DNA of 64,000 bases from Paracoccaceae bacterium (GTDB lineage: Bacteria; Pseudomonadota; Alphaproteobacteria; Rhodobacterales; Rhodobacteraceae): the NCBI GenBank assembly GCA_028874915.1, contig JAPPHA010000009.1, forward strand, positions 16,974 to 80,973. Reading direction: 5' to 3'. The position numbers were made by a program, and so were the translations under genes. Under the pieces are notes generated by a model. It did no database searches, was not told the origin of the DNA, and saw nothing but the letters and a program-made list of their open reading frames with translations. Shown here piece after piece: positions 1-64,000 of this stretch; the stretch's first letter is position 1, and the number at the start of each line of letters is the position of its first letter.

Positions 1-933
1 ACGTTCACGAAAGTCCTCATCTTCGTCGGCTTTGGACAAGAGGAAACTGGACGGATCGATGGGATTTGTCATGGATTTCGTTTGGCATCGTGGGTGCTGG
101 GCTGACGGAATTCCACAGTAACGCAACAAGAAGAATTCTGCAACACTTGGCGTGCGGGACGGTCCCACGATTCGAAATCGTGGTTGATTCGGATTGGTGT
201 GCCCAAGTCATTTCGATCGTTGCTGGCGTTGGCAGCGTACGGAATGTTCTGCAAAGAAATTGACGACAGGAACGGCCGTAGAATTCCGGTTCAACAGAGG
301 TTGAATCCTATTGGTGATCGGACAGGGCGGGTGCGAGCGATGTCGACAGTCGGGGATGATCGAATCCTCTGGTTTGGTCGTGGCCGTGATCGAAAACGGG
401 CTTGCGCTCTGGCGCGTCAACATGATCAACATGGACCGCCTGCACGCCGACATTCCCCATGCGAGACCAGAAACCGGCGGTTTTCGCGCGCGGATGGCCA
501 GCCTTGAAGAGCTAGTCGACGGCCTCGGGATGTCGTGGCTTCCGGGAATTCGCCATTGGGCGCTCAAGACTTGGGCTGCTGTTGCAGCTGCTTCTGTTTG
601 ATTGTGCGATGGGGACACTCGTTCCGAAGTACATGAATCTTCTACTTCACGACCGCTACAGAAGATAGGCCGATGACCTGCCTTCGGAAAGCCTGTTGAT
701 CATTGTTGCTGTAGACACCATACATCCTCGGACTGCAGGCACGGGCCAAGACGTTCGACGTGGCGCCTCGTACCAGGATCGCCCGCCCATCGACCGCAGG
801 AGAACGGCGATGCGTTATCATCTGCAGATCGGGCGTCCGGTATCGGAACAACCCCTATGGTTTCGCCCCGTTCAAGGTACCGTGCGTCCGCATTCTGCGC
901 CTCCTTCCGGATTGACGAGTTCTTTCCGCAATC
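1..933. other. Left flank, no recognisable gene
   Basis: No reading frame here resembles a known family; the short open frames on both strands overlap each other and look like chance. The only small structure seen is a perfect 8-bp hairpin with a 3-base loop at 165-183 (arms CCACGATT and AATCGTGG), without a T-run. The 3' part should contain the promoter of the cyclodehydratase gene, but no convincing -35/-10 pair was found. Confidence 0.4.
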
Positions 934-3291
934 ATGAAACGGTCGACTGATCTACCGCGAAAACGTCCAATGCCCGCGCAAGCGTCCGGAAATCCCCAGC
1001 GTGGGATCATGATCAGGACGACTCCTGACGACCAGGGGCTCGTTCAGCTTCCAGCATTGGCCCCACACCTCAGATTTCATGATATCGACAAACATAAGAC
1101 GCTGATCGTTTCCGAGTCTTTCAATACAATTCTCAATGGCGAACTCTATCGCGATCTTCTACCGCTGCTTGATGGTCGGAATTTTCTAAATGAGATTGTC
1201 AAGACCCTTGAAGGCGCCCATGCCCCTACCGATGTTCTTGCCGCCGTGATCTCACTTTCCACCAAGGGCTATGTCGTGTCAGCAGAACATGGAATGGAAC
1301 AATGCCAGGCGGCCTACTGGTCGTCGCTTGGCGCATCGCCACGTTGGGTCGAACAACGGTTGGAGGAATCGCAAGTTTCGGTTGACGGTGAAAGAGGTCG
1401 GCTCACCCGGCATCTTGACGCAAACGGAATCAAATTGACAGACACTGACCCCGAACTCACTATCGTCGTTTGTAACGACTATCTTGACGCCCATATCGCC
1501 GACGTGAATCGCCGTCAGATTGACGCGAGAGCGCCTTGGATGCTCATACGTCCGTGCGGAATGGAGGCGTTGTTCGGCCCTGTCTTCCGTGCGGACAGGC
1601 GGGGACCCTGCTGGGATTGCCTGGCCTATCGCATGCGCAACCACCAGGAAGTTCACAGCTTTCTACGCAGCGTTAAGGGCGAAGAAGCTGCATTCAGGCC
1701 GTTCGCGGCTCATTCCAACGTCTTGGAGGCCTTGTTCGGGCTGATTGGGGCGGAGATCGCCAAATGGTTGATCCTGGGTACGGCGGCCCGGATTCATGAC
1801 CACGCGATCGCAATGAATATCGGTACATTTGAGAGTTCGCAGCATCTGGTCACGCGCCGTCCACAGTGCCTGACCTGTGGCGACAGTGCCTTGCGTCGCT
1901 CCGATCGGCAGCCAGTTCCATTGCGTCTGAGACCGAGTCCCAAAGTTCATCGTAACAGCGGCGGTGCCCGCATAGTTGCACCAGAAGCCACGTTGGCAAA
2001 ATACCGTCACTTGTTGAGCCCGATCAGCGGTGTGGTGACCTGGCTGTCACGCACGACTGATGAGACAGATTCCTGGCTTCATGTTTATTGGGCAGGAAAC
2101 AATCTTGGTATGAGAAACCGGACATTGAGTTCACTCCGGCGCAGCTTGCGCAGCAAGAGCGCCGGAAAGGGCAGCACGCGAGATCAAGCCAAGGTCAGCG
2201 CTTTCTGCGAAGCGGTCGAGCGATATTCAGGGGCGTGCCATGGTGACGAGATCCGGACCCGCCAGCGATTTGTCGATTTTGCCAAAGGAGACGATGCCAT
2301 CCACCCCAATGACGTACAGCTGTTCAGCGATCTTCAGCTTGACAATGCGAATGGCATCAATGCCACAGGCCACCCGTACAACATCGTGCCGCCTCGTCTC
2401 AAACCCGACACCGAAATTGACTGGACGCCGGTGTGGTCGCTTACGCAGCAGCGGCATCGCTATCTGCCGACGTCCATGCTCTACGGCATGTCCGCGGAAC
2501 AGCGCGGTTCCACGGACTTGATCGCCGACTCCAACGGGTGCGCCGCCGGAAACACCGTGGAAGAGGCCATCCTGCAGGGATTTTATGAACTTGTCGAGCG
2601 CGATGCATTTGCAATTTGGTGGTATAACCGGTTGCGGGTGCCAGCTGTCGATCTCTCGAGCTTCGACGACTGGTATCTTCAATTAGCTTCGGACCACTAT
2701 GCCCGCCGTGAGCGGGATCTGTGGGTGCTCGACGTCACTTCGGACCTCGAAATCCCCACGTTCGTGGCGGTCTCACGCAGACCGGACGCCGAAACCGAAG
2801 ACATCATTTATGGCGCCGGAGCCCACGCCGACCCGCGCATCGCGGCACTGCGCGCGGTTTCCGAATTGAATCAGTGCCTGACGTGGCTGCCACGTCCGGG
2901 ACAGGTACGCGACGGCCAGCCCGTGATCGATGATCCACTGGCTCTTTGGTGGTGGAAAACAGCTCGACTCGCTGATTGCTCATGGCTGGCACCTGCTGCA
3001 GACGAACCGCACCGAACGGCTTCGCAGTATCCGGTTGTGGAAACGACGGACACGCGCGACGATGTCGAAGATTTCCGCCTCCGGGTCGAGGCCAAAGGTA
3101 TGGAGTTCCTGGTTTTGAATCAGACTCGTCCCGACATCGGCCTGCCTGTAGTTCGTGTCATTGTGCCGGGAATGCGGCATTTCTGGGCCAAGTTGGCGCC
3201 CGGGCGACTGTATGATGTGCCCGTCAGGATGGGCGTCCGCATGCACCCTCTCGCGGAAGCCGATTTGAATCCCGCACCCGTCATTGCGTGA
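934..3291 (+). CDS. Fused E1-like / YcaO azoline cyclodehydratase (TOMM synthetase)
   Basis: Predicted ATP-dependent cyclodehydratase that turns Cys, Ser or Thr of a RiPP precursor into azolines. Residues ~30-330 form the E1-like, precursor-binding half, with two CxxC pairs (Cys226/Cys229 in CWDC, Cys312/Cys315 in CLTC) expected to bind structural zinc. Residues ~400-760 are the YcaO half, with the ATP-binding signatures SAFCEAVERYSG (~422-433) and NGCAAGNTVEEA...ELVERDAF (~534-560). The SagD-type end AKLAPGRLYDVPVRMG is present, but the protein stops in NPAPVIA rather than a full PxPxP tail. The start is uncertain: ATG codons at 934, 970 and 1009 are in frame and none has a strong ribosome site; similarity begins after the last one. 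It faces the precursor gene and is followed at once by the unknown gene at 3302. YcaO assignment is firm; the substrate is inferred from the neighbour. Confidence 0.93.
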   Translation: MKRSTDLPRKRPMPAQASGNPQRGIMIRTTPDDQGLVQLPALAPHLRFHDIDKHKTLIVSESFNTILNGELYRDLLPLLDGRNFLNEIVKTLEGAHAPTDVLAAVISLSTKGYVVSAEHGMEQCQAAYWSSLGASPRWVEQRLEESQVSVDGERGRLTRHLDANGIKLTDTDPELTIVVCNDYLDAHIADVNRRQIDARAPWMLIRPCGMEALFGPVFRADRRGPCWDCLAYRMRNHQEVHSFLRSVKGEEAAFRPFAAHSNVLEALFGLIGAEIAKWLILGTAARIHDHAIAMNIGTFESSQHLVTRRPQCLTCGDSALRRSDRQPVPLRLRPSPKVHRNSGGARIVAPEATLAKYRHLLSPISGVVTWLSRTTDETDSWLHVYWAGNNLGMRNRTLSSLRRSLRSKSAGKGSTRDQAKVSAFCEAVERYSGACHGDEIRTRQRFVDFAKGDDAIHPNDVQLFSDLQLDNANGINATGHPYNIVPPRLKPDTEIDWTPVWSLTQQRHRYLPTSMLYGMSAEQRGSTDLIADSNGCAAGNTVEEAILQGFYELVERDAFAIWWYNRLRVPAVDLSSFDDWYLQLASDHYARRERDLWVLDVTSDLEIPTFVAVSRRPDAETEDIIYGAGAHADPRIAALRAVSELNQCLTWLPRPGQVRDGQPVIDDPLALWWWKTARLADCSWLAPAADEPHRTASQYPVVETTDTRDDVEDFRLRVEAKGMEFLVLNQTRPDIGLPVVRVIVPGMRHFWAKLAPGRLYDVPVRMGVRMHPLAEADLNPAPVIA

Positions 3292-3301
3292 CAAGACAAC
3301 C

Positions 3302-4420
3302 ATGGACGTATTCACGACCATTACGCAAACCCAGGATCGTCTCGCCGAAGAGGGCGGCACGATGGGTGACTTGCTCGGACATTTTCGCAACAGGATTTCA
3401 CCGATTTTGATTGGTGAACCGGAATGGGAGCACATACTCGAACGCGCCAGAACGCTCCCGATTACGTTCGGTGCCCTTCCCTTCGGCTTTGAACTCCCAC
3501 TGCATTCGCGCAGGCCCGTAGCAGACTTCGGTGTTTCTCTGGCGAGCGGAACTCTACCGGCGGCGTATTTCCGCGACCGGGTACGAGTCGACACGACGGA
3601 TGCGACCGCAAGAGCGATTACCCTGCTTCTCGGGCAGATGGACTCCGAAGAATCATGCCTGCGTGACATCGTCGGCCGCAAGTTGATGCTGGAATACGAC
3701 ATTGGTTCGGCTCGACAAGAAGACGGTTCCGGTCCGGGAATGTTCCTGAGACCGGGAGAACGACCGATCATCGGCGGCGGCGGGCAGGTGAACGATGTCG
3801 CCACGGTTGTCGATGCGCTCGTAACCTGCGTCGGCTGGACAATGACCAAGGCCGAGAGAAAGACCATCGAACGCGTTTACATGGCGCAACCGAGCGATAC
3901 GCGCCTGGATTCATTCGGTGTTTTCCCGTCTCGTTCCCGGGCAATCCGCCTGGCGATCATGGGATTCAAATCGCGTTCAGAAGTCTGTTCCTATCTTGAT
4001 CGCACGGGTTGGCCAGGTCAGATCCCGGCTGTGAAATCCGTAATTGACCGCTTCATGGACCGTGCAATAGTCGTCAGGATCGGAATCAACATTGACGTTC
4101 AGGAAACAGGTATCGGTCAGACACTTGGTCTCACGCTCATTGTAAAACAAAGATACACAAAGGATTCACGATACTGGCTCGACGACCTCACCGATTGGGA
4201 TCCATTCTTGGCGGCCCTGAGCCAAGAGGACATAGTCGTTCAGGAAAAGCTCCCGGCTCTCGCCGACTGGGTTTCGAAACCGACAATGATCTTTGCAAAG
4301 TCTGGTCGCTTCGTACTCCTGCGAGGAATTCACCACATCAAGCTGGTCGTTTCCGGCAATCAGTTGCGAAAAGCCAAAGCCTATGTGTTCATGGTGCTTT
4401 CCGGAGCGATCGAAAACTGA
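3302..4420 (+). CDS. Unknown protein co-transcribed with the YcaO cyclodehydratase
   Basis: A 372-residue protein I cannot place in a family. It starts 11 bases after the YcaO stop (ATG at 3302; a TTG at 3284 would overlap the upstream stop), so the two are almost surely co-transcribed. There is no signal peptide or membrane segment. Seen by eye: a motif rich in aromatic and acidic residues near the N-terminus (GALPFGFELPLH, then ADFGVSL), a central Gly cluster (PIIGGGGQVNDV), and a C-terminal half with alternating beta-like stretches. I see no nitroreductase, radical-SAM or FAD motif. By position it is a maturation partner of the azoline pathway, perhaps taking the role of the missing dehydrogenase or binding the precursor; this is inference from context only. 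Confidence 0.7.
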   Translation: MDVFTTITQTQDRLAEEGGTMGDLLGHFRNRISPILIGEPEWEHILERARTLPITFGALPFGFELPLHSRRPVADFGVSLASGTLPAAYFRDRVRVDTTDATARAITLLLGQMDSEESCLRDIVGRKLMLEYDIGSARQEDGSGPGMFLRPGERPIIGGGGQVNDVATVVDALVTCVGWTMTKAERKTIERVYMAQPSDTRLDSFGVFPSRSRAIRLAIMGFKSRSEVCSYLDRTGWPGQIPAVKSVIDRFMDRAIVVRIGINIDVQETGIGQTLGLTLIVKQRYTKDSRYWLDDLTDWDPFLAALSQEDIVVQEKLPALADWVSKPTMIFAKSGRFVLLRGIHHIKLVVSGNQLRKAKAYVFMVLSGAIEN

Positions 4421-4445
4421 CGGAAACATCAAATGAAAGCGAATG

Positions 4446-4480
4446 CCCTCCGGACGTCCCTGCCCAGGGACGCCGGAGGG
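4446..4480. terminator. Strong stem-loop between convergent genes
   Basis: CCCTCCGG (4446-4453) pairs with CCGGAGGG (4473-4480), and CGTCCCTG (4455-4462) pairs with CAGGGACG (4465-4472), with one bulged A. It lies 25 bases after the stop of the unknown gene and 76 bases after the stop of the convergent precursor gene, so it could end transcription from both sides. No T-run follows on either strand, so rho-independent termination is not proven; it may instead protect 3' ends. Confidence 0.6.
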
Positions 4481-4555
4481 CTGTTCAAGACCTGGAAAGA
4501 TGCGGAATCGAATTGTTGTCCCGTATCGTGACCGGTGTCTCGCCAGCAAACCGGA

Positions 4556-4807
4556 TTACCAGCAGCAGCAAAGACCGGCGGAGATTGCTTCGAGCTGTTC
4601 CTCGGTGATGTTCGGGTCTGGCGGCAATGCAAGGTGTACCGTTTGCATGTCGCTCTCGTGAACCTTGATAGTCATGGAATCGGGAATCGAGATTCCCAAC
4701 TCTTCACAGATGGTAGATTTCGGATCTGCAAGAAGTTGTCGCCTGAACTCAGTGTCCACCGAGGACTTCTCAACAATCTGCCGCAGCATTTCGTCGCCAC
4801 TTCTCAC
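4556..4807 (-). CDS. NHLP-family RiPP precursor with mini-core LCCCW
   Basis: An 83-residue precursor. Residues ~15-77 are a nitrile-hydratase-alpha-like leader: TEFRRQLLADP, the ELGISIPDSMTIKVHE stretch, VHLALPPDP, and the acidic helix ITEEQLEAISAG at the end. After the AG cleavage site only five residues remain: LCCCW. The start is the second of two adjacent GTG codons (4807-4805), because AGGAG lies seven bases upstream; the longer frame to 4951 lacks leader similarity before this point. Three adjacent cysteines fit the YcaO cyclodehydratase next door, and the C39 peptidase/ABC protein at 12090 is the family's usual leader protease. The single Trp is a possible substrate for the halogenase at 15765. 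The leader also contains one Cys (residue 34). Leader and cleavage assignment are by pattern; the modified product is inference. Confidence 0.88.
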   Translation of the reverse strand: MRSGDEMLRQIVEKSSVDTEFRRQLLADPKSTICEELGISIPDSMTIKVHESDMQTVHLALPPDPNITEEQLEAISAGLCCCW

Positions 4808-5176
4808 CACAACTCTCCTTTTTCTTTGAGGCCGATGGCAAATAAACCCCAACCACAGCCTACGACGCAATCTGTGCGATTTCAATCCGAATTCGCCAAA
4901 ATATTCTGGGCTACACCTGCAATCCGGCAGCACAAGCATCTGAAAAACCAACCTTGAACGAAACCGCCACGCGGTAGTTTCCCGGGGCTCCGTTTCGTCA
5001 TTGAGATTGAGGTTCGATCAGGGCTGATCAACTCCACCGTCTGCCTCCGTTCCGGCTTGGCCGGCGTTGTCCTTTCCCCGTTGACGGACCGCCGGCAGAT
5101 GGGCCGGCGGCGCACCGTCCCGACCCGGGGGAGATCGTCAGTGACCCAGTCCAACGGCAGGAAGGTCGAGACTGTC

Positions 5177-6015
5177 ACGCCGCTTCGCCAGCGGATGATC
5201 GACCAGATGCGCATGGCCAACCTGGCCGACGACACGCAGAATGCCACCTTCTTCGAGAGTCGCCGACCGGCCAGACACACCCGCCAGTCGCCGGATCGGC
5301 TCGATGCCGAACAGGTCCGGGCCTGGCTCAAGGGGCGGATCGACTGCGGACTCAGACCGCGCTCGACAGACGTGGCTCTCGCGGCCCTGAAGTTCCTGTA
5401 CCGCGATGTGTTGCGGCGCCCGGAACTTGTCGAGGGACTCCGCAACCGGAGAATCCCGCGAACGCCGCCGAGCCACCTGGAGGTCGCGGAGGTCGAACGC
5501 CTGTTCCTGGCAACGCCCAACCTCGCAGTGCGATGCTCACGGCCTGCGCCGCGGGGCTTCGCATCTCCGAAGTCGTCGGTCTGCAGATCACCGAAATCCG
5601 CGCCGACCGCCGACTGCTCCACATCCGTGCCGGGAAAGGCGGAACCGGGAGAATGGCGTCGCTGCCGCCCGGAATGCTCAAGCATCTTCGCCGTAACTGG
5701 ACAAGCCTCTGCCCCCGGCCGAAGACCTGGCTATTCTACGGCTCTTCACCGGAAGAGCCAATCAAGGCGGCCACCCTGCGCAGGGCTTTCAATGCCGCCC
5801 GGGACCGGGCCGGGATCGACCAAGGCACCAGCTTCCATGCATTGAGGCATAGCGCCGCCGCTCACTGGCATGAGCGCGACGGCGGCATCGATATCATCCA
5901 GGATGCGGTCGGACATCGCAATTCCGACACGACGCGCGCCTACGCCCGCGCCACGGGCAAGATGTTCGAGGCCCTCAATCACCCGGTCTCCGGCTTCAGC
6001 CTCCTGAACGCCTGA
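5177..6015 (+). pseudogene. IS91-type tyrosine recombinase, frameshifted
   Basis: Site-specific recombinase of the tyrosine integrase family, the type often carried beside IS91-like elements. The N-terminal SAM-like domain (LRQRMIDQMRMANL..., LTAEQVRAWL-like) runs in one frame to about 5520. The catalytic domain continues in another frame from about 5533, so a frameshift sits at ~5522-5532 inside PNL...AMLTACAAGLR. The catalytic set is otherwise intact: Arg in AAGLRISEV, Lys in GKGG, HALRH, GHRNSDTT and the Tyr in RAYAR. It stands between the precursor and the exporter genes and explains a break in the cluster. It could be recently inactivated or, less likely, translated by frameshifting. Confidence 0.8.
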
Positions 6016-6376
6016 GCCGTGGCGTCCGACCGGGCCGGCGTGGCGGACATCGTCCGCCGCGCCCCCGATGACGTTCGACAAAGTGTTGTCGATGAGATTC
6101 GACGCGGGCTTTGCTTACGAGAAGCATTGCGAAACCGCCGTACCTGTGCTCCGGCCATGAGATCGGATGGATCGTTGTTCTGTGCCCTCACGAACGACCA
6201 CGGTAATCGACCGCTATGCATGCTGTCAGAGATTCCCCAAGAGCCATCAACCACGAATTCGGCTCAGACAGTTTCGGCCGTCAATATCGCGGGTCTACGG
6301 AGGATTCGCTTCGTTCGCCGCCAGGAATGGTTTGAATCGCCGGAGCCTCCTGCCACCCACACGGGACGACGGCGAC
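6016..6376. other. Gap after integrase remnant, no supported gene
   Basis: Only a short open frame starting near 6019 is present (VADIVRRAPDDVRQSVVDEI...), which looks like a helix-rich fragment of a lost mobile-element gene but matches nothing I can name. The 3' end of the RND gene follows on the other strand. Confidence 0.3.
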
Positions 6377-8782
6377 CTATGGCGAGTGCGCATCCGTTTT
6401 CCGATCCGCCACGATCAGCAGTGCCGGCAAGAGTGTCACGTCGGCAATGAACGCAAATCCGATAATCGTTGCGGTCAAGACTCCGACCTGTGCGGTGGGA
6501 ACGAACGGCGAAAACACAAAAATTAGAAAACCGGCGACCAACACAACCGTCGTCGTGAACAGAGCCCGGCCGGCAGTGTCAAAGGCGTAACGCACTGACT
6601 CTTCTGGGGGCAGTCCGAATTCACGCCGCGCACGGCGGTACTTGCTGAGAAAATGAACCGTGTCGTCCACGACAATCCCGACAGTCATCGCCACCACCAC
6701 AGATAGTGAAAGTCCCACGAGTCCTACGGTCAACCCCCAGATGCCAAAGCCCATGACGGCAGGAATCAAATTGGGAACGATGCTGATCACACCCAGGCGC
6801 AGGGATCGCAGAGCAAAGAGAAGAATGGCGGAGATTGCGAGGAGCACAACGATCGTCCCGACCAGCATCGCGCGGATGTTTCGCTGCCCGATATAGGCGA
6901 ACAGGGCGGCCGGGCCCGTGCTGTTGACGCCAGCGACATGCGGCGCGTTTTCCGCAAGCCAGGCCTCGGCCTGCGCATTCAGGTCAAGCACATCCTGAGA
7001 ATACAATGTCTCCGCCGATATCGTAACCCGGGTGGCCGATCGGGATCGGTCGATCTGATTGTTCAGGTTCAGACCCAGCGGAAGCGACAGTTCGTAGAGC
7101 AGCAAATACTGGGCCGCCAGATCCTGGGTTTCCGGAATTCGGTAGGCGGCAGGATCGTCACCGTGCATGCTCATGTTGAGTTGCCGAAACGTATCGGTGA
7201 TAACCGCGACATGGCGCACGGGCGGCTGTTCCCGATACCAGTCCGCGAAGTTCGCAACCTCGGCAAGGAAACTGGGGTCAGTGACGCCGCCCTCGAAGGA
7301 TGCCTCCAGAGAGTACTCGAGCAGGGTATTGCCGCTGAGGTGCTCGTCCATGAAATCCGTGTCTTGGCGAAACTCGACGCTTTCGTCGAAGAAGTGGACC
7401 AGCACATCGTTAAGCTCGTTGCGTGGGATGGCCAAAATCATCACGGGCACAATTGCCGCCCACACCCACAAGAAGGTCTTTCTTTGGCGAATCACAAAAT
7501 CTGCCACGGCGTTCATTGTCGGTCCGGGGAGCCGGAGTTCTCTTGCGGCACGAACGGGGAGGAGCGAAAGCAGGGCCGGAAGAAAGGTGACAGAGAGAAT
7601 AAACGAAGCAGCAATGCCCAAAGTGACGAAGTTGCCGAGATCACGGTAGGGCGGGACTTCGGAAAAGTTCATGCTCAAGAATCCGAGCGCCGTCGTGAGG
7701 CTCGCAAGAAAAACGGGATGCAGGTTGAGCTTGATAGATTCGATGATGGCATCATTCTTGGAATTCCCTGCACGCAGGCTCTGCTGCACAGCCACAAGCA
7801 GGTGCACGCAGTTCGCCACGACAATCATCAGTACGATTGTTGGCGCCGGCGATACCGGTGGGGAAAAAGGCAGGCCGATCCAAACGCCCATTCCCACAGA
7901 CACGAAAATGGAAAAGACGATAACCAGCCCGGTCGCCGCCACACCCGCCCAACTCCGGATCAGGACGCCAAGAACGACGGCCATGAGAAGAAGGCTGGCG
8001 GGCAGGAAGATCTTCTGGCTGCTGATCGACGCTTCAACAAACGTCTGGTTGATCATAACCGAGCCGACGATTCGAATGTCGACGTCGGGAAACCGGTTTT
8101 CGGCCTCAACCGCCGTTGACCTGGCGAATTCGGCGACCTCGGCCACGGCCCCCAGCACGCCCTCCTCCGGTAGTTCAACGGTAACGTTCACGACACTGAC
8201 GTCGCCGTTCCTGGCCAGAATACTCCCTGCGATACGCGGATCGGTTAAGGCGATCGTTCGGATTCGTGACCGCGCGGCCTCCTCGGCGAGTTCCTGCGAA
8301 TCGACAAGATCCCGCACATACAAATCGTCGCCGTCGGCCGTCGTGTGCTGAAAATTGGCAATCGAGTCCACGCGCCTCGAATACGGCGTATTCCAAGCGG
8401 CCTCCGTGAGCCAGACAACGGCCGAGAGGGCACTTTGCGAAGTGGCGTTTCCGTCGTCCGGAACAATCAGGAACACGATGTTCTCGTTCTTCCCGTAGGT
8501 ATCCTCCAGTGCTTCCAGTGCCAGGAGCTGGGGATTGTCGTCATCAAAGAAGATGCGGTAGTTGGCGGAGAATTCGAGCCGGGTGATACCGCTCGAAGCA
8601 ATCGCAACCAGAACCAATGTGATCACGACGACGAGCCAGCGGTTCGCAAGCACCCGTTCGGCAAATCGTTTGGCGAAGGGTTCGCCGCCCGGGTCGCGTT
8701 TGTCCACGGAACTGCCGCCGCTAAATTCGAAAGAGTTCGGCGCCAAGTGGCGCGTCAAGAATCGACAGCACCGACGTGTCAT
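6377..8782 (-). CDS. MMPL/RND-superfamily exporter
   Basis: An 801-residue inner-membrane exporter of the MMPL (hydrophobe/amphiphile RND) type. One membrane helix near the N-terminus (WLVVVITLVLVAIASSG) is followed by a large periplasmic domain, a five-helix bundle, a second periplasmic domain and a second bundle ending near the C-terminus: the usual 12-helix duplicated plan. Acidic residues within the last bundle (VDDTVHFLSKYRR) match the proton-relay region. In many proteobacteria such a protein is encoded beside a LolA-like protein, and that partner is here at 17454 on the same strand with the halogenase and NHLM genes between. It may move a lipophilic product to the outer membrane. The ATG at 8782 has a weak ribosome site; an in-frame GTG lies about 75 bases downstream. 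Confidence 0.85.
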   Translation of the reverse strand: MTRRCCRFLTRHLAPNSFEFSGGSSVDKRDPGGEPFAKRFAERVLANRWLVVVITLVLVAIASSGITRLEFSANYRIFFDDDNPQLLALEALEDTYGKNENIVFLIVPDDGNATSQSALSAVVWLTEAAWNTPYSRRVDSIANFQHTTADGDDLYVRDLVDSQELAEEAARSRIRTIALTDPRIAGSILARNGDVSVVNVTVELPEEGVLGAVAEVAEFARSTAVEAENRFPDVDIRIVGSVMINQTFVEASISSQKIFLPASLLLMAVVLGVLIRSWAGVAATGLVIVFSIFVSVGMGVWIGLPFSPPVSPAPTIVLMIVVANCVHLLVAVQQSLRAGNSKNDAIIESIKLNLHPVFLASLTTALGFLSMNFSEVPPYRDLGNFVTLGIAASFILSVTFLPALLSLLPVRAARELRLPGPTMNAVADFVIRQRKTFLWVWAAIVPVMILAIPRNELNDVLVHFFDESVEFRQDTDFMDEHLSGNTLLEYSLEASFEGGVTDPSFLAEVANFADWYREQPPVRHVAVITDTFRQLNMSMHGDDPAAYRIPETQDLAAQYLLLYELSLPLGLNLNNQIDRSRSATRVTISAETLYSQDVLDLNAQAEAWLAENAPHVAGVNSTGPAALFAYIGQRNIRAMLVGTIVVLLAISAILLFALRSLRLGVISIVPNLIPAVMGFGIWGLTVGLVGLSLSVVVAMTVGIVVDDTVHFLSKYRRARREFGLPPEESVRYAFDTAGRALFTTTVVLVAGFLIFVFSPFVPTAQVGVLTATIIGFAFIADVTLLPALLIVADRKTDAHSP

Positions 8783-9147
8783 GGCCTGGCGTCAATAACG
8801 GCGTCGTCTCGCCACGGATCCGAAGACACCTGGTGCCGGCCACACAGGCCCCGTGCTCCGAACCGACTGGAATCAATGTCAGATTGATCAAAGTGTCCGC
8901 CGTGCGCCGCAACAAAAACTGGAGGTCAATACCTGGAACGATAAGTTCGGCCCGAATTCGCTGTCAAGGATCTTGTGACGGGCAGGCAAAATTCATGACG
9001 TGGACAGAGCTGGTCTGCGGAGACAGACGACTGCAGCAAGATTTCGGGCAAAAAAAGCGCACGCCACCGGCCTGCAGCGATACCTGCCTGACCCATACGT
9101 CGGGAACGGTTGCGTTTCTGGAAAGTCTGCCCGTCCGAATACCTGAT
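8783..9147. other. Spacer between NHLM ABC gene and RND gene
   Basis: 365 bases with no coherent gene on either strand. It separates the NHLM export genes from the RND gene, so the latter may have its own promoter; none is clear by eye. Confidence 0.3.
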
Positions 9148-12090
9148 TCACGCGATCTGCCTCTTTACCAGTTCCCTGAAGACCCCGTCGACTTCCATGA
9201 GTTCATCGAAGGATCCACTTTGCACAACTTTTCCAGCCTGTAACACGTAGATTCGGTCTGCCCTTTCCAGAGTGGAAAGCCGGTGGGCGATTACGATCCG
9301 TGTGGACGTCAGGTCAGTCAGGTTCCGCATGACCTTGGCCTGGCTTTCATTGTCGAGCCAGTTGGTGGCCTCGTCAAGCAGCAAGACTCGCGGGTTGCCG
9401 ATCACTGAACGTGCGATTGAGATCCGTTGACTTTCACCTCCCGACAGAACGGCACCGCTGGTGCCAACCATAGTCATCATGCCCATGGGCATACCTTTGA
9501 TTTCATCCGCAACTGCGGCGACTTGGGCGGCTTTCCAGACTTCCGCATTTGCAACATCGTCGTGGTGACTGACCAAGTTGTCCCAAAGATCGTGAGGATG
9601 GAGTCCAACGGACTGTGGAACCGCACCAATGTTCCGGCGAACCTGTTTCAGGTTCAGGTGCCTCAGGTCGCGTCCATCGTAATACACCGAGCCGGCTGTC
9701 GGCCGATCGATTCCAAGCGCAAGCCGGAACAGGGTGCTCTTTCCGGCACCGGAATGACCGGCAATCGCAATGAATTCACCTGGGCGGGCACGAATCGTGA
9801 CGTCGTCAAGGATGAGCGGACCGTCAGGTTCATAGCGGAAGGAAATGCGATCGAACAGAATGTTGCCACCCAGGTATTCGACTGGCGTTCCTTCGACGTC
9901 GGATTCAGAAACAGACGCAAGAAAAGGGCGCATCTGATCAAATGCCGGCAATATGGCGGCGATGGTACCGAAGGATTCGCCGAGCCTGGCGATGGCAGAC
10001 TGGTAAATGACAAATACAGTGTAAATGACGAGAAAGTCGCCAACCGAAACACTTCGGCCGTTCGTTGTTGCCACCGCGTAGAGCAAGACCCCACCGCCGA
10101 TAAGGGGAAGCGCGGCACCGAACGCCCGCGAATGTTCCTGAAGCGCACCCAGTTCGAGTTCCGCGCATTTCTGATTGCGGAATTCCTGCGCCCAGATGGC
10201 AAAGGCCGACCCTTCCGCGTTCTCCACCCGCAGCTTTGCGATGCCTCCCACGATCTGGAACAATCGACTGGTCACGCGGCGGGTCGCGCCGATCATCCGC
10301 CCGTATGGCGAGACCTGACGCAATCCGAGGCCAATGGTGACCAGAAGCGACGCCAGGCTGATGACGGCAGCAATGACCCCGAGTGTGGCGTCGTAGAAGA
10401 CGATGACGCCAAAGATCGGAAGCAGAAAAAAAACTGAAAGCAGACTATCAGCGACGGCAACCTGCAAGCCGTCGCGAAGATTCTGGAAAGTCATTCCCGA
10501 CATGGCGAGGTCGCCGGCGGGATGGCGGCGCAAAATGCTCTGTGGCAACCGCATGAGGCGATCCCAAACGGCAGCTTCGACCCGTGATGCCGAGCGTCCC
10601 TCGAGCCGCATCATCGCCTTGCTTTGACCCATATGCAGCAGCGTTCCGAGCAGGCCAAAACCGACAACGGTTGCAGCCATGACATAGAGTGTTCCGGCAT
10701 TTGCGCCTGCCGTGACTTGGTTCGCGACAAATCCAAGTGCGAGTGCCGGCAGCAGATTGAGCAAACCGCCCGAAAGCCCGGCTATTACCAGGCGAACCAG
10801 ATCCGTGGTCGACCCGTGCCAGGCCATTGCCAACAGGTCCGCCGTGCTCACGTTCCCCGACGGCAGGGGCCGATAGAACATCCACGCACCCTCTTTTAGC
10901 GTGCGGGCGCGATCCTCCGTTACCGGGATGCTGCGCTTGCTGATCGGATCGACTTCCCGGTAACGCCCGAGCAATCCAGGCAACAGCGCGACAGGCTGGC
11001 CGTCATCAGCACGGAACGCCAGAAGCGCGTTGCTGTCGCCACGCCACCAGTTGTCCTCGACTCTCAGTCGAACGCGTCGCGCGCGCACCCCTGACGCATC
11101 GAGAACGTCGACGAGTCGGAGCGGAGACTCAGATAACCCGGATCGCGCGGGAATCGTGAAATCAATTCCCTCATGTCCGCCAACAGTCTCAAGAGCGTCA
11201 GCCAGTGTCGTGTCCTCGATCCTGGCATCCCGGGAAATCGGCTGATCGTACATGTTGAAAAGCCGCTGCCGCGCCGTTCTTTCGGCCATACGGCGGCTTT
11301 TTGTCCGCGCACGTTCGAGATTCGTGTCGTCCACCACGGCAAGGCGGCGGTTCAGACGTTCCAGGGTGAAGGCAACCGCGTGAAATGAGGCCAGCGCCGA
11401 CAGAAGTATGCCTCGTCTTGCCAGTGCCTCCGTGGATTGGCCGGAGACAGTCGTCTCATCGAACACCTTTAGCCAACTCGTCCGCGTCAGTGGAATCATG
11501 GCCTCGTGCATGCCAGCGGCCTCGGCGGCATCCGATTGGTCAACAATGTCCATGTACAGGCTTTCGCCTCGGGGCGACTCGGATATCCAGACCACGCCAC
11601 GCCGAACGGACAATGTGGAAGGGCCCACGGTTTGTGTCAGTCCGGGTTCCGCCAACGCCGTCGGACGCGGAATACGGCTTGCAAATCGGGACAGCGTGTC
11701 GGTTATGGCTGTCAGCCAAGTGTCGATCTGTTCCGCGAGTTCAACTGGATGAATCTCCGACAGCGAGGAAGCCGGCAGACGTTTCAGAAGCGTTCCCGGC
11801 ATTCCTTTGGCTATCAGTCCAAGTGTCGTACTTTCGTCACTGTCATGTGCGTCCGGCACGACTCCTGGCAGCAACCAGCCGGACTCGCGGCGCATCAGGA
11901 ACTGAGGCGTTACCAACTGGACTTCGTCCCGGGATTCGACCAGGAACAGATTGACGGCGCCCTGATCGATGAACCAGACACTTTCCGGATCGTCGAGTTT
12001 GACCGGCAGGTTGCCGGCGCAGGGCACGGAAGTGCCGGAGTTCGCGGCAAGGTCGGCTAAGGTCGTGTATTTCCGTTTGCCGTCTTGCAT
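9148..12090 (-). CDS. NHLM-type ABC transporter, permease/ATP-binding (ABC2)
   Basis: A 980-residue ABC exporter half-molecule of the NHLM microcin class (second ABC protein). About 400 N-terminal residues form a long cytosolic region without membrane helices. Six membrane helices follow (TTDLVRLVIAGLSGGLLNLLPALALGF onward), then a nucleotide-binding domain with Walker A GHSGAGKST, signature LSGGESQRISIARS and Walker B VLLLDEATNWLD. It has no C39 peptidase domain. Its ATG overlaps the TGA of the upstream peptidase-ABC gene by one base, so the two are translationally coupled and probably form a heterodimer that exports the trimmed peptide. The length fits the family, which often carries this large N-terminal extension. 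Confidence 0.92.
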   Translation of the reverse strand: MQDGKRKYTTLADLAANSGTSVPCAGNLPVKLDDPESVWFIDQGAVNLFLVESRDEVQLVTPQFLMRRESGWLLPGVVPDAHDSDESTTLGLIAKGMPGTLLKRLPASSLSEIHPVELAEQIDTWLTAITDTLSRFASRIPRPTALAEPGLTQTVGPSTLSVRRGVVWISESPRGESLYMDIVDQSDAAEAAGMHEAMIPLTRTSWLKVFDETTVSGQSTEALARRGILLSALASFHAVAFTLERLNRRLAVVDDTNLERARTKSRRMAERTARQRLFNMYDQPISRDARIEDTTLADALETVGGHEGIDFTIPARSGLSESPLRLVDVLDASGVRARRVRLRVEDNWWRGDSNALLAFRADDGQPVALLPGLLGRYREVDPISKRSIPVTEDRARTLKEGAWMFYRPLPSGNVSTADLLAMAWHGSTTDLVRLVIAGLSGGLLNLLPALALGFVANQVTAGANAGTLYVMAATVVGFGLLGTLLHMGQSKAMMRLEGRSASRVEAAVWDRLMRLPQSILRRHPAGDLAMSGMTFQNLRDGLQVAVADSLLSVFFLLPIFGVIVFYDATLGVIAAVISLASLLVTIGLGLRQVSPYGRMIGATRRVTSRLFQIVGGIAKLRVENAEGSAFAIWAQEFRNQKCAELELGALQEHSRAFGAALPLIGGGVLLYAVATTNGRSVSVGDFLVIYTVFVIYQSAIARLGESFGTIAAILPAFDQMRPFLASVSESDVEGTPVEYLGGNILFDRISFRYEPDGPLILDDVTIRARPGEFIAIAGHSGAGKSTLFRLALGIDRPTAGSVYYDGRDLRHLNLKQVRRNIGAVPQSVGLHPHDLWDNLVSHHDDVANAEVWKAAQVAAVADEIKGMPMGMMTMVGTSGAVLSGGESQRISIARSVIGNPRVLLLDEATNWLDNESQAKVMRNLTDLTSTRIVIAHRLSTLERADRIYVLQAGKVVQSGSFDELMEVDGVFRELVKRQIA

Positions 12091-14264
12091 CAGCCAGACT
12101 TGACCAGCTTGAAATACGTTCCATCCAGGTCGGCAATCAATTCGTCGTGCGTCCCGCGTTGGACTTCGACACCCTTGTTGAGCACGACAATTTCGTCGCT
12201 ATCCCTCACGGTGCTCAGCCGGTGGGCCACAATCAGGCAAGTGATTCCGCGACGCCGCAAGGCCTCGTCGACATATTCTTCGGTCTCGGCATCAAGGGCA
12301 CTGGTTGCCTCGTCCAGGATGAGCACCGTCGGATTGCCAACCAGCGCCCGGGATATTTCCAGCCGCTGGCGCTGACCGCCGCTGAAATTCACCCCGCCCT
12401 CTTCAACAAATGTCGAATATCCGTCAGGTCTCAGCAGGATCTCGTCATGGATCCCGGCGTCGCGCGTCGCGGCAAAGATGACCTCATCCGGAACAGCCGG
12501 GTTCCACAAAGTGATGTTGTCGCGCAGAGACGCAGAAAAAAGCACAACCTCCTGGTCGACCATGGAAATTGACTGCCGCAGCACATCTTCTGGAATCTCG
12601 TCCCGCCGATGACCGTCAAACAGGACTTCTCCCGACCATGGCTGATAGACACCCGAAACCAGACGCGCCAGCGTCGACTTTCCGGAACCGCTTGGACCAA
12701 CGATGGCGACTCGTTGCCCGGGTTTTACCATGAGGTTGAAATCCTTGATCAGAGGAGGGCGGCTCTTGTTAAACCCGAATGTAACGTTTCGCAGTTCGAG
12801 TTGCCCCGCCAGTTGGAGGCGGCCTTTGAATGTGGGGATCGACTCCGAATCCGCGATTCTGCGAGTAAAAACCGGATCTTCTGCGGTCTCGGAAATATCC
12901 TCGAGTCTTTGCAAATCGGTTTCGAGTGTCTGTCGTTGGTCGGCAAATTCCAGGAAGCGTCCGACAGGAGCCAGAAACATTTCTGCCAGGATATAGAAGC
13001 CGACCAGCGCGCCGAGGGTCAGGTCTCCGGCCATGACCAGACTTCCCCCGAATCCCAGGACCGCCGCACAGCGAAAGGTAGCGACAACGGTTGGCAGCGC
13101 GGCATTGACGGAAACCAATTCGGAATAAAACTGGCGCGCCTCCAGTTCGCGCGCCTGCTGGCCACTCCAGCGTGAAAAAAACCGGTCATCCGACCCTGTC
13201 ATGCGGAGATTGTCCGCATGACTCAACATCTGCAAACCAAAACCAATCAGCAGTCCCTGCTCTCGACGCATGGCGTGGCTTCTGACAGCCCGACCCAAAT
13301 TGAGACTGTGGGCTGCCAAACCGTGAAGAACGGCCAACAACAGCACGATCAGCGTGAGCCGGACATCATAAGCAAACATGGCGACGAGCAACACCACGCA
13401 TGTCGCCATATCGACAACAAGCACAAGAAACTTTTCCGACAGGTTTTTCGAGATCCTATCGATCGAGGAGACGCGATCCGTTAGATCGCCAACCAGTCTG
13501 TGTTCAAAAAACTCGATCGGCAACCTCAGCAACCGCAATACGCCCCGGCTGTAACCGATCACCGAAATCCGGACTGCGAGCCGTTTGAGGAATCGATGCT
13601 TGAGCAACGACAGAGTGTAAACCAGGACACCGCCGCCAAGCAGGGCAGCAACCACGCCGCCCCAGGGCCCGCGATTTGCCAGAACGTCGTCCACGAAAAC
13701 ACCAAGGGCGACCGGAACAATGAGCATCAGTATGGTCGTCAGGAACGCGCAAGCCGTGACTCCGGCAAGCACGGTCCATGAACCGGCAAGCAAGGCTCCC
13801 AATTGCCGGAACAGGCCCGGCGGCTGACCACCAGGCCTGAAGTCGGCACCTCGCTTGAATCGCAACGCGATCCCGCTGTAACTCTTTTCGAATTCTTCCG
13901 CCGAAAGCCGGCGTCGCCCCGTCGACGGGTCGTTGAGATAGAAACAGCCGCCTTCGTATCCTTCAAGTACGACGAAATGGCTGAATTGCCAGAATATGAT
14001 CAGCGGCAATTCAAGCATCTTCAACTGTTCCACGCGGAGACTGAGTCCGCGGCATTCGACACCAAAGTGCCTGGCAGCGCGCACGATGCTCGCAGCACTG
14101 CTCCCGTCACGGCTTACTTCGCACTTTTCACGCAATTCACTCAGCGGCACCCGGCGCCCGAAGTAGGCCAGTACACTCCCAAGGCACGCAGCACCACATT
14201 CCGACGCGTGCATTTGCAACACAATCGGTGTGGTTACCCTTTGTCTCAAATCGTCCGACGCCAC
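12090..14264 (-). CDS. NHLM-type C39 peptidase/permease/ATPase (ABC1)
   Basis: A 724-residue peptidase-containing ABC transporter that removes the leader and exports the core. The N-terminal C39 cysteine protease carries the oxyanion Gln17 and catalytic Cys23 (LQMHASECGAACL), the His in FSHFVVL and the Asp in LNDPSTG. Six membrane helices follow (~160-440), then an ATPase domain with GPSGSGKST, FSGGQRQRLEISRA and LILDEATSALD. The expected substrate is the NHLP precursor at 4556, whose leader ends in SAG rather than a strict GG. The gene lies 37 bases downstream of the HlyD-like gene and overlaps the second ABC gene by one base, so the three make one export operon. Confidence 0.94.
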   Translation of the reverse strand: MASDDLRQRVTTPIVLQMHASECGAACLGSVLAYFGRRVPLSELREKCEVSRDGSSAASIVRAARHFGVECRGLSLRVEQLKMLELPLIIFWQFSHFVVLEGYEGGCFYLNDPSTGRRRLSAEEFEKSYSGIALRFKRGADFRPGGQPPGLFRQLGALLAGSWTVLAGVTACAFLTTILMLIVPVALGVFVDDVLANRGPWGGVVAALLGGGVLVYTLSLLKHRFLKRLAVRISVIGYSRGVLRLLRLPIEFFEHRLVGDLTDRVSSIDRISKNLSEKFLVLVVDMATCVVLLVAMFAYDVRLTLIVLLLAVLHGLAAHSLNLGRAVRSHAMRREQGLLIGFGLQMLSHADNLRMTGSDDRFFSRWSGQQARELEARQFYSELVSVNAALPTVVATFRCAAVLGFGGSLVMAGDLTLGALVGFYILAEMFLAPVGRFLEFADQRQTLETDLQRLEDISETAEDPVFTRRIADSESIPTFKGRLQLAGQLELRNVTFGFNKSRPPLIKDFNLMVKPGQRVAIVGPSGSGKSTLARLVSGVYQPWSGEVLFDGHRRDEIPEDVLRQSISMVDQEVVLFSASLRDNITLWNPAVPDEVIFAATRDAGIHDEILLRPDGYSTFVEEGGVNFSGGQRQRLEISRALVGNPTVLILDEATSALDAETEEYVDEALRRRGITCLIVAHRLSTVRDSDEIVVLNKGVEVQRGTHDELIADLDGTYFKLVKSG

Positions 14265-14301
14265 CTGGTTTCCAGTCCCATTGGATGCTTGTGGCAGAAA
14301 C

Positions 14302-14859
14302 TTATGGTTGCCTTACTCGAAAAAGATCCACGGGTGACTGCCCGCCAACAAGGATGATGATCCGGCATTCCCGACTCGTAACGGAAGTCAAATCAATGCC
14401 TTCCTTGAGCACGATGTCGACGCGGCGCACTGTAACCGGAAGGATGAAACCCAAGGCCGCCGGTGTTAGCACATCAGCCGACGGCACAGCAGAAACTGCC
14501 GTGATCTCACCTTCAAATGCTTTGACTCGTCCATTTTCCGTAAACAGTTCGACCGTTGCTGGCATTCCGGCACGGACCGATGAAGCGGCTTCGTTTTCGA
14601 CCCACACAAGCACTTGCACCGACCGGTCGCCCTCAATCACGGCTCCGGCAGGTTCGACCAGTATTCCGTCAATCACGAGGCTACGGGATACGTTGCCAAG
14701 GACCAACCACACCGCGAGGATGACCATCAACACAGCAATGACCGACACAAGCAACCGCTCCCGCGGTGTCGAAATCATCAGCAGCCGGTCGAGTTGCTCC
14801 CGTTCTTCCTTGGCTTCGGAAACTGTGTTGTGAAAAGAATCAAACAGGTTGTTGAACAC
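14302..14859 (-). CDS. NHLM-type HlyD-like adaptor, short form
   Basis: Periplasmic adaptor subunit of the NHLM exporter. The N-terminus (EQLDRLLMISTPRERLLVSVIAV) matches the family signature, followed by one membrane helix (VIAVLMVILAVWLVLG) and a beta-barrel-like periplasmic part. It has only 185-192 residues: the lipoyl hairpin and coiled-coil stretch of ordinary HlyD proteins is missing, so it may dock on the ABC pair without reaching an outer-membrane channel. A TTG at 14880 lies inside the GAGGAGG ribosome site, so I prefer the GTG at 14859, although the 12-base spacing is long. It is the first gene of the exporter operon. Confidence 0.82.
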   Translation of the reverse strand: MFNNLFDSFHNTVSEAKEEREQLDRLLMISTPRERLLVSVIAVLMVILAVWLVLGNVSRSLVIDGILVEPAGAVIEGDRSVQVLVWVENEAASSVRAGMPATVELFTENGRVKAFEGEITAVSAVPSADVLTPAALGFILPVTVRRVDIVLKEGIDLTSVTSRECRIIILVGGQSPVDLFRVRQP

Positions 14860-14880
14860 GATCGTGAGGATCCTCCTCAA

Positions 14881-15764
14881 CGGAATCAGACAAGGCCAAA
14901 GTAAGCTTCATGAGGCTTGCATTTATTCTGCGGGGTTGTATGCGGCGCGGTCGGGAAAAGGTCAAGTCTTCGGCGTCGACGTCAACGACGATTCTGCTCA
15001 TCAGGCTCCCGGCGCGTGACCAATCGAGTACGTCTCAACACCAGAATTGCCTGCCTTCTTCATAGCAGTTTCTTACTTCGACAGTTCTTTCGTTGTTTCC
15101 GGAATTGGACAGACCGTTAGTTGCGTGAGGAGGCAGGTCTCGGGCGGGCCCGGCCGAGGTCCGGCGGTGAGATGCCGGTCCGGCAGGCCTGGCCCGCGCA
15201 CATGACAGCGGACCCGTTGGCCGCATCCTTCCCGAGGTCGCCAACACAGATCCAGGGAATTGACCTGACCGGAGATCCAGAGCATGTCGGCCTCTTCCCC
15301 GACTCCGGCATCCATCTCCACTGCCCCCGTCTCCATAGTCACGCGGCACATCGCCTCGACACAGCGGACCGCCGCTTCACGCGTCGACAATACCGAGACA
15401 GTGCCGGGAAAGGCCTCGAATTCGTGGATAATCTGGCCCTGCCGGGACCCGGCGCAACACCATTTCGCAACCGACTGCGACATGATCGGTCGCAAATCAA
15501 GCGCGCGCGACCGGTGATTTGGCGGTGCCAGCCTCAACTGAGACCGGACCGGGCCGATCCGAATTCGGATGCGTCCGCTCTTTCGACCGCCATTACCTGT
15601 CCCCAATTCCCGGAGATGCAATTCCGGTTCAGCCACCCCGTTTTCCACCGGCGCAAGGCCGACACGCCGTGCGTGAAGCGCGCCCCATCCAGGACGAGGG
15701 CAATCAACGCCGAAGAGACTGTACATCGACCCCGGTCGAACAGTTCCAGGGCCGTCGCCAGCAA
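14881..15764. other. 884-base gap with degenerate sequence
   Basis: Between the adaptor gene and the halogenase. A minus-strand frame of about 248 codons (15073-15819) is open but overlaps the halogenase 3' end, is rich in Gly, Arg and Pro, and matches no family I know; competing frames on the other strand are as long. I read this as decayed or inserted DNA. I looked for a second precursor with an NHLP leader here and found none. The promoter of the exporter operon should lie near 14860-14950. Confidence 0.35.
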
Positions 15765-17039
15765 CTAGCAGCCGAGGCCCTGAGACATCTGGGCGTAGCT
15801 GGTGAGCGGAACTGCGCACATCCGACTCCAGTCCGCTTTACCGACAACCGGTTGGTTCAACAATTCGATCATATCTTCAAATCTCTTGAGTGCGTCGCAA
15901 CCGACCGCCTCCGGATCCGTAGCCATCCGGTACTTTGGCCAAGCGTCGTCCCGAGCGTAACGCCAGAATTCGGTGTCATAATTGGAGCCCCGGCAATAGT
16001 GCCAACCGACGAACAGCCCGTAGCATAGCATGTTCCTGACGAGAAACCGATTGACGATCGGCGCATCGCGGTCACTGTTTTCTACCGAACGGTTACTGCG
16101 AATGTGGAGAACCATACCAATTTGAAACTGGGCGGACACGATTGCCGTGGCTTCGAGAGGTTCCATGAAAGCCCCTGCGTTGCCGACACGGGCCACGGCC
16201 CCGTCATACATCTGACGATGAACAAAATTTGGAAACGAAATGACCGCGCGTTGCTCAAAACTGGATACGCCTTCGGCTTCAAGGAACGCATCAAAGTCCG
16301 ATTCAACCTCGGAAAGATCGGATATGTCGCGGTTGAAGACATATCCGTAGGACGTATGCACTGTAAGTGGAATGACAAATATCCAACCATGCGGCCTCGC
16401 GACAGCGCGGGTATAGGTATGGTGCAGTACCGGTCCCTTCCGACCGTTCGTGATGAAAGCCGGACAGCGGCGGATGACGGCCGTATTGGTGGGAATGAAC
16501 GGAATGACGACATGCTGGTCCTGACACAGTTCTTTCGGAAACCCGCGTGCATCGAAGACCAGGTCGTACCGTTCCGGAGGACGGCCCTCGAACTCAACCT
16601 GCGCGCCGCCCTCAACTTTGGTGATGTTGAGTACGTTCGCGTCGACATGGTGTGCACGCGTGCTTTCTTGCAGCAGTTCCGCCAGGTAATCGGCAGACAG
16701 GTGATAACCGTATGAAACCTGTTGCGGCATGAAGTAGTGGGTGAAATTCTGATTTCGCCGGCCCCACCCTTCAAATGCCACGCCGTACTTTCGCGTTCCT
16801 TTCAGGCGTCTCTGGATGGTTTCATCGGGCAGGTCCGTCAATCGTCGCAATTCCTGGACCAGACTCGGCCAGCTGCCTTCGCCCACGCCAATGACCGGGA
16901 CGCGGGAGTCGTAGATATGGTGAAGTTCGTGGTCGATGTCGGGGTGAAGCCGCGTTACGCTTGCGGCTGCCAACGACCCCGCCGTTCCTCTTCCGACAAC
17001 CGCGATTTTCCGAAACGATGCCTTGCCCGGTTGAATCAT
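15765..17039 (-). CDS. Flavin-dependent tryptophan-halogenase homologue
   Basis: A 424-residue FADH2-dependent halogenase-like enzyme. FAD is bound by GRGTAG (16-21) and the GVGEGSWPS loop (51-59). Lys84 in RKYGVAFEGW aligns with the catalytic Lys that carries hypohalous acid in PrnA-type enzymes, and Glu296 in AFMEPLEATAI aligns with the glutamate of the ESTG motif, whose Ser is Ala here. The WxWxIP signature reads WIFVIP (219-224), so its second Trp is Phe. It is about 100 residues shorter than free-Trp halogenases. I chose the ATG at 17039 because similarity starts just after it; the open frame runs to 17129. A separate flavin reductase must supply FADH2. In this locus the natural substrate may be the Trp of the LCCCW core; that is inference. 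Confidence 0.87.
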   Translation of the reverse strand: MIQPGKASFRKIAVVGRGTAGSLAAASVTRLHPDIDHELHHIYDSRVPVIGVGEGSWPSLVQELRRLTDLPDETIQRRLKGTRKYGVAFEGWGRRNQNFTHYFMPQQVSYGYHLSADYLAELLQESTRAHHVDANVLNITKVEGGAQVEFEGRPPERYDLVFDARGFPKELCQDQHVVIPFIPTNTAVIRRCPAFITNGRKGPVLHHTYTRAVARPHGWIFVIPLTVHTSYGYVFNRDISDLSEVESDFDAFLEAEGVSSFEQRAVISFPNFVHRQMYDGAVARVGNAGAFMEPLEATAIVSAQFQIGMVLHIRSNRSVENSDRDAPIVNRFLVRNMLCYGLFVGWHYCRGSNYDTEFWRYARDDAWPKYRMATDPEAVGCDALKRFEDMIELLNQPVVGKADWSRMCAVPLTSYAQMSQGLGC

Positions 17040-17453
17040 CGACCTATTCTTTTGCAGTTTGAACCCGCGCTGTTTTCCTGACGAATGTCGGAGACCTTGA
17101 GGAGATTGCCAATAGTCCCGGTTTCGCATCTATCCTTGGCAAGCCGGTCTGTGTTCTCAATTCGATGCGATGCCCAACGGCTCGGAAGGATGGAATATGA
17201 CCTCATGGGCGAATGCGCGTTTATCATGTCACGTCTCGGCCGCTGGATTGACTGTCAGGACTTCGATTCTCGATCGGTCCGATATGAATACAATTCCATG
17301 ACAAGCGGGTTGCCTCCCGGACGACCGTGCGACAAACGGGTGTTGAAGTCGGATGGCGGAGGGACTCCCAGTCCCCGGGTACAAAAGAATCAAACATCTC
17401 GAACCTTCTTGAGCTTGTGAGCACGTCGGCCGCCATTCCGGTTCCAAACGGCG
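17040..17453. other. Spacer between LolA-like and halogenase genes
   Basis: 414 bases with no supported gene. Long enough for a separate halogenase promoter; nothing convincing was seen. Confidence 0.3.
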
Positions 17454-18374
17454 TCAGCGAGAGCGCCGAAGGGCCGTTCGGGTGAATTCCCGGTCATCAA
17501 GGTTGTTGCCGAACGAAAAGTCCGACCATTGCAGGGTCGTGCTTGCGCCTGTCAAGTGATTCACCATCGTCTGTTCTGCTGCCCGCCAGAACCGATTCAG
17601 GAATAGTTGATAATCGACAAGGGAAAGCGACTTCAGGTGCGAGCCCTTTCTGTCGTAAAGTTCCATTTTCCAGGTTCGGAACTCGGCTGTATCCTGCCAA
17701 ACAACCTTGCGGCTGTATCCGGAACCTTCATCCAGGGGAATTTGCTCGGTTACCGTACACGTGAGTTTGCCGCAGGGCTCCTCACGAAGGAATCTGTACG
17801 TATATTCCTCAAACTCCGGTGGACTCATGTCTTCGTAGGTAAACTCGCTGCCCATGAATGATCCGGACCGTCTCGATGCATTGATGCGCTTCACCCTTTT
17901 CAGCGCAGGCAAATACAGCCACTGGTCGTCTTCGGAATTGACGTGCGCGTGCGTCAAGAGGGCGGTTCCCTGGACGTCTCTTGGCTGATCGAACAGAAAC
18001 AGACTCTTGTCACCATCATCCGGCACTTCCAGCACCTTGAATCGCATCTTCCTGACGCTTTCCCGACCCTTTCGGTCGCGCAGCACCATCGACATACGTG
18101 CCGTAAAGTCCCCAAACCCGTCGTTGCGAGCGCTCGCTTCGCGGGCAATTCTGTAGCCCTTGTCTTCCGGCGACTCGTCCTGTGCCACGGCATGTGCGTT
18201 TGGCAGGCCGACATAGGTAAACGCGAGAACCAGGGCACAGACCCGGACTCGACATGCCACACGATATGCCACACCGATGGGACGCCGGAGACCCTTTACC
18301 CAGCCTCCGCAAGAATACCGTACTTCGGACGCGTTGTGATCCATAATCATCCTCAATGGTTCCATGTTGGACAT
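17454..18374 (-). CDS. LolA-like outer-membrane lipoprotein-sorting protein
   Basis: A 306-residue periplasmic protein with the LolA/LppX-type fold. The signal peptide has an unusually long, Arg-rich n-region; the hydrophobic core is VCALVLAFTYVGL and cleavage is likely after AHA (~62). Family hallmarks follow: DKSLFLFDQPRDVQGTALLTHAH, DDQWLYLPALKRVKRI, SGSFMGSEFTYEDM, SGYSRKVVWQD and the C-terminal TTLQWSDFSFGNNLDDREFT. ATG at 18374 is supported by TAAGGA seven bases upstream. This family usually travels with an MMPL/RND exporter, present here at 6377; the same pair occurs in aryl-polyene clusters, where it is thought to move lipids or pigments to the outer membrane. Nearness to a halogenase suggests a role in placing a modified product in the envelope. 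Confidence 0.88.
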   Translation of the reverse strand: MSNMEPLRMIMDHNASEVRYSCGGWVKGLRRPIGVAYRVACRVRVCALVLAFTYVGLPNAHAVAQDESPEDKGYRIAREASARNDGFGDFTARMSMVLRDRKGRESVRKMRFKVLEVPDDGDKSLFLFDQPRDVQGTALLTHAHVNSEDDQWLYLPALKRVKRINASRRSGSFMGSEFTYEDMSPPEFEEYTYRFLREEPCGKLTCTVTEQIPLDEGSGYSRKVVWQDTAEFRTWKMELYDRKGSHLKSLSLVDYQLFLNRFWRAAEQTMVNHLTGASTTLQWSDFSFGNNLDDREFTRTALRRSR

Positions 18375-18896
18375 TGACTGTCCTTACCTCAATCCCCCGA
18401 TAAAGTTGAACCCCCGGTTGCGCTCGCTGAAACAATTCTCGAGACACCGTGCACGGGCGATTGTAGACCATCAGGAATCGCCAACTCAGGGCAGCGCCCT
18501 TGGACTCGAACCGCCGAACACGCCGACCTTTGACACGGCTCCCAAGCGCAGGTGAATTCGTTACGTCCCATCGGCTATTGCGAGGACTGTCGGGATCTGA
18601 CCGTACCATGACCTGTAAACGGACCCGGAATCCAAGAGCGGCACCCTCTGTAAACGGGCTTGTAAGGTAAGGAAGTTCGGGACGACCGCCGGGCGTTCGG
18701 TCTCTTCGGAAGTGGCGGCGAGGCGTTCTTCACCGAAATCCCCTGATATCTTCGGAATCGGCCATTGTGGCAACGGAACGTCACTGCCCCGCCCCGGTCC
18801 GGCCGCGATCCGGCTGTGTTGTCGGCTTCCGGTTGTTGTTCAGTGTCGCGTTGACGCATTCCGCGCACATCCCGCCTGGCCCCGAATGAACGGAAG
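18375..18896. other. Spacer upstream of the LolA-like gene
   Basis: 522 bases without a supported gene; short frames overlap on both strands. It should contain the promoter of the LolA-like gene. Confidence 0.3.
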
Positions 18897-21365
18897 TCAC
18901 ACCGTAATGGCCGAAACCGGACTTCCCTCTTCTTCGGCCGTGCCACGGTTCATCATTCCGTCCAGTGTGTCGATTTCGGCAGCAGTCAAAACCGCCATGT
19001 CCTCAATCGCGGCAGTCAGCGAATCAAAGTCGTCTTGACCGCAGGCCCGAGCAAGAACTGCCTTAACGCGGGATCCGAGGGAGTCTACCGGCACATCGTC
19101 GCCCGCGACCAGCCGCCGGGCGCCTCGGAAGTTCCTCCACAAGGTAACGGCTTCTGCCAGTTTGTTCGCCACGTCTTCGGATAACTGCGCCTGACTTGCA
19201 GCAGCAAGAAAGACGGACGCCGACGAGGGCGCCGACCCGATCGGCGCGTTCGCGCCAATGAGCAACTGGAAACGCCTCGCCATCCGGTCGATGTCCTGGA
19301 TTCCACCACGCATGGTTTCCGGCGAGAAAACGGTGGTTCCGATGGCACCGTCGCCGGTCTGGCGCGACCCCGCGATCACTGTGTCCCGCACCACGGCCGA
19401 ACTGAGGGCTTCGCGTCGCGCATCCTCGAATCGCTGCGCGATCCCGCCGGAGCCGAATTCGAAGATACAACGTGCACGGGTCAAGTCCTGCAGTTCGCGT
19501 GCGGATGCGAGCGAAAGGGTGGCTTCGCCAAAGTCCGCGAGTGCCCGCACGGCGCGGCCGTTGGTGTTCGGCCGGGTCGGAGCAAACAGCAGGCTGTCGC
19601 GCGTGAGGTCTCCGAGTGCAGCGAAGGACCTCTGGCAAAAGCCGTCGAAGAGGCCCGGGGAATCCCCCTCATGGACAAACAGGACGTCGAGCGTGGTCCG
19701 AAGCGACGCTTCGCGGCTGGCCAGGTCTCCCAGGACGATGGCAGCGACACCTCCATGGTCCTGCGTGCCGTGCCGGTCTTCAAACTCCTCAGCGACCGCC
19801 GACAGAACGGCAGAAATCGAAGATTCCGCCAGATTGGACAGGGCGGGCTCAGCTTCGACGGGCGTCAGGTTTCCACGCAAGACGTGCATTCCGACCTGGA
19901 ATGCCTTTTCGTTCGACCAGCTCTGCATTGAATCGACCGTATCGGAAACGTCCCGGACGGGAATCTCGGCGATTCGTTCCTTCATTTCCGGGACGCCGAA
20001 TTCATGCATCCAGTAAAGGCGCGCCAGTCCCTGGCGGGCAATCGCCTCGGACTCCCGATCCGGTCCGAACCCCGTCGGCAGGTCGAGGTCGGTGAACTCC
20101 TTGTCCTGCAGACTTTCGAGGAGCTCCGGGTGTCGCTCGATCCACTGGGCCAGGTATGGTGCGACGCCGAAAATCTCGACGATGGCATCGAAGGCTTCCG
20201 GGCGCGCGGCCGAAACTTGGCTGTCATAGGCGCTCCAGTCATCGATCTCGGGATAGAAATGCGCGCGCCACTGGTCGACCAAGGGGTCCATCGTCTCAAA
20301 CCACCGCTTCGGACGCACGACGAGAGCGAACATCTGGCCGTAACTGCCCGGCAACTGCGGCGATTCGTCGGCACCGTGATTCTGAAGCAGCGGGTAAGGT
20401 CGGCTCGCCACCGCGTGATGATCAGGATGCCGCTGCATGTTGTAGAACATCCAGTTGCTGAACTTGTAGTTGGCGTTCCAGGAGTGCCTCGGACGGATCG
20501 TCTCGAACCGGCCGTTAGGCAGCCGGACCCGGCGCAACCCGTAGTGTTGCATGTAATTTGCGACCTTCATTGAGAAGACGACGCCGAGACTCAGAAACAC
20601 ATAGACCGGAACCGCCCACGGACCGCCCAGCCAGACCACCAAGGCATACCAGAAAGCGGTTTCAATGACGTAACGCCAAAACGGGTTCGAATGGTGCCAG
20701 ACCGGCAGTCGACGTCGCGCCAGCCTTTCACGGACGATCCGCCATGAGCCGGTAAGATTGTGCACAACCTCCCGCGGAAAATACTGCCAGAAACTCTGGC
20801 CCTTTGGCGCAGAACCGGCGTCATACGGGGTGCCGACGAGGGCATGGTGAATGTAGACATGCTCGGTCGCGTACTGCGGATAGGAAACTGAAGAGAGCAG
20901 GAATTCGCCAATCCGCCGCTCCCATTTCGTGCGCCGGTGGATCAATTCGTGACCGACGATGAAAACCGCCTGAGCCTCACAGGTGAGCACTATCGCCAGC
21001 AAAACGCATTCCCAGACCGGGAACAGGTCGGCGGCAAGGATCTGCCAGATCCCGAAGACAAGCGTCGGTGGCCAGAGAACCGCCCAGATCCAGACCGGCA
21101 GGTCGTGCCAGAACAGCAGCCGTCTCGGCGTCTTGACGGGATCCATGCTCCGTTCGTCGTCCCCGAATGCGATGTCCAAGGGACCGGCAAGCATAAAGAA
21201 GACAAACGCTGCCAGGATCCACCAGCCGCCGTACAAAAGCGAGAGAATGATCAGCGGAAAAATCCCCAGGGGAAGAAAATGTGGCAAGGCGCTGCCGAGT
21301 GTTGGCTTGACCATCCTGACATTCGTCAAGTCTTGACCGTCCGGTATGTCTACGTTCACCGCCAT
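18897..21365 (-). CDS. AlkB-type membrane hydroxylase fused to a GlnE-like domain
   Basis: An 822-residue fusion. Residues 1-~390 are an AlkB-family non-haem di-iron hydroxylase with membrane helices and the full histidine set: HELIH (139-143), HVYIHH (169-174), NYMQHYGLRR (270-279) and QRHPDHH (311-317). Residues ~398-820 resemble the C-terminal adenylyltransferase half of glutamine-synthetase adenylyltransferase GlnE: FGVAPYLAQWIERHPELL, NEKAFQVGMHVLRG, IVLGDLASREASLRTTLDVLF, ELQDLTRARCIFE and GGIQDIDRMARRFQLL. In the nucleotidyltransferase motif the first Asp of SDLDL is Thr558 and only Asp560 remains, so catalysis is doubtful. The ATG at 21365 has AGGACAGGAA upstream; an in-frame longer start at 21440 adds an unlike tail. 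The hydroxylase substrate (alkane, fatty acid or the cluster's product) is not shown by the sequence. Confidence 0.88.
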   Translation of the reverse strand: MAVNVDIPDGQDLTNVRMVKPTLGSALPHFLPLGIFPLIILSLLYGGWWILAAFVFFMLAGPLDIAFGDDERSMDPVKTPRRLLFWHDLPVWIWAVLWPPTLVFGIWQILAADLFPVWECVLLAIVLTCEAQAVFIVGHELIHRRTKWERRIGEFLLSSVSYPQYATEHVYIHHALVGTPYDAGSAPKGQSFWQYFPREVVHNLTGSWRIVRERLARRRLPVWHHSNPFWRYVIETAFWYALVVWLGGPWAVPVYVFLSLGVVFSMKVANYMQHYGLRRVRLPNGRFETIRPRHSWNANYKFSNWMFYNMQRHPDHHAVASRPYPLLQNHGADESPQLPGSYGQMFALVVRPKRWFETMDPLVDQWRAHFYPEIDDWSAYDSQVSAARPEAFDAIVEIFGVAPYLAQWIERHPELLESLQDKEFTDLDLPTGFGPDRESEAIARQGLARLYWMHEFGVPEMKERIAEIPVRDVSDTVDSMQSWSNEKAFQVGMHVLRGNLTPVEAEPALSNLAESSISAVLSAVAEEFEDRHGTQDHGGVAAIVLGDLASREASLRTTLDVLFVHEGDSPGLFDGFCQRSFAALGDLTRDSLLFAPTRPNTNGRAVRALADFGEATLSLASARELQDLTRARCIFEFGSGGIAQRFEDARREALSSAVVRDTVIAGSRQTGDGAIGTTVFSPETMRGGIQDIDRMARRFQLLIGANAPIGSAPSSASVFLAAASQAQLSEDVANKLAEAVTLWRNFRGARRLVAGDDVPVDSLGSRVKAVLARACGQDDFDSLTAAIEDMAVLTAAEIDTLDGMMNRGTAEEEGSPVSAITV

Positions 21366-22015
21366 TGTACTTTCCTGTCCTTGGCTTTTCGGGCGTTCAT
21401 TTCCCTGCCCAAGTTCTGCAATCGTAACCGACGAGTCCAATCCGATACAACTTCAGACCAGGGGTCAGCATGGCGCCCGTGCGGAATTGCGGTTGTCTAC
21501 GGACACGTCCCGCAGACTGTGCACTTGGTGCCGGACCACTGGCGGGTTCTCCGATTCACCCTTTGACACCGGACGCCTCCTGGACATCAAGGATTAACCC
21601 TCCCTGGGCTCGGGATTGCGGTTTATGACCACGGGCTCGGAAACTCCTTTTGGACCCGCCGCGGAGACTCACCGGGCATGATGCCGGACCAGAAGCGCGA
21701 GCGACAGGCCCCCGCGTCCGGGTCCTCCCAGTTCAGCAGCGTCCAGCCCGTTGCCGCCAGCGGATCCGCCGCGGTCCGCACCTTCAGCGGAAACCCCGCC
21801 TCCTCGAATTGCGGCAGTCCGGCACGCGTTACCCAGTGCCTGCAATACTCCGGGTCGTGGCACGTGTACGCCCCGCCCCGAATCGTGTCCCGGGCGTGCG
21901 TTGGGCGCTGCGTACGCGGTTCTGAGGAGCGACATTCTTATCGGGGCCGATCGCGTAAAGGGCAGGAAGGCGGTCGAATGTGGACAAAGAGGTGCCGTGA
22001 GTTACCCTGTTCTCC
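21366..22015. other. Gap with a decayed minus-strand coding fragment
   Basis: Minus-strand bases ~21920-21623 hold about 99 codons without a start codon (...YCRHWVTRAGLPQFEEAG..., ...AATGWTLLNWEDPDAG...) ending in TAA at 21623. The composition looks protein-like, but I cannot name a family; it is probably the 3' end of a lost gene. Nothing else is supported, apart from the expected promoter of the AlkB fusion near 21370-21450. Confidence 0.3.
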
Positions 22016-22741
22016 ATGCCGGATCCGCTTACGCGCAACAAGCTGCACTTTCCGGCGCCGCCACGCTTCTCGAAGGATATCGACTTGGTCCGCACCTCCT
22101 CCGGGCCGATTGGTCCGATCCTCGATCAATTGTGGGCCGTCTTGTGACCGTGGCTGGGGCGCGCGCAGTTCGATCAGAGTCCTGTCGCGCCGAAATTGCG
22201 ATTCCGGGTCGAGGCCGAGGACGGCAGCAACGTTCCGATCCGGCCAAAGATCGAGATCAACACCCGCGAGACCCAGGCCCTCGATGGACCGGCATCGTTG
22301 CCACTGAAGATCGAAAATCCCTGGTTCTCGGGTGAAGTGGCCACTTCGACATTCTCCCGGGAGGAGATGCTGGTAACAAAGCTCCGTGCGCTGTTGCAGC
22401 GCGACAAGGGACGCGACCTCTACGACCTCGCGCACGCCCTTCGGGTCTACGAAGATCTCGATGCAGAGCGTATCGTCGATTTGTTCGGACACTATCTCGA
22501 CCTTTCCGGACACGCTATCTCGCGAGCACGTGCCCAGGAGCGGATGTTCGCCAAGCTGGCCAATCCGCGCCACTTGCTCGACATGCGCCCATTGCTGCCA
22601 GTCGAACAGGCGGAAGCCTTGACGGACGGATCGACAGCCGCCTCGTTTCGCCGCGTGTTCACGACGCTTGTCGATCGACTACCCGGCGAGCCCTGGGGAA
22701 GAACGCCGGCGATGAAGGAGCGGTTCGGGATTTCGTGGTAA
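22016..22741 (+). pseudogene. AbiEii-type nucleotidyltransferase toxin, broken
   Basis: Remnant of a type IV toxin of the AbiEii/AbiGii nucleotidyltransferase family. The first part (KLHFPAPPRFSKDIDLVRT, GPILDQLW) carries the DxD-type catalytic region, but the upstream GGT/GGS loop is lost. An in-frame TGA at 22145-22147 interrupts the gene, and the same frame then runs on intact (LRFRVEAEDG..., PIRPKIEINTRE, FSREEMLVTKLRALLQRDKGRDLYDLAHAL) to a natural stop. The downstream piece alone (181 codons from 22196) has lost the catalytic site. No AbiEi antitoxin is seen beside it. A second, shorter AbiEii fragment lies at ~35815. Confidence 0.8.
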
Positions 22742-23039
22742 CGAGGACTCGATCGTCATGCGTGCTGCAGTGGGCATTCCGACCGGGACGCGGAGTCGGC
22801 AGGCTCGCAAACTATGGGTGCCGACTCCAACGTTTGCGGTTGTGCGACGGGCTGATTTCCGCTCGAACGACGGGAGAAAGAAACTGGTGAACAGGCCGGT
22901 TAACCGGATCGTGGCAGAGCCTCTGTGTGGATTGAGTTTCTTGGCAATCAGCACGGATCCGCTATATTTAATTATTACAGCAATTCAACTGTTTGCGAGA
23001 GTTTAGACAGGAATCTCGACAAAATTCCGATTTCGGTGA

Positions 23040-23654
23040 TTACGAACCCGGGATCAAAAAGGGTCTCGCACAGCGATAATATCCATCTTCATTGAGAATC
23101 AGAAAACCCGCGTCCGTATTCAGAACGCCAAACAGGGACCCCGACGTCTCCAATCCCCTCAGTTTCATGTCTTTCGGCAAGCCGTAAGGTCCCGAGAACT
23201 CGAACTCGAGAGTGTCTCGATTCCGAAATCCGGTCCCCTCGTAATCAATCGGCTGGTCTCCTCCGCCGAGGCTGGGTGGCGTGTCAACCAATTCCCCGAC
23301 AATGTCGCCAACCGTCCTTTCGTGGGACACAAGGCTGACGCCGCGATAACCCTTCATTCTGAACGCCACATCGTCCGTCTTGACGACCGAGCCCATGTGA
23401 TCAAGGAGGTCAAGACCATCAACATTGTCCGCAGCCAATGCGCCCGGGTTGGCGGGACTCGTCGAGAGCTGTTCAAGGACAAGGACCAGATCGAAGGGTT
23501 CCGTTCTGGATTCGCTGCCGTAGGCCTGGCAGGCGATACGAAGCCGTTGGGGCGCCTTGTCGTCGTCCGGAAAAACCGGAATCGCTGAGACGAGTAAAAG
23601 CACGCCAACGCAGGACGTCACAAAACCCCTTGCAAACAACGGCAGCAAACTCAC
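23040..23654 (-). CDS. Secreted protein of unknown function
   Basis: A 204-residue protein with a clear signal peptide (FVTSCVGVLLLVSAIPVF, cleavage near residue 28) and no other membrane segment. The mature part is acidic, with two Cys (RIACQAY near the start, YYRCARP near the end) that could form a disulfide, suggesting periplasmic residence. No domain was recognised. It is monocistronic, bounded by the AbiEii remnant and a 433-base gap. Confidence 0.6.
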   Translation of the reverse strand: MSLLPLFARGFVTSCVGVLLLVSAIPVFPDDDKAPQRLRIACQAYGSESRTEPFDLVLVLEQLSTSPANPGALAADNVDGLDLLDHMGSVVKTDDVAFRMKGYRGVSLVSHERTVGDIVGELVDTPPSLGGGDQPIDYEGTGFRNRDTLEFEFSGPYGLPKDMKLRGLETSGSLFGVLNTDAGFLILNEDGYYRCARPFLIPGS

Positions 23655-24087
23655 GGGTCACATCCTCAAATACGTTTCGTTCATTCGCCCTGCGCGGCAG
23701 CCTGACACCGAGTCCATAATGTCGGGAATCATGCGATCCCGGTTCGGTTTCGCGCCAGACTGTCACGCCGGCTTGCACGCCGGCTTGCACCCCGGCCCGG
23801 CCCCAAATCCGGACCCATTCCCGGATCCGCAAAATGTCCGTCGAAACCTCCACGGGTCCGTTTCGGAAACTTCCGATGAGGTCGGTTCGGGTCCACCCGG
23901 GTCGTAGCCAACGTCGAAGATTGGCACCATCGGGCCGGCAAGGACAAGGACCTGCACCCGGTTCGCGAGTTGCGGCCGCACCGACGGTCAGGGACGGGAC
24001 GCGGAGGATGGACGTCGCCAGGGCTTACGGGCGATCGTTCCGGATCGCCACATCGGATATCGGACAGATCAACCGAACGTCACGCGG
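23655..24087. other. Gap with a short tandem duplication
   Basis: No gene supported. At 23764-23787 the 12-mer CACGCCGGCTTG occurs twice in tandem, followed by a partial third unit. The rest is unremarkable GC-rich sequence. Confidence 0.35.
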
Positions 24088-24483
24088 TCATGGCGCCGCC
24101 GCCATCGCCTCGACTTCGACCATGTATTCCGGGCGAGAGAACCCGGAAACAATGATCACGGTCGAGGCCGGACATCGTCCGGTCCCGGCCAGGAAGGCAT
24201 CGCGGGCCTGCATGTAGGCCGCCATGTGCGCACGGTCGGTCACCCATGCCGAGATGTGGACGACATCGCCGGGCGCCAATCCGCCCGCGTGCAGGATTTC
24301 GCGGATGTTTCCGAAACACAATGAGGCCTGCCCGAACGCGCTCGCGGGGACCGTTCCATCCACCCCGATGCCGAGTTGACCCGACGTTCGCAGAACCCGC
24401 CAACCGGCAGGAAACATGACACCGTGGGAATAGGCGGCGAAAGGCGCATGAATACCGGTGGGCGTCAATTCCTGCATCGTCAT
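24088..24483 (-). CDS. RidA/YjgF-family enamine/imine deaminase-like protein
   Basis: A 131-residue member of the RidA/YER057c family, which hydrolyses reactive enamines and imines. Recognisable parts: GIHAPFAAYSHGVMF, RTSGQLGIGVDGTVP, FGNIREILHAGGLAPGDVVHISAWVTDRA and the C-terminal EYMVEVEAMA. The usual catalytic Arg after the RAHM segment (family: ...PARSTVEV) is not obvious, so the activity is uncertain. ATG at 24483 (or 24477) is preferred over the upstream GTG at 24516. The gene is divergent from the TPP-enzyme operon, and the shared 120-base gap carries a RutR-like operator. RutC, a RidA protein of the Rut uracil pathway, is a natural comparison. Confidence 0.85.
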   Translation of the reverse strand: MTMQELTPTGIHAPFAAYSHGVMFPAGWRVLRTSGQLGIGVDGTVPASAFGQASLCFGNIREILHAGGLAPGDVVHISAWVTDRAHMAAYMQARDAFLAGTGRCPASTVIIVSGFSRPEYMVEVEAMAAAP

Positions 24484-24555
24484 TACCAACGACCGCGTGT
24501 GTCCCCGGCCTCGCATGTCACCGGGAACCAGGCATCAAAACCCTGAGTAAACGAT

Positions 24556-24571
24556 TTGACCATTTGCTCAG
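24556..24571. promoter_or_regulatory. RutR-like operator in divergent promoter
   Basis: TTGACCATTTGCTCAG matches the E. coli RutR consensus TTGACCAnnTGGTCAA in the complete left half and in five of seven bases of the right half. It lies 37 bases before the ATG of the TPP enzyme and between two divergent genes; the last gene of that operon encodes a RutR-like TetR regulator. Binding is inferred. Confidence 0.5.
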
Positions 24572-24607
24572 CTTAGTTCAAATGTCGGGACGGGCAAGGG
24601 GAATCGA

Positions 24608-27007
24608 ATGGACCCGATCACGACCGACATGCTGGCGAAACTGGAGCGAAAGGCGCTCTGGCTCAGCACTTGGATGATTCACCATGCCAATCACCTGCGG
24701 ACCAACCCTGACGGGTTGAAGGTCGGTGGGCATCAGGCGAGTTCCGCCTCTGTGGTCTCGATCATGACCGCTCTTTATTTTCGGATTCTGCGTCCGGAGG
24801 ACAGGGTTGCGGTCAAGCCGCACGCGTCACCCGTCTTTCACGCGATCCAGTTCCTGCTCGGCAACCAGGACGTCCGCAAGCTGATGGACTTTCGCGGTTA
24901 CGGCGGTGCGCAATCCTATCCAAGCCGGACCAAGGACACCGACGATGTCGACTTCTCGACCGGTTCGGTCGGGCTCGGGGTCGGGATCACGGCTTTCGCG
25001 GCGATGGCGCAGGACTACGTCCGGGCGAGGGAAGGCTGGGAGGCGGCCTGCCGCCCGGAAGGCCGCATGATCGCCATCGTCGGGGACGCTGAACTTGACG
25101 AGGGTAATGTCTTCGAGTGCCTCCAGGAAGTCTGGAAACACGATCTCAGGAACTGCTGGTGGATTGTCGATTACAACCGGCAGTCGCTCGACGGAGTCGT
25201 TCCGGAAGGCCTGTCGAAACGCCTCGGCAACCTGTTCCGCGCCTTCGGTTGGGAAGTCGTCGAGATCAAGCACGGTGCGCTTCAGCGTGCGGCCTTTTCG
25301 GAACCGGGTGGGGATGCACTGAAGGCATGGATCGACGCTTGCCCGAACGCTCTCTATGCGGCGTTGACCTATCAGGGTGGCAGCGCCTGGCGCCTGCGCC
25401 TCTCCAACGAGATCGGGAATTGCACGGGTGTCTCGGAACTTCTCGCGCGGCGCAGTGACGACGAACTCGCGACCCTGATGGCCAATCTCGGTGGACATTG
25501 CCTTCCGACCCTCGTTGATTGCTTCGAGTCGATCGAACATGACCGCCCGGTCGTCTTCATCGCCTACACCGTCAAGGGCTGGGGAACGCCGCTCGCCGGG
25601 CACAAGGATAACCACGCCGGGCTGATGACACCGGCGCAGATGGATGCGTTCCGGCAACGGATGTGTGTTGCGGAAGGCGACGAGTGGGAAGTCGAATCCG
25701 GGCTCGACCTTCCTCCTGATTCACTTCGCAGGTTCCTGGACCGAGTTCCATTCCGGGCGGCTGCAGCCCGCCGGCTGTCCGCGCACCGGATTACGGTGCC
25801 GTCGATTGCGGTTCCGCCCGGCGACGAGACGTCGACGCAGCTCGCTTTCGGACGCATTCTCCACGCCATTGCGGGGGACGACGGAGATTTCGCGGGGCGC
25901 GTCGTGACGGTTTCACCGGATGTAACCGTCTCCACCGGACTCGGGCCCTGGGTCAACCGGCGCGGTCTCTACGCCCGCGCGGAAGTCGCCGACACCTTCC
26001 GGGACGAAAGCGTCCCGTCCGCCCAATCGTGGCACTTCTCACCCCGGGGCCAGCACTTCGAGCTGGGTATCGCGGAGATGAACCTCTTTCTCCTTCTCAG
26101 CGCGCTGGGGCTCTCCCACAGTCTCTTCGGCGAACGCCTGCTGCCGGTCGGCACGCTTTACGATCCCTTCATCGCCCGTGGCCTGGATGCCCTCAACTAC
26201 GCCTGCTACCAGGACGCCCGTTTCATCGTTGCCGGAACCCCGTCCGGTGTCTCCCTGGCACCGGAAGGCGGTGCCCACCAATCGATCGGAACGCCTCTCA
26301 TCGGCATGAGCCAGGACGGGCTTGCCGCCTTCGAGCCCGCATTTTCCGATGAACTCGCCGTCATCGTTGAATGGGCCTTCGACTACCTGCAGCGCGACGG
26401 CGGGCGCGATCCCGATGAACGGACATGGCTTCGCGATGAGACCGGAGGGTCCGTCTACCTCCGCCTCTCCACCCGAACGGTCGAACAGCCGGCGCGGAGC
26501 GTCGATGCGACCTTCCGGCAGGGGGTGGTCGACGGCGGTTACTGGCTGCGGCGGCCCGGACCAAACAGCACCATTGTCATCGCCGCCCAGGGAACGGTCA
26601 TGACCGAGGCGATCGCGGCGGCCGGGATGATTGCCCAGGACCGCGGCCATGTCGGCGTTCTCGCCGTGACATCCGCGGACCGGCTGAACGCGGGATGGCA
26701 GGCGGCGCAGCGTGCCCGGGCCCGGGGCATCGCCACTGCCCGGTCGCAGGTGGAACGTCTGCTCGATGCCGTGCCCGCGCACGCGCGCCTCATCACCGTC
26801 ATCGACGGCCATCCCGCGACCCTCAGCTGGCTCGGCGCTGTCCACGGCCACAAGACCGCCGGGCTCGGTGTCGAGCACTTCGGCCAAACGGGAACAATTC
26901 ACGACCTCTACCGCCACTATGGCATTGACCGCGCCTCCATCGCGGCGATCGCCGGAAGTCTGGTTCCGGGCCGACCGGTCCGCCTCGCCAGCATGGCTGC
27001 GTCATGA
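24608..27007 (+). CDS. TPP-dependent transketolase / pyruvate-dehydrogenase-E1-like enzyme
   Basis: A 799-residue thiamine-diphosphate enzyme of the transketolase/AceE type. Residues ~1-300 form the TPP-binding domain (GGHQASSASVVSIMTALYF, KPHASPVFHAIQFLLG, STGSVGLGVGITAFAAMAQ, and the TPP motif GDAELDEGNVFE...DYNRQSLDG). Residues ~430-620 form the pyrimidine-binding domain (FELGIAEMNLFLLLSALGLS, with the activating Glu). The C-terminal domain follows (TIVIAAQGTVMTEAIAA). The long first domain is closer to homodimeric PDH E1 than to classical transketolase, but no E2/E3 genes are nearby, so it may act alone on a 2-oxo or ketol intermediate. ATG has AAGGGG eight bases upstream. It is the first gene of a ten-kilobase operon. 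Confidence 0.88.
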   Translation: MDPITTDMLAKLERKALWLSTWMIHHANHLRTNPDGLKVGGHQASSASVVSIMTALYFRILRPEDRVAVKPHASPVFHAIQFLLGNQDVRKLMDFRGYGGAQSYPSRTKDTDDVDFSTGSVGLGVGITAFAAMAQDYVRAREGWEAACRPEGRMIAIVGDAELDEGNVFECLQEVWKHDLRNCWWIVDYNRQSLDGVVPEGLSKRLGNLFRAFGWEVVEIKHGALQRAAFSEPGGDALKAWIDACPNALYAALTYQGGSAWRLRLSNEIGNCTGVSELLARRSDDELATLMANLGGHCLPTLVDCFESIEHDRPVVFIAYTVKGWGTPLAGHKDNHAGLMTPAQMDAFRQRMCVAEGDEWEVESGLDLPPDSLRRFLDRVPFRAAAARRLSAHRITVPSIAVPPGDETSTQLAFGRILHAIAGDDGDFAGRVVTVSPDVTVSTGLGPWVNRRGLYARAEVADTFRDESVPSAQSWHFSPRGQHFELGIAEMNLFLLLSALGLSHSLFGERLLPVGTLYDPFIARGLDALNYACYQDARFIVAGTPSGVSLAPEGGAHQSIGTPLIGMSQDGLAAFEPAFSDELAVIVEWAFDYLQRDGGRDPDERTWLRDETGGSVYLRLSTRTVEQPARSVDATFRQGVVDGGYWLRRPGPNSTIVIAAQGTVMTEAIAAAGMIAQDRGHVGVLAVTSADRLNAGWQAAQRARARGIATARSQVERLLDAVPAHARLITVIDGHPATLSWLGAVHGHKTAGLGVEHFGQTGTIHDLYRHYGIDRASIAAIAGSLVPGRPVRLASMAAS

Positions 27008-27819
27008 AACGGTTCTGGGCCGACTACACCACTCGGGAAATCTCCCGCCTCGACCGGGATACCCTCGTCGCCGTTCTGCCCATCGGAGCCATCGAGCAGC
27101 ATGGGCCGCATCTGCCGTTGAAGGTGGACAGCTTCATCGCCGATGCGATCGTGTCGCGCGTTGCCGCGCGGCTGCCGTCAACGAGCCGCGTGCTCTTCCT
27201 TCCGACCCAGTCCCTGGGAAAGAGCAACGAGCATCTGCGCTATCCGGGAACGCTTTCCCTGTCCGCGGAGACGCTGATGGCGATCCTCCGCGAGACCGGC
27301 ACCTGCGTTGCGCGGGCCGGCATTCGAAAACTCGTCTTCCTGAATGCCCACGGCGGCAACGTCTCGACCCTCGACATCGTCGCCCGGGACCTTCGGGTGG
27401 AACACGGAATGCTGGTCTTCGCCGTCAACTGGTTCGGCTTCGGTGCGCCGGACGGGATCTACGAACCGGATGAACGCCGCCATGGCATCCACGCGGGAGA
27501 CATGGAGACATCCGTCATGCTGGCGCTCGAACCGGAAAGCGTCCGGAGAAACGAAGCCGCAGACTTCCGATCGGCCATGCGCAACTGGGACGCCGACTAT
27601 GACCACATCGGACTCGACCGCGTGGCCCGGCCCGCTTGGCAGGCCCAGGATCTGCATCCAGGCGGGGCAGCCGGCGATGCCGCGGCCGCGACCCCCGAGA
27701 AGGGCGCCGCGACCCTTGACCGCGCCATCGACGGACTCGTCGCGCTCCTCGCCGAGATCGAGCGCGCGCCGCTTGCCTGGCTCGAGACCCCTCCCGACAC
27801 CGATGACGCCGACCTTTGA
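27004..27819 (+). CDS. Creatininase-family amidohydrolase
   Basis: A 271-residue member of the creatininase/MftE/ArfB metal-dependent hydrolase family. Metal-binding and catalytic positions are visible: GAIEQHGPHLPLKVD (Glu, His, Asp), LNAHGGN and HAGDMETS with the final Glu. The family opens cyclic amides such as creatinine and also acts on formamidopyrimidines, so a ring-opening or deformylation step on a heterocycle is plausible. It starts ATGA, overlapping the stop of the TPP enzyme by four bases. Substrate unknown. Confidence 0.88.
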   Translation: MKRFWADYTTREISRLDRDTLVAVLPIGAIEQHGPHLPLKVDSFIADAIVSRVAARLPSTSRVLFLPTQSLGKSNEHLRYPGTLSLSAETLMAILRETGTCVARAGIRKLVFLNAHGGNVSTLDIVARDLRVEHGMLVFAVNWFGFGAPDGIYEPDERRHGIHAGDMETSVMLALEPESVRRNEAADFRSAMRNWDADYDHIGLDRVARPAWQAQDLHPGGAAGDAAAATPEKGAATLDRAIDGLVALLAEIERAPLAWLETPPDTDDADL

Positions 27820-28604
27820 CGAACGCTGCGGAACTCATCCGGATGGCGGGCGTGGGCAAGGTGTTCGCGAACGGAATCACGGCCGTAAACGACATGTCCC
27901 TTTCGATCCGCGAGGGCGAATTCGTATCCTTCCTCGGGCCGTCAGGCTGCGGCAAGTCGACGGCGCTGAAGATGATCGCGGGTCTTCTTGCCCAGAATTC
28001 TGGAACGATCAGCGTCAACGGCCATTCGCCGGGTGCGGGAGCGGACGCCACCGATGTCGGGTTCGTGTTCCAGGATGCCACGCTCATGCCCTGGGGCACG
28101 GTCTTCGACAACGTCTACTTGCCGTTGCGGCTTCGCGGCATCTCCCGCGACGGGGCGCGCGACCCGGTTCTGGAGGCGCTGGTTTCGGTGGGCCTCCATG
28201 GCTTCGACGGGGCCTACCCACGCGAGCTGTCGGGCGGCATGAAGATGCGGGTCTCCATCGCTCGCAGCCTCGTTACGCGGCCGAAGCTGCTCCTCATGGA
28301 CGAGCCATTTGCCGCCCTCGACGAGATGACTCGCTTCAAGCTCAACAACGACGTCCTCAACCTTTGGGACCAGCAGAAGCTGACGGTGATCTTCGTCACC
28401 CATTCGGTGTTCGAATCGGTCTACCTGTCAAACCGGATCGTGGTGATGGCGGCGAGGCCAGGCCGGGTGGCCGACGACATCACGCTGGACGAGGGCTATC
28501 CCCGAAACGACTCGTACCGCAACACGCCCACCTACGCCGAAAACTGCCGCATCGTCAGCAAGGCCCTGCAGTCTACTCTGAACGGAGACGGCCATGGCGC
28601 ATGA
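27816..28604 (+). CDS. ABC transporter ATPase, SsuB/TauB/ThiZ type
   Basis: A 262-residue ATP-binding subunit for a nitrate/sulfonate/taurine/pyrimidine-type importer. Walker A is GPSGCGKSTALK, the Q-loop region FVFQDATLMPW, the signature LSGGMKMRVSIARS and Walker B LLLMDEPFAALDE, followed by the switch His in FVTHSVFE. The start is TTG at 27816, overlapping the creatininase stop; an ATG at 27843 is the alternative. It pairs with the permease at 28594 and the binding protein at 32004. Confidence 0.92.
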   Translation: MTNAAELIRMAGVGKVFANGITAVNDMSLSIREGEFVSFLGPSGCGKSTALKMIAGLLAQNSGTISVNGHSPGAGADATDVGFVFQDATLMPWGTVFDNVYLPLRLRGISRDGARDPVLEALVSVGLHGFDGAYPRELSGGMKMRVSIARSLVTRPKLLLMDEPFAALDEMTRFKLNNDVLNLWDQQKLTVIFVTHSVFESVYLSNRIVVMAARPGRVADDITLDEGYPRNDSYRNTPTYAENCRIVSKALQSTLNGDGHGA

Positions 28605-29418
28605 TCGGCCCGGCCCCCTTCAAGGCGATTCGCACCTCGAACGCAGTCTTCGATTCGCGATGCCCGCAGCGGCGTTGGTGGCGGCGCTCGCAGCCTGGGA
28701 GTTCCTCGTCTGGTTCAACGACGTGCCGCACTATCTGATCCCGGCGCCGAGCCGGATTGCCACGACGCTCGTGACCGACTTCGCCTCGCTCATGCGATCG
28801 CTCTGGTTCACGGTCAAGCTGACGCTGCTCTCGCTCGGCCTCGCCGTCATCGGCGGCGTCGCTCTCGGGATGCTGTTCGCCCTGTCGCGGACGGTCGAGA
28901 TGAGCCTCTTTCCCTTCGCCGTCGTCCTGCAGGTGACTCCTGTCATCGCCATCGCGCCGCTCATCTTGATCTATGTCTCCGATACCTTCCACGCGCTCCT
29001 CATCTGCGCCTGGATTGTCGCCTTCTTTCCCATTCTCTCGAACACGGCGATCGGGCTCCGAAGCGCTGACCACAATCTCCACGACCTGTTCACCCTCTAC
29101 CGGGCGACGCCCTGGCAACGGCTCCGCTTCTTGATGATCCCGTCCGCGCTTCCCTATTTCATGGCGGCGCTGAAGATCGCCGGGGGCCTCGCCCTGATCG
29201 GGGCCGTGGTCGCCGAATTCGTTGCCGGCACCGCCGGCCAGAACACGGGGCTTGCCTCGCGAATCCTCGAGTCGAGTTTTCGAAACGAAATCCCTCGCAT
29301 GTTCGCGGCATTGCTTCTCGTCTCCCTCGTGGGCATCGTCATCTTTCTCATGACCACGCTCCTGTCGCGAGCCGTCCTCGGCCACTGGCACGAGAGCGAG
29401 GTTCGGCGCGAACGCTGA
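28594..29418 (+). CDS. ABC transporter permease, SsuC/ThiX type
   Basis: A 274-residue inner-membrane permease with about six helices (ALVAALAAWEFLVWF; LTLLSLGLAVIGGVALGMLFAL; FPFAVVLQVTPVIAIAPLILIYV and others). The cytoplasmic coupling loop reads FTLYRATPWQRLRFLMIPSALPYFMAALKIAGG, the EAA-type motif of this family. It overlaps the ATPase gene by 11 bases. Confidence 0.92.
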   Translation: MAHDRPGPLQGDSHLERSLRFAMPAAALVAALAAWEFLVWFNDVPHYLIPAPSRIATTLVTDFASLMRSLWFTVKLTLLSLGLAVIGGVALGMLFALSRTVEMSLFPFAVVLQVTPVIAIAPLILIYVSDTFHALLICAWIVAFFPILSNTAIGLRSADHNLHDLFTLYRATPWQRLRFLMIPSALPYFMAALKIAGGLALIGAVVAEFVAGTAGQNTGLASRILESSFRNEIPRMFAALLLVSLVGIVIFLMTTLLSRAVLGHWHESEVRRER

Positions 29419-29420
29419 GC

Positions 29421-30611
29421 ATGGACCCGGTTCCGGACACGGCCGTTCTCGACGGGGTCCGTCTCCCCGGGCGTCCAGGTCGCTGGCGCCTGTCGCTCGC
29501 CAATGGGCGGATCAGGCAAATCGAGAGGTCGACGGCGGAGGGCGGAGGGTTGGTTCTCCCCCTCCTCGCCGACATCCATGTCCACCTAGACAAGACGCTG
29601 ACCTGCGACCGGTTCCACACTCGGCCCGCATCGCTCGCAGATGCTATCGCCATGACGGCAGCCGACAGGGAACGCTGGACCGACACCGACATCCGCGACC
29701 GGGCGGCCCGAGCGCTGACGCGTGCGCATGCAAACGGAATCGCCATCATGCGGAGCCATGTGGACTGGACCGTCCTGGCCCCACCGATCGCCTGGTCGGT
29801 TCTCGCCGAACTCCGCGACGCCTGGGACGGCCGGATGACGCTTGAACTCGCGTCACTCTCGCCTCTCGATCTCCTCGCGGAGACGGGAGAACCCATCGCC
29901 CGCGCCGTGGCCCGGACGAATGGCGTTCTCGGTTGTTTCGTCCACCAGAATGGGGATCTGTCCCGGAAGATCGCCCGTGTCTTCGACCTTGCGGAAGCCC
30001 GGGATCTCTCGCTGGATTTCCATGTCGACGAGTGTCTTGAGCGGGACATGGCGGGGTTTGACGGAATTGTCGCCGAGACCGCCCGAAGAGAGATGACCGG
30101 GCGTGTGCTCGTGGGCCACGCCTGCAGCCTCTCGGTGCGGCCCGAGTCCGAGGTCTCGGACCTTCTCGAGCAGGCCGGCGAAGCCGGAATCGCGATGACG
30201 ATCCTGCCGACGACCAACGCCTTCCTCCAGGATGCATCGCCTGGCCGAACGCCGCGGCTCCGGGGCCTGGCCCCGATGCACGAAGCACGGTCTGCGGGGG
30301 TCCCGGTCTTCATCGCCTCGGACAATGTCCGCGACGGTTTCTATCCCCATGGGGACTATGATCTTCTTGATGTTTACCGCTTCGCTGTTCTTACGGGCCA
30401 TCTCGACGCCGAGGACTGGATCGACAGTATCGCCGAGTCCCCGGCTGCCTGGTGCGGCGCCCGGCCTGCGCTTGTCGAGAACGGACCGGCCGACTTTATC
30501 TGGGTTGACGCCGACGGGATGGACGACCTCATCAGCCGGCCCCGCGCCGCCCGCCAGGTCTGGCGGGACGGCCGGCCGCTGCCGTCTGCCACGGGCAGTG
30601 AGAGGCCATGA
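29421..30611 (+). CDS. Cytosine-deaminase-like amidohydrolase
   Basis: A 396-residue amidohydrolase-superfamily enzyme of the CodA group. Metal ligands and active-site residues are seen in LLADIHVHLDKTL (HxH), FHVDECLE (His, with the catalytic Glu region), VGHACSL (His) and ASDNVRDGFYPHGDYD (metal Asp; DN.RD.FYP is typical of cytosine/isoguanine deaminases). It begins two bases after the permease stop. A deaminase or cyclic amidohydrolase acting on the imported heterocycle fits, and agrees with the RutR-like operator and regulator. The exact substrate cannot be read from the sequence. Confidence 0.88.
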   Translation: MDPVPDTAVLDGVRLPGRPGRWRLSLANGRIRQIERSTAEGGGLVLPLLADIHVHLDKTLTCDRFHTRPASLADAIAMTAADRERWTDTDIRDRAARALTRAHANGIAIMRSHVDWTVLAPPIAWSVLAELRDAWDGRMTLELASLSPLDLLAETGEPIARAVARTNGVLGCFVHQNGDLSRKIARVFDLAEARDLSLDFHVDECLERDMAGFDGIVAETARREMTGRVLVGHACSLSVRPESEVSDLLEQAGEAGIAMTILPTTNAFLQDASPGRTPRLRGLAPMHEARSAGVPVFIASDNVRDGFYPHGDYDLLDVYRFAVLTGHLDAEDWIDSIAESPAAWCGARPALVENGPADFIWVDADGMDDLISRPRAARQVWRDGRPLPSATGSERP

Positions 30612-31984
30612 CGGCGCCCGCACGCGGCATCGGGGCGTTTCGAACGCGTATCGACGGCATCCGGTGTCTTGACGACCCGAAGACCGTCACGCAACGCTCG
30701 CGCGACTACTACTGGTATTCGCCGATCCTGACGGAATTGCTCGACGGGCTGACCGGCGATCTGGTCGTGATCCCGCAAACCCAAGACGATGTCCTGCGCG
30801 TCGCCGCCGCGGTCGCCCGATCCCGTGTGCCCTTGACGCTCCGTGGCGGCGGGACCGGCAACTATGGCCAGTGCGTACCCCTTGAGGGCGGTGTGATCAT
30901 GGACATGACACGGGTCAACCGTGTGATTGATATCCAACCCGGCCGCGTGCGCGTGGAGGCGGGTGCCCGAATTGCGCGGCTCGACAAGGCGGCCAACGCG
31001 ACGGGGCAACAGCTTCTGATGTGGCCTTCGACCCGGCAGATCGCGACCATCGGAGGATTTCTTGCGGGCGGGTCCGGCGGGATCGGTTCTCTCAGGCACG
31101 GGATGCTGCGCGACCCCGGGAACATTTCCCGGGTCCGGGTGGTGACCGTCGAGGACACGCCGCAGATCATCGACCTTCACGGCGACGATATCCAGAAGGT
31201 TCAGCACGCCTACGGAACCAATGGAATCGTCGTCGAACTCGACCTCGCGCTTACGGCGTTCACGGACTGGATCCACGGCGCGGCCCTCTTTGACGGTTAC
31301 GATCGGGCGCTGCACTTTGCCAGGAACGCCCAGGAGGCCGGACTCGATTGCTACCTGCTGACGACTGTCGAACGGCGGTTCTCGGCCTACTACCGGCGGT
31401 TCGGAGACCTGTTTCCACCGAACCGGGACGCTGTCTTCACCATGGTGGCACCCGACGCCCTCGCGGCGTTTCGGGGCTGCGTGGAGGCGGAAGGTGGCCG
31501 CATGTCCTTTGCCATGACCCAGGATGACGTGCGCAAGGCCGGGCTGCTGCCGGCCTACGAGTGCGGCTGGAACCATACGACCCTGCAGGCGCTCAAGGCT
31601 GACAAGGGATGGACCTACCTCCAGGTCGCCTATCCCCGGCCTTTCGAAACGGACCTGGTGATGCGGCAGATGCGCCGCTGCGGAGACACTGTCTACTGGC
31701 ATCACGAAATGGCGCGCATGCAGGGGCAGGTCCAGATCTTTGCGCTGCCAATCGTTCGCTGGCAGGGCCGGGACGCGATGTATGCGCTCATCGACGAACT
31801 CGAGGAACGGGACGGCTGCACGGTCTTCGATCCGCATGCCGTCACCATCGAGGACGGCGGGATGAAGGAGATCGACAAGGACCAGATCGAGTTCAAGAAA
31901 AGAGCCGATCCCTATGGTCTCATGAACCCCGGAAAGACACGGGGCTGGACTGAGGATCTGGCGCGTGACGACGGGTTGAATTGA
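30608..31984 (+). CDS. FAD-binding (GlcD/VAO-type) oxidoreductase
   Basis: A 458-residue flavoprotein of the vanillyl-alcohol-oxidase/glycolate-oxidase family. The FAD-binding PP domain shows VIPQTQDDVLRVAAAVARSRVPLTLRGGG, GVIMDMTRVNRVIDI and ATIGGFLAGGSGGIGSLRHG. The C-terminus ends in DPYGLMNPGKTRGW, the common DP...LNPGK signature. No His or Cys for covalent FAD attachment is obvious. It overlaps the upstream stop by four bases. It probably oxidises an alcohol or hydroxy-acid intermediate of the pathway. Confidence 0.88.
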   Translation: MTAPARGIGAFRTRIDGIRCLDDPKTVTQRSRDYYWYSPILTELLDGLTGDLVVIPQTQDDVLRVAAAVARSRVPLTLRGGGTGNYGQCVPLEGGVIMDMTRVNRVIDIQPGRVRVEAGARIARLDKAANATGQQLLMWPSTRQIATIGGFLAGGSGGIGSLRHGMLRDPGNISRVRVVTVEDTPQIIDLHGDDIQKVQHAYGTNGIVVELDLALTAFTDWIHGAALFDGYDRALHFARNAQEAGLDCYLLTTVERRFSAYYRRFGDLFPPNRDAVFTMVAPDALAAFRGCVEAEGGRMSFAMTQDDVRKAGLLPAYECGWNHTTLQALKADKGWTYLQVAYPRPFETDLVMRQMRRCGDTVYWHHEMARMQGQVQIFALPIVRWQGRDAMYALIDELEERDGCTVFDPHAVTIEDGGMKEIDKDQIEFKKRADPYGLMNPGKTRGWTEDLARDDGLN

Positions 31985-32003
31985 CTGAAAGGAGAGATCC
32001 GAC

Positions 32004-33017
32004 ATGACCGGAACGGTTCGAATGATCCTGGGCGCCGCGGCCATGGTGCTGCTCGCCGGGGGTGCGTCCGCCGCCGACAAGGTGGTGATGGGAACCAACT
32101 GGCTCGCTCAGGGCGGACACGGTGGATTCTACCAGGCCGTCGCCGACGGCACCTATGAACGCTACGGGCTTGACGTCGAGATCATGATGGGCGGCCCGCA
32201 GATGAACAATCGCCCGATGCTGGCAGCCGGGCGCCTGGATTTCCTGATGGCGGGAAACCTGCTCCTGTCCTTCGACAACGTTCGCAATGACATCCCGACA
32301 GTCGTCGTCGCGGCCTTTTTCCAGAAGGACCCGCAGATCATCATGACGCACAAGGGACGGTACAAGGACTTCGCCGATGTGACCAATGCCAAGACGGTAC
32401 TGATCTCAAAGGACGGGCAGTTCAGCTTCTGGAAGTGGATGGTGAAGGCCCACGGCTTCCGCGACGAGCAGTTGAAACCCTATGGTTACAACCTTGCGCA
32501 GTTCCTGAGCGACGGAGACATAGCGCAGCAGGGCTACGGAACTGCCGAGCCGATCTACGCTGCCGCCGAAGGTGCAGAAGTCGACGTCTTCCTTCTCGCG
32601 GACCAGGGCTGGTCGACCTATTCCACGACACTCGAGACCCGGCGAGAACTCGTCGAGACCAATCCGGATCTCGTGCAGCGGTTTGTCAACGCAACGATCG
32701 AAGGCTGGTACAACTTCATCTACGGCGACCGGAGCGCCGCCTACGCACTGATCATGGCCGACAATCCCGACATGACGGTCGAGAAACTTGACAAGGAGAT
32801 GGACCAATTCGCAGCTCTCGGCATCATCGATGTGGGCGATGCGCTCGAACTGGGGATCGGCGCGATGACCGATGCCCGGATCACGAAATTCCATGAACTT
32901 ACGGTCGCAAGCGGCATCCTCGATGCCGGGGCTGTCGACCTGTCGCTCGTCGCCGACACCCGTTTCGTCAACAACGGCCATGGCCTCGATGTCAAGGCCA
33001 GGTTGACGGGCAACTGA
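32004..33017 (+). CDS. ABC transporter substrate-binding protein, NMT1/THI5 type
   Basis: A 337-residue periplasmic binding protein with a signal peptide cleaved after ASA (~24). The fold signature of the SsuA/THI5 group is visible: KVVMGTNWLAQGGHGGFYQAVADGTYERYGLDVEI and RPMLAAGRLDFLMAGNLLL. Members bind sulfonates, nitrate, riboflavin or thiamine pyrimidines; NWxxQxxHGGFYxA is closest to the pyrimidine/THI5 branch. AGGAGAG precedes the ATG by nine bases, a stronger site than in the neighbours, as expected for the most abundant subunit. Confidence 0.9.
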   Translation: MTGTVRMILGAAAMVLLAGGASAADKVVMGTNWLAQGGHGGFYQAVADGTYERYGLDVEIMMGGPQMNNRPMLAAGRLDFLMAGNLLLSFDNVRNDIPTVVVAAFFQKDPQIIMTHKGRYKDFADVTNAKTVLISKDGQFSFWKWMVKAHGFRDEQLKPYGYNLAQFLSDGDIAQQGYGTAEPIYAAAEGAEVDVFLLADQGWSTYSTTLETRRELVETNPDLVQRFVNATIEGWYNFIYGDRSAAYALIMADNPDMTVEKLDKEMDQFAALGIIDVGDALELGIGAMTDARITKFHELTVASGILDAGAVDLSLVADTRFVNNGHGLDVKARLTGN

Positions 33018-33034
33018 GGACCGGGGCGGCAACA

Positions 33035-33628
33035 ATGCGTATTCTCGTGGTGTTCTGCCATCCGAGTCCGGAGAGCTTCGGCGCCGCCCTTTTCAACGCC
33101 GCGCAGGAGACCCTGACCGCACACGGACATGATCTCAGGGTGATCGACCTCTACCGGGCAGGTTTCGACCCGGTGCTCGCACCGGCGGAATGGGACAACT
33201 ACCTCAACGACACGGAACGGGTGATCGAAAACATTCCGGAACATGTCGACGCGCTGTTGTGGGCCGAGTCGCTCCTCCTGATCTTTCCGACATGGATGTA
33301 CGGTCCGCCGGCCCTGTTGAAGGGTTGGTTTGAGCGGGTTCTGCTTCCGGGCGTCGCCTTCGACATCTCGGAGAACCGTAACCGGCGAATCGTGGGCCGG
33401 CTTGACAACATCCGGAGTTTTACGGTCATCACGACATCCGGGTCGCCCTGGTGGTGGCTACGGCTCATTCGGGATCCCGGACGATCGATGCTGACGCGCG
33501 GGATCCGGGTCCTGTTTCATCGACGCTGCCGCGTGCGGTGGCTGCAACTGCACGATATGAACCACCAGGACGACGCCGGACGTCGAAAGTTCCTCGCCCG
33601 CGTCCGTGCGGCACTGGCGAAACTCTAG
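33035..33628 (+). CDS. NAD(P)H-dependent flavodoxin-fold oxidoreductase
   Basis: A 197-residue protein of the flavodoxin_2 / NQO1 / KefF group. FMN/FAD contacts are suggested by FCHPSPESFGAALFNAA and FPTWMYGPPALLKGWFERVLLPGVAF, the family hallmark. It may pass hydride to a quinone-like or ring intermediate, or supply reduced flavin. It lies 17 bases after the binding-protein gene and belongs to the same operon. Confidence 0.85.
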   Translation: MRILVVFCHPSPESFGAALFNAAQETLTAHGHDLRVIDLYRAGFDPVLAPAEWDNYLNDTERVIENIPEHVDALLWAESLLLIFPTWMYGPPALLKGWFERVLLPGVAFDISENRNRRIVGRLDNIRSFTVITTSGSPWWWLRLIRDPGRSMLTRGIRVLFHRRCRVRWLQLHDMNHQDDAGRRKFLARVRAALAKL

Positions 33629-33644
33629 CATTCGGTGATACCAG

Positions 33645-34322
33645 GTGACGACGATGGCAGCCTCCCGCAGGCAACAGATCCGACGCAGCATTCTCGATGC
33701 CGCAATCATCGAGTTTTCGCGGAACGGCCTCGAAGGCACGTCGACACAGGCGATCGCCGACCGCGCGGGGCTGACCAAGCCTCAACTCCACTACTACATC
33801 TCGTCGAAGGAGGAGCTTTATGACGAGGCGCTCCAGTTCATCGTCGCGGAATGGAAACACATCTTCTTTATGTCGACTGAATCCGACGCTGACCCTGCGC
33901 ACGTCATCGTCTCATACGTCACGCGCAAGATCCGCCACGCCATCGAACGGCCGGAAGTGGCCCGACTCTTCGCCCGCGAGGTCGCCCGGGGCGCCACCGC
34001 GCTGTCGCGACACTGGGACGACCTCGCGGCGTCCGTGGACCAGTCGACCGCCATCATCCAGTCATGGATCGACCAGGGGCTGATCCGGGAGCTCGATCCG
34101 CTAATCTTCCAGATGAACATCTGGGCCGCAACCGAGTACTTCGCCGAACACGGGGCGCAGGCGCGCTATCTCCTTGGAGTTTCGGACGGCGAAGCTCTCG
34201 ATGCTGACCGGTTGATTCGCGAGACCGCAGAACTGTTCCTCGCGCGCGCCGGGCTGTCGGCGCCGGATGACCGGAACGCTTCGGCGATGGGGACGTCCGA
34301 GGGCGGCACGTCGGATCCATAG
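33645..34322 (+). CDS. TetR-family regulator, RutR-like
   Basis: A 225-residue TetR repressor. The N-terminal HTH (RRQQIRRSILDAAIIEFSRNGLEGTSTQAIADRAGLTKPQLHYYISSKEELY) is canonical. The C-terminal ligand domain carries the RutR-type stretch IFQMNIWAATEYFAEHGAQ. E. coli RutR binds uracil or thymine and operators of the form TTGACCAnnTGGTCAA; a near match lies before the operon's first gene at 24556. It starts at GTG 33645, 16 bases after the previous stop. It is probably the operon's own ligand-responsive repressor. Confidence 0.85.
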   Translation: MTTMAASRRQQIRRSILDAAIIEFSRNGLEGTSTQAIADRAGLTKPQLHYYISSKEELYDEALQFIVAEWKHIFFMSTESDADPAHVIVSYVTRKIRHAIERPEVARLFAREVARGATALSRHWDDLAASVDQSTAIIQSWIDQGLIRELDPLIFQMNIWAATEYFAEHGAQARYLLGVSDGEALDADRLIRETAELFLARAGLSAPDDRNASAMGTSEGGTSDP

Positions 34323-34754
34323 AGATGCAGCCCTCGAATCCGGTTCGGATCCGGGCCGGTTAACCCCGAGACCAACATTCGATCGAGATTCCTATCGGAA
34401 CCGTCTCAACCGCAAGCATGCGCCGAAGGCCGCAGGGCGCGCTGGGCAGGAGCTGGCACCGGGCAAGCCGGCGATGATGCACAGATCGAAAGGTCTTCAG
34501 CAATTCGGACTGATGGCAGAACACAGCCGCTTCACATGGGAGCGATGGGGCCGTGGTCGTAACGTCGACGTGGCCTTTTGCCGACTGCCTCAGCATACGC
34601 TGGGGCGCGAGAACCTGAGAATGTGGTCTCAAGGGTGCGCATCTGTCCTGTGCCCGTTCCCGGGTTTGCTGTCCGGGACGACGACGCGGCCTTGTTGACC
34701 GAATTCGCTTGCACCTCATATGATGGGCGCATCAAGGGAACAGGAAGGCAGACA
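34323..34754. other. Gap before methyltransferase gene
   Basis: No supported gene; frames on both strands overlap and lack protein-like composition. It ends with AGGAAGG, the ribosome site of the methyltransferase gene. Confidence 0.35.
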
Positions 34755-35585
34755 ATGAACAGTAGCGAGACTCAGGATCAGGGCGACCCCACCTATACGA
34801 TGGGCTACAGCGACGAATTCCTGGCGTTGCTTGAGCGCCGGAACGTGGAGAATGTCGCACGGCACCTGCACCACCGCCTGAAGCCAGGCCTTCGTGTTCT
34901 TGACGTCGGATGCGGTCCCGGAACGATTTCGGTGGGGCTTGCCAAGGCGGTGGACCCCGGAGAGTTGCATGGCGTCGATATGGAAGATTCGCAGGTCGAG
35001 GCGGCACGGGCTGCTGCCCTGGCGGGCGGACACGACAACGCATCATTCCATACAGGCGACGCGACCGATCTTTCCTTTGAGGACGAATCCTTCGACGTCG
35101 TTCACTTTCACGCCGTACTCATGCATGTTCCGGATACTCAAGCGACACTGGCCGAGGCGAAACGGGTCCTGAAACCGGGAGGGATCGTTTCGGCCCGGGA
35201 ATTGATCGGCGACTCTTCCCTTATCGAACCGACGCTCGGCAGCCTCGATGATGTATGGGCGGCATTCCAGAACCTCCTGACGGCCAACGGCGCCCATCCC
35301 CAAATCGGGAAGAAGTTGAAAGGACGTCTTCTTGAGGCCGGCTTCTCCGATATAGAGATCAGTGCGTCGTTCGAGACCTTTGCGACAGTCGAGGACATCG
35401 CCTTTTTCCACGCGTTGGCGACCGGCTGGTTCTTCGCTTCCGATACAATCGAGGCGGCAACGAAACACGGACTTGCGACGCACGCCCAATTTGACGACTG
35501 GCGACGGACACTGGACGAGTGGAAAGAAACCTCGGGCGCACTTGCTGCTATCGGCTGGGGCGAAGCGATCGGTGTCAAACCGTAA
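34755..35585 (+). CDS. Class I SAM-dependent methyltransferase
   Basis: A 276-residue methyltransferase of the UbiE/Methyltransf_11-25 type. SAM motif I is VLDVGCGPGTISVGLA, motif II is HGVDMEDSQVEAA, the GDATDLSFEDESFDVVHFHAVLMHV segment is motif III, and RVLKPGGIVSARE is the post-motif. ATG at 34755 is chosen because AGGAAGG lies a few bases upstream and similarity begins after it; the longer frame to 34578 has an unlike N-terminus. It is monocistronic. The substrate (small molecule or quinone) is not shown. Confidence 0.9.
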   Translation: MNSSETQDQGDPTYTMGYSDEFLALLERRNVENVARHLHHRLKPGLRVLDVGCGPGTISVGLAKAVDPGELHGVDMEDSQVEAARAAALAGGHDNASFHTGDATDLSFEDESFDVVHFHAVLMHVPDTQATLAEAKRVLKPGGIVSARELIGDSSLIEPTLGSLDDVWAAFQNLLTANGAHPQIGKKLKGRLLEAGFSDIEISASFETFATVEDIAFFHALATGWFFASDTIEAATKHGLATHAQFDDWRRTLDEWKETSGALAAIGWGEAIGVKP

Positions 35586-36584
35586 CGGAATTCGAATTCG
35601 TCGGTACCTTCCAAATTCGGCCGCCCGGCTGACAACATCCACTTTTTTTGGTTTCGACAGGTTGCACGCGGGCAAACAAGGCGATGCGGACGTCCGAGTT
35701 CAAAGCATCGCCGAATCTCACTGCATTCGACTGACAGATTTGCTTGGTTTCCAAGTTATTGCTTGACACGGATTTTCTGGTTTTTCCCCTTCGGCATCGC
35801 TTCCCATTCGTCGACAGCCACGCGACGGAATTCAAGTCGAAATAGTCCTTCATCCGGCTGTTCGCTATGCCCTGATCCACCATGGCTTGGAATTTCTCCG
35901 CAACCACCGTCTCTCGTGCGTAACCGCGCAACCGCGGCGCCGGCATGTCGAGCAAGACTGGATAATCGAGACACTCGGCAGGGGGGTTCGGCCGCATCGC
36001 CGTTTCCAGGCGGCGGACGCAAACATTGCGCTCGTTGCGGACCTTGCAAAGAGACGACTGTACATACCTTAACTTATCGGAATCGCTACAATGTTATTTT
36101 ACACCCGGTCCGTTCATGCAGCGTGTCAACACTATCGCAACAAGGCGCCTCGGCGTCAAAGGTGTGCCGTCCGGTCGCCAGCGACCGTAGGCGGGCCACG
36201 GTGGCCACGGTCGAATCGCCCGGAAACCTGTCCTCTCGCCAACGTCGAGTGCGGCAGAGGTCGATGCGCCTGCAAGCCGCGAGATGATTCCATTGCTTTC
36301 TCGGCCATTTTGATCGCAGTCGAGCCGGTCACAGACGCAAGCGCCGCCAGGATGGACTTCGTGCCGCGATGCCGCCTGTCCGCTCGGCGATTCCGCCGGC
36401 TTCGGTCGATGCGCGGTTGTCGTGTGATATGCCTTTCGAGATGTCCAAACCCTTACGCCCGTCTTCGCTGCCGTCCGTCATTTTCGCAATCCGTAATCAC
36501 ATAGTCACCCCACTACTGTCCCGTTGAGCCCACCGAAAAAGTTTGTAACCATCCATAATGAATAAGAAAAGCAGCCTCCGGGGT
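35586..36584. other. Decayed region around AbiEii fragment
   Basis: Apart from the AbiEii fragment at ~35815-35997, nothing coherent is found on either strand. The stretch 36060-36130 is locally AT-rich. Confidence 0.35.
35815..35997 (-). pseudogene. AbiEii-type toxin fragment
   Basis: About 60 codons encode YPVLLDMPAPRLRGYARETVVAEKFQAMVDQGIANSRMKDYFDL in segments typical of the middle of AbiEii-family nucleotidyltransferase toxins (the AEKF...M.GxxNSRMKD helix). Sequence before ~36000 has shifted into other frames, and after KDYFDL the similarity ends abruptly. It is a remnant only. Confidence 0.75.
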
Positions 36585-37420
36585 TGTCGAAAATGTGGCA
36601 TGCCACATTTTCGGTCTACCCGCCTCCAACGCGCCTCACTGGCCGCTTCACGCGTCGGAGGAAGACATCGCCCGCTACGATCGCACCTACCTGGGCGGCC
36701 GGGACTCGATCCACACGGCGCGGCACGAAGACATGATCGGTTCCGGAGTGCTACAAAACCCGTGGGACATTTCGTCCCGGGATGCTGAAGCGCCGCCGTG
36801 GGATGAGGTCGCTAGCGGCGATTGGGAGGCTGCACGCAGGGCGGTTCATTCCGCGATGGTCGACCGGATGGATGCGGGCTTGGGCCGGGTGGTCGATCAA
36901 CTCGAGGGCCTAGGCGTGAAGGACGACACGCAGATCCGGTTTCTTTCCGACAACGGCGGTTGTGCGGTGCTGCTCGCCGAGGATGGCTGGTGCAAGTTCT
37001 TCCCGGACCGGCTGCCGGACGGGCGGAAAATCCAGGCAGGTAACCGCCCGTCGCTCCGCCCCGGAAGTCCGCAGACCTTCATGAACTACGATTTCCCTTG
37101 GGCCAACGTGTCGAACGCGCCGTTCCGGCTGTACAAGCATGAGGTTCACGAAGGCGGCATTTCTACACCGATGGTCGCGCATTGGCCGAACGGGATCGAC
37201 AATCGCGGATTCGTCCATTCGCCTTGGCACATGATCGACGTGTTGCCGACGATCCTCGACATCACCGGCACCAGCTATCCGGTCGAATTTGGAGGTCACA
37301 CGGTTCAGCAACTCGATAGCTTCGCCGGGCTGTTCCGCCTGGACAGCGCGCGCGCGCGCGGCCGATTTTCTGGGAACACGGTGGGCATCTCAATGGAGGC
37401 CGCATTGACGGAGCGTGCAG
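36585..37420 (+). pseudogene. Arylsulfatase, truncated at both ends and frameshifted
   Basis: Middle part of a sulfatase-family hydrolase. Seen: HWPLHASEEDIARYDRTYLGGRDSI, DRMDAGLGRVVDQLEGLGVKDDTQIRFLSDNGG (metal-binding DNGG), the FRLYKHEVHEGGISTPMVAHWP Lys/His active-site strand and DVLPTILDITG. The N-terminus with the formylglycine CxPSR site is missing, so it cannot be active. Near 37350-37365, inside a run of alternating C and G, the frame shifts: the family segment PIFWEH then continues in another frame (PIFWEHGGHLNGG). It ends against the HigA gene. Confidence 0.82.
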
Positions 37421-37421
37421 A

Positions 37422-37709
37422 TCACGCTGCAGCGAACCGCTCCACCGCGATCTGACTGGCACGGTCACGGGCCTGCCACAGATCGTGGGCCGTCTGCATC
37501 CCCAGCCAGGTCTCGGGTGTCGAACCAAATGCCTTCGACAGCCGTATGGCCATCTCCACGGAAATCCCCGTGCGTTCGTTGACCAGTTCAGAAAGCGCCT
37601 GCCGCGTGACGCCCAGCCCTTCGGCGGCACGCGTGACCGTCAGCCCCAAGGGTTCGAGGCACTGCCGCTTCACGATGCCGCCAGGATGCGGCGGGTTGTC
37701 CATCGCCAT
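37422..37709 (-). CDS. higA: HigA-family antitoxin
   Basis: A 95-residue XRE-type helix-turn-helix antitoxin: HPGGIVKRQCLEPLGLTVTRAAEGLGVTRQALSELVNERTGIS...AIRLSKAFGSTPETWLGMQTAHDLW. This is the standard HigA layout, with the GLTVTxAA..LGVTRQALSxLxN helices and the WLxMQxxxDLW end. It lies 12 bases downstream of the toxin gene, the toxin-first order usual for HigBA. It neutralises HigB and represses the operon. Confidence 0.93.
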   Translation of the reverse strand: MAMDNPPHPGGIVKRQCLEPLGLTVTRAAEGLGVTRQALSELVNERTGISVEMAIRLSKAFGSTPETWLGMQTAHDLWQARDRASQIAVERFAAA

Positions 37710-37721
37710 GTCTTCGTCTCC

Positions 37722-38003
37722 TCAGTGATAGTCCAGGTAGTTCACGTCGACCGCCGCGCCGTCCTCGAACCGGAACGTCACGCACCAGTTGCCCGACACC
37801 CGAACCGCCCAGTGCCCTTTCAGCGACCCCTTCAACTCGTGCAGCCGGAACCCGGGCAGGTTCATGCCCTCCGGCCCCTGGCTGAGATCGAGCGCCGCCA
37901 GGATGTCCCTTAGCTTCTCGACATGCGTCGGAGCCACGTGGCGCGCCGTCTTCCCCTCGTACAGGGCCTTCAACCCGCCATGCCGGAACGACTTGATCAT
38001 CAC
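37722..38003 (-). CDS. higB: HigB-family ribosome-dependent mRNA interferase toxin
   Basis: A 93-residue RelE/ParE-superfamily toxin: MIKSFRHGGLKALYEGKTARHVAPTHVEKLRDILAALDLSQGPEGMNLPGFRLHELKGSLKGHWAVRVSGNWCVTFRFEDG, with the typical IKSFxHKGL start, RLHxLKG and W.V.V..NWR.TF.F core (the common Arg after NW is Cys here). Length is full. It is the first gene of an intact HigBA pair. Confidence 0.92.
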   Translation of the reverse strand: MMIKSFRHGGLKALYEGKTARHVAPTHVEKLRDILAALDLSQGPEGMNLPGFRLHELKGSLKGHWAVRVSGNWCVTFRFEDGAAVDVNYLDYH

Positions 38004-38261
38004 GCAACCATATCCCGTCGCCTGTCAGTTGACAATTCACGATTCGAATGCCGTTAGTGCCGGCGGCATATCATCGGTCCTGTGGCATGATTGTTGCCGT
38101 CATCGTGCGCCCGCATCACGAACACTTCTCTCGGAGACCGTCATGCTTTACCGAGTCATGCCGCTGGGGGTCGTGGTCCTGTCGGACTCACGTTCAAGTC
38201 CGGCCGGAATCGCGTTCATTTCCGTCGGAATCTGCAAGCAACAAAGGATCGGAACTAAACA

Positions 38262-38726
38262 ATGGTACTCGATGAAGTAACGCGCGATCTTATTGACAAG
38301 TCGGTACTCTGTTGGCTGGCCACAGTTAGCGAGACCGGAGAGCCGAGTGTCTCACCAAAGGAGCTTTGGGGTATTGCCGGAGAAGACAGCTTGGTGATTG
38401 CCGACATCGCCTCTGCAAATAGCGTAGCCAACATCAGGAACCGATCGCGGGTCTGTGTCAGTTTCATTGAGATCTTCAGGCAAAAGGGCATGAAACTCTA
38501 TGGTGAAGCGGAGATCATTCCAAGCAGCACCGACAGCTTTCAAGACTTGGGCGAAGAACTTCTGACAATAGCTGGAGATCGGTTTGTCGTAAGAAATCTG
38601 ATCCACGTGCACGTTGATCGCGCCAGAAAAATCATCGCGCCCAGCTACATGTTTTTCCCTGATACAGATGAGGAGAAAATGATCCAGGAATCCTTTCGGA
38701 CTTATGGCGTTCTTCCCGGGCTATGA
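38262..38726 (+). CDS. Pyridoxamine 5'-phosphate oxidase-like flavoprotein
   Basis: A 154-residue split-barrel protein of the PNPOx-like family: VLCWLATVSETGEPSVSPKELWGI, DSLVIADIASANSVANIRNRSRVCVSFIEIFRQKGMKLYGEAEII. Members bind FMN or F420 and reduce small substrates; the short form without a C-terminal PLP site is not true PdxH. Monocistronic. Confidence 0.85.
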   Translation: MVLDEVTRDLIDKSVLCWLATVSETGEPSVSPKELWGIAGEDSLVIADIASANSVANIRNRSRVCVSFIEIFRQKGMKLYGEAEIIPSSTDSFQDLGEELLTIAGDRFVVRNLIHVHVDRARKIIAPSYMFFPDTDEEKMIQESFRTYGVLPGL

Positions 38727-39713
38727 AAGGAGATCTTTCCTTGTCTCTTGAACTGTCTCGTCGTAGCGGCGACCGGGGTGAACGCGGGCAAGTTATGGCA
38801 TGTTCTGGAGCGCGCATCGGCAACAGGGCTGTCGTGGCCGTGCCAGAGCCACGGCTGCATGGAAGGCCTCTCCCGGCGAAGTGTCGGCTACCAACGCCAG
38901 CGGCGTACGTACCGGCGCGCAGACTCGGATCGAAATGCAACCGCAACGCCTGCCGTACGCGAGTAAGTCTGAGGCAGAAGTTCGACAAATCCGGAAAAAA
39001 GACTCAAGAGAGTATCGATCTAGGCGCTTTCCTACACAAGCTTGATACCCTCTCTATCCGCGACTCTATCGATCAGTTTCAATCTCTCGAAAGCTGCGCA
39101 CCCACGACTCTATCGGTTCTTCGGGTTTCCGGCACCGCTTCAAGAGCCGCGTTTCGTTGGCGTCGTGATGCGGGTTCGCCGAAATACCCGAAATCACGGG
39201 GCTCAAGGGTCTGGCTTGCTTCTGATCCGGTCGGTCCCGGGCGCAGGTGTCGCCGTATCGAGACCGCCGAGCCGGCCGGCCGCCTCAATTCCGTAGCGAT
39301 GGCCGGCGACAGCGATTCGCAGCGCCGGCCGTGTGGTCGAACCCGCGGCTGCCGTGCGTCGATCGAGTTGAGCGACCCTCGTCCGGGTTGTAACTCTATA
39401 GTTTCCGGTTCACTCACGCTTGCGGAATACTCCCCTTCCTATTGTAGTCGAGCAGGAGTCACCCGACCGACAGCGCACGGCATTGCCGGCACACCGGCTG
39501 AATTGACACGGATTCGCATCAGGCCGAAAACAATATCCGCCTGAATCAATGTGTCGAAGCCCAAGCCATCGCGGCTTGCGGATTCAAGAGCGTCCTCGAT
39601 GATCAGCCGGGTCGCCAGCGGCGTGAGAGCACTGCACCTGTCCGGCGATGCCAGTTGGCCTTCGGTCGGACCAGCAGGGGATTGCCGCTTTCAATCTGCC
39701 AGGCCGAAATCAA
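38727..39713. other. Non-coding stretch containing repeat copy 1
   Basis: No gene supported on either strand. It contains the first copy of a ~260-bp repeat (39231-39495) and otherwise GC-rich sequence that looks like degraded intergenic DNA. Confidence 0.4.
39231..39495. repeat. Dispersed ~260-bp repeat, copy 1
   Basis: Shares most bases with 58774-59035 in the same orientation. Matching blocks by eye: GGGCG(C/A)...GGTGTCGCCGTATCG, GACCGCCGAGCCGG, CGCCTCAATTCC, GGTCGAACCCGCGG, CGTCGATC, AGCGACCCTC, CTATAG, TCCGGTTCAC, CACGCTTGCGG and CGACAGCGCACG. On the minus strand both copies keep an open frame with EPETI...GRGSLN.IDA...PRVRP...ELRR, so it may be a decayed coding element or the end of a mobile element. 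Confidence 0.75.
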
Positions 39714-41372
39714 TCATTCCGTTGCCAGCCCGAAACGCGTTTTCGGCAGACCGCGCGAATCCGTCTGTATGGTCATCAGCTTGCCGGAATGCGGTGCACG
39801 GCTGGAGAATCCGGGAGGCAGGCGCAGATACGTGGAAGTTACATACAGTGTCTTGAGGTCTGCTCCCCCGAAGGTGAGATTCATCGGCATGGGAACAGGC
39901 AGCGAAATCCGCTCGTCCAGCACGCCATCGGGGGCAAACCGCTGGATGCTCCAGTTCCCGACCATGGTCGCCCAAACGAAGCCCTCGGCATCGACCGTAA
40001 TGCCGTTTGGAACACCGACATCCCTGTTGCCCTCAATGAATCGCCTCTTGTTCTGCAACATGTTGCCGGCCGTCAGATCAAACGCCCAGACGCATTGGTC
40101 GAAGCCGTCCGAGAAATAGAGGGTCTGTCCATCCGGGCTCCAGGCCACGTTTTTCGGGAGGCCGATGCCCGGGCAGGCGATCCTGAACGACAGGTCTTGA
40201 TCTATGCAGTACAGGTTGCCCTGCCCGGGCGTATTGTCCAGGGCCTGGGTGCCCGCCCAGAGGCACCCGTTCCCGTCAACCGACGCCGTGTTGAAGCGAT
40301 TGTCCGGCATTTCGGGTTCTGGATCCAGCAACAGGGTTATCGTCCGCGCGCCCGCATCCCACCGATAAAGTCCCCGCCGCCCGGCAAGCACCAGGGTGCC
40401 GTTCTTCACAAGCGCGACGCCCCCTATGATCTCGGGAAGAATGACGCGACCCGAACTGGCAGTCTCCGGATCGTACGATCGCAGCGCCGGAGCCAGGATA
40501 TCCAGCCAGTAGAGCCTGCCTCGTTCCTCGTCCCAAAGAGGATTTTCTCCCATGTAGTCGCGTCCGGTTTCCAGCACTTCGACCCGCTTGTCCGTCGGGG
40601 AATCCGGCACGGGTGCCACGTAAGGAGTCGACATGCCCAGCGACGTATTTGACGATGCGCGCCTGGCCGCTTCCGCGATCACCCGTCCGCATTCATGATA
40701 GTAGCCGGATTCATACGACGCTGGCGGAAACTCACAGCACAATGCGCCACTCGGATGACCTGTCGTGTCCAGGATGGCTGATGCGACCCGCGTGGATCCT
40801 GTGACAGGATCCGGACGAATCGTATAGCCGAGAGCCTTCGCCAGGGCGATGTCCGAATGGCCGCCTTCGCCGGAACGCTTTCCGGGCGGCAGGGCAGCCA
40901 GAATGACGTGGCCCGGGGCACTGTCCTTGATGGACAGCCGCGGCCAGACCGTGACAACGCTGCTCTGTGATGCATCTGGATCTTCAAAATCCAGGACGAA
41001 GACAGCATCGCTGTCCCGAACGTACAGACAGGCAGGGACTCGAAGCCGGCGAGTCAGCCGGGACAGTTCAGGTTTGCTCGCCTTGATGAGATCTGAACAG
41101 TCCAGTGCCCCGCGCGTCAGGTCGAGCACTCTCGACCCGATCGAATACCTTCGGATCTGGGGATCATAGCGGACGAGCTGCCGGCTCTGGAGCGCCGCGA
41201 GCAGGCGGTGCAGCGATGCCTTGGGAATCCCGAGCTTTTCCTGCAGCTCGCCGAATTTCGGTTTCTCCACCTCCAGGGCGACCGCGAACAGGACGTCGAG
41301 GCCCCGAAAGAGCGTTTGCGCGCCCCGTACTTCCGAAACGCCGGTTTGTGATCGAGGTCCGTCCTTGGTCAT
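39714..41372 (-). CDS. IclR-type regulator fused to SMP-30/gluconolactonase domain
   Basis: A 552-residue fusion. Residues ~18-75 are the IclR winged HTH (ALEVEKPKFGELQEKLGIPKASLHRLLAALQSRQLV) and ~85-250 the IclR effector domain (SGALCCEFPP, CGRVIAEAARR). Residues ~265-550 are an SMP-30/gluconolactonase/LRE beta-propeller (MGENPLWDEERGRLYWLDI, RFNTASVDGNGCLWAGT, VAWSPDGQTLYFSD, NGITVDAEGFVWAT). The first metal Glu (GENP) is present, but the Asn of the usual SNGLAWS is Lys (PKNVAWS) and the Asp of PDG is Asn (PNGI), so lactonase activity is doubtful and the propeller may be a ligand sensor. AAGGTG precedes the ATG. It is divergent from the SDR and sugar-acid transport genes, which it probably controls. 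Confidence 0.9.
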   Translation of the reverse strand: MTKDGPRSQTGVSEVRGAQTLFRGLDVLFAVALEVEKPKFGELQEKLGIPKASLHRLLAALQSRQLVRYDPQIRRYSIGSRVLDLTRGALDCSDLIKASKPELSRLTRRLRVPACLYVRDSDAVFVLDFEDPDASQSSVVTVWPRLSIKDSAPGHVILAALPPGKRSGEGGHSDIALAKALGYTIRPDPVTGSTRVASAILDTTGHPSGALCCEFPPASYESGYYHECGRVIAEAARRASSNTSLGMSTPYVAPVPDSPTDKRVEVLETGRDYMGENPLWDEERGRLYWLDILAPALRSYDPETASSGRVILPEIIGGVALVKNGTLVLAGRRGLYRWDAGARTITLLLDPEPEMPDNRFNTASVDGNGCLWAGTQALDNTPGQGNLYCIDQDLSFRIACPGIGLPKNVAWSPDGQTLYFSDGFDQCVWAFDLTAGNMLQNKRRFIEGNRDVGVPNGITVDAEGFVWATMVGNWSIQRFAPDGVLDERISLPVPMPMNLTFGGADLKTLYVTSTYLRLPPGFSSRAPHSGKLMTIQTDSRGLPKTRFGLATE

Positions 41373-41426
41373 CGGGTCACCTTAACAAGTCCGGAAAATT
41401 CTTTCCAGTTTTTGGGCACAATCGTT

Positions 41427-41455
41427 GACAAATCAATTAGTCTATCATAATATGG
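41427..41455 (+). promoter_or_regulatory. Candidate sigma-70 promoter of the sugar-acid operon
   Basis: TTGACA (41427-41432), 17-base spacer, TAATAT (41450-41455), in an AT-rich island between the divergent IclR fusion and SDR genes. IclR-type operators usually overlap such promoters; no clear palindrome was fixed by eye. Confidence 0.5.
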
Positions 41456-41540
41456 AACAAAATACAGTTTAGTCTGGATAAGCCCCATTGGAAAAAACTC
41501 AAGATACAAGCCTTCACCAGAAGTGCACGTTGTAGAACCT

Positions 41541-42368
41541 ATGGCGGCGCCTGCGACGGGTGGGTCGCTTGAAGGCGCACGTGTTCTCGTCACCGGCGGG
41601 AGCCGGGGCATTGCCGCCGCCATCGCCCTGAGCGCGGCCGCATCGGGAGCGCATGTCGCAATGAATCACTGTTCGGAAGCCGATCGGTTGGCCGGTCATT
41701 CGGGTGCCGGCGAAAGACTGATCGGGAAGATGAAGGAAATCGGCGGACGCGCAGTGTCGATCGACATGAACCTGTCAGGGAACGATGCCGGACGCACCGT
41801 GGTCCGGAAAGCCAGGCGCGCGCTAGGCGGCATCGATTGTCTCGTGTTGTCGGCGTCGATCCAGGTCGAAAAACCGTTTGTTGAACAAACGCGTGACGAT
41901 CTCGACCAACAGCTCTTGCTGAACCTCCGCGCGAATATTGCCATCCTGCAGGCAACTCTTCCCGGTATGGCTGCGAACCGGTATGGCCGCGTCCTGTCGA
42001 TCGGCAGCGTCCAGGAGGTCGCGCCGTCGGTTCAAATGCCGGTCTACACCATGACCAAGGCTGCCATGAAGGCCCTGATCGAGGGCCTTGCCCTGGAATA
42101 TGCGCCTCAAGGTGTAACCCTGAACACACTGTCTCCCGGACTCATCGCGACGGACAGGAACGAACGCCATCGCGCCGACGCCGCAAACTGGGAGTCCATC
42201 CAGAGCCGTGCCAACCCGATGGGCCGCGCCGGCATGCCGGCAGAACTGGTTCCCAGCGCCATTCTCCTGTTGTCACCCGAATCCGCCTTCATAACGGGGG
42301 CTACGCTCTACGCGACCGGGGGCGCGCACATCCAGAATTCGGATCGAGCGGTACAACCCAAAACCTGA
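41541..42368 (+). CDS. Short-chain dehydrogenase/reductase
   Basis: A 275-residue classical SDR: VLVTGGSRGIAAAIAL cofactor motif (the usual final Gly of TGxxxGIG is Ala), NLRANI in place of NxxG, and the catalytic Ser (SIGSVQE), Tyr and Lys (YTMTKAAM). The C-terminus has SPGLIATDRN and FITGATLYATGGAHI. The ATG at 41541 is preferred to a GTG at 41523; neither has a strong ribosome site. It lies 26 bases before the binding-protein gene, so it probably oxidises or reduces the imported sugar acid. Confidence 0.88.
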   Translation: MAAPATGGSLEGARVLVTGGSRGIAAAIALSAAASGAHVAMNHCSEADRLAGHSGAGERLIGKMKEIGGRAVSIDMNLSGNDAGRTVVRKARRALGGIDCLVLSASIQVEKPFVEQTRDDLDQQLLLNLRANIAILQATLPGMAANRYGRVLSIGSVQEVAPSVQMPVYTMTKAAMKALIEGLALEYAPQGVTLNTLSPGLIATDRNERHRADAANWESIQSRANPMGRAGMPAELVPSAILLLSPESAFITGATLYATGGAHIQNSDRAVQPKT

Positions 42369-42394
42369 CAGAAAACCGAAACCGGGAGAAGAAA

Positions 42395-44167
42395 ATGCGT
42401 AAGAACACATTGACACTCACCTGTGCCGCAACCGTGCTTGCCGGTACGAGTTTCCTGGAATGGCCACTGGCCGAAGCCCAGAGCATCAAGGAAATCCCGC
42501 GCGAGGACATTCTCGTCATCGCCGGCCCGTCTTCGGGTCAGACGACCTTCCCGTCTCCTGCGGTGGCGAATCCCTACCTTGTTGGAGCCGATATCCGAAC
42601 CGGCATCAAGGCAATGTTTGAACCCCTGTTCTACTACAACGCCTTCGAGGACAGGGAGATCCCCTGGCTGGCAAAGGGGTTTCAATTCAGCGACGACTTC
42701 AAGACCGTCACCTTGATCCTGCGTGACGGCGTGAATTGGAGCGACGGTGAACCATTCAATGCCGACGACGTCGTATTCACGGCGGACCTCCTGATCAACA
42801 ACGCTGCGGGGAATGCGGAACTGTTCAGTGCGACGGACTTCGCGGCCGCAACCGAGAACGTCAAGAAAATGGACGATCTCACAGTCCAGTTCAATCTCAA
42901 GAACCCGATGCCACGCTATGCCCGGCGTTTCCTGATGAACTATTTCGGCAATGGTCTGTTCTGGCTGCCCGAGCACATCTGGTCCATGACCGACAATCCG
43001 GCCGAGTTCACCAATTACAACCCTGAGGCGGGATGGCCCGTAACGACGGGACCTTGGACACTCGTCGTCTCTTCGCCAACGCAGATCTTCATGGACCGCC
43101 GCGACGACTGGTGGGCTGCCGAAACCGGCTTCCATGCGCTGCCGGAAATGGAGCGGATCGTCGGGGTTCCATTCGTGAACACGGACCGGGGCGCCCAGCT
43201 GATTGCGACGAACACCGCCGACATCACGATGGACTTCCCGACCGCGGCGTTGATCCAGAACATCATACGCCAGAACCCGAAAGTGACGACCTTCAGCGGC
43301 GACGCCAATCCCTATGGCAGCCTCGATTGGTGGGAAAGCTCGCTGTATTTCAACATGCAGTCTGACAACCTGCCCGAAAAGGCCGTTCGCCGCGCAATGG
43401 ACCTGGCGATCGACCGCGAAAAGCTGATCGCAGTGGCCTATACCGGAGCTTCCGAAGCCTCACGGACGCCATTCCCGGCCTATGCGCCGCTCATGCCATA
43501 CATCGAGTTGTCCGAGGCGGCGGCGGAAAGGCATGGTGCTGCGAAGTTCGATCCCGAAGGGTCCGTGGCGCTGATGGAAGCCGCTGGCTACCAGAAGGAC
43601 GCTGAAGGTTTCTGGGCCAGGGACGGCCAGCGGATTTCCTACGAAGTCCAGGTGATACCGCCGAAGCGGGCCGTCGGGCCGGTCGTTATCCAGCTGTTGC
43701 GAAACTCCGGATTCGACGTGAGCTTTGCTTCTTCGCCGGAAACGCCGAAGATGCTGTTCACCGGTCAGTACGATATCGGAATCTTCGGTCACAACGGGTC
43801 GATCGACTCACCGCTCGAGACGCTGCGGCTTTATCACTGCGACAATGCGTTCCCGCTGGACAGCGGGATCGTCAGCCGGGCGATCGCGCGCTGGTGCAAC
43901 GAAGAGTATTCCGCGTTGGTCGATGAATTCGCGACGTTCGCGGACGGCGATCCGGCAGCGCTGGATGTGTTCGCCGAGGCGATGGATCTGTGGTACGCGG
44001 ATGCCATAGAAGCTCCGCTCAGCCAATGGTACCATCGTATTCCGATGAACCAAACCTACTGGACCAATTATCCAAGCGCGGAAAACCCGTATATTCAGCC
44101 CGCGTTCTGGTACATCACCGGTCAGGCAGGATACCTGTTCCTGAACCTGGAACGCGCGGGGAACTGA
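42395..44167 (+). CDS. Peptide/opine-type ABC substrate-binding protein
   Basis: A 590-residue periplasmic protein of the SBP_bac_5 (DppA/OppA) family with a signal peptide (TLTLTCAATVLAGTSFL, cleavage near AEA-QS ~30). Core segments: LREGVNWSDGEPFNADDVVFTADLL-like, WPVTTGPWTLV, AVRRAMDLAIDREKLIAVAYTG and YDIGIFGHNGSID. GGGAGAAG lies just before the ATG. Operons with DgoD-type dehydratases often use this transporter class for sugar acids or oligosaccharides rather than peptides. Confidence 0.92.
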   Translation: MRKNTLTLTCAATVLAGTSFLEWPLAEAQSIKEIPREDILVIAGPSSGQTTFPSPAVANPYLVGADIRTGIKAMFEPLFYYNAFEDREIPWLAKGFQFSDDFKTVTLILRDGVNWSDGEPFNADDVVFTADLLINNAAGNAELFSATDFAAATENVKKMDDLTVQFNLKNPMPRYARRFLMNYFGNGLFWLPEHIWSMTDNPAEFTNYNPEAGWPVTTGPWTLVVSSPTQIFMDRRDDWWAAETGFHALPEMERIVGVPFVNTDRGAQLIATNTADITMDFPTAALIQNIIRQNPKVTTFSGDANPYGSLDWWESSLYFNMQSDNLPEKAVRRAMDLAIDREKLIAVAYTGASEASRTPFPAYAPLMPYIELSEAAAERHGAAKFDPEGSVALMEAAGYQKDAEGFWARDGQRISYEVQVIPPKRAVGPVVIQLLRNSGFDVSFASSPETPKMLFTGQYDIGIFGHNGSIDSPLETLRLYHCDNAFPLDSGIVSRAIARWCNEEYSALVDEFATFADGDPAALDVFAEAMDLWYADAIEAPLSQWYHRIPMNQTYWTNYPSAENPYIQPAFWYITGQAGYLFLNLERAGN

Positions 44168-44175
44168 GTCCCCGT

Positions 44176-44211
44176 TTCCGGCGGGCGGGTCGGTGAACCG
44201 GCTCGCCGGAA
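44176..44211 (+). terminator. Intercistronic stem-loop after binding-protein gene
   Basis: TTCCGGCG (44176-44183) pairs with CGCCGGAA (44204-44211); the inner part pairs further around a six-base loop with one mismatch. There is no T-run. Such hairpins after binding-protein genes commonly protect the 3' end and reduce downstream permease expression. Confidence 0.6.
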
Positions 44212-44284
44212 CTCTCCGGAAGGGAACGGCCGCGCGCCGAGTTCGATCCTCCGGATCCAAGACATGTGTGGCTTGGGAGGGGCC

Positions 44285-45289
44285 ATGGACCTTTCCAGGA
44301 TCATAAAGCGGCTCGTCTTGACGGCGTTTGTTTTTTTCGGTGCCGCGACGCTCAACTTCTTCTTGCCCAGATTCTCGGGCGGCGATCCGATCGCCGAGCG
44401 GTTGGCGCAGTTGGGGGATTCCGGCGGGACAATGAGCGCCGACGCCCTGAGTGCCATGATCGCCAGCTACAACGAGCGCTTCGGGCTCGATCTGCCGATT
44501 TGGGAACAATATCTCAATTATCTTTGGGACATGATGCGCCTGGATTTCGGGTATTCGATCGCCTATTTCCCGACACGTGTCTGGACGCTGATCGGACAGG
44601 CCCTTCCCTGGACGATCGGGCTGATGATCACGACCACGCTGATCGCCTTCCTGGCCGGGTCGTTCCTTGGAGCATTTGCCGTATGGCGAAAAAACGCCAT
44701 GACCGGCACGCTCATGCCGCTCATGATGGTGTTTGCCGCCGTTCCCTTCTACTTGGTCGGTCTCCTGCTAATCTTCTTCCTCGGGTATCAACTGCGCTGG
44801 TTTCCGACCGGCGGTGGATTTTCTCCCCTGGTGCTGCCGAGTTGGGAATTGGATTTTGCGTTCAACGTCCTCTACCATGCCTGCTTGCCAGCCGCCTCGA
44901 TCGTCCTTTCGTCGATTGGCATCTGGGCCTTGGCAATGCGGGGAATGATGGTCACTGTCGCGGGCCAGGACTACATGACCTTCGCCCGCGCCCGCGGCCT
45001 GAGCGATCGGCGCATGTTTTTCAGTTACGGGATCCGGAACGCGATCCTTCCCCAGGTGACGACGCTGGGTTTGGCGCTGGGACAGGTGGTCACCGGTGCC
45101 ATACTTGTCGAGATCGTCTTTTCGTACCCGGGCCTGGGTAACTTGCTCCTTCAGGCCGTGCGCGGTGCAGACTACTTCACAGTGTACGGCATCGTCATGA
45201 TCCTTGTCCTGACGATCTGCTTCGTCACCCTTGTGCTAGATCTCATTTATCCCCTCCTCGACCCGAGGGTTCGCCAGGGCGCGCCATGA
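44285..45289 (+). CDS. ABC transporter permease, DppB type
   Basis: A 334-residue permease with six helices. N-terminal IIKRLVLTAFVFFGAATLNFFLPRFSGGDP is the DppB start, and GLSDRRMFFSYGIRNAILPQVTTLGLALGQVVTGAILVEIVFSYPGLG the coupling/EAA region. ATG at 44285 is chosen because GGGAGGGG lies directly upstream; an ATG at 44264 is the alternative. The stop overlaps the next permease start (ATGA). Confidence 0.92.
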   Translation: MDLSRIIKRLVLTAFVFFGAATLNFFLPRFSGGDPIAERLAQLGDSGGTMSADALSAMIASYNERFGLDLPIWEQYLNYLWDMMRLDFGYSIAYFPTRVWTLIGQALPWTIGLMITTTLIAFLAGSFLGAFAVWRKNAMTGTLMPLMMVFAAVPFYLVGLLLIFFLGYQLRWFPTGGGFSPLVLPSWELDFAFNVLYHACLPAASIVLSSIGIWALAMRGMMVTVAGQDYMTFARARGLSDRRMFFSYGIRNAILPQVTTLGLALGQVVTGAILVEIVFSYPGLGNLLLQAVRGADYFTVYGIVMILVLTICFVTLVLDLIYPLLDPRVRQGAP

Positions 45290-46242
45290 CGAAAGGGCAT
45301 GCCTCGACCGGCAAACCGATTCCCGCAAGCCCGAAGTCCGAAGACCACATCATCGTGCTTGGGACCACGCCTGCGCATGAACGTCAATTCATGGACCGGC
45401 TCCTGAGCTACTGCCGCAGGAACCCGGCGTTTCCGATCGGACTCGCGCTCCTCTGCTTCCTGGTGACGTTCGCCGGATTCGGGCGCCTCCTTTGGCCCGT
45501 GGAACTCGCGCAACCCCTGTCAGCGACACCCTACTTGCCGCCGAACGCCCAAAACCCCTTCGGCACCGATACGCAGGGCCGCGACGTCCTTGCCGTCACG
45601 ATCGCCGGAACCTGGCTGACCATGCGCACAGGCATCATCGCCGCGGCGCTCGGAACCGTCCTCGGCAGCGCACTCGGGTTTGCATCGGGCTACTTTGGCG
45701 GCTGGGTTGACAATGTCGTAAACTGGATCGTGGACGTCCTCTTGACGGTGCCGGCGATATTGATCCTTGTCGTGATCGCCGCGTCGATCCAGGGCCAGCT
45801 GTCCTCGCTATCCATGGCGTTCATCATCTCGCTCTTGGCGTGGCGCCGCCCGACACGGCAGGTTCGCAGCCAGGTTCTCGTCATGCGGAACATGGGCTAT
45901 GTCGACACGGCCCGCCTCTCTGGCATGTCCGGTTTCGAAATCATCGTGCGCGAACTGGTGCCGAACCTCCTCCCCTACCTGGTGGCCGTATTCGTGTTGG
46001 CAGTGTCGGCGTCGATTCTTGCTGCCGTCGGCCTCCAGGCCATGGGCCTCGGGCCGCAAAACGAACCGACGCTCGGAATGACCGTTTACTGGATGATGTA
46101 CTACTCGGCGTTTTTGCAGGGTCTTTGGTGGTGGATCGTACCTCCGGTCTTCGTCATCATCCTGCTCTTCGTGGGATTTTACATGCTCTCGTCCGGCCTG
46201 GATGAATTCGCCAATCCGCGCCTTCGCCAGGACATACGCTGA
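45286..46242 (+). CDS. ABC transporter permease, DppC type
   Basis: A 318-residue permease. A ~45-residue cytosolic N-terminus precedes helix 1 (FPIGLALLCFLVTFAGFG); then AQNPFGTDTQGRDVLAVTIAGTWLTMRTGIIAAALGTVLGSALG, the typical DppC region, and NMGYVDTARLSGMSGFEIIVRELVPNLLPYLV, the coupling loop. It overlaps both neighbours by one to four bases. Confidence 0.92.
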   Translation: MTKGHASTGKPIPASPKSEDHIIVLGTTPAHERQFMDRLLSYCRRNPAFPIGLALLCFLVTFAGFGRLLWPVELAQPLSATPYLPPNAQNPFGTDTQGRDVLAVTIAGTWLTMRTGIIAAALGTVLGSALGFASGYFGGWVDNVVNWIVDVLLTVPAILILVVIAASIQGQLSSLSMAFIISLLAWRRPTRQVRSQVLVMRNMGYVDTARLSGMSGFEIIVRELVPNLLPYLVAVFVLAVSASILAAVGLQAMGLGPQNEPTLGMTVYWMMYYSAFLQGLWWWIVPPVFVIILLFVGFYMLSSGLDEFANPRLRQDIR

Positions 46243-47996
46243 TGGCACCGCTCCTCAAGGTCCGGGACCTGTCCGTGAGCTTTGTTACGGACACGCACAA
46301 GATAAACGCAGTGCGCGATGTCAATTTCGATATTGCACCTGGTGAGAAACTCGGGTTCGTCGGCGAAAGCGGTTCAGGCAAGACAACGACCGCCCTGGCA
46401 CTCATGGGCCTGGTTCCAAACCCTGGCCGGGTCACGAACGGGGTCGCCAAGATGGGGGATCTCGACCTGCTCGGCCTGTCGCGCGACGAAATCAAGGCCG
46501 AACGATTGAGAACAATCAGTTACATCCCCCAGGGGGCGATGAACTCTCTCAATCCCGTCCAGAAGGTCCGGGATTCGGTGCTCGACGGAATGGAAGACCA
46601 CGGCGTACGGATGGGGCGCGGCGAACGTCGCGCCGTTGTCAGTGAACTTATGGAAAAGGCGGGTTTGCCACGTGATGCCAGTGCGCGGTATCCGCACGAG
46701 TTGTCCGGAGGCATGAAACAACGGGCCTGCATCGCGGTCGCGATTGCGCTGAAGCCAAGACTCCTGATCGCAGACGAACCCACAAGTGCGCTGGACGTAA
46801 TTACTCAACGTCGGGTCATGCAGACGCTGGACCGGGTGCAAGGGGAGCTTGGCTCAGGCCTGATCCTGATCGGGCACGACATGGGCCTGATGGCGCAGTT
46901 CGTGGATCGGCTGGTGGTCATGCGCGAAGGCCGCATCGTCGAGGTCGGATCGACCAGGCAGGTATTCAAGTCGCCCCGGGCGGCATACACGCGGGAGTTG
47001 ATCACGTCGGTTCCGGCCATGCCCGTGCGCCGGCCTGCCCTGCAAGTGTGCGCCGGAGATCGTCCGGGCCATGTCGAAGACGACGATACGCTGTTGAGTC
47101 TGGAAAATGCATCGAAGACCTACCAGCGCGGGATTTTCAAAAAGGATGTGGTTGCATTGAAGCCCGTTTCGCTGCGGTTCTCCCGGAGCAATCCCAAAAT
47201 CATTGCCATGGTCGGGCAAAGCGGGAGCGGGAAATCGGCATGCGGCAACCTAATGCTGGGCTTTCAGAAACCCACCACGGGGAGGATCATGTTTGGAGGC
47301 CGGGATGTCGCGACAATGAAGCGGCGTGAAAAAACGGACTTCAGACGGCAGGTTCAGGCGGTATTCCAGGATCCGTATGCTTCGTTTAATCCATTCTATA
47401 CAATCGACCACGCGTTCACCGTCCCGCTCCGCCGTTTCGGCGTCGCGGCGAACAGGGCCGAGGCCTACGACATCATGGCCCACTCCCTGCAGCGCGTGGG
47501 CCTTGAGCCAGGCGCGACCTTCGGAAGCCACGCGCACCAGCTGTCCGGCGGACAAAGGCAGCGGATCATGGTGGCGCGGGCGGTCGCGCTCCGGCCGAAG
47601 CTCATCGTCGCGGATGAACCTGTTTCGATGGTTGACGCATCCTTGCGTGCGACGATTCTCGAGAACATCCGGCAACTCAGGGACGACTTCGGGATTTCCG
47701 TTTTCTATATCACGCACGACCTGGCCACCGCCTACCGGTCGAGCGACGGCGTCATTGTCCTGCGCCGGGGAAGGGTCGTTGAAGCGGGGCTTCCGGATGA
47801 AGTCATCTGCGACCCGAAACACCCCTACACCGTCCAGTTGGTCGAATCCATCCCGTCACCGGATCCGGACCAGGCATGGGCTCGTGTTCGCGAACCTCAA
47901 GAGGCGCGAAGCGGGGAGGACGCGGATACGTTTTCCCAGGCCGTGATCCGCAGCCGGATCCCGGGCTTTTCGATCAGGTCGGGTACTGCCGCATGA
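46242..47996 (+). CDS. Dual ABC ATPase (DppD-DppF fusion)
   Basis: A 584-residue protein with two complete nucleotide-binding domains. First: GESGSGKTTT, QGAMNSLNP, LSGGMKQRACIAVA, LLIADEPTSALD. Second: GQSGSGKSACGN, FQDPYASFNPF, LSGGQRQRIMVARA, LIVADEPVSMVD. The oligopeptide-type C-terminal motif HPYTVQLVESIPSPDP follows the second domain. One polypeptide replaces the usual DppD and DppF pair. Its ATG overlaps the permease stop (TGATG). Confidence 0.93.
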   Translation: MAPLLKVRDLSVSFVTDTHKINAVRDVNFDIAPGEKLGFVGESGSGKTTTALALMGLVPNPGRVTNGVAKMGDLDLLGLSRDEIKAERLRTISYIPQGAMNSLNPVQKVRDSVLDGMEDHGVRMGRGERRAVVSELMEKAGLPRDASARYPHELSGGMKQRACIAVAIALKPRLLIADEPTSALDVITQRRVMQTLDRVQGELGSGLILIGHDMGLMAQFVDRLVVMREGRIVEVGSTRQVFKSPRAAYTRELITSVPAMPVRRPALQVCAGDRPGHVEDDDTLLSLENASKTYQRGIFKKDVVALKPVSLRFSRSNPKIIAMVGQSGSGKSACGNLMLGFQKPTTGRIMFGGRDVATMKRREKTDFRRQVQAVFQDPYASFNPFYTIDHAFTVPLRRFGVAANRAEAYDIMAHSLQRVGLEPGATFGSHAHQLSGGQRQRIMVARAVALRPKLIVADEPVSMVDASLRATILENIRQLRDDFGISVFYITHDLATAYRSSDGVIVLRRGRVVEAGLPDEVICDPKHPYTVQLVESIPSPDPDQAWARVREPQEARSGEDADTFSQAVIRSRIPGFSIRSGTAA

Positions 47997-48054
47997 CGAC
48001 CGGACTGTTATCCTGCCGTCCGCGATCCAGAACCACTCTGGCGAGGTTTGCCAC

Positions 48055-49197
48055 ATGAAAATCGTGCGATTGGACACGTACCTGGTTCCGCCACGGTGGT
48101 GCTTTCTCAGGATCGAAACGGATGCGGGTATCACCGGGTGGGGCGAACCGGTCGTCGAAGGACGGGCGCACACGGTTGCCGAGCTGGTCGGGGAGATGTC
48201 CGAATACCTTATTGGCAAGGACCCCGAACCGATAGAGGATCACTGGAACGTGCTGTACAGGGGCGGATATTACCGAGGCGGCGCCTTGCACATGAGTGCG
48301 CTCGCCGGAATTGACCAGGCGTTGTGGGACATCAAGGGGAAATCACTCGGTCAACCGGTGCATGCTCTCTTGGGTGGTCCCGTCCGGGATCGGGTACAGG
48401 TCTATGCTTCGATCCGGGGAAGCAACAAAGAGGAACTTGCACGACAGGCACTCGACCACGTCAAGAAAGGCCTGAAGTTCCTGAAGATGAACGCTACCGA
48501 AGCGATCGGGTTCATCGCCTCGAATGCCGCAATCGACGAGGCGGTCGCCCGTGTCGGTGCGGTTCGATCCGCTATCGGTCCTGAAATCGGTCTCGGTATC
48601 GATTTCCATGGCCGTGCTCATCGCGGGGCGGCAAAGGTCCTGGTTTCCGCGCTTGAACAGTTTCGCCCGGCGTTCATCGAGGAGCCCGTCATTAGTGAGC
48701 ATGCGGCTGCTTTGTCCGTGATCTCGCGGATGACATCGACGCCACTTGCCCTCGGGGAACGGCTTTGCTCCCGCTGGGAATTCAGGCCCTTCCTGGAGTC
48801 CGGTCATGTCGACATAATCCAACCTGACCCAAGTCACGCGGGCGGCATCACCGAGACGCGAAAGATCGCGGCTATGGCCGAATGTTATGACGTTGGCGTG
48901 GCGTTTCACTGCCCCCTCGGTCCTGTTTCGCTGGCCGCGTGCCTGCAGCTGGATGGCGTCTGCTACAATGCCCAGTTGCAGGAGCAATGTTTGGGATTGC
49001 ATGACCCGGACGCCCCAATTCCCTACGTAATGCCCGCATGCAATCTCCACTATGCCGACGGCGCGGTCACGATCCCAACGCGACCGGGGCTTGGAATCGA
49101 GATCAATGAAGACGCCCTCCACGATGCGGCAAGGCAAGGCCACCGCTGGCGCAATCCGATCTGGCGGCACAGTGACGGCAGTTTTGCAGAATGGTAG
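48055..49197 (+). CDS. dgoD: D-galactonate dehydratase, enolase superfamily
   Basis: A 380-residue mandelate-racemase/enolase-superfamily dehydratase, nearly the length of E. coli DgoD (382) and matching it along its whole length: PPRWCFLRIETDAGITGWGEPVVEGRA, YRGGYYRGGALHMSALAGIDQALWDIKGK, LGIDFHGRAHRGAAKVL (metal Asp, catalytic His), FIEEPV and LGERLCSR (metal Glu residues), QPDPSHAGGITE, FHCPLGPVSLAACLQ (catalytic His) and WRNPIWRHSDGSFAEW. It should convert D-galactonate, or a close aldonate, to the 2-keto-3-deoxy acid. No KDGal kinase or aldolase gene is in the window. It ends the operon. Confidence 0.93.
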   Translation: MKIVRLDTYLVPPRWCFLRIETDAGITGWGEPVVEGRAHTVAELVGEMSEYLIGKDPEPIEDHWNVLYRGGYYRGGALHMSALAGIDQALWDIKGKSLGQPVHALLGGPVRDRVQVYASIRGSNKEELARQALDHVKKGLKFLKMNATEAIGFIASNAAIDEAVARVGAVRSAIGPEIGLGIDFHGRAHRGAAKVLVSALEQFRPAFIEEPVISEHAAALSVISRMTSTPLALGERLCSRWEFRPFLESGHVDIIQPDPSHAGGITETRKIAAMAECYDVGVAFHCPLGPVSLAACLQLDGVCYNAQLQEQCLGLHDPDAPIPYVMPACNLHYADGAVTIPTRPGLGIEINEDALHDAARQGHRWRNPIWRHSDGSFAEW

Positions 49198-49885
49198 GGA
49201 ACTTTTTCGGAAGCGTTTTCCGGTAAATTTTTCATCTGTTTTCTCCCACACTCAACCAAACACCACGGCGATTTGTCCCTTACGAATTCATTTGCAACAA
49301 GCTGATACTCTGCACCCTCGACCCAATTGCCCGATGATGGTCATGCGCGAAATCCGGCAGAAACTTATGATGACGCGAAATTGCCGGTGACGGCATCGTC
49401 GATTGCTTCCCGCACCCGGGAGAGGTTTTCTGAAAATGACAAGGATGGCCTCGGTGAACTGCCGGACAACGGGATAGAGCCATTTGTGGATCACACTGCA
49501 GAGCACGACACCCTGCGGATTCTGACGGGACCTGAAAGCGCGAAGCGCGTAATTCCATCCGGTCAACAATGAAGCGGGAGGCCCGACCGACGCGGCGAAC
49601 CGACTCTTCGCGAACGTCGGGATAAGTCGTTTCAATTCAATGAACAACACGTCGGGCCATCAAGTCCGGCACATGGTAAACCCCCGGTATCCCGCCGGTC
49701 GTACCGTCTTCATGTGCCTGGCCCGTGTTCCTGTTTCCGGTCTGAAGCCTTCTTCGGTTGTCGGACAAACCCGGACTCTAGATCGCCATTTGACGACACT
49801 GCTCCGGCGGGGCCAGGTGCAGTTATTGTTTCGTTTTCCGATTTCTGTTACAAAACTTTGTTAGTACAAGGGAGGAGAACGAAAG
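49198..49885. other. Long gap between two transporter operons
   Basis: No supported gene. Just after dgoD, CGGAA (49208-49212) and TTCCG (49218-49222) can pair before a T-run at 49228-49232, a weak candidate terminator. Upstream of the next gene, GGGAGGAG at about 49871 is a strong ribosome site. Confidence 0.4.
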
Positions 49886-50875
49886 ATGAAAGTTCCAAGA
49901 ATTCTGAAATCGCTGGTGGTTGGGGGAATTGTCTCGGCATTGGGAGGTGTGGGCGCATCTGCTGACGAGTGGCAGGATGTTGTCGATGCGGCCAAGGCCG
50001 AGGGCAAGGTCGTGCTGTACCTGGCGAAGTCAAACGCTCAGGCGGAAGCACTCCTCAAGGCGTTCGAAGCGGAATACGGAATTACGGGCGAATGGCTCCG
50101 TGGGTCGGCACGGGCACAAACGTCACGGTTGATGGGCGAGCTGCAGGCGGGCGCGCCGCAGGCCGACGTGTTTTACACGGCCGGGCCGATTTCCCACTCG
50201 CGAATTGCTGAACAGACTCCCGTCTGAGTTCCCAGTGGGCCAAACGCGGCTAACTGGCCGGAGGACTTTGCATTTCCGCATGGCAGCGTACAGATGACGG
50301 CCGACCCGGTCGTGATCATCTACAACACCGACGCTGTCCAACCGGCGCCCACGAAGTACGAGGACATGATCGGAAAAGGATACATTACGGCCGTCGGATC
50401 TCCGGCCTCCGTGTTCCGTACCGCCTACTATCTCCGGACCCGTGATTTTCTCGGCGACGAGTTCTGGGAATCGATCGCCGCGGACGGCATCGTGACCGGA
50501 CCATCCGTGAACGCGTTGGTCCAGGGAATCGCGGCCGGAGAATCCGACATTGCATTGGCGTTTGGTTGGCAGGCCGCCGGTTTGAAGCGCGATGGTGCAC
50601 CGATCGACTGGGCCACACCCGATTCAAAAGTTTGGGCTCTCACGCAATGGGCCATGGCCCTGGAGGGAGGCCCGAACCCGAATGCCGGCAAGCTGCTTCT
50701 CGATTACATGATGGGACCGGACGGCCAGGCGATCCTGAATACCGACGGTGGCGTCAGCGTGCTTGGGACGGGCGAACTGCCCATTAACGTCAACGAAGAG
50801 TCCGTGACGGCACAGGATGCCATAAACCTGACGAGGTGGTGGGAAAAAACCTTCCAGCAGGCGATCCCGCAATAA
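49886..50875 (+). pseudogene. Fbp-type ABC substrate-binding protein with in-frame stop
   Basis: Periplasmic binding protein of the SBP_bac_1/6 (iron(III)/spermidine-like) group, with signal peptide (LVVGGIVSALGGVGASA-DEW). A TGA at 50225-50227 interrupts residue 114; the frame then continues without other damage (NWPEDFAFPHGSVQM, DPVVIIYNTDAV, FGWQAAGLKRDG, ALTQWAMALEGGPNP) to TAA at 50873-50875, for a total of about 329 codons. All else, including the strong ribosome site and intact downstream permease and ATPase genes, looks functional. A recent nonsense mutation or a base-call error is the likely cause. Confidence 0.82.
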
Positions 50876-50922
50876 CGGCAAACACTGCCAGAGTATTTGG
50901 CAGCATGTAGGTCGCAAGGCTG

Positions 50923-52659
50923 TTGACATCACCTGAGTCCGCGACTGAGCCAGCTTTCCGCGAATACGCATCGCGGACAAGCTGGCTCATGGACTTCGTG
51001 CGGCGCGGGACGGTCGACTGGGCGCTGGTCTTGAGCCGAGCCGCGATCGTCCTGATCCTCGCGATGATTTTCGCTCCCATTGTCCAGGTCATGTATGAAC
51101 CCATGACCCGGTTCTGGGAGCAGTTGCAGGTCGTCGCTGCACTCCCAAATATCGGCCGGACGATCGTCAACACCTTCGTGCTCGCCGGCGGCACCCTTGT
51201 TCTCGCATTGACTTTCGGGACGTTTTTCGGGTGGTCGACGGGCCAGTTGTCGCCGCGCTATGCCCGAATTGCCTCCATCCTGACGACGAGTTCGCTCTTC
51301 GTACCGCCGATCGCCGGCGTCATAGGCTGGATCTTCCTGTTCTCGCCGCGCATCGGCTATGCGAACGTAATCCTGCGGGCGACTCCGTTCTTTGATGGCA
51401 AATCTGGCCCTGTCGACATTCGTTCCCTGTCGGGAATCATCGTTATCGACACGATTTACCTAATTCCGTTTGTCTTTCTGTTTGTCTCGACCGCACTTCG
51501 CGCCGTCGATCCCGCACTAGAGAGTGCAGCGATGGTCTCCGGTTCGAGTTGGATCGGCGCCCAGTTCCGGATCGTACTGCGCATCATCCGCCCGGCGATC
51601 ATCTATGGTGCAGTGATCGTAATGCTCCTCGGCCTCGGCCAGTTCACGGTGCCGCTGGTGCTGGGATCCAATCACGGGATCAACGTCATCACGACGGAGA
51701 TCTTCAACCAGCTTGAAGTTCGGTCCATTCCCCAGGAAGCGACAGCGGCATTCCTGGCACTGCCACTCATCCTGGCAGGCTTCGCCCTCGTGTTCCTTCA
51801 GCGGATGGCCGTCGGAGACGTGAACCGGTTTTCCGTTGCGAGCAAGGGGGTTGGCGGCCAAAGACAGCCTCGCAACTACCTTATCATTCCAATCATCATC
51901 TATGCCTTCATCGCGGTTGTTCCCGCAGTTACGGCGCTTCTCATCGTTGCACTTTCACCTTACTGGTCGGCCACCATCATGGTCGACAGGTTCAGCTTGG
52001 ATTCCTTTGTCGAGATCTGGCAGAATTCCACGATCCGGACGTCGATCCTGAATTCGATACAACTGAGCGCCATCGGTGTGGTGGCAGCGCTCGTTGGCTC
52101 TTTCGTTGTGGCCCGGTACATGCTGTCTGCGCCGTCCGGCCGGTTCAGCGCATTCGTGGACTACACGATCAATCTTCCGCTAACCATTCCGCATGTCGTG
52201 CTCGGGCTCGGGATCTTCTTGATTTTCGCGGTCGGGCAATTCGGCCTCTACGGATCGGGTTGGCTCTTCGTCATCGCCTATTTCGTCCTGTATCTTCCGC
52301 ATGGTGTCAGGATGATCCAAAGCGGCCTCGTCCAGATGGGCCCGTCGCACGAGGCCGCGGCTAGGGTCTGTGGAGCCGGACGCCTGCGGACCGTTGTCTG
52401 GATTATCCTTCCGATGCTCCGTCGCAGCGTCGCGTCGGCCGGGCTGCTCATGTTCGTCCTCATGTCCAGGGAGTTCTCGGCGTCGTCGCTGTTGCGAACC
52501 CCCAGCAATCAAGTGATGTCGACACGGCTCTTCGACAGCTACAACAACGGCACCTTCACGGACACCGCCGCAATCGCCATCGTGATGATCAGCGTCTCCT
52601 TGATCGGTGTCAGCCTGATCACGATCCTCGGCGGACGCACGACCGGTGAGGCGTCATGA
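50923..52659 (+). CDS. Fbp-type ABC permease, two fused halves
   Basis: A 578-residue permease with about 12 helices, the FbpB/AfuB layout of two homologous six-helix halves. First half: LSRAAIVLILAMIFAPIVQVMYE..., EAA loop GSSWIGAQFRIVLRIIRPAII. Second half: IIYAFIAVVPAVTALLIVALSPYW..., loop ARVCGAGRLRTVVWIILPMLRRSV. The start may be TTG 50923 or ATG 50989. It follows the broken binding-protein gene by 47 bases. Confidence 0.9.
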   Translation: MTSPESATEPAFREYASRTSWLMDFVRRGTVDWALVLSRAAIVLILAMIFAPIVQVMYEPMTRFWEQLQVVAALPNIGRTIVNTFVLAGGTLVLALTFGTFFGWSTGQLSPRYARIASILTTSSLFVPPIAGVIGWIFLFSPRIGYANVILRATPFFDGKSGPVDIRSLSGIIVIDTIYLIPFVFLFVSTALRAVDPALESAAMVSGSSWIGAQFRIVLRIIRPAIIYGAVIVMLLGLGQFTVPLVLGSNHGINVITTEIFNQLEVRSIPQEATAAFLALPLILAGFALVFLQRMAVGDVNRFSVASKGVGGQRQPRNYLIIPIIIYAFIAVVPAVTALLIVALSPYWSATIMVDRFSLDSFVEIWQNSTIRTSILNSIQLSAIGVVAALVGSFVVARYMLSAPSGRFSAFVDYTINLPLTIPHVVLGLGIFLIFAVGQFGLYGSGWLFVIAYFVLYLPHGVRMIQSGLVQMGPSHEAAARVCGAGRLRTVVWIILPMLRRSVASAGLLMFVLMSREFSASSLLRTPSNQVMSTRLFDSYNNGTFTDTAAIAIVMISVSLIGVSLITILGGRTTGEAS

Positions 52660-53807
52660 GGTTGGCCGCGCCCGGCAGCAGTGGCACGATAGGGGTCGGC
52701 GTCGAAAACCTGTCAATCACCTATCAGCGGGGACGCAAGGAAATCCTCGCGCTTGACCGGATTTCGGTCGAAGTTCGCCAGGGCGAACTGTTGGTTCTCC
52801 TGGGGCCGAGCGGTTGCGGCAAGAGCACACTTCTGAATGCTGTCGCGGGCCTGCTCAAACCGGATGAAGGACGGATCACGATCGCGGGGCGTGAGGTGTT
52901 CGGCTCGAAGGGCCTGATAAACGTGCCCCCAAACGGCAGAAACCTGGGAATGATCTTTCAGGCGTATTCGCTGTGGCCTCACATGACGGCGCGTGAAAAC
53001 GTGGCGTTTCCACTCAAGCGCCGTGGTTTTGCACAAAGGGATCTCCTGCCGACCGTGAACGCGGCACTTGATCTCGTGCGATGCGGCCCTCTTGCGGATC
53101 AGTACCCGGGCCAACTGAGCGGTGGCCAACAGCAAAGGGTCGCGCTGGCACGGGCGATCGTCGCGGAACCGGCGGTGTTGCTCTTCGACGAACCGCTCAG
53201 CAACCTCGACGCGAACCTGCGACGCCAGCTTCGAGACGAGATTGCCGGCCTGCACAACCGCTTGGAATTCAGCGGAATCTACGTGACCCACGATCAGGCC
53301 GAGGCGTTGTCCCTCGGAACGTCGGTTGCGGTCATGACGACAGCGAGGATTGAACAGATCGGCACTCCACAGGAGGTGCACAACAGTCCGGTTTCGGAAT
53401 ACGTCGCCTGGTTCCTCGGCGCCAACGTCTTTGACGCGACCGTCGACTCGCGAGGGACCGTCGATACTCCTTTCGGCGCGCTCTCCAGCGAGAAGACGAT
53501 CGCGAAGGGACCGGCCCGGGTGGCGATTTACCCTGAACGGCTTCGAATCGAACCCGCCAAGGCCGGCACGGCGACGATCACCCTTGTGCAATACAAGGGC
53601 ACTGCTGTCGAATACTCGGTTCAGGCCGGTAACGCGTCGGTGAATGTCGTGACAATCACGAGTGAGGAACCGCTTGCAATCGGCGACCGGGTCAATGTCA
53701 GCGCCTTGTCGCGCGATGTATTGGTTTTTGCTGACCGCGGCAACGATACGACGACTGCCGCCGTCGGCGAACCTGGCCAGACTAACGGAAGAAGTGTGGG
53801 TCCATGA
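52656..53807 (+). CDS. Fbp/Pot-type ABC ATPase
   Basis: A 383-residue ATPase with a C-terminal TOBE regulatory region. Walker A GPSGCGKSTLLN, Q-loop FQAYSLWPHMT, signature LSGGQQQRVALARA, Walker B LLFDEPLSNLDANLR, switch His in YVTHDQAEA. The C-terminal ~120 residues (PARVAIYPERLRIEP..., VEYSVQAGNASVNVV) form the TOBE barrel. It overlaps the permease gene by four bases and the next gene by four. Confidence 0.93.
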   Translation: MRLAAPGSSGTIGVGVENLSITYQRGRKEILALDRISVEVRQGELLVLLGPSGCGKSTLLNAVAGLLKPDEGRITIAGREVFGSKGLINVPPNGRNLGMIFQAYSLWPHMTARENVAFPLKRRGFAQRDLLPTVNAALDLVRCGPLADQYPGQLSGGQQQRVALARAIVAEPAVLLFDEPLSNLDANLRRQLRDEIAGLHNRLEFSGIYVTHDQAEALSLGTSVAVMTTARIEQIGTPQEVHNSPVSEYVAWFLGANVFDATVDSRGTVDTPFGALSSEKTIAKGPARVAIYPERLRIEPAKAGTATITLVQYKGTAVEYSVQAGNASVNVVTITSEEPLAIGDRVNVSALSRDVLVFADRGNDTTTAAVGEPGQTNGRSVGP

Positions 53808-54658
53808 GCAACAGAAACGGATACTTTGACGCGAGGATTCGCCCGCCTTTCGGCGAATTCCTGAAGCTGCCACGTTACAATACGAAGATGAAACAGGGCC
53901 TCGTCAGCTACGCGGTTCCGCCGGCTTCGATTTCCCAACGCTCGATGCCTGCGCTGTTTTCGGAAATGGATGAAGTCGGTATCGCCCGGGGGCTTGCAAT
54001 GGGGCGGCACACAGCAACCAATGCCTGGATCCCGAACGACACCATCGCCTCGTTGCGACGAGAGCATGGTGACAGGTTCTGGACATTCGGTGGCGTCGGT
54101 GAATCCACTCCTCTGGACAACCTCATGGAAACAATGCGCTGCATCGAGGAATTGAATCTCGACGGCATTGCGCTCGACCCGGGCTGGCTGCAACCACCTC
54201 TCCGGGTCAACGATCCGGCGTTTTACCCCGTCTACGCATTCTGCGAAGCCAGGAGTGTTCCCGTATCCGTCTCCATGAGCATAAACTCCGGTCCGGACCT
54301 CAGTTTCTGCGACCCCTGTACCCTGCAACGCGTCGCCATGGACTTCAGGACCCTGCGGATCGTTGTCAGTCATGCGTCCTGGCCGATGGTGACTCCCATG
54401 CTGGCGGTTGCCGCAAAGCTGCCAAATGTATGGCTGATCCCGGACTTGTACATGAACACCCCGGGGTTGCCTGGTCGCACCGACTTTGTTGAAGCCGCAA
54501 GGCACCCTATCCTGTGCAAGAAGATCATCTTCGGAACCGCCTATCCCTCGCAGTCCCTTGAGGCGTCCATGTCCGGCTTCGATGAGGCTGGAATATCCGA
54601 ACCAAACCGTGACGCCATTCTCCGGACAAATCTTCTCGAATTCCTGGGGGAGACTTGA
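53804..54658 (+). CDS. Amidohydrolase_2-fold protein lacking metal ligands (paralogue A)
   Basis: A 284-residue TIM-barrel protein of the amidohydrolase_2 (ACMSD-like) group. The usual N-terminal DxHxH is DARIRPP, and the usual late GTDxP metal Asp is Ala (FGTAYP). The middle His is kept (IVVSHASWP). Other landmarks match its neighbour at 55533: MDEVGIARGLAMGR, LDGIALDPGWLQPP, PNVWLIPDLYMNTPGLPG. Loss of three canonical ligands suggests metal-independent chemistry or binding. It is translationally coupled to the transporter ATPase (ATGA), so it probably acts on the imported compound. Confidence 0.85.
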   Translation: MSNRNGYFDARIRPPFGEFLKLPRYNTKMKQGLVSYAVPPASISQRSMPALFSEMDEVGIARGLAMGRHTATNAWIPNDTIASLRREHGDRFWTFGGVGESTPLDNLMETMRCIEELNLDGIALDPGWLQPPLRVNDPAFYPVYAFCEARSVPVSVSMSINSGPDLSFCDPCTLQRVAMDFRTLRIVVSHASWPMVTPMLAVAAKLPNVWLIPDLYMNTPGLPGRTDFVEAARHPILCKKIIFGTAYPSQSLEASMSGFDEAGISEPNRDAILRTNLLEFLGET

Positions 54659-54727
54659 TGAAGCGCCCGGCACTGTTTCGTCCATGCCACAGATCGTGGA
54701 CTTGGCCGATTGTGGATCGTGACGCCT

Positions 54728-55480
54728 ATGCGACTTGAGGGAAAGGTGGCGGCAGTCACCGGCGGTTCTGGCGGGTTGGGTTCCGGGATCGTCCGGAGGA
54801 TGCACGCCGAGGGCGCAAAGGTCGCGGTTGTGGATATTGACGCAGCGCGCGCGCGCGACCTCGCCGGCGATCTTGACGCCGATGGACAATCTGCCAGCGC
54901 ATTCGAACTGGACGTGACGAGCCGGGTTGATTCCGAGAGAGTTGCGCGGGAAATCAAGTCATGGGCCGGCAGGATCGACATTCTCGTGAACGGTGCCGGG
55001 GTCAACAGCCATTATCCGGCACTGGAATTGCCGGAAACAGAATGGAACAGGATCATCGGCGTCAACCTTACGGGGACATTTCTCACAATACAGGTGTTTG
55101 CACCGCACATGCAGCCGCACACGAATGCCTCGATCATAAACATTTCCTCGACTTCCGCCGTGGTATCCCGCGCAACGAGTGTCCATTATACAGCCAGCAA
55201 AGGTGGTGTGCGTGCCTTGACGCAGGGTTTTGCCATCGCCCTGGCGCCACTCGGAATCCGGGTGAACGCGATTGGACCGGGCCCGGTGCTTACATCGCTG
55301 AATCAGCAGCGACTGTCCGATCCGGCGGAACGTCAACGGACCTTGGCGCGCGTGGCGCTTGGCCGCTTTGGCACGCCCGAAGATACGGCCGGTCTTGCAG
55401 TATTCCTTGCGACCGAGGATGCGAGTTTCATCACCGGTTCAAGCATCTACGTCGATGGAGGGCTGCTGGCGATGCGGTAA
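54728..55480 (+). CDS. Short-chain dehydrogenase/reductase
   Basis: A 250-residue classical SDR with every motif: VTGGSGGLGSGI, VVDIDAARA (an Asp after the second strand favours NAD over NADP), NGAGVN, catalytic Ser (ISSTSAV), YTASK, and GPGPVLTSLN then FITGSSIYVDGG. ATG at 54728 is preferred to an upstream TTG. It lies between two amidohydrolase-fold paralogues in the transporter operon. Confidence 0.92.
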   Translation: MRLEGKVAAVTGGSGGLGSGIVRRMHAEGAKVAVVDIDAARARDLAGDLDADGQSASAFELDVTSRVDSERVAREIKSWAGRIDILVNGAGVNSHYPALELPETEWNRIIGVNLTGTFLTIQVFAPHMQPHTNASIINISSTSAVVSRATSVHYTASKGGVRALTQGFAIALAPLGIRVNAIGPGPVLTSLNQQRLSDPAERQRTLARVALGRFGTPEDTAGLAVFLATEDASFITGSSIYVDGGLLAMR

Positions 55481-55532
55481 CATCAGTTCCCGGTTTTTTA
55501 ACCCAACGATACGAGTTAATGAGGAGGTCTCA

Positions 55533-56399
55533 ATGATCATTGATTTTCGGGTACGCCCCCCGTTCAAGAGTTTCGCAAAACTGCGAATCTACAATCCGCG
55601 CCCGCAGAACCCCGACCCCGTTACGGCCTCACCGCTGTTCACAAACATCGAACCTCCGTACCGGTCTTATGAAGAGACATCGATCGACGCCTTTGTGGAG
55701 GAACTTGACGAGGCGGGCATCAATGTCGCCGTTGCCATGGGTCGAAAAGCGGGAGGCCCTCACGGATCGGTTCCTTACGAAGAACTCGTTGAACTCAGGG
55801 ACCTGTTTCCCGGACGGTTCGTGTGCTTCGGCGGGCTCAACGGCGTCGATGTCAACGGGGCTCTCGAGGACATAGATCGCTGCGTGGACCTTGGCTTCAA
55901 GGGCGCCGCGCTCGACAACGGCTGGTCGGAACCGCCGCTATATGACGATGACGAACGGCTTTATCCAATCTACGAGAAATGCACCGAGCGCGGGCTGATC
56001 GTATCACTGACGTCGAGCATCTATGTCGGCCCGGATGTCGGATACAGCATGCCAGTGCACATTCACCGTGTCGCCCAGCAATTTCCCGACCTGACGATCG
56101 TTGTTCCACATGCCGCCTTTCCCTGGGCCGCGGTGATGTGCGGCGTCGCTTTCCAGCGGCCAAACGTCTACCTGATACCCGACATTTACGTAAACGTCCC
56201 CGGACTGCCCGGGAGCGACGACTACTTTCGTGCAGCCAACGGCTTCCTGAGCTACCGGTTCCTGTACGGCAGCAGTTACCCGGTCAGGCCTCTCGGACAA
56301 AGTGTGCGCTCGTTCAAATCTCTTCCCTTCGACAGCGATGAGATACGCGACAGGTGCCTCGGCGGCAACGCAGCCCGGTTGCTGGGATTGACCGGGTAA
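55533..56399 (+). CDS. Amidohydrolase_2-fold protein lacking metal ligands (paralogue B)
   Basis: A 288-residue paralogue of the protein at 53804. It opens with MIIDFRVRPPFKSF, where DxHxH would be DFRVRPP, keeps the middle His (IVVPHAAFP), and has GSSYP in place of GTDxP. Shared landmarks: ELDEAGINVAVAMGRK, FKGAALDNGWSEPP, SIYVGPDVGYS, PNVYLIPDIYVNVPGLPG. ATG at 55533 is fixed by GAGGAGG eleven bases upstream, one of the best ribosome sites in the operon; the open frame extends upstream without similarity. It may form a heteromer with paralogue A or act on the next intermediate. Confidence 0.86.
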   Translation: MIIDFRVRPPFKSFAKLRIYNPRPQNPDPVTASPLFTNIEPPYRSYEETSIDAFVEELDEAGINVAVAMGRKAGGPHGSVPYEELVELRDLFPGRFVCFGGLNGVDVNGALEDIDRCVDLGFKGAALDNGWSEPPLYDDDERLYPIYEKCTERGLIVSLTSSIYVGPDVGYSMPVHIHRVAQQFPDLTIVVPHAAFPWAAVMCGVAFQRPNVYLIPDIYVNVPGLPGSDDYFRAANGFLSYRFLYGSSYPVRPLGQSVRSFKSLPFDSDEIRDRCLGGNAARLLGLTG

Positions 56400-56956
56400 T
56401 GACCGCCCGGAGTCGACCGCTATGATTGGTGACGACTGCCTGTAGCCGGCAGGTCTACAGCCGCACCCCCAAGGAACGGGTCGGGTTCAAACCCGGCAGT
56501 GCTGCGGATGTTCCGATCAACGGGCAGGTTTGCCGGGTGCTGTCGATTTCCGCCCGTGTCACGCGGACTCTCCGCGTCCAGTCAAGTATGAAGAAGGAAG
56601 CCCAACGGATGAGGAGAACCGACTGATCCCGAGCTTCGTTGGCGTTGCAACGCGGATTTGCCGGAATCCCCGACGTCACATGACTCATAAGTTTGGTCAG
56701 TTTCTGATCCGTCGTGGTCGAATTGGAAATGCTGCAGCTGACGTTCACCTCGGGTCTTCCAGGCGTTCATGTCAATTGAACCCGGAGATCCTGGAAGTCC
56801 CCAATGCATGGCCTTGGCGGGATAGATGTGGCCTGCCGCGGCCTCGAAACCCGGGAGAGCCAATACCGAAGGTGTGGTAGTGGACGCCATAGCCGCCAAG
56901 CGTCTGCCTGTATTTCGGCCGGCGCCCGGAAACGCTTAGAGAACGACCGCCTCTCG
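56400..56956. other. Gap between convergent genes
   Basis: No supported gene. The region lies between the amidohydrolase-fold gene and the convergent DUF418 gene; no strong terminator hairpin with T-run was found. Confidence 0.35.
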
Positions 56957-58216
56957 TCAGGCGCCGCGGAGTTCCCCTTCCGGGGCTCGGCGCAACGGCA
57001 GGCGAGCGCCGTATGTGACCGAGCGCCATGCCCATTCGGCAGGCCCAAAGCGGAACCGTCGCAACCAGAGCGATGAAGCCACGAGTTGCACCGCCCAAAC
57101 GGCGGCCACCACCCAGGCCTGCCCCACACGATCCACGGAGCCGAACCAGCCGAGACCGTGGCCGTAGAAGACAGTCGTGCAAAGGACCGTCTGCAGCAGG
57201 TAGTTGGTGAGTGCGGTCCGTCCGACGGCCGCGAACGGACGGGTCAAGGCGTGCAACGCCCTCGTCCGGCACGCGAGCATGACAACGCCCACGTAGCCGA
57301 GGCTGACCGCAATGCTCGGCCAGTAGTTGAACTGCACACCCAAAAAGAACGACCAGAGCGGCCACCCGCGCTCGAAGTCGATGGCAATGCCGTATGCCAC
57401 GAGCGGCAGTCCGAGAACGACTGCCGCCGCGATGAGGGCCAGATAGAATCGCGGCGAACGCTCCGCGCTGAAAACCCCGCCCCGAAACAGCACCATCCCG
57501 ATCAGCATCAACCCCCCTGCGCGCCACAGGCCCCAGGAAATCAGGACGTAGGTCTCGAAAGCAAGGGCGTCCGCCGACCGGATGGGTTTCTGGTCGAGCC
57601 AGCCGCCACGGTAGGCGGCAAGCTCCGCCTCGATCATCTCCGGCGTCGGTTTCCACATGTCTTCCGTGAGTCCGGACCGTGCCTCCTCCGGCCAGTACGG
57701 AAGCGTCAACCCCGTCACGACCGAATAGGCCGAGGCGACCGCGAGCATCGCCACTCCGAGTACGAGCAGTCGACCTGCCGGCTGTCGGCGAAGCGGATAG
57801 ACGAGCATCCCGCAAACCGCATAGACGAACAGGATGTCGCCGGACCAGAGAAGGTGGGCGTGGAGGAGACCGATGACGAGCAGCCATCCCATCCGGCGGT
57901 AATGCACCCGGCGGCCGTCGCCCCTTGCCTCGGCCCGTTCCGTCATCAGGACGATGCTCGCCCCGAAAAGCATCGAGAAGATGGTCATGAACTTCTGGTC
58001 GGCAAACATCCGGCCAAAGATCCAGACGTAGAGGTTCGCGCCGTCGAGGGTCCCGTAGGCGGTAGGATTGTAATATGCCGCCAAGGGCATCGCGAACGCC
58101 TGGATGTTCATCACGAGGATGCCGAGCACCGCAACGCCACGAAGGACGTCGAGTGCGTCGATGCGTCCAGCCTCGGCGACGGGGTCGGAACTCAATCGTG
58201 GGACGGGGCCGCTCAT
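56957..58216 (-). CDS. DUF418-family membrane protein (YeiB-like)
   Basis: A 419-residue inner-membrane protein. The N-terminal RIDALDVLRGVAVLGILVMNIQAFAMP and FMTIFSMLFGASIVLMTERAE are the DUF418/YeiB signatures; the C-terminal DUF418 domain has FAAVGRTALTNYLLQTVLCTTVFYGHGLGWFG and FRFGPAEWAWRSVTYG. About nine to ten membrane helices are expected. The family's function is unknown; it is distantly related to acyltransferase_3 membrane proteins. Monocistronic. Confidence 0.93.
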   Translation of the reverse strand: MSGPVPRLSSDPVAEAGRIDALDVLRGVAVLGILVMNIQAFAMPLAAYYNPTAYGTLDGANLYVWIFGRMFADQKFMTIFSMLFGASIVLMTERAEARGDGRRVHYRRMGWLLVIGLLHAHLLWSGDILFVYAVCGMLVYPLRRQPAGRLLVLGVAMLAVASAYSVVTGLTLPYWPEEARSGLTEDMWKPTPEMIEAELAAYRGGWLDQKPIRSADALAFETYVLISWGLWRAGGLMLIGMVLFRGGVFSAERSPRFYLALIAAAVVLGLPLVAYGIAIDFERGWPLWSFFLGVQFNYWPSIAVSLGYVGVVMLACRTRALHALTRPFAAVGRTALTNYLLQTVLCTTVFYGHGLGWFGSVDRVGQAWVVAAVWAVQLVASSLWLRRFRFGPAEWAWRSVTYGARLPLRRAPEGELRGA

Positions 58217-59111
58217 GGGGTCAGATTGGACGCGGACGCCGGGATGCGGGGAATTCCGGAACAGCCGAATTCACCTGGACCATTGCGGGGCCACGCGCGA
58301 TGCTGCCGAGTCTGGTGCGAAGCTGTCCATGTACAGCCTTTCTCCCATGGTGATCAGGGTTTGAGGCATTCGGAGGAAATACGGAAAATGCGTTCTCAGC
58401 ACCTAACGTTCTGTTTTGCAACCAACCGGAACAGACCCGTTCGCTGACGGCCTGAAGCACTTTCGGGGCGAGCCTGGTTGGATTTGGTCGCTACCTTGGT
58501 TTGCCTATCAAGCTTATTCCTTCGTGCCTTTCGAGGCCCGGAACCGGTCGCACTGCGTGCCTGAATTCACCATAGATATTAAACCACGGATCATCTGGCA
58601 TATCTTTCGAGTTTTTCCATCATTATCGCTGGTCGTAACACGGGTCATTGTCGTTGCGCTTGGTCGGAACGCCGGCGCAGCGCCCTCAAGCTAAAGCGGG
58701 AAAGAGAAACCTGTTAAGAGCCGCGCAATGAGGCACTACCCGAGCCAAAGCACCTCGCTGCGGTCTGTGAGTTCGATCCCGGGCGCGGGTGTCGCCGTAT
58801 CGGGACCGCCGAGCCGGTCCCGCCTCAATTCCGATGCGACAGCCAGTGACAGCGATACGCAGCGCAAATCGTAAGGTCGAACCCGCGGCCGCGGCGCGTC
58901 GATCAAGTTAAGCGACCCTCTTCCAGATCGTCGCGCTATAGTCTCCGGTTCACGCACGCTTGCGGCATTCTTCCCCGTCCGCTCGTAGTGGAGCACATGT
59001 CACCCGATCGACAGCGCACGACATTGCCGGCTCGTTGGCTTGCCATTGCAGTATGTGTCGATGCAATCGCGTTTCATCGACACGTTGAAGTGACAAGTCG
59101 GCTGGATCGAC
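58217..59111. other. Gap containing repeat copy 2
   Basis: No gene supported. Holds the second copy of the ~260-bp repeat; the sequence just after it runs into the decayed Fic gene. Confidence 0.4.
58774..59035. repeat. Dispersed ~260-bp repeat, copy 2
   Basis: Same orientation as the copy at 39231-39495 and similar along its length, with scattered substitutions and small gaps. The matches fade beyond both ends, so the edges are approximate. No inverted ends or target duplication could be fixed by eye. Confidence 0.75.
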
Positions 59112-60080
59112 ATGTTCGGAACGCGCGTCGATGAGAGCAGGACACATCGACATGGCGTTCGATCCCCCCGCTCGAAGGAAGCACAGGCGAGTTCCGAAAT
59201 CGAGAATATCGTCACGACGGCCGACCGGCTGTTCTGCTATGCCAACGACACGGCGGGCCGAGCCGATCCGGCCACTCGGGAGGCGCTGCGCTACCGCACC
59301 GCGTTGCACCGCGGATTCGAGATGCTGAACCAACTGCCGGTTTCGGTCGCCATCGCGGTCGAGGTCTGTCGAACGATCAAGGGCGTGGAACTGGACATTC
59401 GCAACACGCCGAGAACGGCGTTGTTGAACGATTCGACCGACGAGGTCATTTACACGCCGCCGGAGGGAGAAGACGTTCTCCGGAGCAAGCTGGCCAACTG
59501 GGGCGCTACATCCACGATACCGAGGAGATCGACCCCCAGATCCGCCTTGCGGTCATGCAATATCAGTTCAAGGCGATCCATCCGTTCGTCGACGGAAACG
59601 ATCGAACCGGACGCGTGTTGAACCTGCTCTATCTCGTCGACAAGGGCCTGCTCGACGTTCCAGTCCTTTATCTCAGCCGGAACATCATCCGGAACAGTGC
59701 TCTCTATTGCCGGTATCTCTCGAGGTGACGACCCGACAGGACTGGGAAGCATGGATACTCTTCATTTGGACGCTGTCAGAACGACAGTGGAAAGGATGAT
59801 GGCGAGAATCCGCGCAACCCGGGAGCTTCTCGACGCGACCGGCGCCGCAATTCGACGGAGGATTCCGAAGATCTACTCCCGGGAACTAACGGAACTGATC
59901 TTCGTGCATCCCTACTGCCGGACTTGTGACGTGGTCAAAGCGGATATTGCCAAGCGTCAGACTGCCGCCATCTATCTGAACACCCTCGCAGCCCAAAGCG
60001 TCCTTGAGCAAGTCACGGCGAGGCGCGAAATCCTCTACATCAACTCGTCGCTCTTGACGCTTCTGGCCGATCGTGAGTGA
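59112..60080 (+). pseudogene. Fic-family AMP-transferase, multiply frameshifted
   Basis: Remnant of a long Fic protein with N-terminal regulatory helix and C-terminal winged helix. Frame 1: [36 protein letters not shown], with the inhibitory-helix-like SSEIEN, to LANW at ~59500. One base is lost there; the next frame reads [44 protein letters not shown]. Two more shifts near 59722 and 59755 lead to the last frame, LDAVRTTVERMMARIRATRELLDATG...EILYINSSLLTLLADRE. The active-site motif HPFxDGNGRTGR has Gly changed to Asp. It cannot encode an intact enzyme. Confidence 0.88.
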
Positions 60081-60713
60081 AAATGCGCAATGCGGAATCA
60101 TCATGACGACGCCTGAATAATATTGCGCTCGCGCTTGATCGATGCCGGATGTCGCGATCCGACCCGGCAGGAAAGCACGCAGCTGTCCAGAACGAAACAG
60201 GGATCGCGACGAAGCCAAGGCAAGGGAGAACGAGTCAATACGTGGCTCAAGCAAGATAGGCTTTTGCTATCGCCGGGCGGAACGCCCCCGTGCTTGCACG
60301 GCCCGGACGATCAAAAGGAAATCGGTTGAGGTCGTCATGCCGTTCCGGGATCTGGGCGACGAGCTCACCCGCCCCTTGGACGCCATCAGCCGCGCGGAAG
60401 TCGAGTCTCGGTTTGGCAGCATCACCGCCCTCCATGGACGGCCGGCCGCCAACTGGACAGTCATCCACCTTGGCGAGCCCGCAAGGAGGATCGCCGATTG
60501 GATCGAGGCGCTGATGTATACGATTGCACCATACGCAGATGCTGACGCGTTGATCTGCCTGCGGAGACAAGTCACAGGAGCCGCGGTGAGAACGAGTCAG
60601 GATGGTTTCCGGTATCGGCCTTGTCCGTGCGAAACCTCCCCTCACCGGCCCCGTCTCACTTTTTCGGATCATTTGTACATTTGCGCGGAAACCTGTTGCC
60701 TGTGAAGACTTCC
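60081..60713. other. Gap between two toxin-gene remnants
   Basis: No supported gene. A short plus-strand frame (MPFRDLGDELTRPLDAISRAEV..., ~60337-60700) looks protein-like but matches nothing I recognise. Confidence 0.3.
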
Positions 60714-60968
60714 ATGCCTAACTTGAGCGCGCTTGAGTTTCAGCGCTATTTTGGCCAGTTCCACCGCGAAACGCAGCGCAAGTCGGTGGAGACAACCCGG
60801 CATGCACGCCGCGAGTTCGTGCTCATGTCTTCGGAATAATTTGACCGGCTTCGGGCTTCGGCACAGCGCAGCCATCGGACGGACGCCGACGACGATGTGG
60901 TGATCGACACTATGGTGCGCGCCGAAATGGATGTGGAGCAGAGACTGCTCGATAACCTGGTGACGTAA
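60714..60968 (+). pseudogene. Phd/YefM-type antitoxin with nonsense codon
   Basis: 84 codons of a Phd/YefM-family antitoxin: MPNLSALEFQRYFGQFHRE, RREFVLMSSE, then an in-frame TAA at 60837-60839 where the family has HYDRL or EYDRL, and the same frame continues FDRLRASAQRSHRT...AEMDVEQRLLDNL to TAA at 60966. The first 41 residues keep the DNA-binding part but lose the toxin-binding tail. Confidence 0.75.
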
Positions 60969-60978
60969 CGACGAATCG

Positions 60979-61401
60979 GTGGCGCTCTCCGATCCGAAGT
61001 TGGGCGCGGTTTCCTATACGACAATCTCTGGACGCATGAGGCCGCCGCCGGTCGCAACCAGGGCAAACCCGTCCGACCTGTCTAATAGCTGCGACCGATT
61101 CGGCCATTCACCCGCGCTACTTCAGGCGGCTGCCGATCACGCACACACGGCCCAAAGCGATCTGATGGGCATCGAAATCCGGGCGCGCGTCAGACGGGCC
61201 TAGGGTTTGGACGACGCGTTAAACTAAGTAATCATGTCGGAACACATTGTCGATGAATGGCCCAATGCCGGGCTATCACCAAAGCCAGGCCAGCCGGACG
61301 TCTTCAACTACTGTTTCAACCCACAAGGACTGTTCGCGAAAGTTAAGGCCCGCTTCCGCCAACTAGCTCGCGCGAAGCAGAGCCGAGTCGTGCGCCGCTG
61401 A
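60979..61401 (+). pseudogene. PemK/MazF-like toxin remnant
   Basis: Pieces of a PemK-type toxin in shifting frames directly after the antitoxin remnant: VALSDPKLGAVS, then YDNLWTHEAAAGRNQGKPVRPV and a stop, then LPITHTRPKA, IEIRARVRRA-stop-GLDDAL, and last MSEHIVDEWPNAGLSPKPGQPDVFNYCFNPQGLFAKVKARFRQLARAKQSRVVRR, ending in TGA at 61399-61401. The order matches intact family members of about 150 residues. Non-functional. Confidence 0.7.
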
Positions 61402-61675
61402 CCGTGGCGCATTTCCCAAGCAGCGCCGTTCTAGAGACCCGTACTCGCGAACTCAGGTGTCGTGACACAGGGAAGCGCATTATGCGGGCGCCAAGCTTCA
61501 TTGCGGCGACCATCCGTAGAACCAAGCAGGCACGCTCGACTGGCGAATCCTGCTGCAAAGCGACGTGACCACCGGGGTGTTGCCCTCCGCTCGGGATTCT
61601 GCGGCCAATACGGAGCTGAAACTGCCGATTGTCCGGTAGTGCCGATCAAGCGCGTACTCTGGCGCGGCTGACGTA

Positions 61676-61969
61676 TCAGTGTCGAATCCATCCGTAGCCG
61701 GCGCACAACAATACGATGCTACGCATACTGGACACATTGGTTGCGGTAGCGTGGTGGATCACCGGGACGGGAATTCCTCGGATCGAAGCGGCCTCAGCCT
61801 GGTACTGAATACGGCCGGCACCTCGAAGCTCGGCAAAGGGTACGAGTAGGGTCAGGCCAAACGCAAGGAAGAACGATCGCTTGAGCGGTTCTGTAACGCA
61901 GAAGCCAATCAATTGCGGGACTGTTGTCCAGATGAGCGATAACATTACAGTACCGACCCGATCCGACAA
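61676..61969 (-). CDS. Possible small membrane protein, unknown
   Basis: A 97-codon frame with one or two hydrophobic stretches (VMLSLIWTTVPQLIGFCV; SFFLAFGLTLLVPFAEL). It begins six bases after the HI1420-type antitoxin stop, so it could be a third gene of that operon, but there is no clear ribosome site and no family match. It may be chance. Confidence 0.25.
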   Translation of the reverse strand: MSDRVGTVMLSLIWTTVPQLIGFCVTEPLKRSFFLAFGLTLLVPFAELRGAGRIQYQAEAASIRGIPVPVIHHATATNVSSMRSIVLLCAGYGWIRH

Positions 61970-61974
61970 CCCAC

Positions 61975-62277
61975 CTAGTTGCCTGACCGGATGCTAAGGC
62001 GAACACCAAGGGAGTTGATTACACCAAGTAGCGTGGACAGACGCGGGTCGCCGTTCTCGGACAGAGCCTTGTACAGCCCTTGGCGAGTGATATCAGCATC
62101 GTTGGCCAATTCAGTCATTCCACGCGCACGGGCAAGTGTGGAGAGCGCTTGCTTGATGTAGGCAGCATCACCTGTCTCGAATGCCGCAGCCAGATATTCG
62201 GCCTGTGCCTCGGGAGAGTCCAGATACTCGGCTGCATCAAAGCGGCTCACCTCAAGGTCAGCTTTATCAAAGGTCAT
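61975..62277 (-). CDS. HI1420-type addiction-module antidote
   Basis: A 100-residue HTH antitoxin of the HI1420/HigA-like group: FDAAEYLDSPEAQAEYLAAAFETGDAAYIKQALSTLARARGMTELANDADITRQGLYKALSENGDPRLSTLLGVINSLGVRLS in family order. Its ATG at 62277 overlaps the toxin stop by 11 bases. It binds and neutralises the toxin and probably represses the promoter at 62576-62604. Confidence 0.92.
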   Translation of the reverse strand: MTFDKADLEVSRFDAAEYLDSPEAQAEYLAAAFETGDAAYIKQALSTLARARGMTELANDADITRQGLYKALSENGDPRLSTLLGVINSLGVRLSIRSGN

Positions 62278-62569
62278 TCTGAAGCTCCTTTGCCATTTTC
62301 CGAGCGCGCTCAATGTCGCGCCTCTGCGTGTCTTTGTGGCCGCCGTATAGGAGGACCAGCGTGGGGTGATGCTTCCAGAAATACAGTCGGTAGCCGGGTC
62401 CATAGTCGAGACGAATTTCTCCCAGGCCGGCGTTCGCGAGGTATTTGACTTCCCCAAGGTGGCCGTGTTCCAGCCGCTGAATGCGTGATGCAATCCGTGC
62501 AGTGGCGCGGCGGTCTGGAAGCTTGCGCAACCATTTATCAAACAACGCGGTTTTTCGGACTGTGAACAC
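62267..62569 (-). CDS. HI1419-type RelE/ParE-superfamily toxin
   Basis: A 100-residue phage-derived Gp49-like/HI1419 killer protein: FTVRKTALFDKWLRKLPDRRATARIASRIQRLEHGHLGEVKYLANAGLGEIRLDYGPGYRLYFWKHHPTLVLLYGGHKDTQRRDIERARKMA-type sequence in parts, with the ElRxDYGPGYRxYF and GGxKxTQxxDIxxA signatures. The start is GTG at 62569, only six bases after the -10 box, so the mRNA is probably leaderless; the open frame runs on upstream but would begin before the promoter. Confidence 0.9.
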   Translation of the reverse strand: MFTVRKTALFDKWLRKLPDRRATARIASRIQRLEHGHLGEVKYLANAGLGEIRLDYGPGYRLYFWKHHPTLVLLYGGHKDTQRRDIERARKMAKELQNDL

Positions 62570-62575
62570 ACGACA

Positions 62576-62604
62576 ACTATAGTTGACGCGAATGTTGCTG
62601 TCAA
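62576..62604 (-). promoter_or_regulatory. Near-consensus promoter of the toxin-antitoxin operon
   Basis: On the minus strand, TTGACA (62604-62599), a 17-base spacer and TATAGT (62581-62576): a perfect -35 and five of six -10 matches at ideal spacing. The toxin's GTG follows six bases after the -10 box. The spacer contains GTCAAC close to the -35 TTGAC, possible half-sites for the antitoxin. Confidence 0.8.
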
Positions 62605-62817
62605 TACATGACATTCCGGGCGCGGACCACTTGCTCTTGGTGGCGGGCCAGTCTCCGGGAGAGGGTCCGCGGCAGCGACAAACCTTGTCTCCTGCCGAAC
62701 TTCCGAAAGCCCACCACCTAATCGGACCTTCATCAGCGGACTTTGCAAAAACCCTTTCCATCAGCATGAAGCCGATTTTCGCCGAGATTCGACATGTACC
62801 AGCCCTGACAGGGCTCG

Positions 62818-63152
62818 TCACGGAAGGGCCTTGGCGGTGCCGATCTCCAGAAGTTCGAACGCCCGGGCCTGCAGCGGCGTCGGCTGCGTGAACACCGGAA
62901 AACCGTGGTCGGGACTGGCCGGGACCGTCGCTTCGTTCAGCGTCAGCGTGGCCAGATCGGCAAGAAGCGTCGTGAAACTGTGAACCGGCAGCCCGTCGGC
63001 CGTCCGTTTGCTGTCGGCCTTGGCCTTGGCACTCTCGGAAACCCTGGCAGGCGCCACCGGTGAACTCCGTTGCGCCCGGGCCCCCGCCCGGTCGTCATCC
63101 TCGAACAGAAGCGGCGCCAGGCGCCGGCGCAGGTGCCAATCCACGTAGTAGA
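62818..63152 (-). pseudogene. IS1634-type transposase, C-terminal fragment
   Basis: About 110 codons matching the end of IS1634/IS4-family transposases: VYYVDWHLRRRLAPLLFEDDDRAGARA, SPVAPARVSESAKAKAD, DGLPVHSFTTLLADLATLTLNEATVP, FTQPTPLQARAFELL. A TAG stop lies directly upstream of VYYVDW, and no DDE residues remain. It is a mobile-element scar. Confidence 0.8.
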
Positions 63153-63690
63153 CCTAAGGTCGCGCCGGCGCATTCTAATAATACGATTTTCATGGGATTT
63201 CGAGTTATGGAACGATCGTGCTCCGGGCCCACTCCTCTGCTTTTGCTCTCGATGGAACGGGTGCAGTTATCATGAACTTCGCAACTTTCTTGTTGAAACC
63301 ATCAAAGTCATAGAGATCAAATGTTTCTTGAATAAGAAAGCAGGAGTTCTTACAATCAAAAGCTCTGTCCTCAAGACATTTCAATGTGCCTTTTGAAAGT
63401 TCACTGTCTTGTGTACGTTCTTGACAACTCCGGCACGCAGATTCTTTCGCTTCGGCCCACGTTGGATAATTCCGACTGGCCCCGTAAGCGGTCGTTCTGA
63501 CCCCTTCTTCTATCTCACATATAGCTCAGTAAAGGTCAGCCGCGTTCGCGCTCGGAATTGTTTTCCTAACCAATGTGGCGGCTGTTAAGGCCGCGATTGT
63601 CCACGATTTCACTCCAGGCACGTAAAGACCTCCCTGTGACTCAATCCACCTTTTGCATAGAGGGCGGGCGCCAGCCGCAAGTGGGGTCCA
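63153..63690. other. Lower-GC gap, no gene
   Basis: This stretch (especially 63170-63420) is visibly more AT-rich than the rest of the window and carries no supported gene. It may be part of inserted foreign DNA next to the transposase scar. Confidence 0.35.
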
Positions 63691-63966
63691 CTATTCCTGC
63701 TTCCTTGCTCCGAACGCACCGATCAGCTCGTTGTAACCGAAGACGCCGGCGGCTTCGGCGTGGTTCGGGCCAAAGAACCGGCCGCCGTCGTACAGCCCCA
63801 CTGCCTCCAAATCCGAGAATGCGATGTCCTCACGCGACGCCCCCGTTTCGACATTGGCGATGTCGGTAAACGACACGTCCATTCGCTGACCTTCGCCGAA
63901 GATGGCCACCAGATTGGCGCTGCCGGCATAGCGGTCGGTGGTGTAGACTAGCCTCGATCCCCAAGC
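63691..63966 (-). pseudogene. TbpB-like lipoprotein, C-terminal fragment
   Basis: About 90 codons with LVYTTDRYAGSANLVAIFGEGQRMDVSFTDIANV, FFGPNHAEAAGVFGYNELIGAFGARK in parts, which resemble the last beta-barrel strands of transferrin-binding-protein-B-like surface lipoproteins (GxFYGPNAxExGGxF...GAFGAKR). An in-frame stop lies just upstream, near 63967, so only the tail is left. Confidence 0.5.
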
Positions 63967-64000
63967 CTACGGAATAATGTGAAGGAATGCCGCCCTGACA

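Follow-up and report, generated by a model that had tools for sequence, protein, structure and literature searches.

What is made by a gene cluster whose precursor peptide consists of a complete leader followed by only five residues? Such a precursor is encoded in the stretch of DNA analysed here (the window, 64,000 nucleotides in full), next to a fused E1/YcaO cyclodehydratase. A first-pass annotation had described both, had predicted azoline formation on the three cysteines of the Leu-Cys-Cys-Cys-Trp core, and had known of no described product with this core.

A proteusin precursor with a five-residue core

The precursor gene has a GTG start and runs from 4807 to 4556 on the reverse strand, with an AAGGAG that ends seven bases upstream of the start codon. 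Its 83-residue translation reads VRSGDEMLRQIVEKSSVDTEFRRQLLADPKSTICEELGISIPDSMTIKVHESDMQTVHLALPPDPNITEEQLEAISAG-LCCCW-stop, with SAG directly before the core.

4556..4807, reverse strand: srpE-type proteusin precursor, 83 aa, with NHLP leader 1-78 and core 79-83 (TIGR03793)
4559..4573, reverse strand, with the stop codon at 4556-4558: core Leu-Cys-Cys-Cys-Trp, read from the sequence and identical to the SrpE core given in excerpts of PMC10858898 and PMC10286304

The NCBIfam model leader_NHLP (TIGR03793) matched residues 6-78 with 69.4 bits, above its cut-off of 50.9 (E = 1.7e-19). This match excludes a chance reading frame and, together with SAG followed by the short LCCCW core, places the precursor among the proteusins, which have NHLP leaders. 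A homologue search returned 693 proteins at E ≤ 0.001, of which the best 120 were examined. Longer cores in related genomes, which the first-pass annotation had named as grounds for abandoning its reading, did not appear: among these best 120 of 693, the C-terminus was AGLCCCW in 118 and AGLSCCW in 2, which rules out that a longer precursor has been truncated here. The length was 83 residues in 117 of the 120, and within these 117 the core columns were 98-100% conserved, against a leader mean of 89%. The precursor and its short core are thereby confirmed as real. P0008 and P0056, where the core is LSCCW, would have an oxazoline as their first ring.

A one-genome-per-species collection was also scanned at the DNA level for stretches that encode (A/G)-G-[LIVMF]-CCCW and continue with TRR (stop or TGG); at least 117 matched. 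The 117 matches listed comprised 54 chance reading frames and 63 NHLP precursors ending in AGLCCCW-stop, so that the scan for NHLP precursors with a CCCW end, as proposed in the first pass, yields at least 63 of them. Two of the 63 loci (L019 and L069) come from the same assembly.

The window holds an srp cluster

Two further genes bear on the identity of the cluster.

934..3291, forward strand: fused E1-like/leader-binding domain and YcaO cyclodehydratase, SrpC-type, whose true start may lie further in (TIGR03604, TIGR03882, PF02624)
15765..17039, reverse strand: flavin-dependent Trp halogenase, SrpI-type, 424 aa (PF04820, E = 3.1e-44)

The first of these matched TIGR03882 (TOMM leader-binding/E1-like) with 133.2 bits (cut-off 36.9), TIGR03604 (SagD-type YcaO) with 286.3 bits (cut-off 219.25) and PF02624 at E = 3.9e-94. 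Excerpts of PMC10858898 and PMC10286304 state that the core of SrpE is LCCCW, that SrpC converts it to three thiazolines, and that SrpI brominates the C-terminal Trp. The first-pass reading thus holds for the precursor, the five-residue core and the fused E1/YcaO protein, and by analogy with SrpE/SrpC probably also for the azolines, but not for the supposed lack of a described product. Among the proteins covered by family searches no azoline oxidase was found, as would suit thiazolines better than thiazoles.

According to excerpts of PMC10286304, bromination by SrpI depends on the leader, needs a Trp at the C-terminus or adjacent to it, and takes place at C6 of the indole; in the same excerpts SrpI also brominates cores without any prior prenylation, which is therefore no prerequisite for this step. 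The published SrpI work names Lys84 of SrpI as catalytic and its loop 105-109 (PQQVS) as contacting the leader, and gives the contact motif of SrpE as NLTEEQL at 66-72, with Leu67 as a contact. The window's halogenase, numbered from the start MIQPGK, agrees exactly with SrpI at both sites, with K at position 84 and PQQVS at 105-109. The window's precursor differs from the studied SrpE in reading NITEEQL at 66-72, with Ile at the Leu67 contact. This segment is NITEEQL in 99 and NLTEEQL in 3 of the best 120 homologues, and Ile67 is, judging from these alignments, the common natural form of the leader contact segment. The LCCCW core, the SrpI-type residues of the halogenase and the NITEEQL segment therefore identify the window as holding an srp cluster, which shares the NHLP leader, the core, the YcaO protein and the Trp brominase (K84, PQQVS loop) with SrpE, SrpC and SrpI as excerpted. 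These components are already known.

The cluster encodes further proteins, several of them for transport.

6377..8782, reverse strand: RND/MMPL-type transporter, named from its sequence, with homologues near SrpE
9148..12090, reverse strand: second NHLM-type ABC permease/ATPase (TIGR03797, 664.6 bits, just below the 709.4 cut-off)
12090..14264, reverse strand: NHLM-type ABC exporter with a C39 peptidase domain (PF03412, E = 7.8e-36; TIGR03796, 822.6 bits, just below the 853.3 cut-off), predicted to remove the leader after SAG and to export
14302..14880, reverse strand: short HlyD-like NHLM secretion protein (TIGR03794, E = 2.1e-4, 20.3 bits, far below the 156.2 cut-off)
17454..18374, reverse strand: LolA-like outer-membrane lipoprotein-sorting protein (PF17131, E = 2.1e-56)
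18897..21440, reverse strand: membrane fatty-acid-desaturase/hydroxylase domain fused to a GlnE-like domain, a conserved member (PF00487, E = 1e-27; PF03710, E = 3.5e-8)

Across the 63 SrpE loci, taken at 8 kb each, homologues of the LolA-like protein were found in 13, of the RND/MMPL transporter in 7 at 76-82% identity and in two more at 23-32%, and of the HlyD-like protein in 6 at 49-55% identity.

Two terpene-type proteins beside the precursor

The two remaining genes are those of a predicted prenyltransferase and a terpene cyclase-like protein.

3302..4420, forward strand: predicted ABBA-fold aromatic prenyltransferase, 372 aa, here called X372, named from its predicted fold
1..72, reverse strand: opening 24 codons of the gene for a 437-aa protein, which extends leftwards beyond the window (locus L005, 15732-17045) and in which an NHLP leader-like domain is fused to a class II terpene cyclase-like domain

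The X372 gene adjoins the YcaO gene, and the halogenase gene lies 11 kb from that of the precursor. The first-pass annotation had overlooked the halogenase, X372 and the NHLP-cyclase fusion. The X372 profile retrieved no PDB sequence at E ≤ 10 and matched no Pfam or NCBIfam family; a confident structure model predicts the fold of the ABBA aromatic prenyltransferases, and the PDB titles of several structural neighbours name free Trp or small indoles as the substrate. Residues E64, K347 and K359-x-Y361 are invariant or nearly so, as counted over 13 sequences for the far forms, with L158 left out. A SagB-type azoline oxidase was also considered for X372 and rejected, given the missing family match and the ABBA fold of the model.

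The profile of the cyclase domain matched drimenol synthase (E = 1.1e-9), AstC (3.7e-5) and squalene-hopene cyclase (6.9e-5). Class II terpene cyclases have a catalytic Asp motif of the DxDD/DxDTT type. The motif DLDS of the 437-aa protein aligns on DDLDTTS of drimenol synthase and is invariant in 38/38 and 11/11 cyclase rows, with T as the next residue in 33 of the 38. Sequence comparison thus relates the protein to the class II terpene cyclases and gives it their Asp motif. Its structure model is poor (pLDDT 64.2, with residues 195-263, which include DLDS, under 50), and in this weak model the fold tentatively matches the solved class II cyclases MstE and drimenol synthase, with which the protein shares the Asp-rich acid motif. 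To our knowledge, those two enzymes act on small molecules and have no NHLP domain. All 38 canonical cyclase homologues share the N-terminal NHLP region of the window's protein, and its alignment contains invariant columns.

A 2021 paper by Nguyen et al. reportedly describes srp clusters in its title as highly distributed in sponge microbiomes. Outside that paper, the excerpted SrpE/SrpI literature gave no prenyl or terpene chemistry for srp clusters, and the two proteins that stand beside the window's SrpE are not described there for the published srp clusters; excerpts of PMC11791876 name MppC as the sole prenyltransferase and none for srp. Passages of the srp literature hold no report of an isolated natural product. 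A search for literature joining a proteusin, a prenyltransferase and a terpene cyclase found none, the 2021 paper again lying outside its scope, and neither did a search for any four of NHLP, terpene cyclase, prenyltransferase, halogenase and YcaO. The prenyltransferase-fold family, the fusion of an NHLP domain to a terpene cyclase and the prediction of a peptide meroterpenoid are thus possibly new.

Both proteins recur with the LCCCW core

Whole-genome searches covered the genomes of 50 of the 63 loci; these are draft and often fragmented assemblies, so all counts are lower bounds. X372 was found in 49 of the 50 and the cyclase in 44, with no cyclase found in 6 of these drafts. A strong SrpI-type halogenase (E ≤ 3e-112; one split, three partial) was present in 46, while two genomes had a weak match and two had none. 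The desaturase/GlnE protein was strong in 46 (E ≤ 3e-165) and weak in one more. Where a genome had both cyclase and X372, the two lay on one contig in 39 of 44 cases, with starts at most 6.5 kb apart, and halogenase, cyclase and X372 shared a contig in 30 of 42 genomes.

The 39 loci with a full-length X372 belong to Pseudomonadota, Acidobacteriota, Nitrospirota, Gemmatimonadota, Binatota and Latescibacterota, two of them being without a phylum. A quick tree of these loci and the window needed 7 phylum changes against a minimum of 5, which is not proof of transfer. Within the window's class, X372 (E ≤ 1e-10) was present in 11 of 385 genomes, the window's own included, and even divergent forms appeared in only 2 of the 60 relatives searched. 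The spread of X372 is patchy. A plasmid search with X372 was unproductive.

Enzyme content largely follows the core

Twelve X372-bearing genomes were checked, namely the other ten of the class set and the two from the 60 relatives; one of them, G271, is probably G041 of the 50-genome set, with the same contig places. All seven genomes with a canonical X372 had LCCCW, the halogenase and the cyclase. The five with divergent X372 only had no halogenase at E ≤ 0.001, and only G347 had a cyclase. Among these five, the core was RCCC in G051 (of the window's own genus) and G374, and LCCCF in G372, these three having neither halogenase nor cyclase at that threshold; no core was found in 18 kb of G080. 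G347 encodes eleven NHLP precursors, which between them carry ten different cores that all end in Trp and contain no Cys; it gave no YcaO match in 40 kb and no halogenase match in the genome. The enzyme content thus largely follows the core, and exceptions exist. The Cys cores of L131 and L159 occur despite the lack of a YcaO match within 19 kb and 12 kb, respectively, in genomes that both have a canonical cluster elsewhere. L129 (core IGDIDTW) and L128 (WAPTSSSY) combine X372 with a halogenase homologue of 24-25% identity and gave no cyclase match within 14-16 kb.

The loci concerned are arranged in various ways. The G347 precursors (L155, 10334-15893; L156, 2441-3562) surround an X372 of 29% and a class II cyclase of 40% identity. 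RCCC precursors, which lack Trp, were found at L124 (15297-15635, reverse strand), L130 (12841-13110, reverse strand) and L157 (11167-11457, reverse strand), each with a pair of X372 paralogues and a YcaO gene next to it; the desaturase/GlnE fusion also adjoins the RCCC clusters at L130 and L157. The sister core LCCCF of G372 (L158, 13104-13406, reverse strand) is accompanied by YcaO and X372. At L131 (15385-15639, reverse strand) and L132 (11991-12281, forward strand) the core is WCCCGN, with Trp at the front, and the L132 precursor lies about 0.8 kb from a canonical halogenase. An NHLP precursor ending in GGSAGCM stands beside a 43% X372 at L159 (5697-6242, reverse strand). The far relatives L126, L127, L128, L129 and L160 have X372 at about 26%; the core at L126 is FAPGGDSW, and at L126, L127 and L160 the cyclase match lacks the NHLP part. 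No precursor was found in the stretches examined of L127, L160 and L161.

A predicted peptide-terpene hybrid

We propose that LCCCW probably becomes a brominated tri-thiazoline pentapeptide, the C-terminal Trp of which is prenylated by the ABBA-fold neighbour and ring-closed by the leader-fused class II cyclase before export. Directly observed are the precursor and the YcaO fusion, a halogenase that has the SrpI key residues, and two terpene-type proteins that often occur together with them. By analogy with SrpE and SrpI, the three cysteines would become thiazolines and the Trp 6-bromo-Trp. X372 may then prenylate the indole of this Trp; its donor is probably C10-C20, since only a polyene would suit a class II cyclase. 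The NHLP-fused cyclase would close the prenyl chain into rings, presumably in this order of steps, and its NHLP domain may be a docking piece that brings it to the same machinery. The C39 exporter would cut the leader after SAG, and the RND and LolA proteins may export the greasy product. We infer prenylation and cyclisation from the fold, the motif, the co-occurrence, the tracking with the core and the precedent of NctPC.

NctPC, the primary paper on which is said to be Hubrich et al. 2024, provides the closest comparison, made here by description only. Excerpts of PMC13290415 describe it as a fusion of an ABBA prenyltransferase with an MstE-like cyclase, one that geranylgeranylates Trp and cyclises the chain, so that both systems would direct such a pair of class II cyclase and prenyltransferase to the Trp of a ribosomal peptide. 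NctPC is a single fused protein, whereas the window has two proteins, the cyclase being fused to an NHLP domain, as well as thiazolines and bromination. The mpp cluster of Moorena producens, with the brominase MppI, the ABBA prenyltransferase MppC and the terpene synthase MppD (excerpts of PMC11791876 and PMC12715784), likewise unites a brominase, a prenyltransferase and a terpene enzyme in one cluster for a leader-borne Trp peptide, but as excerpted has a Nif11 leader and a lanthionine ring in place of the NHLP leader and thiazolines. The drimentine pathway (excerpts of PMC6173783) also combines a Trp peptide, a prenyltransferase and a terpene cyclase; its peptide is, however, the product of a cyclodipeptide synthase and not a ribosomal precursor.

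The choice of Trp as acceptor meets counter-evidence. X372 homologues of 30-49% identity accompany cores without a C-terminal Trp (RCCC, LCCCF, WCCCGN and SAGCM), so Trp is not proven as the acceptor. X372 could instead transfer the prenyl group to a thiazoline, to the C-terminal carboxylate or to the N-terminus once this is free, as its relatives would need to on RCCC and LCCCF, but we regard this as fairly unlikely for LCCCW. Muscoride has C-terminal prenyl esters, and one or two copies of X372 are retained in the RCCC and LCCCF clusters; neither halogenase nor cyclase was found in genomes G051, G374 and G372. N-terminal prenylation by RiPP prenyltransferases is also cited in excerpts of the review PMC13290415. 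However, where cyclase and precursor occur together, the cores end in Trp (the canonical clusters, 11/11 in G347, and FAPGGDSW at L126), and the RCCC copies of X372 are 30-40% identical and duplicated and may therefore have changed their acceptor.

That the product stops at the tri-thiazoline pentapeptide with 6-bromo-Trp, with X372 and the cyclase-like protein belonging to a neighbouring pathway or being catalytically dead, is unlikely. The excerpted SrpE/SrpI work does describe thiazolines and bromination only, and mentions neither prenyl nor terpene for srp. Against this stand the recurrence of X372 (49/50) and the cyclase (44/50) in LCCCW genomes of several phyla, their close spacing (at most 6.5 kb in 39 of 44 genomes), the invariant or nearly invariant E64, K347 and K359-x-Y361 of X372 and DLDS of the cyclase, and the cyclase's possession of an NHLP domain of its own. 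It is very improbable that the prenyl-type machinery acts on a separate, co-exported small molecule rather than on SrpE, as the free Trp and small indoles in the PDB titles might suggest, given the invariant NHLP columns in 38/38 canonical cyclase homologues and the presence of both enzymes with 11 precursors in G347, where the halogenase and a nearby YcaO are missing.

Prenylation of the C-terminal Trp followed by cyclisation remains our preferred reading for the window. There is about an even chance that srp clusters more generally make ribosomal peptide meroterpenoids, in which a tri-thiazoline pentapeptide carries a bromo-Trp with a polycyclic terpene; the enzymes responsible would be a prenyltransferase of a family outside Pfam and NCBIfam and a cyclase with its own leader-fold docking domain. 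The two enzymes would then form a portable module for a C-terminal Trp that is also used with other precursors, such as the 11 Trp-ended ones of G347, YcaO and brominase being added or not according to the core. If so, the widespread LCCCW peptide would be a peptide-terpene hybrid: an apolar, brominated compound with a mass quite unlike that expected so far, which could be searched for in sponge extracts. Enzymology would gain two new tools, one a family of peptide prenyltransferases that known family models do not cover, the other a terpene cyclase joined to a leader domain, and the clusters would offer a natural series for comparing enzyme content with core sequence.

Other features of the window and its genome

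Two matches on contig C57 of the window's genome were rejected as further precursors, since their open frames resemble true nitrile hydratase (L006, 4885-6155, reverse strand), the family after which NHLP leaders are named; these frames contain VCTLCSCYPR, which we take to be the nitrile hydratase metal motif. Between srpE and the RND gene lies a phage-type tyrosine integrase (5139-6015, forward strand) with a frame broken near 5520, the intact downstream piece of which matches PF00589 at E = 1.1e-25.
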